Source: Escallonia rubra (Eukaryota; Streptophyta; Magnoliopsida; Escalloniales; Escalloniaceae). From it: a stretch of DNA of 64,000 nucleotides. The position numbers and the translations under genes were made by a program. The stretch's first letter is position 1; the number at the start of each line of letters is the position of its first letter. The notes under the pieces are model-generated. The model was not told the DNA's origin and ran no database searches. It was given only the letters and a program-made list of their open reading frames with translations. The DNA is taken from positions 1 to 64,000 of the forward strand of contig JAVXUO010002104.1 in the NCBI GenBank assembly GCA_033065855.1, written 5' to 3'. Shown here piece by piece: positions 1-64,000 of this stretch.

Positions 1-1221
1 TTCTTCAGGTTAGTGTTAATAAAAAACTTTAACGCACCTTTTTTCTCTTTAAGTTAGTGATTATAAGACACTTTTGCTAAGCAGTGGGTTCTATTCCCAA
101 CTTTTATATGCTTTTTCACTCATGTCTCTTGCAAATATAATTTAGTGATATTGTTAGCCTTCAACTCCAACTACCTCAACACCACCATGGCACCGCCACG
201 CCATTACCTACTTCCGCCACCAAACTCCAATTCAATTAGATAAAGCCTAATATAATCGCAGACCAAAACTCAACAACCGACGGCAGACCAAAATCAACGC
301 CACAACCCCACCAAACCACTGTCAATGCCGCCATTTGTAAACACCACCAAACCATGGTCAACGCAACATCACACTCATCAACACCATTCCCCAATCACAC
401 CCACACTAATACCACCATTAAACATCAGATCAAACAAATTAGATAGAAATTTCATGATTAAAAACCAAAACTTTCAGCTGTTGACCCAAGGAGCGGTAGA
501 CGTGGCTTTCTCCGTTCAAGATTCTGGTGCTACTGACTCAGATCTGGGACACAGATGAAGAGAAGCGGATCTAGGACTCAGATCTGTGGTAGTAACTTTG
601 CTGGCGGCGAATTCGGTAGCTGTGGATCTGGATTTGTTAGTTATTTGTAGGTTTGGTGAGGGGCTTTCTGATGGCACCGCTAGGATGGTGGGCGTTGGCT
701 GGTTGGTGGGGCAATTGGAAAGGTCTCAATCGTGGATGGTGGGGTGGTCAGATATGGTGGATGGGTGCGATCGCCGGCGGGTGGGTTGGCAGTGGGTTTT
801 CATGCGGGATGGAGGTGGGATTTGTAGGTTGGTTGCCGTGGAGGGTTTGCTTGCAAGTTAGGTGGTGACAAGGGTTTGTAAGTTGGTGGTGGTAGTGTGC
901 TCGGTAAGGGTAGTGGTAGAAACGAGTGGGTTGGGTGAGGGCGAGGGTGGGGGAAGAAGATAATCTGGTGGGTCCAAGTGGAGAGATCGAATGAGGATTT
1001 GACTACGTGGAAATGACATGGACACCATGTCATTTATAAAGGGTAACGAGACTACTTTGCCCCTAAAAATTAACAGACGTGTGGTTAAAGGCCATATTGA
1101 CCGTCATTTGGTGCCGAAAATCATGATTTTTAAAATTTTGGTGTTGGGTGCCAATTTTCAAACCCTAGGGTGCTGGGTGCAACTGACCCCTAAGTATAGG
1201 GTGTAGCGTAAAATTAATTCG
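1..1221. other. Intergenic DNA, no gene supported
   Basis: No open frame here resembles a known protein. The stretch has a C- and A-rich part (about 170-480) followed by a strongly G- and T-rich part (about 650-960) with many TGG and GGT triplets, which gives long but meaningless open frames on both strands. It ends near 1221, where homology with the DUF247 3' flank repeated at 16.3 and 17.1 kb begins, so it may be a separate inserted or juxtaposed block. I found no terminal repeats. Confidence 0.5.
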
Positions 1222-1372
1222 CATGTTGAAGAAAATGGCTGATATTACAGGGGCGCAAGTCGGGTAAGAAATTTTTTGCAGATAGTTATGCTAGGGAGCA
1301 TTACTCATGCCTTTTTGGCAGCCTAGAACTGGGGAACTGCATTTCTGATTTCTTGATGCATGAGAGTCTCAA
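1222..1372. repeat. Duplicated DUF247 3' flank, unit A, part 1
   Basis: This block closely matches 16325-16480 and 17066-17215, including the segment ATTACAGGGGCGCAAGTC followed by a splice-donor-like GGTAAG and a downstream run ending in GAGAGTCTCAAG. In unit B the block continues straight into TGACTGAGATTGAGG; here it is interrupted at 1372 by a 714-bp insertion and resumes at 2087. It marks the 3' side of the duplication unit that contains DUF247 copy A. Confidence 0.7.
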
Positions 1373-2086
1373 GTACTTTGTGAGACTGTGTAAGCACTAT
1401 GAGTATCGCATCCTCTCCGTACAACCGACCGAATCTCTCTTGTAGCCGTTTGAAATCACCACCTATCTGATTCGAATGGATCTCAAGGCATCCTATGATG
1501 CCCTCCATGGAAACCGACCTCCATCCCTTGATATAAGCTGTATGGAGATGGAGACAACAAGGGAAGAAGAAACAGGGAGTCCCAATCCAAAGAAACCCCA
1601 AGAAACACAAGAATAACAACGTGGGAACCCCAACCGTTGAGATAAGTAATCTCAATAGTGAAGCCGACAGCCAATCGCAACCTGAAAATTCCCTAAACAG
1701 CAACTCCCAGGAAGGAAAATCCCCGACCGATCAAACATCTGAGGGCGCTACCAAACCCCAGTCCTTCGTACAGAGAGGCAGGGCTTCTTCATGGATGGCA
1801 TCAGCCATGGCTTTTGACCCTCAAAACCTGGGTATCTCCTCAGAAGATGGAAGTATAAAGTAAAGAAGAAGATCCACTTGAGGAAGATCCAGAGAACCCA
1901 AGCGATCCCCTAATCCCCTAGTTAAGAAGATCAGAAAACCATGGAGAAAAAGCCTCATAATCAAATTGCTTGGAAAATTCATTGGCCACTAAGCTCTCAA
2001 CACCAGGATCAGAAATCTCTGGACCCTCCAAGGAGACTTCGAGATGATACGAAGGCTACTATCAACTGAAATTCAATTTTAGCAAG
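1373..2086. other. 714-bp insertion flanked by 11-bp direct repeats
   Basis: Compared with the paralogous block near 17.2 kb, this segment is extra DNA. It is bracketed by direct copies of GAGAGTCTCAA (1362-1372 and 2087-2097), which looks like a target-site duplication. No terminal inverted repeat or poly-A tail is evident. Two open stretches lie inside: plus strand 1621-1863, a Ser/Gln/Asn-rich sequence ending with a SSWMASAMAFDPQNLG-like run, and minus strand about 1348-1490. I do not recognise either; they may be captured gene pieces. Confidence 0.5.
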
Positions 2087-2330
2087 GAGAGTCTCAATTG
2101 TGACTGAGATTGAGGTCTCAAGTGACATGCTTACTGGAAACTAACCTTTTTTAAGCTTGAATACAACTTCATATACAGGTAAAAGAAGCAACATCTCTGC
2201 TCCCTTCCTCACACCTGCCAAACCCCATATCTCTCTCCCTTCGCATTTACCAAAATAAATTCGAGATTATTTTAATGTCACTTTTTCAATTCGACATATT
2301 TGTCTGTTCAGGTCAATATTCTTATAAATA
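2087..2330. repeat. Duplicated DUF247 3' flank, unit A, part 2
   Basis: The first part matches 17208-17320: TGACTGAGATTGAGGTCT, then AAGCTTGAATACAACTTCAT. About 115 bp after that are not in the paralog, after which CAGGTCAATATT matches again at about 17318. The homology is then broken at 2330/2331 by the Helitron stack and resumes at 11220. Confidence 0.65.
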
Positions 2331-4749
2331 CTAGCTCAGAATCCCGTTTCAAGCACGGAACAGTTTATTAACAAAAATTTATCTTAATAGTCTTGAAATG
2401 CATAATAAAATATCTTGCACAAATTTATAATTTTATGATTATTTTATCAAAGATAGTTACTTAATTTTGGCTTGAACTTTATTGTAATAAAATAAATTAG
2501 CCTTTCGGGTCAAATATCAATAAGCAATGTTCTTTTGCATATCTGCTAATCCTGATTGGGTAACTATATAGATGTACAAAAATTAAAAGCTTATTTAGTA
2601 CATAAAAAAGAAAAAAGTAAATTCTACTGATAACAATATGCGAAGAACATATTGAGATCAATTTGCTATTGCATAAGACATTTTTATTATTTTCTACGTA
2701 TCTTTTAAGAAAAAAAAAATGTACCTTCAAATGGGTTGTCCATAACATTACTATATATTAGTTTAATTTTGTTAGAGAAAATTTTGGTCCATATATTTGT
2801 TTATAGCATGTTATAAAAGTTAAACAACACAACTAATAAAGTAATGATGGTGTGACATTTTTAGAAGCAGAGAAAATAGTAATCAGTGCATGAAGTAATT
2901 ATATAAAATTTAAAAACTTTAACCAACATGACTATATACAATAGCTCAAAACCTCGTAGTAAGAAAATTACTGAACAAAATTCAACCAACATTTCACAAA
3001 GTATATAATAAGCATGCTTACTAACTAAGATTTATCTTCAGATATAATAAAGATTTCAATCCAAGTTTTAGTCTACATTCATCACACAATAACTAATATC
3101 TTTTTAGATTTTATATGTCATTCTATTCAAAATTATAAAAGTTAACATAATTAAAATCATAAATGGTATATTGTTAATGCATAATTTAGAATGCTTAATA
3201 ATTAATTACTCACAATAAAAATACCATAGAAAAAAATTAGTTCAAAACTTTTTCAACATAAAATTAGTTGAATTTAAGAAAAGCTTACATAATTAAGGTT
3301 TTAAATTTACATTATTTTCTTAATGTATCTCATATAGAATATGCATATTATGGTATTTTTACATTTAACCAATACGACTAAATAGGATACCGCAAAACTT
3401 TAGAGTAAGGAAATTATTGACCAAAATTTTTAATCAAAATAGTTATCAAGTTAGATTCATATTTGAATTTAGAGAAAACTTAAATATGAATTTGAAATAT
3501 AACCTAATTTTTCTTATTAAATCTCTTAAGTAATTTTTTTTACAGGTTAATATTTCATGTTAGAGAGCTTTTTTTTATATATAATATTCCAATAAAGTCA
3601 TAATATATTACTATATTGGTTAGAAAATTTTAAATATTTTGAATTGATTTTTGAATTGGATAAGGCTAATTATTTAAATGTCTACTATATTTGTTGATTT
3701 AACTAATTGCAAAATTAAGGACCCAGTTCAAAATAATTTGGAGATCTTTACTAATATTAACGTGTTTAACATTAATTTTTATAACTCTTATTATATTAGA
3801 AACACAATGCAATAAGGTGTCATGATTGCATTCCTCACCTCAGTTATTAATTATTATATCTCAGGATTTCGAGTTAAGCTCGAGTAAGTTAATAACATAT
3901 TTTAAAAAGTTATAAAAAGTGTATCAATGAGTACCACATTTCAAGAAACAAAAAGAGATTTGCATCTTATGGGAAAAAAATCTACTTCTGCTAAAACTAT
4001 AATTGCAGTTAGTAAGAAATCTTTAATACTTTTTTTGTAACAGTTTCAAGTAACTTGTCAAGACTATATTATTATTAAGTTCATTTAATGGCCCAACTTG
4101 ATTCATTTAAAAACCAAGTCTATTAGCTTGAAAAGTTAGGTTAAGAGTACTCTGCAAAATTATTTATACATAAAAATTAGGATTCTATCAATATTTAAAT
4201 TTATTATTAGATCACGTTTTTATTTTATATATCATAAGTTATTCTTCAGGTCGATGGCTTTGAATTTTCAAATTAAAAACCACTTTAAAGACCATAAATG
4301 TCAAAACATAGTCTTAATAAATTAGTATATTGATTAGATAGAGTTTTAGAAGGATTAAAATTGGTTTTTAAATTAAATTTTTCTTCTAAATCGAAAGTGT
4401 TAGTTTTGTTTTTTATATATATGAGTTGTTATATTCATATTAGAGAGTAATTTTGAAGATACAATAGTGAATATTAAGTTGTAATAAGTTAGTATAATGA
4501 TAAGGTTAAGTTTGAGAATGATTAGAATTAGTTTTTGAATTTTAATGACATAATTGTCAAAAAACAAAGTCTTAATAGATTAATATATTGATTAGGCAGA
4601 ATTTTAGAATGATTAGAGTTAGTTTTTAAATTAAATATGACTTACTGATCTAAAAGATAATTAATATGGTGACGTGTCATATAAATAAGCGATGATGTAT
4701 CGCACAAAGAAGTTATCAATGTCTTTCTCGCTTCGCTTATTATATATTA
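2331..4749 (-). mobile_element. Non-autonomous Helitron H1, outermost of a stack
   Basis: On the minus strand the 3' terminus reads CTAG (2334-2331) with an imperfect hairpin just inside it (about 2343-2358), and the host base before it is A. Its sequence near this end matches, in inverted orientation, the 3' end of the Helitron at 47530-51168, so both belong to one family. The 5' end carries the family motif (minus strand) TATAATAAGCGAAGCGAG at about 4726-4744. The last few bases of its 5' end are separated by the next Helitron, which starts at 4750; they probably reappear at about 11201-11219 as TCTATATAATA on the minus strand. No Rep/helicase gene is present, so it is non-autonomous. The body is AT-rich with degenerate 150-200-bp internal repeats (about 4090-4660). 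Confidence 0.7.
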
Positions 4750-7700
4750 CTAGCTAATGGGCCCGTGCAAATGCACGGGACGCGATGCAATTTTATTTTA
4801 CTGTCAACCATGTACATTAACATAGTGAAATTGTATCAAAATTCCAAAAAGAAAAAAGAATGAGTTTCAACATAGTATATAAGCTAATAAATACATACAT
4901 TTTAGGCATAGCAATTAACTTCACTCAATTAAATAATTTTCAAATAAAAGAACCCACTACTTAAGACAATTAGAATTTTATTGACGATAACTGTTAATTC
5001 AAAAGATTAATCAATTTTTCCAGAATGTTGATTCTATTCTTTTTTATCCGTAATTGTTTTGCGTATAAAAATCTGGTAAAAGTATTTGCATATTAATATC
5101 ATCATATGGCTCATGTATTGCCTCATTTAATGAAACCACGGTTTCTATAAGTAAAGTGTGTTTTGTCTTATTTTTAAAATTTTGTCTATATTGAAATTAT
5201 TTAATTCAAACGTGTACTGCCTAATGAAAATACGGAGTACCATAAAGAACTTTGTGGTGGTACGTATATGCAAACCCTGTTAAACCTTGAAGATTGCATC
5301 TTTACTCAAGAGATTGTTTGATTTTTTTTGTAAATGGTCAAAAAAACTTGATCTCAAAACACACCTGTTGAATGAAAAATTTTAGAGTTTCTAGTTTCCA
5401 TATAGATCGAATTTACAAACTTTCAGGTTTCTTAAAGAAACTAACTTAGCATCTTCATTGTTTAATAAAGTTCGTCACTTGTTTGATTCTAGAATTGGTA
5501 TCATTTGTCCTCCACTACTTCTACTATCCTAACACCTCCTTGTTACCAATTCTTTTACCCTTGTCAACAACCGTTATCTCTACCATCATCATCGCAGTCG
5601 CCATTACTAAATATTTGTGTTACCACTATCTATTGCAATGTCTTCGCATTGCTTCCACCATTGTTACCACCACTTAGCACAAAGATATACAATTAACACT
5701 TTCACATCGTAAACAACCACCAGTCCTACCGCGATTACCACCACCACTACTTCCATTATTACCATTTGCTCATCCACACCATTGCTGCCAACTTTACTGT
5801 CATCATCCACCCAATCTTAATTACAAATTCTACCTACGCCAAATTATATCTACCCTATTGGTATCACTTATAATGTTTGTATTTGTATTGGAGGTAAAAG
5901 CTGTCTAAATTCTTATCCCCCTTTCCACTTCCTTTTGTACTCAAACTAATTCTTAGCTTGTTAAAAGTTATTTCCCATCATTACCAGTTCTCCTATGTAA
6001 TCTAATCTTAATGAAACATGTTAGACTTAAAAGATTGGTGCTTAAGACTTCAAAATCATTGTAAAGCTTATGACAACGCATAACTTTCTCAAAAGTTACC
6101 TTTTAAAAGACAAATGCTGCTAAGCTTTGATTTCTCTTGGAATTTTTAACCTTCCTTTATTCTTCTCAAAAAATATAATAAATGAATAATTATACAATGA
6201 AGTTATAAACCGTAAACTGATAGAGGTTATATACCTATAAATTGAGTTAGTGACACGATATTTACCAAGAGTAATTCAAAGTGAACAACCTAATTTAACA
6301 AATAGTCTCCCGAGGATCCTGAGGATAAGATCTCTAGAAAATTTTCATTTAACTACCTCTAGTCAGCTTTAAGGGCCAAATGTTGCAAATGTTTGATGGC
6401 AATGAAGCCTCCTTTTTACTCTTTTTCTCCTTACAAATAGAGATAAATAAACTATAAGTAAAGCAACTAACAATATATCTAAAACTTGCAACAAAACTAG
6501 GTAGCGACAAAAAACTATTGAAAGGCTGCTGAGTATATAATGAAAAGAAATACATCTCTACCTCTCCCTATTGTGAAGCTTCAAGAGCATTTCACCATGA
6601 TGCATTACATTTCTAAGATACTACAGTCATAAAACAAAGCTCACTAAATGTTGTCTTTCATCACTACACTTATCATGTCTCTCTTATACAAACTAAGAGT
6701 GATCCAATTAACACCCCAAAATTTAAGATTTTTCCTAATAAATGTGGTAACAGTTTGCTTCAAAACGATCTTTTATACTTAGCTAAAAAAACGATTTTTT
6801 TAAAAAAAAATTTAAGTTCTATGACCCGTCATGGAAAATATTTGCATGTCTAGTACCTAATCAAACTCATAACACTTCCACTTAATTATAGCCAACATAG
6901 AAACTAAAAGTGACTCCAAAATTCTTGTTTTTCCCCTAGTTTAAGCTACATTTTAACCTTCTTCCCATTAGTTTCCTGTACATCCACCACTGAACAGTTC
7001 ATGCAAGACCTAATTACACTATCTAACCTGGATGCATGAGCCAGACCTAGTTAAACTATCTAACCTGGATACATGGATAAGAAGACAATAAAACCTGCGA
7101 TAATTACATTTCAACCAAGAATGTCATATGTACATTGTTAGGAGGGATGGTAACCTGAAGCTGGCTGCAGCTTAGGTCTAAACCAATCGCATTGCTCTGC
7201 ACCTCGTCACACCTAACTCCATCGCATGTGCAGCAAAGATACCCTTACTTCAACTCAACTCATCAAAGACCATGAAACTATCATCTCCAACAGCACAAAA
7301 TTCAAGCTGGGATTTTTTGGTCCTGCAAATTCCACAAGTCGTTATGTTGGTATCTTGTACAACATACCTATCCAGACCGCGATATGGGTAGCTAAAAGAG
7401 ATAAGCCTTTGAGTGATACGTTTGGGACTATGGCAATCTCGGGAGATGCAATCTCGTGGTATTGGATGGACAGCAACAGCTCGTCTGGTCATCAAATGTT
7501 TTGAATTCTGCAGCGAGTTCAAGTGCCCAGCTATTGGATAGCGGCAACCTTGTCTTGCTAGATAAGTCTAACGGAAGGACGCTCTGGCGGAGTTTTGAGC
7601 ACCCTTGTAATTCATTCTTACCAAAAATGAGAATTTTCATGTCAAATACACATGAGAAGACTCAACTTACATCGTGGAAAAGTCCTTCAGATCCATCTGT

Positions 7701-8344
7701 TGGAATCTATTCAGTTGGCAACAATCCACCAAATCTTCCGCAAATCAAAGCCTGGAATGGTAGTAATCCATACTGGCGCAGTGGTCTTTGGAATGGCCAG
7801 AAATTCATTGGGATACCCAAAAAAGGATTCTTCATACAACAATGGGTTTGATCTTATAAAACAGGACGATGGAAGCACATATTTAATGATACTTGTAAGT
7901 GAATTCTTAAAGAATTAAGAACAATAATGTATACGAAAAGCAATCCATATATATCTGTAATGATATGTTACAAAAAGCCACCAGCTAGTGCTTACCAGAT
8001 TCTCATAGCCATCTCAATGATTAAAAGATGTGGTGGGCTATGGGGAAGGGATATGAGACGTGAAACAATGATACAGAGACACAGTTGCAATCAACTTTCA
8101 TAGCAGTTAGGCACCTAAACAAATTATTATGAAGTTGGACTATACATCCATAAGCTTTTGGTATACATCCGTAAGCTTACGTCCAACTAAGTTTACAGCT
8201 GAGTTGGAAAGTAGAGCTTGCCCCAAAAATCCTAGTTGTCAAAAATTTAAGACCTCTAAAAATCCTATGTGTCGTAAATTTAAGCGCTCTAAAAATCTTA
8301 TGTGTCGTAATTCTAAGCGCTTTCTTCAGCTTTTTATATATATA
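4750..8344 (-). mobile_element. Non-autonomous Helitron H2 inserted in H1
   Basis: The 3' terminus on the minus strand is CTAG (4753-4750). Just inside is a perfect hairpin, CCCGTGCAAATGCACGGG (4762-4779; 8-bp arms). The base outside is A (4749), as expected for insertion into an A-T dinucleotide. It sits inside the 5' terminus of H1. Its own 5' end is an AT run near 8325-8344 that is again cut by the next Helitron. It holds a C/T/A-rich stretch (about 5480-5830) and a captured receptor-kinase fragment (7193-7900), but no Rep/helicase. Confidence 0.6.
7193..7900 (+). pseudogene. G-type lectin S-receptor-like kinase fragment captured in Helitron H2
   Basis: Translation gives the N-terminal extracellular part of an S-locus-type receptor kinase. 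First comes the bulb-type lectin domain, with FKLGFFGPANSTSRYVGI followed by an IWVAKRDKPL motif (7290-7420). Then come LVWSSNVLNS and LLDSGNLVL (7480-7560) and the start of the S-locus glycoprotein domain (LTSWKSPSDPSVG, YWRSGLWNGQKFIG; 7665-7815). There are two reading-frame breaks: one nucleotide is missing near 7450, and there is a shift at an A-run near 7820. Signal peptide, most of the SLG domain, PAN, transmembrane and kinase domains are absent. Such proteins act as plasma-membrane receptors, but this is a non-coding relic. It lies antisense to its host Helitron, which fits ordinary Helitron gene capture. Confidence 0.85.
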
Positions 8345-9127
8345 CTAGCACAGTAACCCGGGCAAGGCCCGGGTGAGTTCTATTTAAATGTTGTGAGTAT
8401 GTTTGAGTTTCAACATATTTTGTTATAGTTAAGGTTGGATATTCATAGAAGCAATATCATAATCAAAAGAAATTCAATGAAAGCATAATCCTAAAATTAT
8501 TTCATAATAGTAAAACATGTTATAGTGCTTAAAATTTAGTAAGATTTAGAAGTTCAAAATAAAATATTCAAAAAGTAAAGCATACAATGAGTACTTACTT
8601 ATCTTACATTAAATTAGGATGTTACTTTGTTCTTTAGTATTTTAGTTAGTAACTTTGTTTCTGTAAAAAAAAAAGGTAAATCTCAAGAATTTATACACAA
8701 AATTATATTTACGCTATTCATTTTGCTTACCATATCCATATAAGCGTGAGACAATTTTTTAGTTTTTCATGTTATGTGGTGCATTATTGATCAACAATTT
8801 TATTTTATAAGTACCTATGATAGAATTCCTTACCATATATTAAATTAGACAACTACTACAGTCCTCTGCAACGAATTTTGTAAAGTTAGAATATCACATA
8901 TTTAACATTAATTTTTTGGTAGATTTTCCTATATATATACTTGAATTAAAACATAATGAATTAAAAATTCAGTCGCAGTCATTTGTATTGGAAAAGAAAA
9001 ATATTAAAAAAGGTGCACGAACTATACAATTAATAGTTTATTGTTTAGATATAAATAGGTAACTAAAAATAGACATTGAAACTGAAATAGAAGCACGTGG
9101 ATCAATTTTAATTCATTTCAGATAATG

Positions 9128-9350
9128 AATTATTTTTACCTATCACTCGTGAAAATCCCTACAACCCTCTATACAAAACAGTTAATGATCGATAAATATG
9201 TTTAGTGTCACTTTTGTTGATACAATGACTAATAAATTTTTAAAGTCACTAAATAAGTACCACTAAAAGTATACAACGACCATTGAGTTTCACTATATGG
9301 GAGGTTGTAGGCATCTTCCTATGACATGGGTAGCGGCAAAAAATTTCTTA
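9128..9350. repeat. Foldback MITE-like element (family M, copy 1)
   Basis: The two ends are inverted relatives. The left side contains ATCCCTACAACCCTCTATA and the right side TATGGGAGGTTGTAGGCATC followed by GGGTAGCGGCAAAAAATTT. The same kind of foldback occurs at about 14378-14577 and 31185-31405. No coding capacity. The superfamily is not certain because the exact ends and target duplication are not clear. Confidence 0.4.
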
Positions 9351-10224
9351 AATAACCATCATTTTAAAAGACAGAATTAACCCTATAAAAGAAGTAGCGT
9401 AGCATTACGGTGACAGTCCCTGTGTTTTAATTGTTTCACTTCAAGATCATGTTCAACAAATTTTGGAGGTGCCGTTTTGATCTCTTTTTGAAAATTTTAT
9501 AAAGTAATCAATTTAAAAATGTGTTATATTTGATTCTTTGTTTTGGACATTCAAAAGAGGATATGATTTCTACTTAAGACTTTGAGTTATTATATTAAAA
9601 TTAATTTGTGAAATAAACTGCTATTTTGGCATTTCAAAGATATCTAAAAATGAAGTGATATTCATTTTTTATATTGCTTATATGAAAAGCTATTAAATAC
9701 TAATCTTTATTTTTGATATATGGTGTTCGTACTTTATATTTGTGAGATTCTATTTTGTTATTTTAAAGTGCACTTAAAGTATTAACAATCAAAATTAAAG
9801 CCTAATATGCAAGTAATTTCAATAGGTTATATTTCAAAAACTTTAGAGTTAGTTTCCTAGTTTTAAAATGTTTACANAAATTGGGCCGATAATATCCACA
9901 ATTTTTTAACAATTAAATTATAGTACATAGTTATTAAGTTGGGATGAAAAAAGAAAATGACCAAAACAAATAGGATGACGTGTCGTATAACTAAGAGGGG
10001 TAAATAAAAAAAGAACACTTAGAAAAACTTATGTGTTTTAAAGTTCAATGTGATATAATTAGAATTAAATGATGAAGTAAAATCACATATTCGTATTTTT
10101 AAATTATTATAAAGCAATGAACTCATATTCTTTTTACATGTTGCTTCTGTACAAAGAAAAGAAATCTTTTAATTTGTGACCTACATTTGTTTTCATAAGT
10201 GACTTATATTTCTCTATGTTGAGT

Positions 10225-11060
10225 GTTTATGTTGTTATTTAAAGTGTTTTTGAGGTGCTAATAGTCAAAATCAAGTTCCAATATATTGATACATTGACTA
10301 TATAGAGTTTAAGAAGGTGTAGAATTGATTTTTTACTCGTATAATGTCAACTAAATTTATGGTAATTATACCTCCGAATTTTTCAAAAATAAGTTACAAT
10401 AAAGAGTCATGATGCATGTGTGACTATAATAAGTAGAGGTAGAATATGATTGAAATATCAAACCAAACATGATGACGTGTAATGTATGTTTCTTTATATT
10501 TAAGTGTTTATTTTGTTATAAAACGTGTTTTTGAGGTGTTAGTAGTCAAAATCAAGTCCTGATATGTTGATACATTGATTAGGTAGAGTTTGAGAAGTTG
10601 TAGAAGAGATTTTTTACTTTTATAAGGTCTACTAAATTTATGGTAATAATACCTCTGAATTTTTATTAATAAATTATGCTAAAGAGTCATGATAAATGTG
10701 TGACTTTAATAAGTAGAGGTAAAGGAGGATTAGAATACCAAAACAAATATGATGACGTGTAATTTATGTTTTTTTTTTATCATTATTTTTTTGTTTTGAG
10801 TGTTTATCTCGTTATTTAAAGTGTTTTTGAGGTGTTAATAGTCAAAATTAAGTCGTAATGTGTTGATACATTGATTACGTAGAGTTTTAGAATGTGTAGA
10901 ATTGATTTTTTAGTCTTATAAGGTCAACGAAATTTATAGTAATAATACCTCCGAATTTTTTAATAATAAATTATAACAAAGAGTTATGATGCATGTGAGA
11001 TTTTAATAAGTAGAGGTAGATGAGAAATGAAACACCAAAACAAATTAAGTTGATGATATG
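10225..11060. repeat. Tandem repeat of about 290 bp inside Helitron H3
   Basis: Three clear copies of a unit of about 290 bp follow one another. Each carries the landmarks GTGTTTTTGAGGTGTTA, then AGTCAAAATCAAGT, then TTGATACATTGAT, then AAATTTATGGTAATAATACC, then GAGTCATGA, then GATGACGTGT. The landmarks recur near 10240, 10525 and 10820. A fourth, badly eroded copy lies upstream at about 9770-9990. Internal tandem repeats are common in non-autonomous plant Helitrons. Confidence 0.75.
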
Positions 11061-11219
11061 TCGTAAAATTGAAGAAAGATGACGTGTCGCATGATTAAAA
11101 GGGGTAAAAAGGGAAAGAAACACTAAAAAAAGCTTATGTGTCGCCTCTACAAAACACAACGCTTCGTCTATTATATATTTATATGATATGATATGATAAG
11201 ATATAGATTATTATATAGA

Positions 11220-11789
11220 TTCGAATTGATCACGACAATGATGCGATGTAGGTTGAATGCCTTCGTGAATCCGGAAAACCGGTTGCATGTCGTAGCTGCA
11301 TCAAGAGCTTCGCCCATAATCACAATGAAGCTTCAAAACAGAAAACTTTTCAGTTGCCTCTGGTTCCTCCCCTCCATTTCTGTAAATATTATTGTAATGG
11401 AATACGTGCAGTGTTTGGTCAGAAACCAAGACTATGATTCTTTCATAAGGGATCAACTTACAAGGCTTCCTTTACAATAACCGGTACAAGTCACAAACAA
11501 AAAATCCTATGTATGTCTCTTCAGTCCTCACTTACAACTGAAAACTTGTACTCGGGGAAACAGAAGTACAGGAAAAGGAAGCATACTCCCAACACACACA
11601 CACAAAATAAATAAATAACACACTCGGACACACACACCACCCCGAATGAAAAGGCCGAACCCGACCCAAAACAAGGCAAAAGCGAATAGAAAAACGAAAG
11701 CAAACCTTACAAGGCGTAGCGATCATACCCACAACTAGGCATATTGGTAGGAGTTAATGGGTGTGCATATAATGCAAAGAGACAGGTGA
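11220..11789. repeat. Duplicated 3' flank of DUF247 copy A
   Basis: After the Helitron stack the DUF247 3' flank resumes. The stretch 11225-11480 matches 17345-17600 (GATGCGATGTAGGT versus GATGCTATGTAGGT, and the shared ATACGTGCAGTGTTTGG). Both flanks continue with a C/A-rich run (11590-11640 and 17700-17745). No gene is supported here. Confidence 0.7.
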
Positions 11790-13164
11790 TCAACCGCGGA
11801 TGGTGTAAACGGTCTGTACCACTGCGAGGGCAAATAGGATTAAGGCAGCAATGACTGATATCAGCGCCCATGGACTACTAAAGTAGTCACGTCTTAGAGA
11901 TGCTACATGACTAGGCCATTCGCTCTTGCGGTACTTCTCCACCTCTAGCCATTGTTTCCCAAAGGTAAATTCTCCCAGAACAACTTCTTTACATATAGTG
12001 TTAAACAGACGCGTCGCATCTTCACTAGCACCCAAATAGTTCTCGAGCACTCCCGCCTCTTCAAGTACTTTCACATCTTTCTTTGTGTTTATGAGTGTGT
12101 CCATAAGAAAAGCATAGGAAGTGATGTGAAGAGGAATACTGGGCGAACATTGCTCGAACGCAATCAGGTTTCTCAAGAACGGCTCTGTTGAATCATATAA
12201 GCACAACTTTGGGATCTCAAAACTAGTTCTACCACACAACTGAAAAAACCAAGAATAGCAACGACGCAAGCAAGAGAAGCAGCAAGAAGTACTGAATTTC
12301 ACGCAAATCTGGTCACGTCCCTTACCCTCTTTAAAGTCGACTCCTGCCCTATCGAGATCAATGGCAGAATGTTTGATGATCTGATTGGTGTTTGTTTTTT
12401 CTGATGTGGTGGTATCGCAAGGCAGGTAACACTCATGTAAGAAGCCAAGAATATGAGCAGTAGTTTCAGTTATCACACGCCTTTTTTAATTCGAGGTTAA
12501 AGTTCAGCATGTTGCCAAAGAATTTAATTATCAGATCTGGAAGAGTATAAGGTTGTACCAAGCGGAACTCAAACAGTTTCTGGAGAACAAACATGGGAAT
12601 CTGGTTCTCCAGCAGTAGTAAGTCGTCTCTAACCTCGAGCAATACCAAGTCATTGCCCAAAATGGGGTCACCATTTTTGAGGTGATTTTTCGCATTCCTT
12701 TAGAGTAATTCAAGGATGAAACAACCATCAACAAGTAACATTTCAGCAAACCTTACATCATCATTAAGTTCGTGGGTTGCTGCATAGCAGGAAAGTGCAA
12801 GGGCTGCCTTCTCTAAGATCTTGTCTGTTATATCCTTTATGGTAGCATCAGCCAGTTGATTAGATTTAAGAACACGAGAAAGGAGGCTATGCGTGTAGCT
12901 TCTTTTGTGATATTCCATCTCTTTCAGGCGTTCGTCGTGCTTGTGATGATAAGGCCCGATAGAGACAATGCGAGGGGTATAAGCACTTTCCTTCAGTTGG
13001 CGAAGCCTTTGAGGGACCCTATAAATAGAGGCTTTGGAAGACGGTTGCGCGTTCCTGCGGCTGCAGTCTTCCATGATTAGAGTGACGGAACTGTAGAGCA
13101 AATGTTGACTCCCCGCTTCAGTTTCAGGATTGCTTGCCTGATAACCAGCCATGACGGGGAGCAC
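11790..13164 (-). pseudogene. DUF247 (UPF0481) family gene copy A, disabled
   Basis: It encodes almost the full length of a DUF247 protein, a plant family of unknown biochemical function ending in a C-terminal membrane helix. Visible family features in order: YRVPQRLRQL and YTPRIVSIGPYHH near the N-terminus, LLVDGCFILELL (12703-12740), LLLLENQIPMFVLQ, AGVDFKEG, STEPFLRNLIAFEQC, and the hydrophobic C-terminal helix WALISVIAALILFALAVV ahead of a short TIRG tail. Two lesions disable it relative to copy B: TAC to TAA at 12700-12702, directly after FILELL, and one extra nucleotide near 12476-12490 after the FGNMLNF motif. A TATA box (minus strand, 13234-13225) lies about 60 bp before the first ATG at 13164; a second ATG is at 13152. 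No intron is needed. Confidence 0.85.
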
Positions 13165-13224
13165 TTGTGGAATATGGCTTTGGGTAGATGAAGCTTTTAG
13201 GCAGTCCCATTGAGCTCATCCCTT

Positions 13225-13234
13225 GTATTTATAG
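13225..13234 (-). promoter_or_regulatory. TATA box of DUF247 copy A
   Basis: The minus strand reads CTATAAATAC about 60 bp upstream of the first ATG. The identical motif stands at the equivalent place before copy B (29857-29848). Confidence 0.6.
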
Positions 13235-14010
13235 CATGGATTATAGATGTGGCCGTCAGGGCAAATTTGAAATTATAAACACAAATTTGTCTACAGCACT
13301 ACTCGTATAGAAACATTTGTCGCTAATAATGTTTATAAAAAGGTAAAATTTCAGCTTTAGTTGTAGAAGATCAAATAGTTTATACGGTTAAAGCATGATA
13401 TGCATTGCTGGGCCCATTCTCTAACATGATATCAGGTTTGATTTTAGATTAATTGGTAACATGACATGGTATCAGGTTTGATAAGGTTTTGGGTTCAATT
13501 CTTCCCGTTTACATATTTAGACTTTGATGATTAGTTTCTATACGTGCTTGCATGTGACCAGATGAGATGGTAACTTGTGCCAACTTTATCAAAACAGTTG
13601 AATTTTAAACTCGAAATTTTTTTAGCCGCAACCCGATATGTAAAAAATTGCTACAACAACACTCATATTTATATGCCCAAAACACACCTAATACTAAAGA
13701 TGAAAAATCTCATGGCATTCATATTTTTCCTCATTCATTTTAATTATCTTACTTGTCACAAGTACGTACAAAGCATTGCCCCTCAAATCAACCGCAGAAT
13801 TCACGTTGCCCTCAAGTCCGACAATATCCTCCTTTCACTTGACCTGAGTAACAAGAAACGAATGAAGAAAAACAATCCGTACGTACGGTGTTCCTGCAGT
13901 GGGAACAAGGAATTGCCAAAAAAAAGGCAATGATTATTGAGCCATGCACACGGAACTACGTAAATATGTATACCAAAAAAAAAATATACCATTCGAAAGA
14001 GCAACTGCTT
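13235..14010. repeat. Duplicated upstream region of DUF247 copy A
   Basis: This is the paralog of the upstream DNA of copy B (29858-30530). Shared blocks include GATGTGGCCGTCAG just above the TATA box, GGCATTCATATTTTTCCTCATTC, and AACAAGGAATTGCC followed by GGCAATGATTATTGAGCCATGC. It shows that promoters as well as coding regions were duplicated. No open frame here is convincing. Confidence 0.65.
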
Positions 14011-14159
14011 TGTCGGTCTTGGAACCTAGCTTTCTCTGCTTGTGCCTGTCCTTGCAAGTGATTAGGGTTCGATTTTTCCAGTCCGGTGCTGTAATTGATC
14101 TACTTAGTAATGATAAAGAAATGAGGGCCCCTTGACAGAAGAACAGTCTGAATCACTTG

Positions 14160-14375
14160 GCCAGTGCAAAAGGAATTATGGCAGTTTTGGCCGATATGAG
14201 CATCCAAAGGACTACTAAAAGATCGAATCATTTCTCAGCGATGCTAAATGGCTAGACCAGTTACTGCTGCATTACGCCACCACCTTCAGCTACTCCATCA
14301 AAGATATACTCTCCAAAAGAACTTTGTTACGGAGAGTGTGAAACACACGCATGGTACCTTCACCGGCTCCTAAGA
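14160..14375 (-). pseudogene. DUF247 relic copy D, C-terminal portion
   Basis: Nucleotide alignment with the 3' half of copies A and B is clear but eroded. On the plus strand it runs GGCAGTTTTGGCCGATATGAGC, then GGACTACTAAAAG, then GATGCTAAATGGCTAGACCA, then TCCAAAAGAACTTTGTTACG. These correspond to the membrane helix, the RRDYFSS-like stretch, SEWPSH and KEVVLGE of the intact gene. The frame is destroyed. It stops at about 14375 where a MITE and a hAT element intervene, and the next DUF247-like piece appears at about 15930. Confidence 0.65.
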
Positions 14376-14377
14376 AA

Positions 14378-14577
14378 GAAAAAAATTTGCCGCTATCCGA
14401 ATTAAAGAATCTTCCTCCTACCTTATTATAGGGACAATTAATAATCACTATAAATTTTTATTGACTTTTATTTTGTGACGTTTATTAAAAAACACTGTTA
14501 AGAATTGTCATTTAGCGACTATCATTGTCACTATATATGGGTTGGAGAAAGATGCCTACAACATGATAGTAGCCAAA
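14378..14577. repeat. Foldback MITE-like element (family M, copy 2)
   Basis: The left end, TTGCCGCTATCCGAATTAAA followed by GAATCTTCCTCC, and the right end, read inverted as TTGGCTACTATCATG then GTAGGCATCTTTCTCC, are recognisable inverted relatives. The left end also matches the inverted right end of the copy at about 31400. It interrupts the DUF247 relic D. Confidence 0.45.
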
Positions 14578-14629
14578 ATATATTCTCAAGAAAATAAGGA
14601 TCATTTATTGTACAACATCTCTGCTTATC

Positions 14630-15482
14630 TAAGGATGGCAATTGGGCGGGTCGGATGCGGATCTTATGAAATCCGTACCCCCCCAGTAGCCCTAAAACCC
14701 CATTCTGCCCCGCCTCGCCCCGCCCCGCCCGCGGGTCAAACGAAGGCAATACCATACCCGATCCTAAGCTACCTAAAAAAAACCAGCCCCGCCCTATTCG
14801 CCGCGATCTTCTTTGTAGCAAATTCAGCATATTCACCATTTCTACCCATCACTCCACCGATTACCGAATTGAAAGAGCAAATCCAGCATCAACAAAATTA
14901 AAAAATGGAAGAAAGAACTAATTTCATCCCTTTTGACCGAATTTGCGATATACATTAGTAGATTACTTTTCCGCGGTTTCCCTGAGATGGTGAAGAGCAG
15001 TGCATCAAAGGCACTGCTAGATTATAGAAATCCAGATCTAGTCTTCTCGGATCTTCTGTGGCCAATTAACTCGATCGAGAGAGATGCAATGATGACGGTG
15101 GAGGCGGCGATAACACTTGACAGTGGCAGTAACACTTGACTGTGGACGTGGTGATGACGGTGGAGGTGGTGGTGATGGTTTAGGTCGAGGTGGAGGTTGA
15201 GGTTGAGGTGGAGGTGGAGGTGGACGGACAGTGGAGGTGGTGTGTAATGATGATTGGTCGAGGCGGAGGTGGACCGATAGTGGAGATGGTGGTAATGTAC
15301 GGTAGCTGGTCGTCGTGGAGGTGGACGCTTTTGGTCAACCGTTAGGTGGTGGTGACGGAGGTGGGTGATTGATTAGGTGGTGATCAGTGGAGGTTGTTTG
15401 TGGTCGTGCTACTGGAGAATAAGGAGGTACGACGGTCGGCAGAAGAAGAAAGGATTAAAGGAATGGTAGGGTTTGATGATAA

Positions 15483-15541
<59 letters not shown>

Positions 15542-15784
15542 TTAAGATGGATGACTCAAATTAATTGATGCATATGGTAAGTAAACCGGGGCGGATGCGG
15601 GTCACGGGTCGGGTCAGATACTGGGGCGGGTTGGACAGAATACCATACCCGACCCTACCCCGCTGCGGGTTTTTAAATAAAATACTATACCCGCCTCACG
15701 ACTCGGTCAAAGTCAAAATAACCCTCTCTTACTGGGCCGGAGTGGGGAGGAGATCCACAGGTTCCGACTTTTTTGCCATTCCTA
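14630..15784. mobile_element. Non-autonomous hAT element with perfect 8-bp TSD
   Basis: The ends are TAAGGATGGCAA (14630) and, inverted, TAGGAATGGCAA (15784). They are flanked by a perfect 8-bp direct repeat TGCTTATC (14622-14629 and 15785-15792), diagnostic of hAT insertion. Subterminal regions are rich in GGGCGGGTC and GACCC(T/G)-type motifs (14645-14760 and 15585-15700), typical of hAT transposase-binding clusters. The centre contains a GGTGGAGGTGG-type minisatellite (about 15095-15420) and a TA microsatellite (about 15484-15539). There is no transposase. Confidence 0.85.
15484..15539. repeat. TA dinucleotide microsatellite
   Basis: An uninterrupted TA run of about 55 bp inside the hAT element. 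Length is likely polymorphic. Confidence 0.95.
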
Positions 15785-16518
15785 TGCTTATCGTAGCTTT
15801 AGTGACAAAAGATTATTAGTAAAAATATTTTGTTCCCATCGCTTCAATTACTATTGACAATCTTTTGTCTCTAAAATACATTCAGCAACATTTTCCATTA
15901 CCACAGACAAAATGGCAGATGATCTTGATCCCTTTTTTCAAGCACTTCAAACTGCCCTTCGCGCTTAATGAGTGTATTTATGAGAGCGGCCAATGTTTTG
16001 ATGCGACGCTGATTACGAGAGCAGCGGAGCTGATATGCAGGCTTAAGTAGCAAAATTTCCCCATTGGAGCTGATGTATATGGAACAAAAAATTTTACCTC
16101 AGAATATATGAAAAGGCAGTGGAGCTGGTACGCGGGCTTAAACAGCAAAATGTCCACATTGTGCTGGTGACTGGCTGCCTTGACTTCCCAGTTGCACCCC
16201 TTCCGCAAGAAGTTAGGTCAGGAAGGCTCATCTATCGATACCAATTAAGACATTTCAATCTTTCTTGTGGTTTATTAACCCATTTGTTCAGGCTGGTATT
16301 TCAGACTTGGTATATGCAAGTAAGCTTGTTGAAAAAAATGACTGATATTACAGGGGCGCAAGTCAGGTAAGAGAAATTTTGCACAAGTCATGCTAGGGAG
16401 CATGACTCAAGCCTTTTGGCAGCTTAGAATTGGGGTCCGGATTTCTGATTTTTCTGATGCATGAGAGTCTCAAGTGACTGAGATTGAGGTCTGAAACAAA
16501 GATTCATTCACAACTTGA
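15777..16518. repeat. 742-bp tandem duplication, copy 1
   Basis: This segment recurs directly downstream at 16519-17259 with only about ten differences. Its first 8 bp (CATTCCTA, 15777-15784) are the last bases of the hAT element. It contains a short DUF247-like relic (about 15933-15990), two related copies of a stretch with GCGGAGCTGATATGCAGGC or GTGGAGCTGGTACGCGGGC, and an exon-like block at about 16290-16367. Confidence 0.9.
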
Positions 16519-17259
16519 CATTCCTATGCTTATCGTAGCTTTAGTGACAAAAGATTATTAGTAAAAATATTTTGTTCCCATCGCTTCAATTACTATTGAC
16601 AATCTTTTGTCTCTAAAATACATTCAGCAACATTTTCCATTACCACAGACGATATAGCAGATGATCTTGATCCCTTTTTTCAAGCACTTCAAACTGCCCT
16701 TCGCGCTTAATGAGTGTATTTATGAGAGCGGCCAATGTTTTGATGCGACGCTGATTACGAGAGCAGCGGAGCTGATATGCAGGCTTAAGTAGCAAAATTT
16801 CCCCATTGGAGCTGATGTATATGGAACAAAAAATTTTACCTCAGAATATATGAAAAGGCAGTGGAGCTGGTACGCGGGCTTAAACAGCAAAATGTCCACA
16901 TTGTGCTGGTGACTGGCTGCCTTGACTTCCCAGTTGCACCCCTTCCGCAAGAAGTTAGGTCAGGAAGGCTCATCTATCGATACCAATTAAGACATTTCAA
17001 TCTTTCTTCTCGTTTGTTAACCCATTTGTTCAGGCTGGTATTTCAGACTTGGTATATGCAAGTAAGCTTGCTGAAAAAATGACTGATATTACAGGGGCGC
17101 AAGTCAGGTAAGAGAAATTTTGCACAAGTCATGCTAGGGAGCATGACTCAAGCCTTTTGGCAGCTTAGAATTGGGGTCCGGATTTCTGATTTTTCTGATG
17201 CATGAGAGTCTCAAGTGACTGAGATTGAGGTCTGAAACAAAGATTCATACACAACTTGA
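16519..17259. repeat. 742-bp tandem duplication, copy 2
   Basis: Second copy of the unit at 15777-16518. It differs at a handful of positions and is one base shorter in an A-run near 17077. The junction between copies reads ACTTGACATTCCTATGC. The outer end of copy 2 reads ACTTGACATGCCTATTGG, which is the ancestral continuation also seen in unit A at 2128. Confidence 0.9.
17033..17108 (+). other. Exon-like block of an unidentified gene, present three times
   Basis: A 76-nt segment lies between a good acceptor (TTTGTTCAG, ending at 17032) and a good donor (GTAAGA, from 17109). Read from its first base it is open and gives AGISDLVYASKLAEK, then MTDITGAQVR. The same block occurs at about 16290-16367 and, as its 3' part only, at about 1222-1255. 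A further open stretch upstream (about 16850-16970) includes AVELVRGLKQQNVHIVLVTG. I do not recognise the parent gene. No other exons are visible, so these are duplicated fragments. Confidence 0.4.
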
Positions 17260-17881
17260 CATGCCTATTGGAAATTTAGAAATTAACCATTTCTAAAGCT
17301 TGAATACAACTTCATACAGGTCAATATTATTTACTCAATATTCACATCGATCACATAATGATGCTATGTAGGTCGGAATGCCTTCGTTAATCTGGACAAA
17401 CCGGTTGAATGGCATAGCTGCAACAAGAGCTTTTGCCTATAATCGCAATCAAGCTCAAAAAGAGAACAATTTCCTGTTGGCTTTAGTTTCCTTCCCTCCA
17501 TATTTGAAGTATGGCCCAAACCAATCTTACTGTAATGGATGGAATACGTGCAGTGTTTGGACAGAAACAAAGACTGTGATCCTTTCATAAGGATTTCCTT
17601 TACAATCACAGGTACAAAATCGTATATATTGTCTCTTCAGTCCTCACACACAATTGAAAACTTGTACCCCGGACACCGAAGCACAGCAAAAGGAAGCAAT
17701 ACTCCCAATACAAACACAGACACCCACACGCGCGCGCACACACACACCCCTCGCTGAATGAGAAAATCGGACCCAGCCCAAAACAAGGCGAAAGCGAATA
17801 GAAAAGCAATAAGCAAACCTTACAAAGCGTAGTGATCATACACACGAGTAGGCATATTTGTAGGAGTTAACATGCAGGCGA
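17260..17881. repeat. Duplicated 3' flank of DUF247 copy B
   Basis: Counterpart of 2128-2330 plus 11220-11789 of unit A but without the Helitrons, so it supplies the pre-insertion sequence (CAGGTCAATATTATTTACTC then ACATCGATCACATAATGATG). It includes a CG/CA-rich run at 17715-17750. No gene is supported. Confidence 0.65.
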
Positions 17882-18925
17882 TCAACCGGCGCGGACGGTG
17901 TAAACAGTGTGTAGCACTGTGAGGGCAAAAAGGATTAAGGCAGCAAAGACTGATATCAGCGCCGATGGACTACTAAAGTAGTCACGTCTCAGAGATGCTA
18001 AATGACTAGGCCATTCGCTATTGCAGTACTCCTCCACGTCATGCCATTGTTTCCAAAAGGTAAATTCTCCCAGAACAACTTCTTTACATATAGTGTTAAA
18101 CAGACGCGTGGCATCTTCACTAGCACCCAAATGGTTCTCGAGCTCTCCTGCCTTTTCAAGCACTTCAACATCATCCTTTGTGTTTATGAGTGTGTCCATG
18201 AGAAACGCATAGGACGTGATGTGACGAAAAATACTGGGTGAACATTGCTCGAACGCAATCAGGTTTCTCAAGAACGGCTCTGTTGAGTCGTATATGCACA
18301 ACTTTGGGATCTCAAAACTAGTTCTACCAAACAACTGAAAAAACCAAGAATAGCAACAACGACGCAAGCAAGAGAAGCGGCAAGAAGTACTGAAATTCAC
18401 GCAAATCTGGTCACGTCCCTTACCCTCTTTAAAGTCCACTCCTGCCCTATCGAGATCAACGGCAGAATGTTTGATGATCTGATTGGTGTTTTGTGCTGCG
18501 GTATCACAAGGCAGGTAGCAGTCATGTAAGAGGCCAAGAATATGAGCAGCAGTTTCTGGCATGACAACCTTCCGTATTTTGAGCTTAAAGTTCAGCATGT
18601 TGCCAAAGAAACTAATTATCAGATCAAAAAGAGGATAAGGCTGTACCAAGCTTAAGTCAAACAATGTCTGGAGAACGAACATGGGAATCTGGTTCTCCAG
18701 TAGTAGTAAGTCGTGTCTAACGTCGAGGAATACCAAAGTATTGCCCAAGATAGGGTCAACATTTTGGGGGTGATCAGCCTTTTGTTTCCTGTATAGTAAT
18801 TCAAGAATGAAACAACCATCAACAAGCAACATTTCAGCAAACCTGACATCATCATTAAGTTCGTGGGCTGCTGCATAGCAGGAACGTGCATCGGCTGCCT
18901 TCTCTAAGATCATGTTTGTTATTTC
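17882..18925 (-). pseudogene. DUF247 gene copy B, C-terminal part, split by a retrotransposon
   Basis: This open frame continues the N-terminal part at 29784-29471. The two are separated only by the Tat element and its duplicated ATTTC target. Leaving out one copy of the duplication, the frame is continuous for 450 codons; the Met at 18913 is codon 108 and not a real start. Landmarks: [68 protein letters not shown], then the C-terminal membrane helix (ALISVFAALILFALTVL) and a short tail ending VRAG. Apart from the insertion I find no stop or frameshift, unlike copy A, so the gene may have worked until the element landed. The function of DUF247 proteins is unknown in general; two grass members are linked to self-incompatibility loci. 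Confidence 0.9.
18921..18925. repeat. Target-site duplication of the Tat element, left copy
   Basis: ATTTC, identical to 29471-29475 on the other side of the element. DUF247 coding sequence lies immediately outside both copies. Confidence 0.9.
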
Positions 18926-19368
18926 TGATATAACCGAAAATATCCCTCCAATCTACAAGCGACACGTGGCAGGTGTAGTGCGTGGCCCATGCCGGCTCAA
19001 TGCTGATATGGCACTTACCATATCAGTCACCAGACAGAATCCTAAAGGAAGTCTAACTCTACCAACAAAGATCAATATAGGATCCTCCAGGATCCTAGTG
19101 AGATTCGGATTAGAGTTGATTGAAGTCCAATTCTAAACGGATTCCTCTTACTACTACTATATAAAGGGGGTCAAGCCCCCCAGGTAAGCCTAAGTTCACA
19201 CATATACACATTGTGCAATATTGCTATTCAGAGTTCTACCTTGTTAGCCTTCTCTGACTTAAGCATCGGAGCGTTTCCCCGCCGGAACCCCACCCGGCGG
19301 TCATTCCGTGTTCTCTTTTGCAGGCCTGAATTCTGATACTGTTCCCGATCCAGTTTCTAGCTGCAACA
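18926..19368 (+). repeat. 5' LTR of the Tat element
   Basis: 443 bp, TG...CA, nearly identical to 29028-29470. It contains a TATA box (CTATATAAAGGGGG, about 19157-19170) followed by a small GGGGGTCAAGCCCCCC stem, probably close to the transcription start. Confidence 0.95.
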
Positions 19369-19371
19369 GAT

Positions 19372-19389
19372 TGGCGCCATCCGTGGGAC
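19372..19389 (+). promoter_or_regulatory. Primer-binding site of the Tat element
   Basis: TGGCGCCATCCGTGGGAC begins three bases after the 5' LTR, with the leading TGG expected for pairing with the CCA end of a tRNA. I do not assign the tRNA species. Confidence 0.65.
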
Positions 19390-19402
19390 CCCTACAGGGA
19401 AC

Positions 19403-20678
19403 ATGGCTAATCATTCTTCTTCCGATGACTCTTCACAGAATCATCCCCAGAACCGTCATGCGCGAACTAGCGGCTCTCGTCAACCAGGTCGTTCTCATGA
19501 CCGACAATCGACCCCTTCACACCGTCATCGCGCCAGTTCTTCTGAAGATGTTTACGTCAACGTAACATCTGCTACTCCCGAAGCAGAAACTAGACCTCGG
19601 AGAAATCGATCTCCAACGCCTACTCTGAAGAACGGTGACCTCCGCCATCATCTAAACCGTCAGCTATTCAAAACACCAAATGACAACCTCATAAAGGAAA
19701 TCCATGAACTGAAGGATGTTGTAAATACTCTTCAGCGAAAACTCGACGTAGCGATGGCTCCACCGTCAACTCACCATTCTCATCTTAACCCAAGCGACCT
19801 TCGTCTTCATCTCACCTCCAGATCAAGCTACGGCCGCGAATACAGATCAACGGCCGATCCAACTTATTATCCAATAGAGAAGAACGGAGATCACATGACC
19901 TGGAGTGGATCATGCTATCGACGAGACCCATCAGTCGAAGGCAGTACCAACCCCTCCCCCAAACAGGACACCAGAGCTGAAACCCAGAAAAAGATCTGTA
20001 CCCAGAAAAAGAACGCCTGAGTTTCGTTCTCGAGAACGAGACTCTTGGAAGGTGATCCCTAGATATAACTCCCCAGATCAATCTGCGCTGAGAGGAAAAT
20101 CTGGATATCCATTATCCGAAACCATTGAAAAGGCAAAGCTACCGCCCAATTTTCGCATGCCTCAATGTGACCTCTACGACGGAGTAGGAGATCCAGGAGA
20201 ACATGTTTACCAGTTTCAAACGAACATGTTACTCCTCCAGGTTTCAGATGCTGTCATGTGCAGAGCCTTTCCTACTACTCTGAGAAAAGCTGCACATGCA
20301 TGGTTCAAGTCTCTACAACCAAGATCCATCTACTCATTCAGCCAATTATCGGATCTCTTTCAAAAACACTTTGTAAGCAGTCGCTCTCGAAGAAAAAACT
20401 CGGCGAGTCTTCTAAACATCGTGCAGGAGAAAAACGAATCTTTGGCATGCTTCGTCGGACGATTCAACGTAGCTACTTTGGAAATCAATAACTTAGACGA
20501 ATCCGTGAAGCACAATGCCTTCCTCCGAGGCATCCGACCAACATCCAAGTTTGCATTCTCTGTAAACAAAAGTCCTCCAGGTAATATGAAAGCCCTTCTC
20601 GAGAAAGCCAACAAATATATTCAGGCTGAAGAATACCTGGAAACACACAAAGAACGACATGGAGAAAAGAAGAAATGA
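19403..20678 (+). pseudogene. Tat element gag, frameshifted
   Basis: The start ATG at 19403 is 35 bp after the 5' LTR. The first frame runs to 20020 and is hydrophilic, rich in Ser, His and Arg. Between about 19960 and 20020 the meaningful frame shifts. The second frame, to 20678, carries the retrotransposon gag core: LPPNFRMPQCDLYDGVGDP, then AFPTTLRKAAHAWFKSLQP, then FSQLSDLFQKHF and SLACFVGRFNVATLEI. It ends in KERHGEKKK and a TGA (20676-20678). The codons after this TGA remain open in the same frame into pol, so the TGA is probably a CGA to TGA change rather than the natural end. Gag forms the virus-like particle in the cytoplasm. Confidence 0.88.
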
Positions 20679-20753
20679 TCTCGAGAGATAACTCTCCAAG
20701 GAGGCAAGCCAGCAAAGCAACCTAAGCGCGATGATCGATGTCCAAAAGACCGA

Positions 20754-23700
20754 TTGGCTTGGGAAAACATGACACCCCTTAATGCAAAACCATCGCAAAT
20801 TCTCCACGAGATCAAAGACAAAAAAACTCTCCAGTGGCCAGACAAAATGAGATCCCGAACAAATACAAGGAACAAAGATTTATGGTGTCACTTTCACAAC
20901 GATCATGGTCACACAACTGATAATTGCGGGACGCTTAAACGAGAAATTGAGGCCCTTATCAAGCGTGGCCAGTTGAGAAAATTTGTAACTCCTAGAGAAG
21001 AAAGACAACAGACACCTCCGGCCATGGAGGAAAGAGAAGATCGAGAAGAGAATGCAGGTACGATCAATACCAAAACTAGGGGATTAGCAGCAGGAGGTCA
21101 GACAGGACAGGCTCGAAAAGCATACGCCAGAGAAGTGTGCATAACGAGTCAGCCCCCGAATAAGAAACAGAAGACAGTACCCGTAGCGGTGATCACCTTT
21201 TCCGATGAAGATTCAAGGGGTATAAAAACCCCCCATGACGATCCATTAGTCATCACAATGAAGGCTGGGAATTTTGATGTAAAACGTGTTCTGATTGACA
21301 ATGGAAGCTCCGCCGATGTCTTATTTTATGATGCATTTCAGAAAATGAACATTCCAGCGAACCGTCTCCGAAAGATGGATGCACCGTTGTATGGATTCTC
21401 CAATCATCCAGTCGCGGTCGAAGGTATCATTGCACTCTCAGTTGCGATTGGCACACCTCTGGCACAAGCCAACTTCATGCTTGATTTTGTGGTGGTAAAG
21501 GTCCCCTCAGCGTACAACGCCATATTGGGACGGCCAGCACTCAATCAATTACAGGCAGTATTGTCAACCTACCACCTCAAGATGAAGTTCCCCACAGAAC
21601 AAGGGATTGGAGAGGTGAAAGGAGACCAAACTACAGCTCGTCAATGCTATGTGACTTCATGCCGATCAAAGAACAAGGAAGCACTCATTATCGAAGACCT
21701 CCGGGAAGATACAAAGATGCAAAAAGGAGAACTAGTCGAAGATATTATTAGCATCGAACTACATCCCGGAGAAGAAAACAAAACAGTTCAGATAGGTTCG
21801 AATCTTAAGAAAAACACCAGACTCGAGTTGGTGAACCTATTGAGAACCTATGCGGATATATTTGCATGGACAGCTGCAGACATGCCTGGAATTGATCCTG
21901 AAGTCATTACCCATAGGCTGAATGTTGATCCATCCAAAAAACTCGTCAAGCAGAAGAAGAGGACTTTTGCGCCAGAAAGACAGGAAAAAATTGAAGAAGA
22001 GGTAGATAAGCTCCAAACTGCCAACTTCATTGAAGAAATCCAATACCCAGATTGGATCGCAAACGTAGTCATGGTTCCTAAGACATGCGACAGATGGCGA
22101 ATATGTATCGATTATACAGACCTCAACAAAGCATGCCAGAAAGACAGCTACCCGCTCCCAAGAATAGATCTTCTTATCGACGCCACTTCGGGCCATGAAC
22201 TGCTTAGTTTCATGGATGCATACTCTGGTTATAACCAGATTATGATGCACAAGGACGATGTCTCCAAAACCTCATTCATCACAGAAAGTGGGTTATACTG
22301 CTATAAAGTGATGCCCTTTGGACTCAAGAACGTCGGGGCAACCTACCAGCGTCTGGTGAACATGATCTTTCGGGATTTGATCGGAAAAAACATGGAAGTT
22401 TATGTCGATGACATGCTCGTCAAAATCATAAAGCCAGAATTCCACGTCAAAGACTTGAAAGAGACTTTCGACATCCTTCGAAAGTATCAAATGAAGCTGA
22501 ATCCACTCAAATGCGCTTTCGGAGTCGCATCAGGAAAATTTTTGGGGTTCATAGTTTCTCAACGAGGGATTGAGGCTAACCCAGAAAAGATCAAGGCTAT
22601 TCAAACCATGACGCCCCCAAAAACAATCAAGCAAGTACAAGAGTTAACGGGAAGAGTTGCAGCCTTGGGAAGGTTCATGACTCGATCAGCTGAGCGGTGC
22701 TTGCCATTCTTCAAAGCCATCAGAAAAGCAAAAAGTTTCGCTTGGACAGATGATTGCCAAGAGTCGTTTGAAGAACTCAAAACATATTTGAGTTCCCCGC
22801 CCCTACTTTCAAAACCACTTCCCGGCGAAAATTTATTTCTATACCTATCAGTCACTAACGTCGTAGTCAGTACCGTTTTAATCAGAGAAGAAGATGGAAT
22901 TCAGAAACCCATCTATTACATTAGCAAAGTCTTACAAGATGTAGAGACAAGGTATCCAAAGATTGACAAGATCGCACTAGCCCTTATCATATCAGCTAGG
23001 CGTCTTCGACCATATTTCCAGTCTCATACCATTATCGTACTGACAGACCAACCACTTAGAAAGGTATTGCTGAGCCCCGAGGCTTCAGGAAGACTAGTCA
23101 ATTGGTCCGTAGAGTTGGGGGAATTCGACATCCAATATAATCCTCGCACTGCAATTAAAGCTCAAGCCTTAGCAGACTTTATTGTCGAGTGTACATTACC
23201 CGAAGACCCTCCTCAACTAATAATTTCGGAGGTTCCAGACCCTTGGGATCTCTATGTCGACGGTTCTTCAGCTATTGGCAGCAGTGGAGCCGGAATTATT
23301 CTTATAAGTCCAGAAGGATTTACTATTGAATACGCGCTTCGCTTTGGATTCCAAGCCTCAAATAACGAAGCAGAATATGAGGCCCTTCTTGCAGGGATAC
23401 GGCTAGCACAAGCCTTAAAAGTGGACTCACTATCAGTTTATAGTGATTCCCAACTGGTGGTCAATCACGTCTTGGGAGATTACAAGGCCAGAGACGAAAG
23501 AATGGCTCAGTACCTGGACTTAGTTAAAACCTCAGCAGTGAAGTTTCAAAACTTCACCATTCGCCAGATCCCCCGGGATCAAAATACTCAGGCAGATACA
23601 TTATCAAGGCTTACTTCTACTGAAGAAACCAATGTCCAAAAACCGGTATACCTTGAATTCCTATTAGATCACAGTATCGGTTCTCAAGTTGACATTAAAA

Positions 23701-24956
23701 TCATAGATCAAGAACCCTGCTGGATGGACATCATCGACAAATACTTGTCCACAGGCGAATTACCAAGTGAAAGACATGAGGCGAAGAATCTTCGTGTCAA
23801 AGCTGCACGGTATGCCTTAGTAGAAGGGACTCTATATAAGAAATCATTCAGCCTTCCTTACCTCAGATGTCTACGCCCATCGGAATCTCTATACGCATTA
23901 CAAGAAGTACATGAAGGGATATGCGGCCAACACCTCGGAGGGAGGACATTGGCACAGAAAATATTTAGCCAAGGATACTACTGACCTACCATGCAGAAGG
24001 ACGCAATCGAATTCACGCGAAGATGCGATAAGTGTCAGAAGTTTGCACCGGTTTCTCATACACCAGTTGCTCCTTTAACTTCGATTGTTTCTCCCATTCC
24101 CTTTGCTGTATGGGGAATGGATCTACTGGGACCGTTTCCCATGGCGTCGGGGCAACGGCGATTTGTGATCGTGACAATAGACTACTTCACCAAATGGACC
24201 GAAGCAGAATCTTTGGCAACCATTACTTCAGCCAAGTGTGAAGAATTCTTCTGGAAAAATGTCATCTGTCGTTTTGGAATACCAAGGGCTTTGGTCGTTG
24301 ATAATGGAAAACAATTTGACAACAACAACTTTCGAACCTTTTGTACGAATCTGTCGATCGATTTGAGATTCACTTCTGTAGCCCATCCACAATCCAACGG
24401 ACAGACTGAAAACATGAATCGAAGCATCCTACAAGGATTGAAGAAGAAGCTAGACGATGCTAAAGGCGCATGGGTGGACGAACTCCCCAAAGTGTTGTGG
24501 GCTTATCGAACAACCCCGCATTCAGTTACAGGGGAAACACCTTTCTTACTCTGTTATGGAACGGAAGCAATGTTGCCAGTTGAGATAGGAGTTCCAACAA
24601 TACGGGCCTTACACTTCAACGAATTAAGCAATGAAGATGGACTCCGAGCAAATCTTGACTTGGTAGAGGAAGCTCGAACTCAAGCCCATGCACGATCTGT
24701 CGTCATAAAACAACGAGTGGCACGATATTACAATCAAAGAGTCCGATCCAGGCAGTTCAACGAGGGAGATTTAGTTCTTCGCAAACTAGAAGTCTCCGAT
24801 CCAAAGGCAGCGACGGGAAAGTTATCTCCAAACTGGGAAGGACCCTACCGTGTTATAAAGGTGCTCAAACCAGGCACTTACTCGCTAGAGACATTTTCTG
24901 GGGAACCGATCCCTAGAACTTGGAATGCAGAGAACTTGCGCAGATATTACCAGTAG
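20754..24956 (+). pseudogene. Tat element pol (PR-RT-RH-aRH-INT), one nonsense codon
   Basis: Positions count from the ATG at 20754, though the frame is already open from 20679. A zinc-knuckle-like motif CHFHNDHGHTTDNC lies near residue 45. The protease active-site motif IDNGSSADVL is near residue 180. RT includes WRICIDYTDLNKACQKDSYP and the YVDDML box near residue 549. RNase H follows with the IYYISKVLQ and LTDQPLRKVL motifs. A second RNase H domain has LYVDGSS (about residue 833), EAEYEALLAG and YSDSQLVVNH, with intact acidic residues. The integrase zinc-finger region is cut by TGA at 23982-23984, at the usually invariant Trp of GYYWP. The frame then reopens through RRCDKCQKF and the D-D-E core (MDLLGPFPM, VVDNGKQF, PQSNGQTENMNRS) to the stop at 24956. 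All catalytic residues I can check are present, so the lesions look recent. Confidence 0.92.
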
Positions 24957-25140
24957 TATCTCGGCAAGAGCCAAAACACTTCCTTTTTTGGGGGATAAGG
25001 GGCACAGACCTTGTCAGAACTCCAATGTCTTAAAAATAATCCTTAGCAGATTGTTTGGAATAAATTGGTTGATTATGCAATCCAATGTAAACTTTATCTT
25101 TTACTCTAGCAATAAAGTTATTTTGTGAAAAGTATTGTTG

Positions 25141-25330
25141 TAATACAAGCTTAGCCAAAACATTCTGTCCGAACAGAGTGACGGCCGAATGCTCTGCCCG
25201 AACAGAGTGACAAGCTTAGCCAAAACATTCTGTCCGAACAGAGTGACGGCCGAACACTCTGCCCGTACAGAGTGAGAAATTTGAACCAAAACATTCTGTT
25301 TAAACAGAGTGATGGCCGAGCAATCTGTCT
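25141..25330. repeat. Short minisatellite array in the Tat 3' region
   Basis: About three units of roughly 65-70 bp combine AAGCTTAGCCAAAACATTC, TGTCCGAACAGAGTGACGG and a CCGAA(C/T)(A/G)CTCTGCCCG variant. The core CCGAACAGAGTGAC is shared with the large array at 27977-28895, so both arrays grew from one sequence although the antisense gene separates them. Confidence 0.85.
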
Positions 25331-25701
25331 TAACGTAGTGTATAACTCTTGGGTTTTACAAAATACAAGAGAAGCCAGACGGATTAGCTATAGATCTAAA
25401 TCCGTGAAGAAACAAAAGTTAATGGGGGCATCGTCACTCCACCAAAGCTTTTGCATCTTCGAAATATAGGCCGAGCGAGGGTGCTCGACTTCTTTGCCAA
25501 CTCTTTAAGTGACGATTAAAGGGTTTGAGTCAAAGTAAAAATGATTAAACTGTGTGAATGGTAAAACGTAAAAAACCATGAGAAACACATAGTAGGAACA
25601 AATTACGATAGAATTAAAAGATAAAGTTTTACATATAAGCCCTTAAGAGGACATTGAAAACCAGCCTAAACAAAACAAAGAGGCTAGCTACAAGTCTAAG
25701 C

Positions 25702-27686
25702 CTAGGGGGCATCACCAGAAGGACCTCCCCCTGGAAGATCAGAAGCTGCAACATCCCCTGCCTCTGTAGGCATAACAGTCTCCCCAGATGGTGACCCAAC
25801 CGCAGGCAGGACAAAATCATCCAAGGGGATATCAGGAAAGCGCTCAGCAAACATCTCCTTGGCCTTCACAAAGCCAAGCTCATAAATCTCCAGGCCATTC
25901 ATCCCCCGCGTTCCCCTCTAAGAAATCGCGAATGCCTTGGTCTCGGGCTTTGGTCACCTCTTCTGCAGCCCTCTTCTTAACTCGATCCAGTTTCTTCTCC
26001 AGAGTCGCAATCCGATCAAGATGATCTTCCTCACGCTTGCTCAGCTCTTCAGCATGATGGGTGGCCTCCTGTGCTTCCTTGACTGCCTCTCTTATCAGCT
26101 GAGCCTCCTCGGCCGCCACCTGCCTTGCCATCTCAAAGCGAGAAAACATCTCAGATCCACTGGCGTACATCTGGAATGAAGATAAAGGTCAGCAGCTGAA
26201 TGAAACTTGAAAACAAAAAACATAAAACCTAGTTGAGACAAAGGACGTTACCGTATAGACAGCCTGGGCAAAGGAGCAGGCAAAAGTCTCGTGGGTCTGA
26301 TTCTGGAAAACCTCCTTGTCTCGGGGAAGAATCCCATGACGAATATGCTGCTCCGAGACCTGACTGTCTGGCATCCCGAGGTCATCACGCCTAAGTGTCC
26401 ATCTCGGACGAAAGATGGGATCATCCTCAATAGAAACTTGCTCAAGTATCCGTGGAGAGCGTTCTGAAGGAGTGACTCTAGTCCTCTTAAGAGCAGGAAG
26501 CAACTCCACACTTGGCGGATTATCTTTTCGCTTCCCCTTAGCTTTCTGAAGAACGCCAAGGAAGCCTCCATGCTGCGATTTTCCACCACCACTAGCCATT
26601 TCTGCAATGAAGAAAGAAGTCAATACGGGAATAAGTATTGAAATCAAGTTTAATCCAATATCTTATGCAAAACACACCTAAAGGAACGGTCTCAGCGGAT
26701 GACACGCTAGGAATAGCAGGAAGAGGAGGAATCAGAAGACCAGCTGGAATGGGCTTTGAAGGTATGATCTTCGCCCACTCCAATTGCTCCTCCGAAAGAG
26801 GCTCATCTATACAAAGACCGCCTCGAAGTTTAATATGACTAAGTATGTGCTTAGTCTGGCTGTTGGGAGTAGGCTTGCCAGGATTTTCGAAATCCTTACA
26901 ATAAGGATTCCACACTCTGTCAAAAGGAAGCTCCCCCTTGTCCAGTCGGCTAACAAATAAGTATCTGGAATGCCAGCCTTTATTTGACTTCGGGCCTCCC
27001 TTCAGAAGTCGTTACCTACTATGAATGTAATACCATCTGGGGCAGTTGGCAACTCCTTTGACGAAACAGACTTCAAAGAAGACTCTCATAAAATCTGTTA
27101 CATCTGGTTTGTAACCTGAAGTCTGGACCAAATATATAAGACCGGCAAGCTTCCTCCAACCATTTGGAACAAGCTGCCCAGGAGCCATGCGATAATGCTC
27201 AAAGAAACGAAGAGCGAAAGGATGGAGAGGAAGTCTATACCCAGACTTCACCTGCTCTTCGTAGACACCCGTTTCAAACTTTGTGCCGTAGTTAGCTGGT
27301 TCACCCAAACCAGGAAGACGAGCATACCAACCTTCGGGAAGAGGATATTCGCGAATTAAGTCCTGTAAATCTTCGATCGACATCTTACTAGACTTCTCGT
27401 CAGCAGTATACCAAGGCTTGGGATTAGCCTTATCTTCGGCCTGATCCTTTACATCTCCTAAAGGATTCCTTCTAGATAAAAATTGCGAAGGCTGTGAAGA
27501 TGAAGGTGGTAATGGTTGAGAGGATGAAGGTTAGAATCGTTGAGAGGATGAAGGTTGGAATGGTTCAGAAGTTGAAGGTAGTGGGGGTTGTGGATTTGAA
27601 GTCCCAACTTCACTTCCTGAAGTTGCAACTCGTTCTGAACTCGAAGACGAACTACTACTCGAAACAGAAACTGAAGTATCAGACAT
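25702..27686 (-). pseudogene. Spliced antisense gene of the Tat element (gypsy-type transposon ORF)
   Basis: Read on the minus strand from ATG 27686. Exon 1 (27686-26678) encodes a Ser-rich start and then LPEGWYARLPG, YRLPLHPFALRFFEHYRMAP, QLVPNGWRKLAGLIYLVQ and CPRWYYIHSR. This pattern is that of the plant putative gypsy-type transposon domain (Pfam Transposase_28). Intron 1 (26677-26602, GT..AG, 76 nt) leads to exon 2 (26601-26252). Intron 2 (26251-26171, 81 nt) leads to exon 3 (from 26170), a coiled coil with RIATLEKKLDRVKKRAAEEV. Exon lengths keep the frame at both junctions. Lesions: TAA at 27531-27533, TAA at 27012-27014 and a 1-nt shift near 25900. A TATA box lies at about 27832-27824, about 140 bp before the ATG. 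The protein's role is unknown; extra antisense ORFs between integrase and 3' LTR are known in the Tat lineage. Confidence 0.8.
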
Positions 27687-27823
27687 GTTTTCTACTTCTA
27701 CTACAAATATGAGACTACGACAAACTTGAAGTGCTGAACAGGAATGGTAGAAGAAAAGACTTACTTGCAGAGTAATGTGCTCCCAAAAATTTTCGAGTGA
27801 AGGTAAAATGAAGTGAAGGTTCT

Positions 27824-27832
27824 CTTTTATAG
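27824..27832 (-). promoter_or_regulatory. TATA box for the antisense gene
   Basis: The minus strand reads CTATAAAAG inside a TCTCTATAAAAGAGA context, about 140 bp upstream of the antisense ATG at 27686. It suggests transcription independent of the LTR promoter. Confidence 0.5.
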
Positions 27833-27976
27833 AGAAACGCCAAGTAACCGTTTCTTGGAAAACGCAACGGTTCGTGTACCCTACACGTGTCACAAACTGA
27901 AGAGTAGTGGAACTCAAAGATTTTCAAATTCCTGCTCAAAATTCCCACACGTGACACGTTAGGGGCACCAAAACTT

Positions 27977-28895
27977 TGCCCGAGCAGAATCTCGACCGAA
28001 CACTCTGCCCGAGCAGAGTGACTAAGGCCGAACAGAATTTTGCCCGAGCAGAATCTCGACCGAACACTCTGCCCGAGCAGAGTGACAACGGCCGAACAGA
28101 ATTATGCCCGAGCAGAATCTCGACCGAACACTCTGCCCGAACAGAGTGACAACGGCCGAACAGAATTTGCCCGAGCAGAATATCGTCTGAACACTCTGCC
28201 CGAGCAGAGTGACAAAGGCCGAACAGAATTTGCCCGAGCATAATCTCGTCCGAACACTCTGCCTGAGCAGAGTAACAACGGCCGAACAGAATTATGCCCG
28301 AGCAGAATCTCGTCCGAACACTCTGCCTGAGCAGAGTAACAACGGCCGAACAGAATTATGCCCGAGCAGAATGTCGTCCGAACACTCTGCCCGAGCAGAA
28401 TCACAAAGGCCGAACAGAATTTGCCCGAGCAGAATCTCGTCCGAACACTCTGCTCGAACAGAGTAACAACGACCGAACAGAATTATGCCCAAGCAGAATC
28501 TCGTCCGAACACTCTGCCCGAGCAGAATCACAACGGCCGAGCAGAATTATGCCCAAGCAGAATCTCGTCCGAACACTCTGCCCGAGCAGAATCACAACTG
28601 CCGAACAGAATCATGTCCGAGCAGAATATAGTCCGAGCAGAACCATGTCCAAGCAGACTCCTTCCCGAACAGAACGATGTCCGAGCAAAAAATGGTCCGA
28701 ACAGAAGCATGTCCGAGCAGAATCCTTCCCGAACATAAGTCTGCCCGAGCAGAATCCTATCCGAACAGAACCATGTCTGAACATAATATAGTCCGAACAT
28801 AACCATGTCCGAGCAGAATCCTTCCCGAACAGAATCATGTCCGAGTAGAAACTGGTCCGAGCAGAATCTCATCCGAGCAGAACCCTGTCCGAGCA
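27977..28895. repeat. Hierarchical minisatellite array (about 15 bp in 63-64-bp units)
   Basis: Unit starts TGCCCGAGCAGAAT are at 27977, 28041, 28105, 28168 and 28231, so the period is 63-64 bp. Each unit is itself built of about four 15-17-bp blocks of the form CCGA(A/G)CAGA(A/G). Downstream of about 28610 the higher-order unit dissolves into plain 15-17-bp repeats (GTCCGAGCAGAATCAT type). Apparent open frames across it are by-products of a period near a multiple of three. Confidence 0.95.
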
Positions 28896-29009
28896 AGCAC
28901 TCTTGTTAATATTAGAGATATCAGACAAACAGGCTCAATTCTGTTTGTCTGGCATATTTCGCTGTCACCAATGGAAAAGGCGTACTTCCACCCGCTTCAT
29001 TGAACGCTG

Positions 29010-29027
29010 GTAGAAGCAGGGGGCATA
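29010..29027 (+). promoter_or_regulatory. Polypurine tract region of the Tat element
   Basis: GGTAGAAGCAGGGGGCAT immediately precedes the 3' LTR at 29028; the purine run AGAAGCAGGGGG is the likely plus-strand primer. Confidence 0.6.
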
Positions 29028-29470
29028 TGATATAACCGAAAATATCCCTCCAATCTACAAGCGACACGTGGCCCGTGTAGTGCGTGGCCCATGCCGGCTC
29101 AATGCTGATATGGCACTTACCATATCAGTCACCAGACAGAATCCTAAAGAAACTCTAACTCTACCAGCAAAGATCAATATGGGATCCTTCAGGATCCTAG
29201 TGAGATTCTGATTAGAGTTGATTGAAGCCCAATTCTAAATGGATTCCTCTTTCTACCACTATATAAAGGGGGTCAAGCCCCCCAGGTAAGCCTAAGTTCA
29301 CACATATACACATTGTACAATACTGCTATTCAGAATTCTACCTTGTTAGCCTTCTCTGACTTAAGCATCGGAGCGTTCCCCCGCCGAAACCCCACCCGGC
29401 GGTCACTCTGTATTCTCTTTTGCAGGCCTGAATTCTGGTACTGTTCCCGATCCAGTTTCTAGCTGCAACA
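29028..29470 (+). repeat. 3' LTR of the Tat element
   Basis: 443 bp; about 21 substitutions and no indels relative to 18926-19368. Many of the differences are C/T or G/A. Confidence 0.95.
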
Positions 29471-29784
29471 ATTTCCATTATGGCATAATCAGCTGTTTGA
29501 CCAGGTTCAAGCATTACGCGAGAAAGGAGGCTACTCGTGTAGCTTTTTTTCTGATCTTCCATATCTTTCAGGCGTTCGTCGTGCTTGTGATAAGGCCCGA
29601 TAGAGACAATGCGAGGGGTATAAGCACTTTCCTTCAGTTTGCGAAGCTTTTGAGGGACCCTATAAATGGAGGCTTTGGAAGACGGTTGCGCCTTCTTGTC
29701 GCTGTAGTCTTTCACGATTTTAGTGATGGAACTGTGGAGCGCCGCTTTGGTTCTTACCAGATAACCAGCCATGACGGGAAGCAC
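29471..29784 (-). pseudogene. DUF247 gene copy B, N-terminal part
   Basis: Encodes the first 105 or so residues of the split gene: a start closely resembling copy A (MLPVMAGY), then ASIYRVPQKLRKLKESAY, TPRIVSIGPYHKHDERLK and SYTSSLLSRVMLEPGQ. The ATG at 29784 (or 29772) lies about 65 bp below a TATA box. The frame reaches the retrotransposon target site at 29475-29471 and resumes at 18920 beyond the element. Coding past 29471 into the LTR is read-through without meaning. Confidence 0.9.
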
Positions 29785-29847
29785 TTGCGGAATAATATGG
29801 CTTTGGGTAGATGAAGCTTTTAGGCAGTGCCTTGGAGCTCTTCCGTA

Positions 29848-29857
29848 GTATTTATAG
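29848..29857 (-). promoter_or_regulatory. TATA box of DUF247 copy B
   Basis: CTATAAATAC on the minus strand, in the same place and context as for copy A (GATGTGGCCGTCAG just upstream). Confidence 0.6.
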
Positions 29858-30530
29858 CATGCATTCCAGATGTGGCCGTCAGCTCAAATTTGGAACTACA
29901 AATTTTTGTCTTTAATACTCAAACATTTGTCGATACTTAAGTTTTATAAAACAATAAAAATTTAGCTTTTGTCGTAGAAGGTCGAAAAGGTTCGTATTGA
30001 GTATTAACTTTATCAAAACATACAATTGAGTTCTAAATTTAGAAAAAATTTAGCTGTCATCGAATTTATAAAAGATAGCTACAAGATACCCATATTTAAG
30101 TGCCCATCTTAAAGACGAACAATCCTGTGGGCATTCATATTTTTCCTCATTCAACTCATCTTATTTGTAACCCACGTACAGGGAGTTCTTGTAGGAAATT
30201 TAACTCATCCCAAGTAAATGAATGGTTAAGAATAAGCTCATATCTTTTAGGTAAAGGTCGGATGCCAAGGAAACTTGTGTCTTGAGAATTGGGATCATCC
30301 AATGTGGGGACAAGCAACAATTCAACTCAACTTCAGAATTCTCGTTGCCCTCGTCCCGACAGTGTCCCCATTTTTTTACTTGATATACGAGGAGCAAGAA
30401 ACGAATAAAGAGAAACAATTCATACTTACGGTGTTATTTAATGGAATAAGGAATTGCCTAAATAAAAAGGGAATGATTATTGAACCATGCTCACGTTACG
30501 AAATAAATATGCTATTCGAAAGAACAAAAG
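29858..30530. repeat. Duplicated upstream region of DUF247 copy B
   Basis: Paralog of 13235-14010. The blocks GGCATTCATATTTTTCCTCATTC, AAGAAACGAATAAAGAGAAAC and GGGAATGATTATTGAACCATGC align with copy A's upstream DNA with substitutions and small indels. Open frames here do not look like real proteins. Confidence 0.6.
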
Positions 30531-33500
30531 CGTATAGCTTACGGATTCTTATTTCAATTGGGAAACATGGCTGATTAATTGAATTTAACCGCTATGGTGG
30601 GTATGTTGGAGACAAATGGTCACTAAAGCTTACACACTCATAACTATGATAGAGAGTACATTGAAAGAATACTTTTATTCTGCTTTGTTTCCCTACAACT
30701 TTATCTCTCCATGTCTCGCTCTTGCACCTTAAAATGATAGATTAGAATAGCATTTTATAGTCTTCTAATGTAACTCCTAGACATATAACTAATAAAGCTG
30801 TCGCTTATGCACTACTTCCACGACTTAATTATTTCACTACTTGCACTAGCACACATGGCATTCATGTACTTGTAACTTATACACAAATGCATCATCACTA
30901 ACACAAGGTTATTTTGTTTACTAAAATTAGCCAATGCACCACTTTAATGGTAAATAGAATAAATCAAGTTTATCAGCACATGTGAACCCTAGTTTTATGT
31001 AGTGAAGTTAAGTTTAGAGGGCATTTTTGTTGCTTCATTTTTTGCGAATTTGAAAATCTTAAGAGGCTGGAAATTATAGCTTCCGTGGGTACAATTTCGA
31101 TAATAAAATGAGATCTAAGCTACTATTAATTTAAAATGGAAATGTTATTTTCACCAACTCCTAATAAAACAAATTATGGCTGTTATTCGGGTTATAGCAA
31201 TCTTCCTCCAATCCCGTAAATAGTGACAATTCATATATAGATGCTACAAATTTCTAGTGGCTTTGTACTAACACTTTCAGCGACAATTGTCAACAGCATT
31301 TTTTTAGGGTCATTAAATAAAAGTCACCAGAAATATTTTGCGACCATAAATTGACGCTATATGGAGAAAATGAGGAAGATTCTTTAAATTGTCGCTATGC
31401 TTGTTCACCCCCTTTTTGTCGCCAAAATCAATCCTGTTGACAAATGCTCTTTTTTGAGGCCAATAAGGAATAGAAATAACCTCTCAATTTTGAAATTTAC
31501 TGAAAACATAAATGTTCAAACAGTATTGCCAACGGATATTTATTTCGGAACGACAGAGTAGATTTGAATAAGGGTTTGTACTCAACAAGGTTTTTGTATT
31601 ACCCTTGTAATGTAGCCACTTGTAAGCAATATGTTTTGTCATTTTGGGAGAGAAAAAAAAAAACTTCAGATTGGTGAGCAAAGACAGGGGGTTTTCAAAT
31701 GGTGTGCTTCCTTTAATTTGCTTGCTCTTAAGAACATTAGTGGACCTGGCTATACTATTTTTTGCTATTGTGGCCAAGAAAAATGGATTAAAAATATGGA
31801 AATGTAGTGTTAGGGTATCAACCTAGCTCTTCCTTGGTGTGTAATTTATGTTTTCCTTGAACTCATTAGCATGAGCTTCTCTTGATACTTTTGACCCTTT
31901 TTAGGTTGTAATTTCATTTACAAGGTTTTCGAAAGTGGATGTATCTTTGTACGTAGGATTTGTTCTGCCTTTAAAACTCTTTACTCTTGTTGCTAATTCC
32001 TTGTGTAGGTGGTTGCAGTCGCAGGGTATCGGAAAGGGGGGATTTCTAATTGGGTGTAGTTGCTCGGAAAAAAAATCTGTATTGTTGTAATTTAATCCTC
32101 GTTTTAGAATTGCAATAATAAGGATTAAACGTAAAAAATAAATATATAAAATCCAATAAGTGCTAGCGATAGATGTGGCCCAACCCAACAGCCGCGACAA
32201 ATATGAGCCCAATACGTCATCTTTTAGCGATATCCAGACTATCCAGCTAATATGAACGGAGCCCAATCGAATTCTATACAGGCCGAGAACATAAGGCAAA
32301 TGCCATCCTCCCCCAGCAAAAAAAAAAAAAAATTGTTCCTTAGCAAGAATTTCTGAAATCTGAAGAAACTATATACATGGGATTGATTGTGCTTGCAGTT
32401 ATTGGGAAGTAAATTGTTTGGCCCAAATGTTTACAGAAATAGATTGTTGTGGATCAGCACCAAGTGGTTCAGGGTCTGCACTTTTGGTAAACAGATAGCC
32501 CAGGAAGAATTTCTCTCTGGTCTGGTCAGCCATGAGAGGAACAATGTTGCAATGAGAATTCTGAACTAGGACTAGCTCTATTCCTGGCTTTTATAGTACA
32601 TACTAAGCTTCAAAATGAAACAATAATCATGTGAAATAGTTCTGACTTCTTGAATAAGCTCTGCATTTTCAAAAGATTTTGATGTGTTAATGAGATGTTA
32701 CAACCAACAAAACCAAGAGTAGGACTTTGGAGTGGCCTTTTAAGGCTTGTAAATCGAATAAAAAGTACAGTAAAATTCATCTCAAACAAGTGCCTAAGCC
32801 CTTTGATTTTCGAATCTTCTCAAAAAGTTGCTTAGTTGCTCATCACATCAAGTTCATACCCATTTATTTCACGAATAATCTCGACTAACCCTTTATCTTG
32901 GTTATATTTGGTCCGGCCATCAAAGGTGGGCGCACACGTTCCCTCGGGGAAAAAAAGTCAATTTCTAAGATAAAATCCGTCAAGTAGCCAACGAGGACAT
33001 GACATAGCAACCAACGCAGTATCTCTTCCAACAATGCATATTTTGACTTGTATATTCCGCTCTTCTAAAAGCCAACAATACACGTACGAAGAAGTGGTGA
33101 ATTGTTTCTCGAGGAAAACGAAACTTGTTACTAACACTAACAGTTTGAAACAAGGCTTAAACGATGACGATAACAAATTAAGGAAACAATCTCTTCAAAG
33201 TTAGAAGTAAATTTTGCTACTCCAAAAGAGGGACCATTAGCAATGATGAAAGCAATTGTAGTAGTTTTTCGAACTTTCATTATAATAAGGTACTCCAATA
33301 AACAAACCACAAAATGGTATGCCTTAGTCCAAGGGAACATGTGAAGCAAGGGCAGAATAAGTAATGAATTAAAATTCGGAATAAAGGAGTCAAAGGTCTT
33401 GAGTTCACATACATTTAATCTAGGTTAAGACCATAAAATTAATAATTCACAAGACAATGGGAGGTTCATGCATGTTCATATGCATGTTACCTCTACTAGG

Positions 33501-33700
33501 TGGGGTGGGTGGGGTGGGGGGAAGAGAATATATAGGAGGAAAGAATGGCACGTGACAAGGAAGCTGAACACACGTGCTGCCATGTGAATGGGTTGGGTCC
33601 ACGGCCCACTCCCCCCTCTAGGAGAATCTAAGTCAAAAGGGTCTCTAAGAAATGTCAACATCTTCCTTGGTAAGAACAAATCATATTGACCCCTATTGCT
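30531..33700. other. Intergenic DNA, no gene supported
   Basis: AT-rich. It holds a foldback MITE at 31185-31405, listed separately. A stretch at about 32397-32566 follows a CAG acceptor-like site (TGTGCTTGCAG) and reads LLGSKLFGPNVYRN, then WFRVCTFGKQIAQEEF; it could be a stray exon but I cannot name it and no partner exons are visible. The rest shows only short random frames. Confidence 0.5.
31185..31405. repeat. Foldback MITE-like element (family M, copy 3)
   Basis: The left end (GGGTTATAGCAATCTTCCTCC then AATAGTGACAATTCAT) and the right end, inverted (AGCGACAATTTAAAGAATC, TTCCTCATT, then TAGCGTCAATTTAT), pair over about 60 bp. Related to 9128-9350 and 14378-14577. Confidence 0.5.
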
Positions 33701-33863
33701 GCTCTAAGGTAATTAAGTATGCCACAGTTTATCACCAACTCCTCGATTAGATAGAACCGTACGTTGGAGGGCTCGTTTTGTTATGATCCACTACTAACCA
33801 TCCGATAAAATCGGTTGACTATGCCATTTTATTGTTGTCATCGTTTTAACGGATATTTTCTCA
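33700..33863. repeat. 3' flank of DUF247 copy E, shared with copy F
   Basis: The run TTATCACCAACTCCTCGATT, TAGATAGAAC, GGAGGGCTCGTTTTGTTA and CATCCGATAAA matches 35858-35945, downstream of copy F. It is unrelated to the A/B flank, so E ends like F. Confidence 0.7.
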
Positions 33864-34199
33864 TCAATAAAAAGAACGGACGGTGTAGATCGTTTGTATC
33901 GCTTGGAGGGAGAAAAGGATGAAGGCAGCTATGACCGAGATAAGCGCCCAACGGCTACTGAAATAGTAGCGTTTCAGTTCTGTCCAACTTGCAAAATTCT
34001 TGCTCGAATTGCTATTGCAGTACTTCTCCACCTCACGCCATTCATTCCAAAAGGTAAATTCTCCCAGAACAACTTCTTTACATATAGTGTTGAACAGAAT
34101 CGCTGCATCTTCACTAGCACCCAAATGGTTCTCGAGCACTCCTGCCTTTTCAAGCACTTCCACATCATCCTTTGTGTTTATGAGTGTGTCCACGAGAAA
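33864..34199 (-). pseudogene. DUF247 copy E, C-terminal stub
   Basis: It covers only the last 110 or so residues: [44 protein letters not shown], the YYFSSRWALISVIAAF helix and a short IYTVRSFY tail. The coding part up to the WNEW motif is nearly identical to copy B, whereas the 3' flank is like copy F. Everything upstream is missing and replaced at about 34200 by a plastid ribosomal protein gene fragment. Without its N-terminal two thirds it cannot make a normal DUF247 protein. Confidence 0.85.
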
Positions 34200-34497
34200 G
34201 GGAGCTACATATATTGATGAAGGAGTGATTAAACCGCTTTCCTTTGGCAGTCTTCGTATCTCCTCGCCCGCAATAAACTACAGTATTAAAAGCCCCGTCA
34301 GCTTTTTTGAATATCCAATTACTGTGTGAAGAGTGTGTGTGTGTGAGAGAGAGATTTTGCTTACCAGAAGGAAATGAGGGAGGGCTGAGGGGAGAGAGCG
34401 AGAGAGAAGAGTAAGAGGAGGAGGAGAAAGACTGGCTCAGGGTTTGGGAGGTTGAGGAGGAGAGGCGAGGAGAGAGACTGAGGGAGAGGAAAGCCAT
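34165..34497 (-). pseudogene. PSRP4: 5' half of a plastid 30S ribosomal protein S31 gene fused to DUF247
   Basis: From ATG 34497, exon 1 (34497-34365) encodes a Ser-rich transit-peptide-like 44 residues. A GTAAGC donor, an 87-nt intron (34364-34278) and a TGTAG acceptor join it in frame to exon 2, which reads [20 protein letters not shown]. That is the core of the plastid-specific ribosomal protein 4 / bTHX (S31) family, a small rRNA-binding protein of the chloroplast small subunit. Six residues later the homology ends at about 34200, and the frame runs out of phase into DUF247 copy E, stopping at 34165 after [11 protein letters not shown]. The basic Pro/Lys-rich tail of the normal protein is missing. 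It is therefore a chimera whose promoter side may still be active. Confidence 0.8.
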
Positions 34498-34529
34498 GGG
34501 AGGAGCTCCGAGTAACAGTGACTCCACTT

Positions 34530-35700
34530 ATTTTGCGAGTGTAGAGATTTTGGGGGAGATGAAAGAAGATAAGGTACGAGAGAGGGGGTGTTTGGGCCGG
34601 GGAAGGGAGTTCCTGGACTGGATTCGTGAACTCACTGGACTTGGGATTTTAGAAGGGGTTAAGATGGGCCTAACTTTATGATTTCGATCTCTTTTGACTT
34701 TTTACGAGTAATATTTAGGCCGTACGCTTACCATATTTATTTTCTGTTTTTTATTTTCATGATTTTCATATTCAGTTTGAAAATCCGTTCCTGTACTTTT
34801 TATCATTTTCACAATTTTTTTTCCTTATATTGGGTTAAGTTTGAGTGAAAAAAGCTTAGGTGTTTTCAGTTTTTTGGTACTATTTGAGTAATTTTATCCA
34901 AAACAAAAACAGAAAATGGTAAAAGTACGCAAAAAAAGAATATTTTTCATCATCATTGCTAAAACCAGAAAACGAATTTTGTAAACGTACGGGGTCTAAG
35001 TATCAGCTTATCGTTTCGACTACTGTATTACCGTAATATTTAGTCTTATTAATAATTGTGGTTGCAGTAATAGACTTTGACTCACTGTTTCATTTGAATG
35101 GTTGGCTCAAGGAATAAGTTATGTACTGCAATGAAGTACTCCTATACATCTCTAAAGTGATGACGAGCGAACTAAGAAGGAGATTTCTTTTGGTTCACTT
35201 TTGTGTTCCAACGTAACGAATTAGAGTGCAATGAAATAACAAAAATAAAAATATTTACGTGAAGGAACGAAAAAGCTCGATATGGAGAGTCTGAAATTAC
35301 CTCGTAATGACCATTACTATGCTATAATAAAGAGCAAACCGATAATGATGATGTAGGACAATAACTAAGGACAAGAGCATGGAGTTCTTTACGTTTTGAT
35401 TTATGTAATGATTTTCTTTTTTAGACTTTTTAGGTTAGTGTTTCCTTCTTTTAGTGATGCCTTTTTTTTTTGCCATTATCAAAGTTGAGTCCTAATATGT
35501 TGGCAAGGTATGTCTTGTTTTCCAAGTCATACAAGGCATTTAATTTCTGTATACTTCATTGCTGCAAAAATGATTGTATTCTGAGGTTGTAAGGGTTTAG
35601 TACATTCTAGAAATTAAATTTTAAGCAAGTAGAAACTCTAAATCTGAACTGCGGAAAAGATAAAACAAACCAGCACTAATAATATTGAAATCCATATTAA
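34530..35700. other. Intergenic DNA upstream of the chimera and downstream of copy F
   Basis: The part next to 34530 should be the 5' flank of the ribosomal-protein fragment, running away from it on the minus strand. Beyond about 34680 the DNA is AT-rich with no supported gene. Confidence 0.5.
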
Positions 35701-35941
35701 ACATAATGCTTGCTTGACAGCAGTTATGTACAATCACAAGGGTAATGAAAATACAAACCAAATGAAAGCCTTCCAAAATTACACACACTGATTACATATT
35801 GGTAAGAGCAAAGCATAATCACCCATATTACTGGTATAAGGTTATAATGCAGCGGCTTATCACCAACTCCTTGATTAGATAGAACAGTTGGAGGGCTCGT
35901 TTTGTTACGATCCACACTGACTATCCGATAAAGCTGGTTGG

Positions 35942-37870
35942 CTAAGCTGTCTTATTGTTGTCACCGTTGTAGCGAATATTTTCACGGATGGTGTAGATCG
36001 CTTGTATCGCTGGGAGAGTGAAAAGGGTAAAGGCAGCGATGACCAAGATAACCGCCCAAGGGTTACTGAAGTAGTATTTTCTCAGTGCCGCACAATTGCG
36101 TCTCACTCTTGCTAAATTAGTGTGCGAGTAGCTGATGCAGTAATTGTGCACTTCCTTCCATTGTGGGAAGAACGAGAAGTCCGTGAGAACCACTTCTTTG
36201 CATAGGTCTTTGAAGAGCTTCAAGGTACTTTCACGCGCGCGCCCCCAGGCTCTCTTGTATGACTCCTGCCTTCTCAAGCAACTCAACGTCGGCTTCAACG
36301 TCGATGAGTGTATACATGAGGAAGGCATAAGACGTGACGTATCTCTGAATGCCAGGATAACATTGCTCAAAAGCAATGAGGTTTCTCAGGAGTGGCTCAG
36401 TGGCGTCATCGACGCACAGTTGTGGGACTGCGAATTTAGTGTTGCCACACAACAAGAAGTTCTAAGAAAGGAGATAATAGGATGATCTACGCCTGTTGTA
36501 TATGCAGCATGGGGGAGTGTCAGAGGTCCGAGGACCGCAGAACCAATGAAACCAACAAGATGTGTTTAATTCCACGTCTAGGTCCTCTGCTTCGCGGGGC
36601 GTAAAGATGACTCCTGCACTTGCAAGTTCAGTTGCAGAATATTTCATGATGGGATAATAAGGTTGCTTTGGTGAGGGAGTTCCAGTAGTGCCACAGAGCC
36701 AAGAAAGACAACCAGTTGACCGTGATTCAGAGTCTATGTCCTCTCCAGTACCGGCCTCGAGGTCAGACACTGAAAAGAAGCGGAACAGAGAACAGGAAAG
36801 ATTAGTTGAAAAAAAAAAAAGAAATTGAGGCATCATGATTTATGGTTGTTCCTCAGAGACCCAATAGAAAATATAAATCAATTTGGTTGGAACTTCATTC
36901 ATTTTTAGGCATTACCCATATAGTTCTTTGCAGTTTTCTTCCCAATACCTTCTGGATTAATTTATGCTCTTCATTCTATTTGGTCTAAGTTAATGAAATC
37001 CACTGTGACCTTATTTCGGGGAAAATAAAGAGTCATTTCGCTTTCTTTACCTGGTGATGGGTCGTTTCCTAAGCCGTCTTTACTACGAGGCATAAACGAA
37101 GTGTGTAAAATTCCGAGTATATGAAGAGGAAGAGGTGGCTTGCTTGATTCTCGCCTAGCGGGAATCTGTCTGTCGAAGAATTCAAGGATGAAGTCTGAAA
37201 GGGAATGATCATCATCCCTTTGCATTTTTTTTACAGTGAGGTTGAATAAATCGTCGAGGACAAAGAAGGGAATCTGGTTCTCCAGCAGTTGCAAGTCATG
37301 CCTGACGTTATGGAATTTCAAAGTGTTGCCGAAAATGGGGTCATCGCTTCTTATGTACCTCTTCCTAGAGGTCCACAGGAGTTCAATTATAAATGCTCCA
37401 TCGGTGAGCATCATTTTGGCAAAATCAAGATCAGGTAGAGGCGCATCTCGAGAATCTTCTTTATAGCAACTCCGAGCTTCGGGTAACTTCTGCACCACGG
37501 CAGCCGCGCATTTACGAATGAGATCACCATGACCTTCACGCTCTGAGCTATGTTCAAAAAGGCGATTCATGTAATTTACTTTGATCTCCTCCATATCTGA
37601 AAAATGCTTTTCAGCATTGTGGTGATGAAGAGGTCCGATGGAGACGACACGCGGGGTATAAGCAGGCCCGTTTCCTTGTCGAAGCTTATCAGGAACCCTG
37701 TATACGCAGGGTTCGGGTTCGCCTTCCTTGGAGAACGATTTGACTTTAAAATCTCGAATTTTCATGTCGATCATGTTTACAACTTGCTGAGTTTGTTCTT
37801 CTATTTGAGAGGACGTCCTTTCTTGCTTCTTCTCGCTTCCTTGCGAGGCATGCTCAGGTTGTGCTGCCAT
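35942..37870 (-). pseudogene. DUF247 (UPF0481) copy F, intron-containing, probably disabled
   Basis: Exon 1 (37870-37051) starts MAAQPEHASQG and carries CVYRVPDKLRQ, YTPRVVSIGPLHHHN, LTDGAFIIELL, DLQLLENQIPFFVLDDLF and LPLHILGILHTSFMP. A GTAAAG donor at 37050 and a CAG acceptor ending at 36770 define a 281-nt intron that keeps frame (PSP|VSDLEAG). Exon 2 then gives KYSATELASAGVIF, CVDDATEPLLRNLIAFEQC, KEVVLTDFSF and the C-terminal helix WAVILVIAAFTLFTLP. Two problems remain: TAG at 36462-36464, inside a stretch longer than in copies A and B, and a +1 shift in a five-G run near 36245. The shift could be a sequencing error. A TATA box (CTATAAATAAAG, minus strand, 37987-37976) is about 105 bp upstream. 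It is a more distant family member than A, B, D and E. Confidence 0.8.
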
Positions 37871-37975
37871 CGATGTTGTGCAATATGACTATCGCAACCT
37901 ATTGAATGGTTGTGCAATATCACGATTCCGAGTAGGAGCAAGAGAAAACTCCTTGCCAGTGCCTGAGGGGTTGTT

Positions 37976-37987
37976 CTTTATTTATAG
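37976..37987 (-). promoter_or_regulatory. TATA box of DUF247 copy F
   Basis: CTATAAATAAAG on the minus strand, about 105 bp before the ATG at 37870. Confidence 0.55.
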
Positions 37988-39355
37988 TGCTGATTTCTGG
38001 AGCTGTGTGATTGCCCGAGAGATGTTTTTGGAACATCTGAAAGTTTCTTTTTTCGAATATCTGTTGCTTTCATTTTCTGCTTTAAGCAAATAATGAAAAA
38101 TCATAATCCCTGTAGTGTTGATTAATGAAGTGCATGTTTTACGTGCTCATCCTCTATTATGCATCTTTGCATGGATGGGGTTGCCCCAGGACCCAATATT
38201 AACTTTAATTAGGTCCTACTCAGCTTGGAATGGAATCTATGCGAGGTCATGGGGTTAGATGTTCAATCACAATGCTATTATTCGAGTTTGTTTTTCATTC
38301 AGCGTATTTTTGACATTGAATATCGTATTAAACCTCTTTTCCTGACATACCCTGTTCAAGTTTTTGGAGTTTTATAATTTTTAAGGGTGTTTTTGAATTT
38401 CATTATGGTATTAAGCTACTCTCCTCAAAATACTCCTTTGATTTTTTGCGTTTGTTAAAATTAGGGGTGACTTTTAGTTAAACATGTCCATAAAAAGCTA
38501 TTAAATCTCTATCCATATTGGGAATTTTTGATTTTTTTTTCCTTTTTTCGCAGAAAATAAAAATTTGCAAACAACTAGTTACCCTATTTTACAAACAAAC
38601 GACTTGCATAAAATTAAGTTACCTTGAACTATTGTGTCTTGTTAGTAAATATCTCCAACAATATTTTTTAATAATAGAATATTTAATAAGCTGGACTTGA
38701 CAAAGCAATCATAAACTCACAAGTGCCATAACTTAATCAACTTCATAACTTAAGAACACACTAGCACATATCCGCCTTTCTAACAAGCGAACATTACAAA
38801 GACGTCCTTAGGTCCTATGATCATCAACCATTACTAAGATTTCTTTTCTCGCTCACTTGTATAACCGAAACCTATCAGCGAGTTCGATCAATTGGTGATA
38901 GCAACGCCTTAAAACCTATCAAACCAAATACGACAAAAGCTACAAATTAGAAATATTTGATCATAAATCCAATAAGTACGAACAAGTCCCATCAATTCAA
39001 TGGCAGCATGGCAATACATATTAACCTATCAAACATTTTATGCCAATAACTATAAACTTAGCATAAAATCAAAAATGTTTGTTCAGATTACTTCTGATCT
39101 CCATCGTTATGTCATTATTATCTATCCATGATGAAATCCCAATCAAAGATATATATCTTGTCTCCAAACAATAGAAACTTAAATGTTTTTGGTTTATGGA
39201 CATGGTGTATGTAAAACTCGCTTCTGAAAGCTCTCAATTATGCAAGGCCATGCAATAGTCACCGACTCACTTGGTGAATTTTTATGCCTTGGTCACAAGC
39301 TTCAAGAAGCCTTTATTATGAATATTTTAGGATTTTGGATATTTGGGGGAGCAAT

Positions 39356-39387
<32 letters not shown>

Positions 39388-39458
39388 TCAATCATACTTC
39401 GGCAGTACTGTACCTGATGATGATCATGCTGATAGACGTTGACCATCACAATGTTCCA
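37988..39458. other. Intergenic DNA, no gene supported
   Basis: AT-rich, with a CG/GA run (GCGCGCGCGAGAGAGAGAGA) at about 39357-39387. No open frame is convincing. It ends at the CACTA element. Confidence 0.5.
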
Positions 39459-39899
39459 TTTCACTACAAGGAATAAGGTCTTTAGCGACGGATTTTCCCG
39501 TCGCTAAAGGCCTATATTCCGTCGCTAAAACTTTTAGCGACGGAATGACCGTCGCTAAAAGTCCGTCGTATAAAAGGCCGTTGCTAAAAGTTTTGCGACG
39601 GAATTATAAAATCCGTCGTCTAATATAGAACTTTTGGCGACGGATTTATCACTTAATTAGCGACGGAATATCCGTCGCTAATTATGTTTTACGTACTTTA
39701 ATTTATTTTCTTTTTACGAAATTAGCGACGGGATAAACTATTTAGCGACGGAATTAATCCGTCGCTAAAAGTTAAAGTCATTTTTTTAATTTATTTTTAT
39801 TTTTTAATGCCCAAACCTGTAATAAAAAATTCAAACCAATTGAGTCTCATCCTCCGTCAACAATCTCAGTATATCAAATGCACGATTAACAATCTAAAA

Positions 39900-39990
39900 T
39901 CATCGATTAAAACAAATCATCGATCAATAATACAATATTTTTCAAAATCATCGATCAATAATACAATATTGTTCAAAATCATCGATCAAT
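39900..39990. repeat. 31-bp tandem repeat
   Basis: Two and a half copies of a unit containing CATCGATCAATAATACAATA followed by TTGTTCAAAAT, just downstream of the B3 gene. Confidence 0.75.
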
Positions 39991-40023
39991 AGTCAATGTT
40001 CGCAACATTGTTCAAAATGTACA

Positions 40024-40460
40024 TTAGGGGAAAGGCTTTTCACAAGTGCTTTCATCAAACACGCTGACTTGAAAACGCATTTGCCCCATGTGTTGAAAGA
40101 CTACAAAGTCTCCTAGATGGAGGTCATGTTGTTGCACGAATTCGTTCCAACCCTCTTCGAAGCAAAGAACCTCTTCGCCAACCTTCTTCTTCAATCGAAC
40201 AAGCCATGACCCCTTACAGCTGGTTAAAGTTGCTTCAAATCTCAACGTGGTGAGCAATCGCCAAAATGCTACCGGTATGGCCTAACATATTCATAATACA
40301 GTAAGACATGTAAGTTTTTAACCAAAGATAAAACTTTTAACACACACGAAAACATAGAGAAAGCGGGATGACATACAAGTTCTGTCTCAAAACCAGGCAT
40401 CATGACCTTGAAGAAATGCCTGTTGACTGAAACGTCCCTGTTCACCGAAGCAGAAGCCAT
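40024..40460 (-). CDS. B3 DNA-binding domain protein carried by the CACTA element
   Basis: Exon 1 (40460-40377) encodes 28 residues ending NRHFFKVMMPGFETEL. The donor GTATGT (from 40376) and acceptor TTAG (ending 40282) bound a 95-nt intron. Exon 2 (40281-40024) gives AIPVAFWRLLTTLRFEATL, TSCKGSWLVRLKKKVGEE, LCFEEGWNEFVQQHDLHLGD, FVVFQHMGQMRFQVSVFD and a stop. The 113-residue product is one complete B3 domain of REM type with no stop or frameshift. REM proteins are nuclear, sequence-specific DNA binders and often carry several B3 domains, so this single-domain form may be a captured part. Both exons lie fully inside the CACTA ends. Whether it is expressed cannot be seen here; no clear TATA box was found. 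Confidence 0.75.
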
Positions 40461-42640
40461 TTAACCTACTTTAACATGAAAAACCAATCGATGATTATTC
40501 AATCGACAAGCATCAATTTCATAGCTGCTCAGAGTTTATGGTATACGTGGCATGCAACGTAAAACCCATCGGAGGTTACTATCAATTATTATTATTTCAC
40601 TAGCCTGTGTCCCTGGCCACTACTTCCGAGGACTCGCATCAATTTCGTCAAGTATGCGATGACAGTGCTAAATCATTTATTACATTCCATAAATGAGCCA
40701 TAGGAAACGTTAACATGCATCTATGGTAACGTCAGCTTCAAATGAAAGACATGGACCAGCTCCATGGAAGAGCAAGTCCGACATGATCAGAGTATTGCAA
40801 AGGCTCGAACGTTACCTCATAATGTCTGAGTGTGAGAAGAATATCCAACCCCCAAAGAACCAGAATTAGGTCTTATTTACTACTCGTTAAATACAATCCC
40901 CAGGCCAAATTTGCTCCAAATTTATACTGGAACTTTTGTAATGGTTCCAAAGGATTCCAATGACATATCAAGGAGATCAATTTCAACATATATAGGGTCC
41001 CTCCTAAGAACATTCTCAGTATTGACTTGATACTGTGACGAAAGGGTGACATTATAAACTTATGTGAACGTAATTTTCGCCACTACGCAAAGGGAAAAAC
41101 AAGCAAGGTAAATACATGAAGAAGGATGCCCTTTGCACCAAAGTTCCATCATATCGGTCAATATCTGCACCCTACTTGGTTTATCTTTAAGGAAAGAAAG
41201 AGAACACAACTTCTTAATTAGACCATATCCTAATTCAGGAGCCATATTGTGGTTTCTAAAAGGCTCTAGTTAACTACTTAGGTCAGACACGGTAATTTTG
41301 TTGAACTGCATGTCAAAGGATGTCTATCAAGGGTGAGTGATGAAACACTAACTGTGAAGACCATGTTGATCACAAGCATATAATTAAGCTACGGCGGTAA
41401 ATGAATACTAGCCAGTGGTTATTCATGTTGGTTTTCCAGATAGTCTTGCCATTGTACATATTAGCTCGCAGTAGAACTCCAAGAGGTGATACTGAGTCTC
41501 ATTCCGAGTGTCACAATTTCTATTTTGATTTGTTCCAAAATGTATGTCAGGTCAACATATTGAATGTAAATAGTTAATAGGCTTATTTTTTATGACGTTC
41601 TCTTAACCTTGTGCTTCTAACTGCAACTTTGAAAGAGTGGTTTAATGGCATTTCCTTTGGTTTCTGAAATACGGGCTATCCTTTTGGCACGTTGATACTG
41701 TAACCTGATCTGACCGAGAACATTGAAGTTCGCCTTGTATTCATGCTAACCGCTATAGCAGTTATACTTTGATGCGAGACAAAAACAGCAAAATTTGTCG
41801 CTATAGATTAGCGGCGAATAGTGCAAATATTGCAGCTAAAAGAGCACCCTACTGCTATAGTGACGAAACATCTGAGAGGAGGGATCCATTTTTGTACCAT
41901 CAAGCTACTAAGCGATAACATGCAAGTCCCGTCACAAATGATCAAAGGCCGCAGAATTTGCTCGTATAATCAATTGCATTCCAGATTAACAAACGGAAAC
42001 TCTTTACCTGTTTGAGTATGCATTTACATTCATGTGCACCAAAGATACAAGGATCCTCTAGTATTTCTTTTGTAATATAAAAGTCAAAAACCTTTTTAAC
42101 TCAATTTTATGTCACTAAAATTGTAACAGCAGATAGCATGCTGTAGATGATCCTTAACCACATATAAGATGGATGTAGACACAAAAATGTGATAGGATTC
42201 AGTGTAATTGCAAAATGGACTCAATAACACAATATACCAAATTATAACATGTAATTGCAAAATGAATAACACAATATACCAAATTATAACATGTAATTGC
42301 AAAATGGACTCAAGAAACGGAAAGAGAAAATATAAAGAGAGAAAACAGGACCGTGACCTTACCTGCGGCAGCAAATCAGAGGGGGAAACGGCGACAACAA
42401 AACAGACGGCAGCAATTTCTGGTGAGAGAGCAGGAGCGCACAGGCGCTGTACGGCTCAAAGGGAAATGTCGAAGGAACTCGTCCGGCGGTGACCGTTGTG
42501 GTGGCGGCGGTCCTTCGCCCGGATTTGAAGTTGGGCGACAGTGGCGGAGACGGTGGCGGTGGCAGGGGAGGGGGAGAGAGAGCAACGGGAGCTAGAGAGC
42601 GACAGAGTGTAAATCGCCGGTGAGAGAGAGAGAGAGAGAG
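40461..42640. other. CACTA interior without a recognised gene
   Basis: It contains the upstream DNA of the B3 gene, a short GCGGCGAA/GCGACAA-type MITE trace near 41745-41830, and a tandem repeat at about 42205-42305 (unit ACATGTAATTGCAAAATG then AACACAATATACCAAATT, about 39 bp). From about 42350 the DNA is GC-rich with GGCGG and GAGAGA runs, resembling a gene 5' end captured in the element, but I cannot identify it. Confidence 0.45.
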
Positions 42641-42949
42641 CAACGGGAGAAAGAAAAGAAGGGGATCTGATATTTTTAAGGAATTTACCGACGGAATTTT
42701 ACCCGTCGGTAAAAATCCGTCGGAAAAACTAACTTTCACCGACGGTTATTTTTACCAACGGAATAATTCCGTTTTTAAATAGTTTAAGCGACGGAAAACA
42801 CCCGTCGGTAAAAGTCCGTCGGCAAAACCCTCTTTCACCGACGGACTTTAAACCGACGGGTGTTTTCCGTCGCTTAAAAATCTTTTAGAGACGGAATTGT
42901 GTCCGTCGCTAAAAGTCCGTCGCTAATGCCCTCTTTTCTTGTAGTGTTT

Positions 42950-43453
42950 ACAAGAATAATCATATGTATTGCGTTGGCTTATCAGGAATTAAAGCAGAGA
43001 GAGACTAGGAAAAGAAGAGAAATTTAAAAAAAAAAAGCTTGAGAAAAGAGGCCAATATACGCCTAAAGTGGGCTTGCAAATATTGCTTCTTAGAATTGAC
43101 GAGGAGATTTAGAAAAGGCAAAAGTGCCTCTCTAATTAGTTGTCGATAACTTATTGCTAAAACCTTGGAATTTCTAACATGAATGAGGTTGTGGTCACTA
43201 GGAAGAGTTCGTGCCACATACACCCCTTCTAGTGTTCTTCTTCGTGTTCTTATTTGTTGCCTTTTCAATGCAATCCTAACAACCAAATAAGTTTTCTGTC
43301 TCCAAGGTTCTCTATGAGTTAGCATTGCCTGAGTTGAAGAGGTCTTGTCTTCCATAATAATGTGACACACTAACTAAGAAACTAGCAGGAGTTTAGACGA
43401 ACCATTGTTTCTCGTAGAAAAACAAGCCAACGGCTCTAACATGGAGAGCTTAT
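42950..43453. other. Spacer between the CACTA and chromovirus elements
   Basis: About 500 bp of host-like DNA with an A-run at 43022-43036. Minus strand 43005-43370 is open but unrecognised and Arg-rich. No feature is supported. Confidence 0.45.
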
Positions 43454-43951
43454 TGTCCCGCACTTTTTATATGGAGGCTGATTTTTAAAGGTTACGCCAT
43501 GCGGGCGCTCATTAGGCGCTTATGGGACGCTTCGTGGACGCTTACTTGGCAATTAGGTGGCAAGGCTTCCGGAAGGTTGAACATGTGTAACATGTTTAAC
43601 ATATGTAACATGTGTGAATATTCTAAAGTAGGAAAGTACTCTAGAATTCTAGAAGCATAATAGGATCCGTAGGATCGAATGTATCTCCACCGTTCGTTGA
43701 GGAGGTGGACTAGTATAAATAGGTGAGGCCTCACTTGGCCAAAGTATCCAAGACACATCCAATACATCTTTGTATTCAAGCTCTCTCCAAGTAGTCTATT
43801 GGGAATCCTTTCCCCAACCTCTTGTGTTCCGCTGCATATTTGTTTCCAACTTCGCCCAGCTCTACGGTTAGGCTGACTTAGCCGAGCAAGCGGGGGCTTG
43901 ATCTAGCTAAGTGCCGCACGGTTTCGGCTTAGGGAAGTTCGGTCCGTGACA
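43454..43951 (+). repeat. 5' LTR of the chromovirus derivative
   Basis: 498 bp, identical by eye to 46551-47048. TATA box TATAAATAG at about 43714-43722. A small repeated AACATGT motif lies near 43580-43615. Confidence 0.95.
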
Positions 43952-43953
43952 AG

Positions 43954-43965
43954 TGGTATCAGAGC
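43954..43965 (+). promoter_or_regulatory. Primer-binding site (initiator tRNA-Met type)
   Basis: TGGTATCAGAGC begins two bases after the 5' LTR. This is the standard complement of the plant initiator tRNA-Met 3' end. Confidence 0.9.
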
Positions 43966-44001
43966 TTGGTTACGACGAGTCGTGCCAAGCAAGGAGCAAC
44001 A

Positions 44002-46539
44002 ATGGCAGGCAAGGATACTAGCGTTGGAGCATCCGGAGTGGCCGAAGAGAATGCGGTCGTGGTCGAGCGTGGGCGAGATCCATTACCACCCGCCGGTGGG
44101 AAGAAGGGTGGTCGAGGCCAAAGTAAGTCTAGTGATGCACTTGCTTCGTTGGATGGCCGAACGGGTCGCTTGGAGATTGCTATGGGTGATGTCAAAGATC
44201 ACGTGGGAATGGTCGAGCAAAATCTACAGACGTTGGAGGATCACGTCTTAGAAGAGCTCGACTCGCTCAAGAGGGCGGTGGGCGCCCAAGACGAGCTACG
44301 TGAAAGGTTCACGGAGTTGTTCAATAGTTTGCAAGAACAACTCGATGTGGTGAAGGCTAGCGTGGAGGAGACGAGGCAAGACGCGGCGATGTGCAAGAGA
44401 GCTATCGCGGGTGGAGCGATTGCCACTCCTAGTCCAAGGGTGGACACGCCAAAGCCAAAGGAGTTCGGAGGCAAGCGGGATGCCAAGGAGCTCGACAACT
44501 ACATATGGCACATGGAGCAATATTTCGAAGGTGCTAGCATCACGGATGAGAAGACAAAGGTAAGAACTGCGACTCTCTATCTTACGGATACCGCAACTCT
44601 ATGGTGGCGTAGAAAGCATTGCGAGATAGAAAAGGGGTTGTACACCATAGATACGTGGGAAGTGTTCAAAAGGGAGATCAAAAAGCAATTCTATCCGGAG
44701 AATGTAGCCTACGAAGCAAGAAGGAAGATGAAGGAATTGAGGCATAAGCGTAACATAAGCGAATATGTGAAGGAGTTTACTACACTTATGCTTCATATTC
44801 CGAATATGGCGGAGGAAGATCTTCTATTCAACTTCGTCGACGGCCTCCAAAGTTGGGCCAAGAAGGAACTTCAACGCCGGGGCGTGAAGGATGTCGATGA
44901 AGCCATAGCAATGGCGGAGTCGTTGACGGAGTACGATCGAGGTGGTGAATCTTCAGAGCCAAAGTGGGAAGATGAAGCTTTGGAAGGCGACCACGCCAAT
45001 GGTGGGGGAGAGAGCCCTAAGGCGTGGCACAAAGGGGACAAGCACGCTAGCACGAACAAGTCCGAGGGCCGTGGCAAGCTAGAGGAAAAGCGAGTCAAGA
45101 ACAAGCCCAAGGACGGATGCTTCTTTTGCGGAGGGCCGCATTGGGCAAAGGATTGTCGGCGACAAGGCAAGTTGGCTGCCTTAGTCAAGGAGAAGGACGA
45201 GGAGAAGGCCGAACGTGAGTCGGTACGCATAGGCTCAATCCAAGTCCTTAACGCGCTCCAAAGGAAGAATGTGCCGCAAGTCCCGATGGGTGAGGGACAA
45301 GCTTCTAAGAGCGAGGGGTTGCTCTACATGGAAGCGAAGTTGAATGGGAAGCTCGCTCATGTGTTAGTGGATACGGGGGCGACTCACAACTTCATCACGA
45401 TGGGAGAGGCCGAACGGTTGGGCCTCAACGTGGTTGACGGGGGAGGTTGGCTAAAACCCGTCAATGCGGAAGCGAAGCCCCTACAAGGCATGGTTCGAAG
45501 GGTCGAAATATGCCTTGGCAAGTGGAAGGGGTTCGTGAATTTCTCTGTCGCGCGGATGGATGATTTCAAGGTGGTGTTAGGCCTTGATTTCTTGCGACAG
45601 GTGAATGCTCTTGTGTCACCGTACAACAACGCGATGTGCATAATGGAGCGAGGCGCGGCTTGTGTGGTGCCATTGCTCGGGGGAACATCAAGCACCATGA
45701 CTTCTATGCGGCTATCGGGTATGCGACTAGTGCAAGAAGTCGAAAGGGAGGAAGCCAAGAAGAGTGGGGGCACTTACTTGGCGAGTCTCAAGGTTGAAGA
45801 TCGTGTTGTGCTGCACGAGTTTGAGAAGCGGCAACCACCTAGGAGGAAGGTGGGCGATCAAGGCAAGCTTGACCGGGGGGCCAAGCCACAAAACGTGGTA
45901 CCATGTGGGATGGCGCCACCAAAGGAGGAAAAGTTGTCGACTACTTCGAAGGCAAAGGGGGAGATCGTCAAGCTAATCAAGGAGGGCCTACAACGCGATC
46001 CCTTAGCCAAGGAGTTGCTACATCTTGTGAAGAGTGGGAAGACCCAACGATATCGGGTGAAAGGAGACCTACTCTACACAAAGGATGGACGAGTGTACGT
46101 GCCAAAGTGGAGAGACCTAAGGAAAATGGTCATACGAGGGAGTCACGACACTCAGTCGACGGTGCATCCGGGGCATCGACGGACATATGCCTTGGTGACT
46201 ACGGCATACTTTTGGCCTCAAATGAAGAAGGAGGTGCAAATGTGTGTCAAGACTTGTCATGTGTGCCGACAAGTCAAGGGAGAGAGTCAAGCCGAGGAGG
46301 CTAAACTCTTAGATGCATCGCAAGTTTTGCATGACTTGCAAAGGCGTGAGGCCGAGTACGTGCTTGGGGATAGGCTTGAACAAGGACGGAATGTTCCACC
46401 GAAGCAGCACTACTTGGTCAAGTGGAAGGGATTGTCGGAGCATGAAGCGACTTGGGAATTGGCGGAAGAGCTCGGACAGTTCGAAGATCTCGTGGATCGC
46501 TATCACGAGGAAGTTGCGACGAGGGCGTCGCGCAATTAG
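44002..46539 (+). CDS. Fused gag-protease-integrase finger-chromodomain protein, 845 aa, no RT
   Basis: The start is the first ATG (44002), 50 bp after the LTR. Residues 50-130 are heptad-rich and probably coiled coil. The gag core follows from about residue 150 (KPKEFGGKRDAKELDNYIWH, TLYLTDTATLWWRRKH, FYPENVAYEARRKMKELRH). The CCHC knuckle CFFCGGPHWAKDC is at 373-385. The aspartic protease motif VDTGATHNFIT is near 456-466, with VVLGLDFL further on. At about 700-760 comes the integrase HHCC finger (HPGHRRTYALV, CVKTCHVCRQVK). Sequence then jumps to a chromodomain at about 780-835 (EYVLGDRLEQ, HYLVKWKGLSEHEATWELAEE). The usual RT, RNase H and D-D-E core, about 700-800 residues, are absent, yet the frame is open from end to end. 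It probably makes particles and could be mobilised by an autonomous relative; the chromodomain may still steer targeting. Confidence 0.9.
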   Translation: MAGKDTSVGASGVAEENAVVVERGRDPLPPAGGKKGGRGQSKSSDALASLDGRTGRLEIAMGDVKDHVGMVEQNLQTLEDHVLEELDSLKRAVGAQDELRERFTELFNSLQEQLDVVKASVEETRQDAAMCKRAIAGGAIATPSPRVDTPKPKEFGGKRDAKELDNYIWHMEQYFEGASITDEKTKVRTATLYLTDTATLWWRRKHCEIEKGLYTIDTWEVFKREIKKQFYPENVAYEARRKMKELRHKRNISEYVKEFTTLMLHIPNMAEEDLLFNFVDGLQSWAKKELQRRGVKDVDEAIAMAESLTEYDRGGESSEPKWEDEALEGDHANGGGESPKAWHKGDKHASTNKSEGRGKLEEKRVKNKPKDGCFFCGGPHWAKDCRRQGKLAALVKEKDEEKAERESVRIGSIQVLNALQRKNVPQVPMGEGQASKSEGLLYMEAKLNGKLAHVLVDTGATHNFITMGEAERLGLNVVDGGGWLKPVNAEAKPLQGMVRRVEICLGKWKGFVNFSVARMDDFKVVLGLDFLRQVNALVSPYNNAMCIMERGAACVVPLLGGTSSTMTSMRLSGMRLVQEVEREEAKKSGGTYLASLKVEDRVVLHEFEKRQPPRRKVGDQGKLDRGAKPQNVVPCGMAPPKEEKLSTTSKAKGEIVKLIKEGLQRDPLAKELLHLVKSGKTQRYRVKGDLLYTKDGRVYVPKWRDLRKMVIRGSHDTQSTVHPGHRRTYALVTTAYFWPQMKKEVQMCVKTCHVCRQVKGESQAEEAKLLDASQVLHDLQRREAEYVLGDRLEQGRNVPPKQHYLVKWKGLSEHEATWELAEELGQFEDLVDRYHEEVATRASRN

Positions 46540-46550
46540 GTGGGGGAGAA
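46537..46550 (+). promoter_or_regulatory. Polypurine tract of the chromovirus derivative
   Basis: The purine-rich GGTGGGGGAGAA abuts the 3' LTR and overlaps the end of the stop codon region of the ORF. Confidence 0.8.
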
Positions 46551-47048
46551 TGTCCCGCACTTTTTATATGGAGGCTGATTTTTAAAGGTTACGCCATGCG
46601 GGCGCTCATTAGGCGCTTATGGGACGCTTCGTGGACGCTTACTTGGCAATTAGGTGGCAAGGCTTCCGGAAGGTTGAACATGTGTAACATGTTTAACATA
46701 TGTAACATGTGTGAATATTCTAAAGTAGGAAAGTACTCTAGAATTCTAGAAGCATAATAGGATCCGTAGGATCGAATGTATCTCCACCGTTCGTTGAGGA
46801 GGTGGACTAGTATAAATAGGTGAGGCCTCACTTGGCCAAAGTATCCAAGACACATCCAATACATCTTTGTATTCAAGCTCTCTCCAAGTAGTCTATTGGG
46901 AATCCTTTCCCCAACCTCTTGTGTTCCGCTGCATATTTGTTTCCAACTTCGCCCAGCTCTACGGTTAGGCTGACTTAGCCGAGCAAGCGGGGGCTTGATC
47001 TAGCTAAGTGCCGCACGGTTTCGGCTTAGGGAAGTTCGGTCCGTGACA
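46551..47048 (+). repeat. 3' LTR of the chromovirus derivative
   Basis: 498 bp, no difference seen from the 5' LTR; the offset between the copies is a constant 3,097 bp. Confidence 0.95.
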
Positions 47049-47529
47049 TTAGGCTATTAATCGAACTTTACAATCGTGAAGTTTTGGTAAGAGCCATTTC
47101 TAAAGTTAGAATCTTTGGAACCACTTCCTTCCCTTCCCACGTTTGTTGTCCCGAGCCAAGAAGGCGCCACGACGAGCACGTGTGTGTAGGAAGGCCGATG
47201 CTTAAAATCAAATTTAAACGAACCTATATCACCAAGCAGTGCTAATAATGAACTCATGACGTGGTGTGGTATTTTTCGATACTAGATTATGTTCAAGGAT
47301 CCAATTCATTAAAAACGAAAAAAGTTCTACTACTTATGTGATTCCAGCCCTAATAGAATGTAACACTGTTGATGATTCTCGTGTCTTTGATGCATGTGCG
47401 GTCAAGGAATGCCAAGCCAAGAATATTGACGTGTATTTGTGTATTGTTTGGTTTATCGATCGGATCTTGTTTGCTATAATGAACTTCCACTTGGTTTGTC
47501 ACATGTTTTTTGCTAAAATGAATATCTAA
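47049..47529. other. Spacer between chromovirus LTR and Helitron H4
   Basis: About 480 bp. An open frame (47266-47525) is not recognisable. No feature is supported. Confidence 0.45.
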
Positions 47530-50500
47530 TCTATATAATATATAATAAGCGAAGCGAGAAAGATATTGATAGCTTCTTTAATTTGCGCGACACATCATCG
47601 CTTCTTTATATGACACGTCATCATATTCTTATTTTAAAATTAATTAACTTCTATAAAAGTAAGTCTTTTTTAATTTAAAAGTAATTTTAATCATTCTAAA
47701 ACTCAACCTAATCAACATACTAATCTATTAAGAGTTCTTTTTGATAATTATGTCCTTAAAATTCGAAAAATAATTTTAATCATTCTAAAACTCTACATTA
47801 TCATTATACTAACTTATTAGGAGTTAATATTGACTATTATATCTTTAAATCTACTATCTAATATGAATATAATAACTCATATATATAAAAAACGAAAATA
47901 ATACTTTCGATTTAGAAGAAAAAAATTAATTTAAAAACTAATTCTAATCATTTTAAAACTCTACCTAATCAATATACTAATCTATTAAGACTTAATTTTG
48001 ACAATTATGTCCTTAAAAGTGTTTTCTAAAATGAAAATTAAAATTCATAGACCCAAAAAATGACTTATGAGATTTAGAATAAAAAACATGATCAATCATT
48101 CTAAAATTCTACCTAATCTATTAAGGCTTCTTTCTAACAACTATGTCCTTAAAATTCAAAACTAATTCTATTTATTCTAAAACTTAACCTTATCATTATA
48201 TTAACTTATTAGGACTTAACATTGACAATTGTATCTTTAAAACTACTCTCTAATATAAATATAAAAATTCATATATGTAAGAAAACGAAAATAATAATTT
48301 TGATTTAGAAAAAAAAATAATGTTACAATTAAGATTAAACAACTTACGAGACTTAGAAAAAAAATGATCTAAACATAATTTTGATAGGTGCCTTTCAATT
48401 TAAATTTGATTAATTTTGTAAGAATAATAGGAGTTGTATAATTTAAAATTTAATTCTAAATATTTTAGAACTCAACTTAATCCATACACTAACATATTAT
48501 GACTTAATTTTAACTATTGTATTTTTTTTTTTTTTTTTTAATGTGAATATAAAAATTCATATATAGTATAATGATGAAAATAACATATTAGATCTAGAAG
48601 GGGAAAAAATTACGTTCTAATTAAGTCAAATGTTCTATATATAACACACACACACACACACACATAAGATAGTCATCTTTAATAATGTGATCTATAGATT
48701 TAATAAACGAATTATAAGTAAGTATTTTTAAATAAGACCTCGCGACCACCAAACTGATTATATCCCATATTTAAGAATTTAGAAAACAAATCAAACTCTT
48801 TACTACGATTTATTGTTGAAAAATTCGTGGTATAATTGTCGCGATATTTGTAAACCTTATAAATATCAATTGTAAAACATTTAAACTCTATGCTACAGAC
48901 ATATTTACGTATTAGGCTCTGATTTTGACTATTAAAACCTTGATTAGATTGTTATGCAATTCTTGTGTAATATTTGCATACGCATACATATTTGCTTTGG
49001 TTCCTTTGAACTGTAAGTTGAAACAAAAATGAGTAAATTGTGTTACAGAACTGCCTGATGATGTAAAAAAAAAAAAAAACTTAAAGAACGCAAAAATCTA
49101 GCCATGACATTGTAACACAATTTACTTATTATTCTTTAAACTTACAGTTCAGAGGAACTAAAGCAAACATATATACCTAGCAAATATTCTGCAACAATTG
49201 CATGACCATTTAATTAATCAAGACTATAATTTTAGAAGTGTATGAGACGAAAAAATATTCTACTGGATATCATGTTTGTATCTTAATAAATTGGTAATTT
49301 TTTTGAAGCAATGATTCATGAAAAAGATAAGATCGAACCTTGACATTTACGATTCCAAAGATTAAGAACTCTTAACCTAACTTTTGAAGCTAAGATACTT
49401 GATTTTGAGATGTTACATGTTGAACCACTAAAAGAGCTTAATAAATATAGTCTTAACAAGTTACTTGAAACTTTTACAAATGAAGTATTAAAAAATTCTT
49501 ACTAACAATTATAGTTTTAGTAAAAGTATAAGATAATCTCTTTTTGTTTCTAGAATGTGGTATGCATTGATACACTTTTTGTAACTTTTAAAAATATTTT
49601 ATTAATTTACTCGAACTAGATTCAGGATCCCAAATTATAATATCTAATAAATGAGGCGAGAAATGCAATTATAGCTCATGACACGTCTTTGCATTGTGTT
49701 TCTAATATAATAAGAGTTATAAAAACTAAGCTTAAACATATTAATGTTACGAAAGATCTCCAAACATTACTTTGAACAGATTCTTAATTTTGCAATTAAT
49801 TAAATCGGCAAATATAGTAAACATTTAAATAATAAGCCTTATGCAATTCGAAAAAACAATTCGAAAACATTCAAAATGTTCTAATAACCAATATAGTAAA
49901 CTATTATGACTTTATTTAAATATTATATATCGAAAGCTCTCTAGCATGAAATATTAACCTGCAAAACAAAAATTACTTTAAATATTTAATAAGAAAAAAT
50001 AGGTACTATTTCAAATTCATATCTAAGTTTCCCGTAAATTCAAATATGAATATAACTAAATATGTTGGTTAAAAGTTTTGGTCAATAATTTCCTTACTCT
50101 AATGTTTTGCGCTATCCTATTTTGTCACAATGGTTAAATGCATATTTACCATAATATGCAGATTCTATACGAGATAAATTAAATAAATAGTGTAAATTTA
50201 AAACATTAATTATGTGAGCATTTCTTAAATTCAACTAATTTTATGTTGGAAAAGTTTTGAACCAATTTTTTTCTATGGTACTTTTATTGTGAGTAATTAA
50301 ACTCTTAAGCATTATAAATTCTATATTAGCATAATACCATTTATGATTTTATGTTAACTTTTATACTTTTGAATAGAATTACATATAAAATCTAAAAAGA
50401 TATTAGTTATGTTGTGATGAATGTAAATTAAAACTTAAATTAAAAACCTTATTATCTCTGAAGAGAAATCTTGCTTAGTAAGCATGCTTATTGTATACTT

Positions 50501-51168
50501 TGTGAAATCTTGGTTAAATTTTATTCAACAATTTCCTTACTACGAGGTTTTTGAGCTATCCTATGTAGTCATGTTAGTTAAACTTATATAATTACCTCAT
50601 GCAGTGATTACTATATTCTCTGTATACTTTGTTGGTAGATTACATTTGCTTTTGAAAGTGGCACATCATCCTTACTTAATTAGTTTATGCTATAAACAAA
50701 TATATGGACCAAATTCTTCTCTATCAAAATTAAACTAATATGTAATTAACGTTATGGGTAACGCATTCAAGGTACAAATTATTTTTAAAAAGTTCTTAGA
50801 AAATAATAAAAATGTCTTGAGCAATAGCAAATTGATCTCAATATGTTCTCTGCATATATTTATCAGTAGAGAATTTACTTTTACTTTTTTGTTTATTAAG
50901 TGAACTTTTAATTTTTGTTCATCTACATAATTACCAAATCAGAATTAAGACATATGCACAAGGACATTGTTTAATGATATTTCACCATAAGGATTAATTT
51001 ATTTTATTACAAGAGAGTTCAAGACAAAAATTAAAGTAACCATCTTTGATGAAATAACCATAATAAAATAATAAAATTATGCAATATATTTTATTATGCA
51101 TTTCAAAACTACAAAAATAAATTAATATTAATAAACAGTCCCGTGCTTGGCACGGGATTCTGGGCTAG
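47530..51168 (+). mobile_element. Non-autonomous Helitron H4, 3.6 kb
   Basis: The 5' end TCTATATAATATATAATAAG is followed by CGAAGCGAG. The 3' end CTAG (51165-51168) lies 8 bp after the perfect hairpin CCCGTGCTTGGCACGGG (51140-51156; 7-bp arms). Flanking bases are A (47529) and T (51169), as expected for Helitron insertion without target duplication. Its terminal sequence and much of the 3' kilobase match H1 (2331-4749) inverted. The 5' part holds degenerate repeats with ATCATTCTAAAACTC and CTAATCTATTAAGA (about 47690-48500), a T-run (about 48520-48540) and a CA microsatellite (about 48644-48664). There is no Rep/helicase gene. Confidence 0.8.
51140..51156 (+). other. 3' terminal hairpin of Helitron H4
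   Basis: CCCGTGC, loop TTG, GCACGGG, followed after 8 bases by the CTAG terminus. The equivalent hairpins of H2 (4762-4779) and H3 (8356-8374) have different arm sequences, so these are distinct families or subfamilies. Confidence 0.85.
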
Positions 51169-54100
51169 TTAATAATTAAGTTTACAGACCAAAACCGTTT
51201 TCATGCATATTAATTAACTGTGTGAACAAACTTAAACACCGAATATCCATATGAAATTGGACTATGTACATGGTGAAATATCCGATTACTTTTCTCAATG
51301 CACTCCAATCTACATCTGTATGTCGGTCCTAAGCCCCAATGTACTTTGAATTGGTATGTCAGTTTAACAAAATATTAGACGAAAGGGGAACAACTCCTAA
51401 CCTATTATTAATAGTGAATTTTAGAGCAAAATGTTATGTGGGCTCTCATGAAGGGGAAAGAAAAAAACTTCATATGATGTGTAGTTCAGAAAGCACATAA
51501 CGAAGTACATATGTAAACTTAATATCAAGAAATAGAGCGGCTATATTGCTTGACTAAGATAAAAATAAAAATAAAAAATTATGTGATAGTAGAGATTGAA
51601 TTAAAATTTTACGGTGAAGGTAATTATTTCTGCTAAAAGTATAACTTTTTTCTATTATTTAAAAGTAGCATTAAACCCGGTAAGTGTGCAAAAAACACAA
51701 CGTGGTTCTATTATTATTGTGGTTCGTATAGATTATTCATAATTTTTAGTTGCCTGTTGAATAGACAACAAGTAGTTTGACATGTGCTACTTAACTGGCA
51801 AATGGTTCATACATAGCATACTAAAAAAGCGACAATCTTCCATGTTCTCTCAAGAATCATTAGTATTAGTCTTTAAAAAAATCAAAATTATTTCATTAAG
51901 ACCTAAAAAGAAGCACAAGGGTTTCGAGTTGAGATTCATCGTTCCAAATTTCCCTAAAGTTATTTTCCGCCCCTCCCGAGGTGGTAATATCGTAAATTGA
52001 CTTGACCAAAAAGGGTGGGATGCTACCTGTTGGTGCATAATTAGTGAAGGATGATTTGGACTCAACACCTTTGCCTGAGAGAGGAAACTGGAAAGCTTCA
52101 TCCCTGTAAAGCACTTGTTTAATGCTACTTTTTGGGCTCAGTGGAAAGGAAAAGAGCCCCATATGCAGCTGTGACTGCAAGGTTGGCTTGCTTTCAAAAC
52201 ATCTTTTTGACTTTTAATTTGCACGTGTAACCTTTTTGGCTGGATAACGATATAGAGGTCACAACGTGACCCATGTGGTGTGAACATTAGTAGAGTTCAA
52301 CAACAATGTTTGTAGCATGATACGTTATAAGGAGTAATTGGCATTCGCCTCGCCATTATTAGGGAGTAAAGCGTATTATACATGAGGGTACGTTTGCCAT
52401 CCACTCACCATTGTTTGGAAGAGGAGATTTGAATCAAGAGCTGGAACACAACGGAGCCGTGAAGAAATAGCAAGAGAAAAAGTTACGAGAAAGAGAAAAC
52501 TCGAAGAATCGATGAACCATAATTAAGTTACTATTGCGTTATGAAAGCTAAAATATGCATCACGAGAAAGCAAATTGTTATGTACTCGATCACTAGTATA
52601 GAGTGAAGATCAAGCATCAATTTGGCTAGATCATAAGATGGAGCATTTCCAGTTTTCCACTAGAATTTTAAGGCATTTTGAGTTTTTAGTCATCAAGTTT
52701 CAACGAGAATAGCATGTTTCATTTTTTTCTTTTTTCTTTTTCCTTTTTTTTTTTGGTGGGTCGGGGGTGTTGAGCATATTTTCTTCCGTAACCAATAAAA
52801 ATTATTATTGGACATCAGATAACACTACGTACAACAGTGTTGGTTGCCTTTTTCAACAAAGTATCCTTAAATGCTTGTTCCTATCATGGAATCTTATTAG
52901 CATGAACCACTTCAAAATCGGGGATCTTTTATTTAGATGTAAAGAAGCCAATAACAGCTACGTGATTGTCCTCTTGTTCTCATATGCGTGAACCACTAGA
53001 CGTTATACTAATCAAGCTGATAGGAGTGAGAGGCATCAATCATTTGAGCTAAGCTAATACTGGTACGTTGTGGAATATATGAAGTAAGTGAAGGTCGTGT
53101 AACAAAGCTAAATTCTTAAACGTTCGACCACACATTGTCCAAACGATGCCTGATGCATGCAATGGTTTTCCGGAATGGGAAAATGGTCCGTCCTTACTTT
53201 TGTACCATCCACATAAAAAGAAGAGCTTTGTACCTTGTGAAATCTGTGAACCAGCTGATGTTCTTACTGTTATCTTTCAATATCTCCGTGTACACTATTT
53301 TGTTCCTTTGTCTGATTGTGATCTTAGTATCTCATAAGGTCCTTCATCATTTTGTGCCAAAGCACTTACTGATTTTCTTAAAGATGAGAAAATTAAAATC
53401 ACACCTTGTGAACTGAAGTTGTAAGTTTTTACATGAAAAAATCAATAAACTACCGAACTGAGAGAGCCAAAAAAAAACCAAGAAAGAAAGAAAGACATTT
53501 TCCAGAGTCGCTTGACGACCTTCTTTAGAGCTTTGTCTAAAGAACCAAGCTCGATATATGCATGATAAACGAATAGACAAGCCAATTGTAGGTTAAGTTT
53601 GCCTAACATCAATACCCGAGTTAGGAAAAGTTAACTCATGCCAGATTTCGGTCGAGTATATTAACGAACTCAAATATCAGGTGATCGAGCAGCGAAGAAG
53701 ACTCCACCCTTTTGAAGGAGTGTGGCAAATAGTGCTGTCAGGATAAGGTTCGCAAGGGCTTTTGGAGCAACAAGTTTGATGAGTTATAAGACCATATCCA
53801 AGGCAATCATCCCACAAGAAAACTCGATTCTCTCCAACTTATCAACAAGTATACCAAGAAATTTTTTCTCTCACAAGAAGCATCCATGCATCTGCACATT
53901 CGGGAAGAAGAAATTGCTACCTTCTCAGCCCAAGGATGATAAATCTACTGTCGTCTAGCATGAAGAATCTTGCCGAAAGAGAGTCTTCTGCCATCAAATT
54001 TTCAAATCCAATGCCTCAGAGATATAATACCTGAGAATTTCTAGGCCACCCACATCAGTAGGGAAAAAGAGAATTCATTCAGTATCAGGATCAGCCCCGA

Positions 54101-54443
54101 ATTTAACAATTGTCTATTACCTGGTTTGAAGGCATTAATAAGCTAAGAGGTATGCTTTGTGAAACATAATTAACATACTTCCGAGAAGATAACTTCACAA
54201 CATTGGCCAGGAGATCCCTTTGCCAACCTTAACTCCAACTTCCACTAAATTATGAAAGATCATATCATTTCCAGTAGCCTATAAGCACAGTGAGTCATCA
54301 CCATTAGCTTATAAGCATATTAGAAGCAGTAACTGCTCTACACTACTGATAAGATGCTATAGAAGTATACAGATAACTAAAATGTGAAAACGTAGACAAT
54401 GGAAATGCTACCTCTAGGTGCAAAGATCATTGTACGTGGTTCA
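51169..54443. other. Intergenic DNA, no gene supported
   Basis: AT-rich. Minus strand 51896-52180 is open (LFSFPLSPKSSIKQVLY, EAFQFPLSGKGVE) and could be an old exon, but I do not recognise it. A pyrimidine/T-run lies at 52718-52755. About 53600-54000 is slightly less AT-rich and may be a gene relic, again unidentified. The stretch ends at the copia target site. Confidence 0.45.
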
Positions 54444-54448
54444 GCATT

Positions 54449-54944
54449 TGTTAATAAATTGGGTCCCATTATCCGTCCACTAACAGATAGTGTGTATTTG
54501 TTAGTCTGGATAATTACAGTTAATTAGAGGATATTTATCTCCTAAATATTTGAGATAAATACAATATTTATCTTCTAAGTGTTTGAAGTAAATACATCTT
54601 TATCTCCTAAGAGTTTGAGATAAAGTCAGTCTCTAATTGTATCTTTATATAAAGGTTAGAGATATCTCAATAAATTACAAGTCATAGACTACAAGTGACA
54701 GACAATGAGTCACAAGACAATCCCTCTCTCTATAGCGCTCTCTCTAGAGCAATCACCAAGCTCTAGGAGTTGGATCGTGGACGACGAACTCGACCCTCGT
54801 AGCCGTTACGGTACCTGCGAAAAAGGGCAAGCGTGTTGGAGGCTGGTAACAACAAGGATCCTACGTCGAAATTTTCGGAGACTTCGTACGGTATGTTTCC
54901 GAACCCATTACGTTATGTGGTAAGCGCATTTGATCGTTTCAACA
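54449..54944 (+). repeat. 5' LTR of the copia element
   Basis: 496 bp. It carries three or four internal repeats of a TATTTATCTCCTAA then GTTTGAGATAAATAC unit (54529-54622) and a TATATAAAG box at about 54646-54654. Confidence 0.93.
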
Positions 54945-56784
54945 TTGGTATCAGAGCATGATTACTTGGTGATTCGCCTTTAACATGCTAGTATAATTAT
55001 GTGCATGTTGTGTTTTTTTTCCGAATACATAAATATGAGACCCATTACAAAAATTCGAAATTTATTGAGCATGTTTTTCTGAAAAATAATTATATTTTTT
55101 TATTCTCCTATAGTTGAGGATGAACTCCGTAAACTTTCGTGAGTTTTGGATGCATGGTTTGTGAGAAATCATAATTTTATTTTTCAAGAAAACTGTGATT
55201 TTTTCGAATTTTGGGACTCAAATTCGGAGCCTGGTTGTTTGTTTTTATCATGATCGGTTGGTATATAATTAATCTATATCACATAATCTTTTCAACGGTA
55301 TATGGCACACATTATTAGGCTTAAAAACGAGAGAGATATGGCCTTCGAAAGTTGGCATTGCGGCCGTTGGAAAATTGGGGTTTAAAGGAAGAATATGAAC
55401 AGTGTATCCACGCGCTCAAGTCACCCGCAGACGCGCGACACGCGCCAAGCCGAGCCGCACACGTGGGCCACGCGCCAAGCCAGCTGACTGCACGCGCGCC
55501 ACGCGCCAGCCGTGGCTGCGACGCGCCTCAACCCGAGTAGCTTACACTCGCTTCACATGCCCCACTCGCGCGCGTGTTTCTCACGCGCCTGCCTAGAGGA
55601 CTCAGAAGCTGCCCCACCCGCATGGCGGCACGTGGAGACGCGTGCGGACGGTTTTTTGCCAGTGTTAGTCACCGCCGGCGAGTGATTCTTTTGCTTGGCT
55701 TTTGAATATTTTCTGTGTTGTTAAATTTACCTTTATACCCTCTGTGTGTGTTCTATTTAATTTTTAAATGACTTTTTCTATGAAAATTACCTTTAAATTT
55801 TTTTTTGATGCACACAGAATTTTTTCTTTAATTTCGGAGGGTATATTAGGGTTAAATTTACTGTTTGTCATCTTTCAAAAACTTATCTCTTGTTTTTTGG
55901 GCTATTTGTGAGTATTTTTGTGGTACTTTTGTTGTCCTAAAAATACGAATAATGCGTAAATATTAATTTTTTGCACTTCGTGAGCAAAAATAAATATTTT
56001 GGAGAGTTGTATGACATAGATAATTTTTGTCTTATTTGTTACATACAGTTGCCTTGATTTGCGTTATGCTTTAAATATATTTTTGTTAAAGTATGGTTGT
56101 TGGGTTTTTCGTAAGCCCACACTTTTAAACCATTTATTTTTTCAAGGCCTTGTCGCCCGTTTTCCTTGGAAGGAGAATGTGGCATATTCATCCATTTAAT
56201 TATCCTTTAACTTATTTTTTAGCCTGCTAGTTTTAGGTTAAATGGATGGATATTAGATTGGCATTCTAAAGAAGCTTATGTTAATGTGTTTACTTTTGCT
56301 TTAAGAAAGTTTTTTTTGAGAATAATGTGTTTTGCGACATCTCCATTTGTTTTATTAGAGTAGTTTGTAGTAGAATTCTCAGAGATGTTGTATTATATTA
56401 TTTCCTTGTATATTTTCAGAAAGCCATGTACGTGGATGTAATTTCACACGCACATTATTCAAGTCAGAATTTTCGTAGCATAAGTTATTAGAATGCCAAT
56501 AGGGCTCAATGGAGTCCTTACACACTTTATTGCATGGTGCAACTTTATATTGTTCTAAATTATCATGTGGATGATTTATTACATTATGGCTTATATGATG
56601 ATTAAATTTATTGCAAAAAATTACTTGAAAAAAGTTTTCCCAACTCACAAACATGGGAGATGATTACGAGCTTAGCAAATTTTCGATTTCATGATGTGAG
56701 GAAGGATTATGTTTTTCATTTGAATTTTTTGAAATAAATAGAAGGATGTATAATTAATGTCTTTTCCTTGCGCAATCTAATGTA
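54945..56784 (+). other. Leader region of the copia element
   Basis: It begins with the primer-binding site (TTGGTATCAGAGCATG). A GC-rich island at about 55405-55640 is full of CACGCGCC and related motifs, contrasting with AT-rich DNA on both sides. No ORF in it is convincing. The rest up to the gag ATG is AT-rich 5' untranslated sequence. Confidence 0.7.
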
Positions 56785-57615
56785 GTGAATATAATGGCCA
56801 CCAAGAATGTCATAGCTGATCTCGTTAAGGGTGAGAAACTTAACGGAGATAATTATGACGTTTGGCACAAAAAGATGAAATTCATGCTGAACGAACAAGA
56901 GCTCGAGGAGCACTTGACCAAGGAGATGGTCGCGCCCACTGAGGGGCAACCCCTAAGAGACCATACTGCCTACCAGAAGTGGAATCAGAAAGATCGTAGT
57001 GCGCGCTACACCTTGTTGAGCAGCTTGCAAAATGATCTAATTGGGCAGTATGATGAACTTCCAACTTGCAAAGCTTTATGGGATCAGCTCAAGTTCTCTT
57101 TTGGTGGAACCTCAACTACGCGGCTTCGTAGCCTTGTGATCAAGTTTGAGGAGTACACAAAAGACCCTAAGCATACCATGAGTGAGCATCTAAGAATGAT
57201 GTCTAATATAATTGGTAAGCTGAGGGATGCTGGACATGCGCTCACAGATGAGCAGCAAGTCAGAGCTGTCATAAGGTCCCTTCCTGCCTCATGGGCCAAT
57301 ATGAAACAGATATTGACCCATAGTGAAAACATCAAGAACTTTTCTGATGTTTCACAGCATGTCATCCTTGAGGCTGAGACTCGAGACGCTGACAAGGCCC
57401 TTACTTATGTCACCCAAGTGGGATCGCGCAATGCAAATGGCAAGCGCAAAAGGCAAAGTAAGAAAGGCAAGAAAGGCGAGGCTAGCACTTCTGTGCCAAA
57501 GGAAGGGAAAATGAAGAAACGCAAGAGAGGAAAACGTGGTGGGAAAAAGGATTTGTCTAAAGTCAAATGCTTCAACTGTCAACAGCAAGGACACTTCGCT
57601 CGTGATTGTACTTAA
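56785..57615 (+). pseudogene. Copia gag
   Basis: The likely start is ATG 56794 (MATKNVIADL) or 56785. It has the UBN2-type gag core (KLNGDNYDVWHKKMKFML, CKALWDQLKFSF, VIRSLPASWANMKQIL), a Lys/Arg-rich linker and the CCHC knuckle CFNCQQQGHFARDC at the end. A TAA (57613-57615) follows directly, and the frame continues open beyond it into protease, so it is a nonsense change in a polyprotein rather than a natural stop. Confidence 0.9.
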
Positions 57616-57666
57616 CCGAAGAGGGTACCTTCTGAATCTCTCTCTCAACTATGTGTTTCCTCACAT

Positions 57667-58233
57667 GTGATGGTTGTTCATTCCCAACCTGTGTGGTTTG
57701 TGCATACAGGTGCAACAAAACATGTAGCATGTGATCGAGAGGGATTTGTAGATTACCACCGGATACCAGTGGAGAGCAAACATATCTTCACGGGAAACAA
57801 TAGCTCCGAGGAGGTGCTAGGGGTTGGTTCTTACCAGCTCAAGTTGCGCACTGGGCGCACATTGATTCTTGAGGATGTGCGATATGCACCCACTGTTCGG
57901 CTTAATCTACTTTCAGTTACTGCTTTATTAGACAGTGGTTTTTCCTTTATTTTTAGGGGTAATAAGTTGGACATCTTTTTGGATGATGTTTTGTTCGGAC
58001 ATGGTTTTCGCATGGATAGTCTTTTTCAATTGGATTTAATTGATTCTCAGTCCTCTTATTCTTATGTGGTGAATGATAATATTGTGAATGATTCTACCTC
58101 CTGGCATGCAAGACTGGGCCACATAGGCCAAGATAGAATGACTCGTTTGGCTAGAGAAGGCCTTTTAGGCCCACTCGCAAAAGTCAATCTACAATATTGT
58201 GAGGCTTGTTTGGCCGGTAAAGCATGCATGTAG
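57667..58233 (+). pseudogene. Copia protease and GAG-pre-integrase domain
   Basis: In the same frame as gag. The protease motif reads WFVHTGATKHV where active copies have Asp before Thr-Gly or Ser-Gly; the catalytic Asp is replaced by His (codon CAT at about 57703). LEDVRYAPTVRLNLLSV follows, then the GAG-pre-integrase domain with WHARLGHIGQDRMTRLA and YCEACLAGKA. The frame is then broken by the hAT insertion at 58231. Confidence 0.9.
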
Positions 58234-58526
58234 GGCTGGCAAAATATGACCCAACCCATACAACCCAACCCAATCCGTTTATTTTTATTCTCTGCGGGTC
58301 AACCCAATCAAATCCGTGGGATGGTCACTTGACCCGCGGGTCAGAATTGGGTTGCTCAAATTAATAAGGGTCTGAACGGGTTGGGTCACTCGACCCGCGG
58401 GTCCAAACGGGTTCATATAAGTACAAGACATGAAAAAAAAACCCTAGATCTGAAAAGAACACAACACACTTCACACTCTGCCGTCGCCCGCTGGTTCTCT
58501 CCCGCGGCGCCTAGCTTCCTGCGACC

Positions 58527-58800
58527 GTGACAGCCACCATCATCTCTGGTGGAGCCTCTCTCCATCACCCGAGTATCAGCTTTTCCCACCGCCGGCAGTC
58601 CCTTTCTCCGTCGCCGGCGGCCTCCTTTCCGATTTCCCTCACTCCTAAATCCCAGTCGCGTGACAGGAAGGTCACAGCCGCCAAGGAGGTCAAGGCCAGG
58701 TTCGAGGAGGGCTTCATGGACGGCAACAACCGTTGGTTCTTCTTCAAGCTCTGGTTCTTAGGAGAGATCCAGCGCGCTGGTTGGTCCATTTTGTTTCTTC
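58527..58800 (+). pseudogene. Captured gene fragment, probably a plastid-targeted protein N-terminus
   Basis: Open and GC-rich compared with its surroundings. It reads as a Ser/Pro-rich, transit-peptide-like start ([18 protein letters not shown]) followed by [19 protein letters not shown], then [20 protein letters not shown]. The initiating codon is GTG in place of an expected ATG. I do not recognise the protein. It lies inside the hAT element. Confidence 0.45.
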
Positions 58801-59077
58801 TGTTTTTTCTTTCCAGACTTGGGCTATGGCCTGTTTCGTTTTAGGGTTTTTGTGGCATATATTATTTGATCCGAGATGGGTATTGATTTTTGAAGTTAAG
58901 ATATGAAGTTTTGATTAGGTTATATTTTGGTAGATAATTTATGTTTACAAGTTTGAACTCAATCAACCAGACTGCACCTTCTTCGCAAAGGAAGTTCAAA
59001 ATAAAGTAGGAAGTCGTGGAGTACACCTAGGCTGCAACCATGTAATTTGACTTGCTTTCCCTTGTGAAATTCAACAG

Positions 59078-59235
59078 GTTATTACCAAGGTCCTCCACTA
59101 ATGGCACCTCCACAGTATCCACAGTAAGCTGCTCCACCACCCAGGAGAGAACCAGGCTTTCTTGAAGAATGTTGCTGTGACCCCTCCAGCTTTGTGTTGC
59201 TATTGCCTCCTTGACGAGTGCTGATGTGACCCCTC
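59078..59235 (+). pseudogene. Captured fragment of a CYSTM-type (Cys-rich transmembrane module) protein
   Basis: After an acceptor-like TTCAACAG the sequence reads GYYQGPPLMAPPQYPQ, a stop, then AAPPPRREPGFLEE and CCCDPSS. This is the Gly/Tyr/Pro-rich tail and the Cys-rich C-terminal start of the small plant CYSTM family, whose members are membrane-associated stress proteins. A stop and frame breaks make it non-coding. Confidence 0.6.
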
Positions 59236-59743
59236 CATCATCTTCATTAGCTGATCCAGTAACTTTGGCTGGATTACCAATCTATCTCTTCAGTAATTCT
59301 GGAAATAAGTAGTTAACCCATCTTCCTCTTGCTAGGATTTAGGCAAAAGACATTACTTTCTTAGTGTTATGATTGAAGGGTGTGTATATATTCAGAATCT
59401 GTCATTGTATAAAAGTGATGTCTTTTCTTTTTTTAACAAGGATTTGTAATTTTTGTTTGCAATATGTCTTAATTGATATTTTTTCTTTTTAATTTGTAAT
59501 GCAGCGTGGATGCAAATACGTTCTAAATAACAGTATTTTAAAATTTTTAAAAAAAAGCAATATAAAAAAAATGGGCTGGGTCGGGTTGGGTCGGGTCTAC
59601 GTGACTAACCCGTTTTTTACCCAACCCGCAACAACCCAAGTCATGTTAGACCCGTTTCTGACCCAACCCGTTTCTGACCCAACCCATATCTGACCCATAA
59701 TTCTTTGACCCCACCCCACCCAACCCGCCCATTGCCACCCCTA

Positions 59744-60618
59744 CATGCAGGAAGCGTTTTGGAAAGGCTATGAGATCAACTCAACCACTTGAGCTAGTTC
59801 ACTCTGACATATGTGGACCTATGAGTATAAAGGCACGCCATAACGCCTCTTATTTCCTTACACTGATAGACGATTATACGCGATATGGTTATGTGTATCT
59901 GATATCTCACCGCTATGAAGCTTTGGATTGTTTCAAACACTTTGTAGCAGAGGTTGAGAATCAGAAAGAGAAGAATTTAAAAACTCTTCGCACTGACCGG
60001 GGACGTGGATATTTGTCAGATCACTTCAAAAAGTTTTGTGAGGAAAAAGGGATACGCAGGCAACTTACTATTTCTAATACTCCACAACAAAATGGTGTTG
60101 CGGAAAGAAAGAATAGAACATTGTTAAATATGGTTAGGTCTATGATGACGCAAGCAAACCTTCCACTATCTTTTTGGGGGGATGCCCTTTTGACTGCAGC
60201 CTATATACTTAATCAAGTGCTTTCACAATCTGTCAAATCCACTCCATATGAGCTTTGGAATGGCCAAAAGCCAAATTTGGATAACTTGCGCCCATGGGGC
60301 TCATCAGGTTATGTTCACATTACATCTCATAAGTATGAGAAACTAGGGCCTCGAGCTAAAAAGAGTATCTTCTTAAGGTATTCTGAAAACTCTAAAGGCT
60401 ATGTGATGTATGGTGAACATCCAAACGGTGGAAGGATTGAAATAGAGTCTCATGATGTCGATTTCATAGAGAGTGATTTTCCTAGCATTGGAGACGCGAG
60501 TAAGAATCTTGACCTCTATGAGTTAGAGGAGGTTGAAGCCACTTTACTATCTCCAAGCGAAGGTGGGGAATTAGTTTCTCATCCAGTTGTCGGTGAAGAT
60601 AATATAAGTGACTCTTAA
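59744..60618 (+). pseudogene. Copia integrase
   Basis: It resumes the copia frame after the nested element: [72 protein letters not shown] and [15 protein letters not shown]. The D-D-E catalytic residues are present, although the usual GGE after the second Asp reads GRG. It ends with an in-frame TAA at 60616-60618, before the reverse transcriptase. Confidence 0.9.
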
Positions 60619-61684
60619 CCTAGTGGGAGTATCCCAGACAGTGGGAACACACCACTAGGACCATTAGGTCAACAAGATTCTCAACTGCGTAGAGGTGCAC
60701 GAGGAAGAGTTCCACGTCGTCATTTTGAGATTGACGGAGAAATTCTTATGTGCACTCCAAATGATGAAGACGAGCCTACTTCTGTGGAAGAAGCCTTATC
60801 TTCGTCTGCTAGTAATGAGTGGATGGCTGCAATGAAGGATGAGTTGAGCTCAATGGAAAAGAATCAGGTCTGGGAGTTGATTGATCTTCTGTCAGGCGCA
60901 AGACTGTTGGAAACAAGTGGGTTTTAAAAGTCAAGCACAAGGCAGATGGGTCAATTGACAAGTATAAGGCACGTCTTGTGGCGAAAGGCTATACCCAACA
61001 GCGGGGTGTGGACTATGAAGACACTTTCTCCCCAGTGGTGAGATTTGCTTCAATTCGCCTGATCCTAGCTATTGTCGCCCAACAAGATTTAATTTTTTTT
61101 CATATGGATGTTAAGACTGTGTTTCTCAATGGAAAACTAGATGAAGAGATTTATATGGCTCAACCCAAGGGTTTTGAAGTCAAGGGACACGAGCTCAAAG
61201 TTTACAGGCTCAAACGTTCTATATATGGTCTCAAACAATCGTCTAGGCAGTGGTACTATAGGTTTCATCATGCCATTACCTCTATGGGTTTTGGAATGAT
61301 TGAACAAGACCATTGCGTTTACGTAAAACGATCCAAGAAAAGTATTATGATCCTTTCTTTGTATGTGGATGACATTCTTTTAGCTGGGAATAACATGAGT
61401 TCCATTATCGCCACTAAGTAGTGGCTGTCCTCAACTTTTGAGATGAAGGACATGGAAGAAGCTAATTAATTGCTCGAGTTTAAAATCATACGTGATCGTC
61501 CAAAGAGACTTCTTGATTTGTCTCAAGAGACATACATCAAGAAGGTCATTGAACGATTTCGTATGCATAACTCAAAACCCATAGACACTCCAACGGACAA
61601 GGCGTGTACTTTGACCACAGACCAATGCCCAAAGAATGATGAGGAAAATAATCGGATGTCCAAAGTGCCTTACGCGCTGCAATA
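60619..61684 (+). pseudogene. Copia reverse transcriptase, broken
   Basis: The frame shifts near 60898. From 60978 it reads [39 protein letters not shown] and the active site [11 protein letters not shown] (about 61360-61392), then TAG at 61419-61421, a further TAA near 61468, and a last piece with SQETYIKKVIERFRM. Expected AFLNG is TVFLNG and the conserved DVKTAF box is therefore altered. Confidence 0.9.
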
Positions 61685-61693
61685 GGGAGTCTG

Positions 61694-62332
61694 ATGTACG
61701 ATATGTTGTGTACACGTTTAGACATCTGCTTTGCCGTTAGAATGGTGAGTCGTTATCAGAGTAATCCTGGACCCGCTCATTGGAATGCGGTGAAGAGGAT
61801 TCTTCGATACCTACGTGGAACCGCTGATCTCGTCCTGTGTTATCATGGTGGAGACTTGAGACTGAGAGGATACATCGATGCTGATTGGGGCGGTGATAGA
61901 GATGAGTGCAGATCCACTTCAGGTTATGCATTCATACTAGGAGGTGGAGCTATCTCTTGGTGGAGCAAGAAACAGACTTGCATTGCCCTATCCACGATGG
62001 AGTCGGAGTATGTTGCTTGTTCAGCAGTCCAGGAAGCTGTTTGGTTGAGATCATTCTTACAGTCTTTAGGGGTTACAGCTCATGTAGACGAGGTTGTCAC
62101 TGTTCACTGCGACAATATAGCTGCCCTAAATTTTGTAAAGGACCCCAAATATCATGGGAAGGCCAAACACATAGGCCTTCGTTATCACTTCATTAGAACT
62201 TTAGTTGCACAAGGAGAGGTGACCATGAAGCATATACCTACTAGCGAAATGGTGGCTGATCCTTTTATCAAGCCTATTGCTAAAGATGTTTTCCTTTATC
62301 ATGTTAGGAGTATGAGACTATGTAGGTTTTGA
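61694..62332 (+). pseudogene. Copia RNase H
   Basis: YQSNPGPAHWNAVKRILRYL, then YIDADWGGDRDECRSTSGYA, LSTMESEYVACSAVQEAVWL, VHCDNIAALNFVKDP and the final HYHFIR-like and DPFIKPI motifs. The catalytic D-E-D set is present. It is separated from RT by stops at about 61683-61693. Confidence 0.9.
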
Positions 62333-63421
62333 TATGTTTTATGCCATCTTATGTACTTGACGTTATTTATTATATTAAATTTTTGTTCCATGATTTGAGT
62401 TTATTTTAGAATGAATGGATAATCTTTGTGATTACATATACATCCTTATTGAGAGTGTCACCAGGCTTGAATTAGCCTACTCACACGGGTAATTCACCTT
62501 GGCGCTAAGATAACGAGCAAGATGAGACATAATTGTCTTAGTGCCAAGAGGGCGAATAAGATGATACAGCTTGTAATGCAAACATGATGCCTTAGTTGGA
62601 GTTAAGATGAGACCTAAAAAGATAGGTCGATCAAAGAGTATCTCCACAACTCTATGTAGCCTATTTACAGACGAATGTGAGATTTCAAGCATGCACTATG
62701 AGAGTGATTGGGCTGAAAAACTCAGGTTAGGCGCTTGTAGAGCGTCTAGACTCAGATTCATATCGCATATTTTATTATACATTTATGTGACACGCCCTCG
62801 CGGGTTACACCATAACATGCAAATGATATTGCATGTGCTTAATGCAGACTGACAGTGGGAGTGATGAATGAATCCCTGACCCAGCTTCATCACTGTGTGA
62901 GCCGCGTGGATCGATATATATATTTTGATCATATCTGGTTCCCTTTTCACCTTAGACTATGTCATGAAGAGGATACTCAATGTCGCTACTTTAGCATGTA
63001 CCTTTGGATCATGGATGATGCGGTCTCGCGGGGCATGTCTAGGAAAGCGATTGGGTCTAATTGGAATGACATGAGGGCTTTGGGAAGAAAGTTCAATATT
63101 ACACCATATTGTGTGATTTATAGTCCGAGCGACTTTGTCGATTTTCGTTTCATGAATGCATAACATATGAGAGGTTTAACACTGCTCACTATAAGGGATT
63201 TGAGAGTGTTTAATCTGGTGTAGTTGAACTATCTGGGGTACATACAAGATTTTTTGGAGTGATGTATTGTGTTAGTTTGGTGATGACTTAATACAATACT
63301 CCTCAACTGGATATCCTTTCTCGTAGGTCGCACATTCTATTTCCCTTATGAGGAGATGAGTGGCCGGGAGATACAGCGGGCCTGTACGACTTATTTGCCC
63401 TGTATGTGGTTGAGTGGGAGC
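62333..63421 (+). other. 3' untranslated region of the copia element
   Basis: No conserved ORF. It ends in GAGTGGGAGC, the probable polypurine tract, next to the 3' LTR. Confidence 0.7.
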
Positions 63422-63922
63422 TGTTAATAAATTGGGTCAATGGACCCATTATCCTCTCACTAACAGATAATGTGTATTTGTTAGTCTGAATAATTACAGT
63501 TATTTAGAAAATATTTATCTCCTAAGTGTTTGAGATAAATACAATATTTATCTCCAAAGTGTTTGAGGTAAATACATTTTTATCTCCTAAGAGTTTGAGG
63601 TAAAGTCAGTCTCTAATTGTATCTCTATATAAGCTAGAGATATCCCAATAAATTACAAGTCATAGACTACAAGTCAGAGACAATAAGTCACAAAACAATC
63701 CCCCTCTCTGTATCACTCTCTCTAGAGCAATCGCCAAGCTCTAGGATTTGGTTCGTGGATGAAAAACTCGACTCTAGTAGCCGTTTTTTTACCGACGAAA
63801 AAGATCAAGCGTGTTGGAGGCTCGTAACAACAAGGATCCTACGTCGGAATTTTCGGAGACTTCGTACGGTATGTTTCCGAACCCATTACGTTATGTGGTA
63901 AGCGCATTAGATCGTTTCAACA
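63422..63922 (+). repeat. 3' LTR of the copia element
   Basis: 501 bp. Relative to the 5' LTR it has an extra AATGGACC-like insertion near 63440 and numerous substitutions. The GCATT target duplication follows at 63923-63927, and the last 70 bases of the window are flanking DNA with no feature. Confidence 0.93.
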
Positions 63923-64000
63923 GCATTAATGCTTCAAAACAAAAATGGAGAAAGTCACTCTGAGGCTCCTAGCTGCGACGTATAAACATCACATGTATAC

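What the first reader, a model, noticed from the sequence alone, without database searches (positions are those of the whole stretch)
43454..47048. Chromovirus derivative that lost RT, RNase H and the integrase core but kept one open frame ending in a chromodomain
Seen: identical-looking 498-bp LTRs, primer-binding site, polypurine tract and an uninterrupted 845-codon frame with gag, CCHC knuckle, protease, integrase HHCC finger and chromodomain. Known: non-autonomous elements that keep only GAG (TR-GAG class) exist, and chromodomains normally sit at the end of integrase. Inference: an in-frame loss of the enzymes left a protein that can form particles, process itself and perhaps bind chromatin, and that is still moving with help from a full-length partner. 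Retaining a chromodomain without an integrase core is unusual.
Basis: partly seen in the sequence, partly recalled or inferred. Interest (0 to 1): 0.78.

Follow-up and report, generated by a model that had tools for sequence, protein, structure and literature searches.

The report
Helper-dependent retrotransposon keeping a chromodomain
A family of shortened plant jumping genes that lost its copying and cutting enzymes still makes one protein with shell, protease, zinc-finger and chromatin-reader parts, and looks as if it is moved by a full-length relative that inserts at the same kind of target site.

Summary
Window 43454-47048 is an LTR element with identical 498-bp LTRs, a PBS, a PPT and an open 845-codon frame: capsid, CCHC knuckle, protease, integrase HHCC finger, chromodomain. 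RT, RNase H, integrase core and integrase C-terminal part are absent.

It is not a one-off. Of 40 short-length LTR pairs read at the 3' coding region, 39 carry both internal junctions; C418 does not. Pairing suggests about 60 such copies. A full-length family (internal region about 4.7 kb; RT, RNase H, integrase and chromodomain seen in pieces) shares the PBS, PPT, LTR ends and a promoter stretch. It also shares an uncommon target: 4-bp duplications inside AGC-[NTAN]-GCT. This is strong evidence that the partner's integrase inserts both.

Short and full-length copies form separate clades in the three segments tested. Among short copies dN/dS is 0.15 in the chromodomain and 0.24 in the HHCC region, against about 0.9 in the 15-codon linker between them. 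Both orphan domains appear kept by selection.

Known relatives are wheat Sabrina_SA and Quinta, TR-GAG and especially hop noaCRM: a new variant of a known kind. The chromodomain's role is inferred.

The parts
43450..43453 (.). left copy of the 4-bp target duplication (TTAT), preceded by GAGC
   Evidence: 3 of 4 bases match the right copy
43454..43951 (+). 5' LTR, 498 bp, TG...CA
   Evidence: 0 of 498 differences to the 3' LTR
43954..43965 (+). primer-binding site TGGTATCAGAGC (initiator tRNA-Met type; complementarity recalled)
   Evidence: PMC3605345 passage reports a tRNA-Met PBS in beet chromoviruses
44002..46539 (+). single open frame, 845 codons plus stop
44446..44946 (+). capsid (Ty3_capsid / Retrotrans_gag)
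   Evidence: dN/dS 0.098 among 15 short copies
45118..45156 (+). CCHC-type zinc knuckle, spacing C-X2-C-X3-H-X4-C
   Evidence: read from the translation
45331..45600 (+). aspartic protease with DTG
   Evidence: dN/dS 0.132
45825..45889 (+). remnant of the stretch just before RT
   Evidence: 83% DNA identity to the full-length partner
45926..45945 (+). approximate junction 1: RT and RNase H lost (about 400 residues)
46114..46278 (+). integrase HHCC (H2C2) zinc finger
   Evidence: dN/dS 0.244 for 45961-46299 in 39 copies
46291..46347 (+). junction 2 with linker: integrase core and C-terminal part lost (about 300 net residues)
   Evidence: dN/dS about 0.9 for 46300-46344
46348..46509 (+). chromodomain
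   Evidence: dN/dS 0.146 (0.080-0.290) for 46345-46512 in 39 copies
46540..46550 (+). polypurine tract GTGGGGGAGAA
   Evidence: same word before the partner's 3' LTR
46551..47048 (+). 3' LTR
47049..47052 (.). right copy of the 4-bp target duplication (TTAG), followed by GCTA

Best explanation
This is one copy of a semi-autonomous chromovirus family. It encodes its own capsid, nucleocapsid knuckle and protease, and takes reverse transcriptase, RNase H and integrase activity from a full-length partner family that shares its PBS, PPT, LTR ends, a promoter stretch and its target site (cross-mobilisation: about 90% likely, inferred). Two in-frame losses removed RT-RNase H and the integrase core plus C-terminal part, leaving an HHCC finger joined by a short linker to a chromodomain. 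Both were kept by purifying selection (supported by dN/dS). The most likely role, about 40%, is an adaptor: the HHCC-chromodomain piece joins the partner's integrase complex or the pre-integration particle and helps tether it to chromatin (inferred, untested).
For: Family: 39 of 40 short-length pairs read at the 3' coding region share both junctions (exception C418). Frame: 10 of 15 copies read over both pieces are open; 18 of 20 further copies are open in the last 667 bp. Selection: whole-ORF dN/dS 0.232; chromodomain 0.146 (0.080-0.290), HHCC region 0.244 (0.124-0.459), linker 0.906. No exchange with the partner seen: separate clades with support 1.000 in three segments. Partner: same PBS, PPT and LTR ends. 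Same target pattern and 4-bp duplication: 14 of 17 short or solo sites, 14 of 16 full-length sites, 6 of 8 LTR-B sites. Overlapping ages: 0-6 LTR differences in 12 short copies, 0-10 in 8 full-length copies.
Against: No transcript, particle or mobility data. The shared-versus-singleton count shows no shift for the chromodomain (N:S 3:5 shared, 5:9 singleton) and only a modest one for the HHCC region (3:9 against 14:10). dS is uneven along the ORF (0.04 to 0.23), a sign of recombination. The full-length copies' chromodomain gives a weaker ratio, 0.435 (0.176-1.069). The linker interval is wide (0.690-5.408). 2 of 4 LTR-B pieces are frame-broken. No partner copy was read whole, and 6 of 11 partner integrase pieces carry stops. 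The single-sequence structure model was uninformative (pLDDT 40).
Confidence: 0.7

Rival explanations
1. Plain gag-protease donor: the element moves on the partner's enzymes, and the HHCC-chromodomain tail is only a leftover that must stay open for folding or processing of the polyprotein, or because the DNA there carries 3'-end signals.
For: Capsid and protease are the most constrained domains besides the chromodomain (dN/dS 0.098 and 0.132). Wheat Sabrina_SA with GAG-Pro alone is abundant (PMC9744471 passages).
Against: dN/dS of 0.146 in the chromodomain against about 0.9 in the adjoining linker; an RNA or DNA signal would lower dS, not dN relative to dS (reasoning).
Confidence: 0.2
2. Interfering element: the core-less HHCC-chromodomain piece competes with partner integrase and dampens or regulates the partner rather than helping it.
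For: Short pairs outnumber long ones in the listed sites (43 to 21, plus 29 of 30 LTR-B pairs). Retaining the HHCC part alone would fit a competitor (inference).
Against: Partner copies are also young (0-10 LTR differences in 8). No direct evidence of interference.
Confidence: 0.08
3. One-off internal deletion or assembly artefact that looks open only because it is young.
For: Internally deleted full-length copies do exist (C418, C879), and the window copy has identical LTRs.
Against: 39 copies on different contigs, in two LTR types, share both junctions, with up to 7.4% divergence from the window copy (111 of 1500 in C1784). dN/dS is far below 1.
Confidence: 0.02

Closest known systems
Hop (Humulus lupulus) noaCRM, PMC12371157 (passages, and section 19 with its figure legend read whole)
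   Same: Non-autonomous chromovirus derivative lacking RT, RH and INT and outnumbering its autonomous partner; the legend lists GAG, protease and chromodomain for autonomous copies and RT, RH, INT as what is missing, so GAG, protease and chromodomain would remain.
   Different: Hop elements are centromeric CRM with a CR-type chromodomain; the text does not state that an integrase finger or an HP1-like chromodomain is kept, or that it is under selection. Here an HHCC finger plus a Pfam Chromo domain are kept in one frame.
Wheat RLG_Sabrina_SA with partner RLG_Wilma, PMC9744471 (passages)
   Same: Semi-autonomous element with GAG and protease, mobilised by a partner sharing PBS and LTR ends.
   Different: No integrase finger or chromodomain is described; partner and element have hardly any other sequence in common, whereas here they are 72-80% identical in shared coding segments.
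Einkorn RLG_Quinta with RLG_Cereba, PMC11302176 (passages)
   Same: Old non-autonomous derivative of a chromovirus that keeps GAG and shares PBS, PPT and LTR ends with its partner.
   Different: [quoted passage not shown] the CR domain is on the partner's integrase.
TR-GAG elements (Chaparro et al. 2015, not seen; described in PMC5818461 passages)
   Same: Non-autonomous LTR element with a GAG frame lacking the POL polyprotein region.
   Different: This element keeps protease, integrase finger and chromodomain. [quoted passage not shown]
Tos17 palindromic target ANGTT-TSD-AACNT (cited in PMC6911290, passages)
   Same: Palindromic consensus flanking the duplication.
   Different: Tos17 is Ty1/copia with a 5-bp duplication; here 4 bp, AGC-[NTAN]-GCT.

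Membership tests
Chromovirus (Ty3/gypsy) derivative | gag-pol order with a chromodomain at the C-terminus, upstream of the PPT | tested here: met
   for domains, for position; partner has RT, RH, IN, chromodomain in that order in pieces
Chromovirus (Ty3/gypsy) derivative | clade (Tekay, Reina, Galadriel, CRM) by RT phylogeny | not tested
   no reference sequences at hand
TR-GAG | LTRs and a GAG frame | tested here: met
TR-GAG | POL polyprotein region absent | tested here: not met
   protease, integrase finger and chromodomain remain; definition from PMC5818461 passages
Autonomous / non-autonomous partner pair (criteria in PMC9744471 and PMC11302176 passages) | same PBS | tested here: met
Autonomous / non-autonomous partner pair (criteria in PMC9744471 and PMC11302176 passages) | conserved LTR termini | tested here: met
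   the LTR-B sub-family differs at the LTR start
Autonomous / non-autonomous partner pair (criteria in PMC9744471 and PMC11302176 passages) | active at the same time | tested here: met
   0-6 LTR differences in 12 short copies, 0-10 in 8 full-length
Autonomous / non-autonomous partner pair (criteria in PMC9744471 and PMC11302176 passages) | promoter similarity | tested here: met
   about 80 identical bases through the TATA-like box in the one pair printed
Autonomous / non-autonomous partner pair (criteria in PMC9744471 and PMC11302176 passages) | shown cross-mobilisation | not testable with these tools
   only the shared target pattern supports it
Hop-type noaCRM | RT, RH and INT absent, GAG and protease present | tested here: met
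   (an integrase finger is kept, the core is not)
Hop-type noaCRM | CRM clade with CR-type chromodomain | tested here: not met
   the domain matches the ordinary Chromo family and HP1, and the frame ends before the 3' LTR; clade itself not tested

The most novel reading that the evidence does not exclude
The family has evolved a core-less mini-integrase: an HHCC finger fused to a chromodomain, kept under selection apart from any catalytic core. It works in trans as a chromatin-targeting or assembly subunit for the partner's integrase, so that two element families share one integration machine with separately encoded catalytic and reader parts.
Probability: 0.3. Interest if true: 0.78.

Novelty: new variant of a known kind. 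Interest (0 to 1): 0.56.

Why it matters
It separates the chromodomain from catalytic integrase in a natural, recently active family. That makes it possible to ask whether a chromatin reader and the HHCC finger do useful work in trans. The shared 4-bp palindromic target also gives a simple sequence mark of which integrase moved which element, usable for pairing non-autonomous elements with their partners.

Tried and rejected
Relatives outside the genome: viral contigs (PBS pattern followed by tblastn), phages, plasmids and PHROGs gave no confirmed relative. The structure prediction of the HHCC-chromodomain piece was uninformative (pLDDT 40). 'No target duplication' at the window copy was dropped once relatives showed a 4-bp duplication. 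The single-copy or collapse reading was rejected. A direct parent was sought among 20 further sites: 19 fell on the full-length side of the chromodomain tree, and the one on the short side, C1043, has the short structure itself. Junction-spanning DNA searches did not complete and were replaced by reading fetched pieces.

Rows dropped or partial: C1120 (5' end not found, apparent tandem LTR) and C2708b (same flanks as C2708a) were left out of the target count; C2891 has no 3' piece; pairing used only the 100 listed of 169 PPT sites and 100 listed of 184 PBS sites; 40 of 650 LTR candidates were scored. In C1043 only junction 2 was seen, so it is not among the 39. The partial copies C1924 and C811 align across both junctions but are not among the 39 either. 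One search stopped on a script error after its stop list and was redone.
Full report
WHAT IS THERE. Window 43454-47048 is a complete LTR element: LTRs of 498 bp with 0 differences, PBS TGGTATCAGAGC, PPT GTGGGGGAGAA and one open frame of 845 codons, 44002-46539. Pfam finds gag and Ty3 capsid, aspartic protease, Integrase_H2C2 and Chromo, and no RT, RNase H or rve at E<=1. The chromodomain aligns to HP1-type chromodomains (1ap0, E 2.3e-06; best hit 2h1e, 1.4e-06). In the 1ap0 alignment two of the three aromatic-cage positions are Y and W and the third is L (which residues form the cage is recalled). Seed-plant chromodomains are reported to lack the first and usually the last (PMC6317226 passage), so this one fits only in part. 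The HHCC region aligns weakly to foamy-virus and Ty3 integrase (E 0.009-0.015).

COPIES. The window lies in an assembly of 566 Mb in 3222 contigs. An LTR search scored 40 of 650 candidates, many in pairs about 3.1 kb apart. With up to 2 mismatches the PPT-LTR word occurs 169 times and the LTR-PBS word 184 times, with 0 in reversed controls. Pairing the 100 listed of each gave 67 pairs: 43 short (2.3-2.8 kb apart), 21 long (4.4-5.0 kb) and 3 other. Of these 43, C418 proved to be an internally deleted copy of the full-length type; of the 3 other, C879 is of the full-length type and C1043 of the short type. A second LTR type, which begins TGTCACGGAC, has 64 exact sites; 30 paired, 29 short and one 8.2 kb apart. 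Counting overlaps once, that is about 60 short pairs, a lower bound for this search.

JUNCTIONS AND PARTNER. A long copy (C2070) was read in pieces. One piece holds an open 523-codon stretch with RT and RNase H and an open 490-codon stretch with integrase and chromodomain, separated by a stop in that copy. Of 11 partner pieces spanning integrase to PPT, 5 were open throughout and 6 carried at least one stop. No partner copy was read whole, so whether any is intact is not known. Against the partner, the short element joins the stretch before RT to the RNase H/integrase boundary (about 400 residues absent), then the HHCC finger to the chromodomain through about 18 residues (about 300 net residues absent) (counts from the alignments). 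Of 40 short-length pairs read at the 3' coding region, 39 carry both junctions (15, 4, 20) and C418 does not.

SEPARATE LINEAGE. In chromodomain (19 short, 11 full-length), HHCC (19, 11) and capsid (15, 11) alignments, short and full-length copies are separated by a branch with support 1.000. Mean identity between the groups is about 72-80%, and within groups 94-98%. Of 20 further sites added to a chromodomain tree, 19 fell on the full-length side, six of them in a sub-family only about 87-89% identical to the others, and one (C1043) on the short side. The short lineage thus looks older than that split (inference from a midpoint-rooted tree), and no direct parent was found.

FRAME AND SELECTION. 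Of 15 short copies read over both pieces, 10 are open and 5 broken (3 by a stop, 2 by a frame-breaking deletion); the other indels are multiples of three. Of 4 LTR-B pieces 2 are frame-broken. In the last 667 bp 18 of 20 further copies are open. Pairwise dN/dS: gag N-terminus 0.507, capsid 0.098, NC linker 0.344, protease 0.132, protease-integrase linker 0.340, whole ORF 0.232 over 15 copies. With 39 copies the HHCC region is 0.244 (95% 0.124-0.459), the 15-codon linker 0.906 (0.690-5.408) and the chromodomain 0.146 (0.080-0.290). By LTR type the linker gives 1.541 (A, 30 copies) and 0.514 (B, 9 copies). Full-length copies, same method, 11 copies: HHCC region 0.147, core plus C-terminal part 0.119, chromodomain 0.435 (0.176-1.069). 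Results that do not help: the shared-versus-singleton count of two-state codons shows N:S of 3:9 against 14:10 for the HHCC region, but 3:5 against 5:9, no shift, for the chromodomain. dS is uneven along the ORF (0.043 in gag N-terminus, 0.234 in capsid), which points to recombination among sub-lineages.

TARGET SITE. Short and solo sites: exact 4-bp duplication in 14 of 17 with both flanks known; the window copy and C1907 match 3 of 4, C815 is irregular. Full-length: 14 of 16 (C1345 matches 3 of 4, C2469 none). LTR-B: 6 of 8. In the 28 exact sites the duplication has TA in the middle in 20, GC lies just left in 22 and GC just right in 22; in the window GC makes 4.0% and TA 7.4% of dinucleotides. 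[quoted passage not shown] 20 beet chromoviruses had 5-bp duplications (PMC3605345 passages). A shared, uncommon target pattern is my main evidence that one integrase serves both families.

TIMING AND CONTROL REGION. LTR pairs differ at 0, 2, 0, 0, 1, 2, 3, 0, 2, 6, 3 and 4 positions in 12 short copies and at 1, 3, 10, 5, 1, 0, 4 and 6 in 8 full-length copies. At 1.3e-8 per site per year (rate quoted in PMC5818461) these are under about 0.9 Myr. The 12 were among the LTRs most similar to the window's, so they may be biased to young copies. Partner LTRs are 87-90% identical to the window LTR over aligned columns, with 57-97 gap columns; in the one pair printed (C2008) about 80 identical bases run through the TATA-like box.

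HOW IT LIKELY WORKS. Supported by computation: structure, copy number, shared junctions, separate lineage, low dN/dS, shared target. Inferred: the element's transcript is packaged in particles built at least partly from its own Gag and cut by its own protease; the partner's RT copies it from the same kind of primer and the partner's integrase inserts it. The retained HHCC finger and chromodomain most likely act as an adaptor to the partner's integrase or to chromatin; this step is untested.

KNOWN OR NEW. The general arrangement is known from wheat Sabrina_SA and Quinta (PMC9744471, PMC11302176; passages), oat RLG_Beth (PMC13270711; passages) and coffee TR-GAG-type CRC elements (PMC5818461; passages). 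Hop noaCRM lack RT, RH and INT, which by the figure legend would leave GAG, protease and a CR-type chromodomain (PMC12371157; section 19 read). So losing integrase while keeping a chromodomain is probably not wholly new. In the listings and passages of my searches I saw no paper describing a retained integrase finger with an HP1-like chromodomain under selection without the core. The library holds open-licence papers only; subscription papers, including the original TR-GAG paper, were not seen.

Noticed in passing
G000 sites, e.g. C79:462044, C157:57263, C464:152594: A second LTR type (LTR-B) begins TGTCACGGAC, the exact inverse of the shared LTR end GTCCGTGACA; 29 of 30 paired copies are short and none is of full-length size, yet the target pattern is the same.
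   Followed up: partly
window 44443-44946 and the same segment in C870, C1784, C1455, C1907: The capsid segment is far more diverse at synonymous sites than its neighbours (dS 0.234 against 0.043 in the gag N-terminus), and these four copies form a capsid clade not seen in the chromodomain tree: likely exchange of capsid variants between sub-lineages.
   Followed up: partly
G000:C1120:222629-227851: Two PPT-LTR sites with a PBS site between them suggest a tandem arrangement LTR-internal-LTR-internal-LTR.
   Followed up: no
window copy, G000:C1907, G000:C1345, G000:C157 (LTR-B): In these four copies the only mismatch in the 4-bp duplication is at the fourth base, next to the 5' LTR; possibly an end-repair effect.
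   Followed up: no
window 11793-12485, 17885-18952, 36974-37888 (minus strand): Several DUF247 plant genes or fragments, partly duplicated at 85-97% identity.
   Followed up: no
window 20679-24953 and 54462-63922: A second, unrelated Ty3-type element with RT, two RNase H-like matches and integrase core, and a Ty1/copia-type element with repeats about 90% identical at its ends.
   Followed up: no
window 27977-28892: Tandem array of 16-bp and 64-bp units.
   Followed up: no
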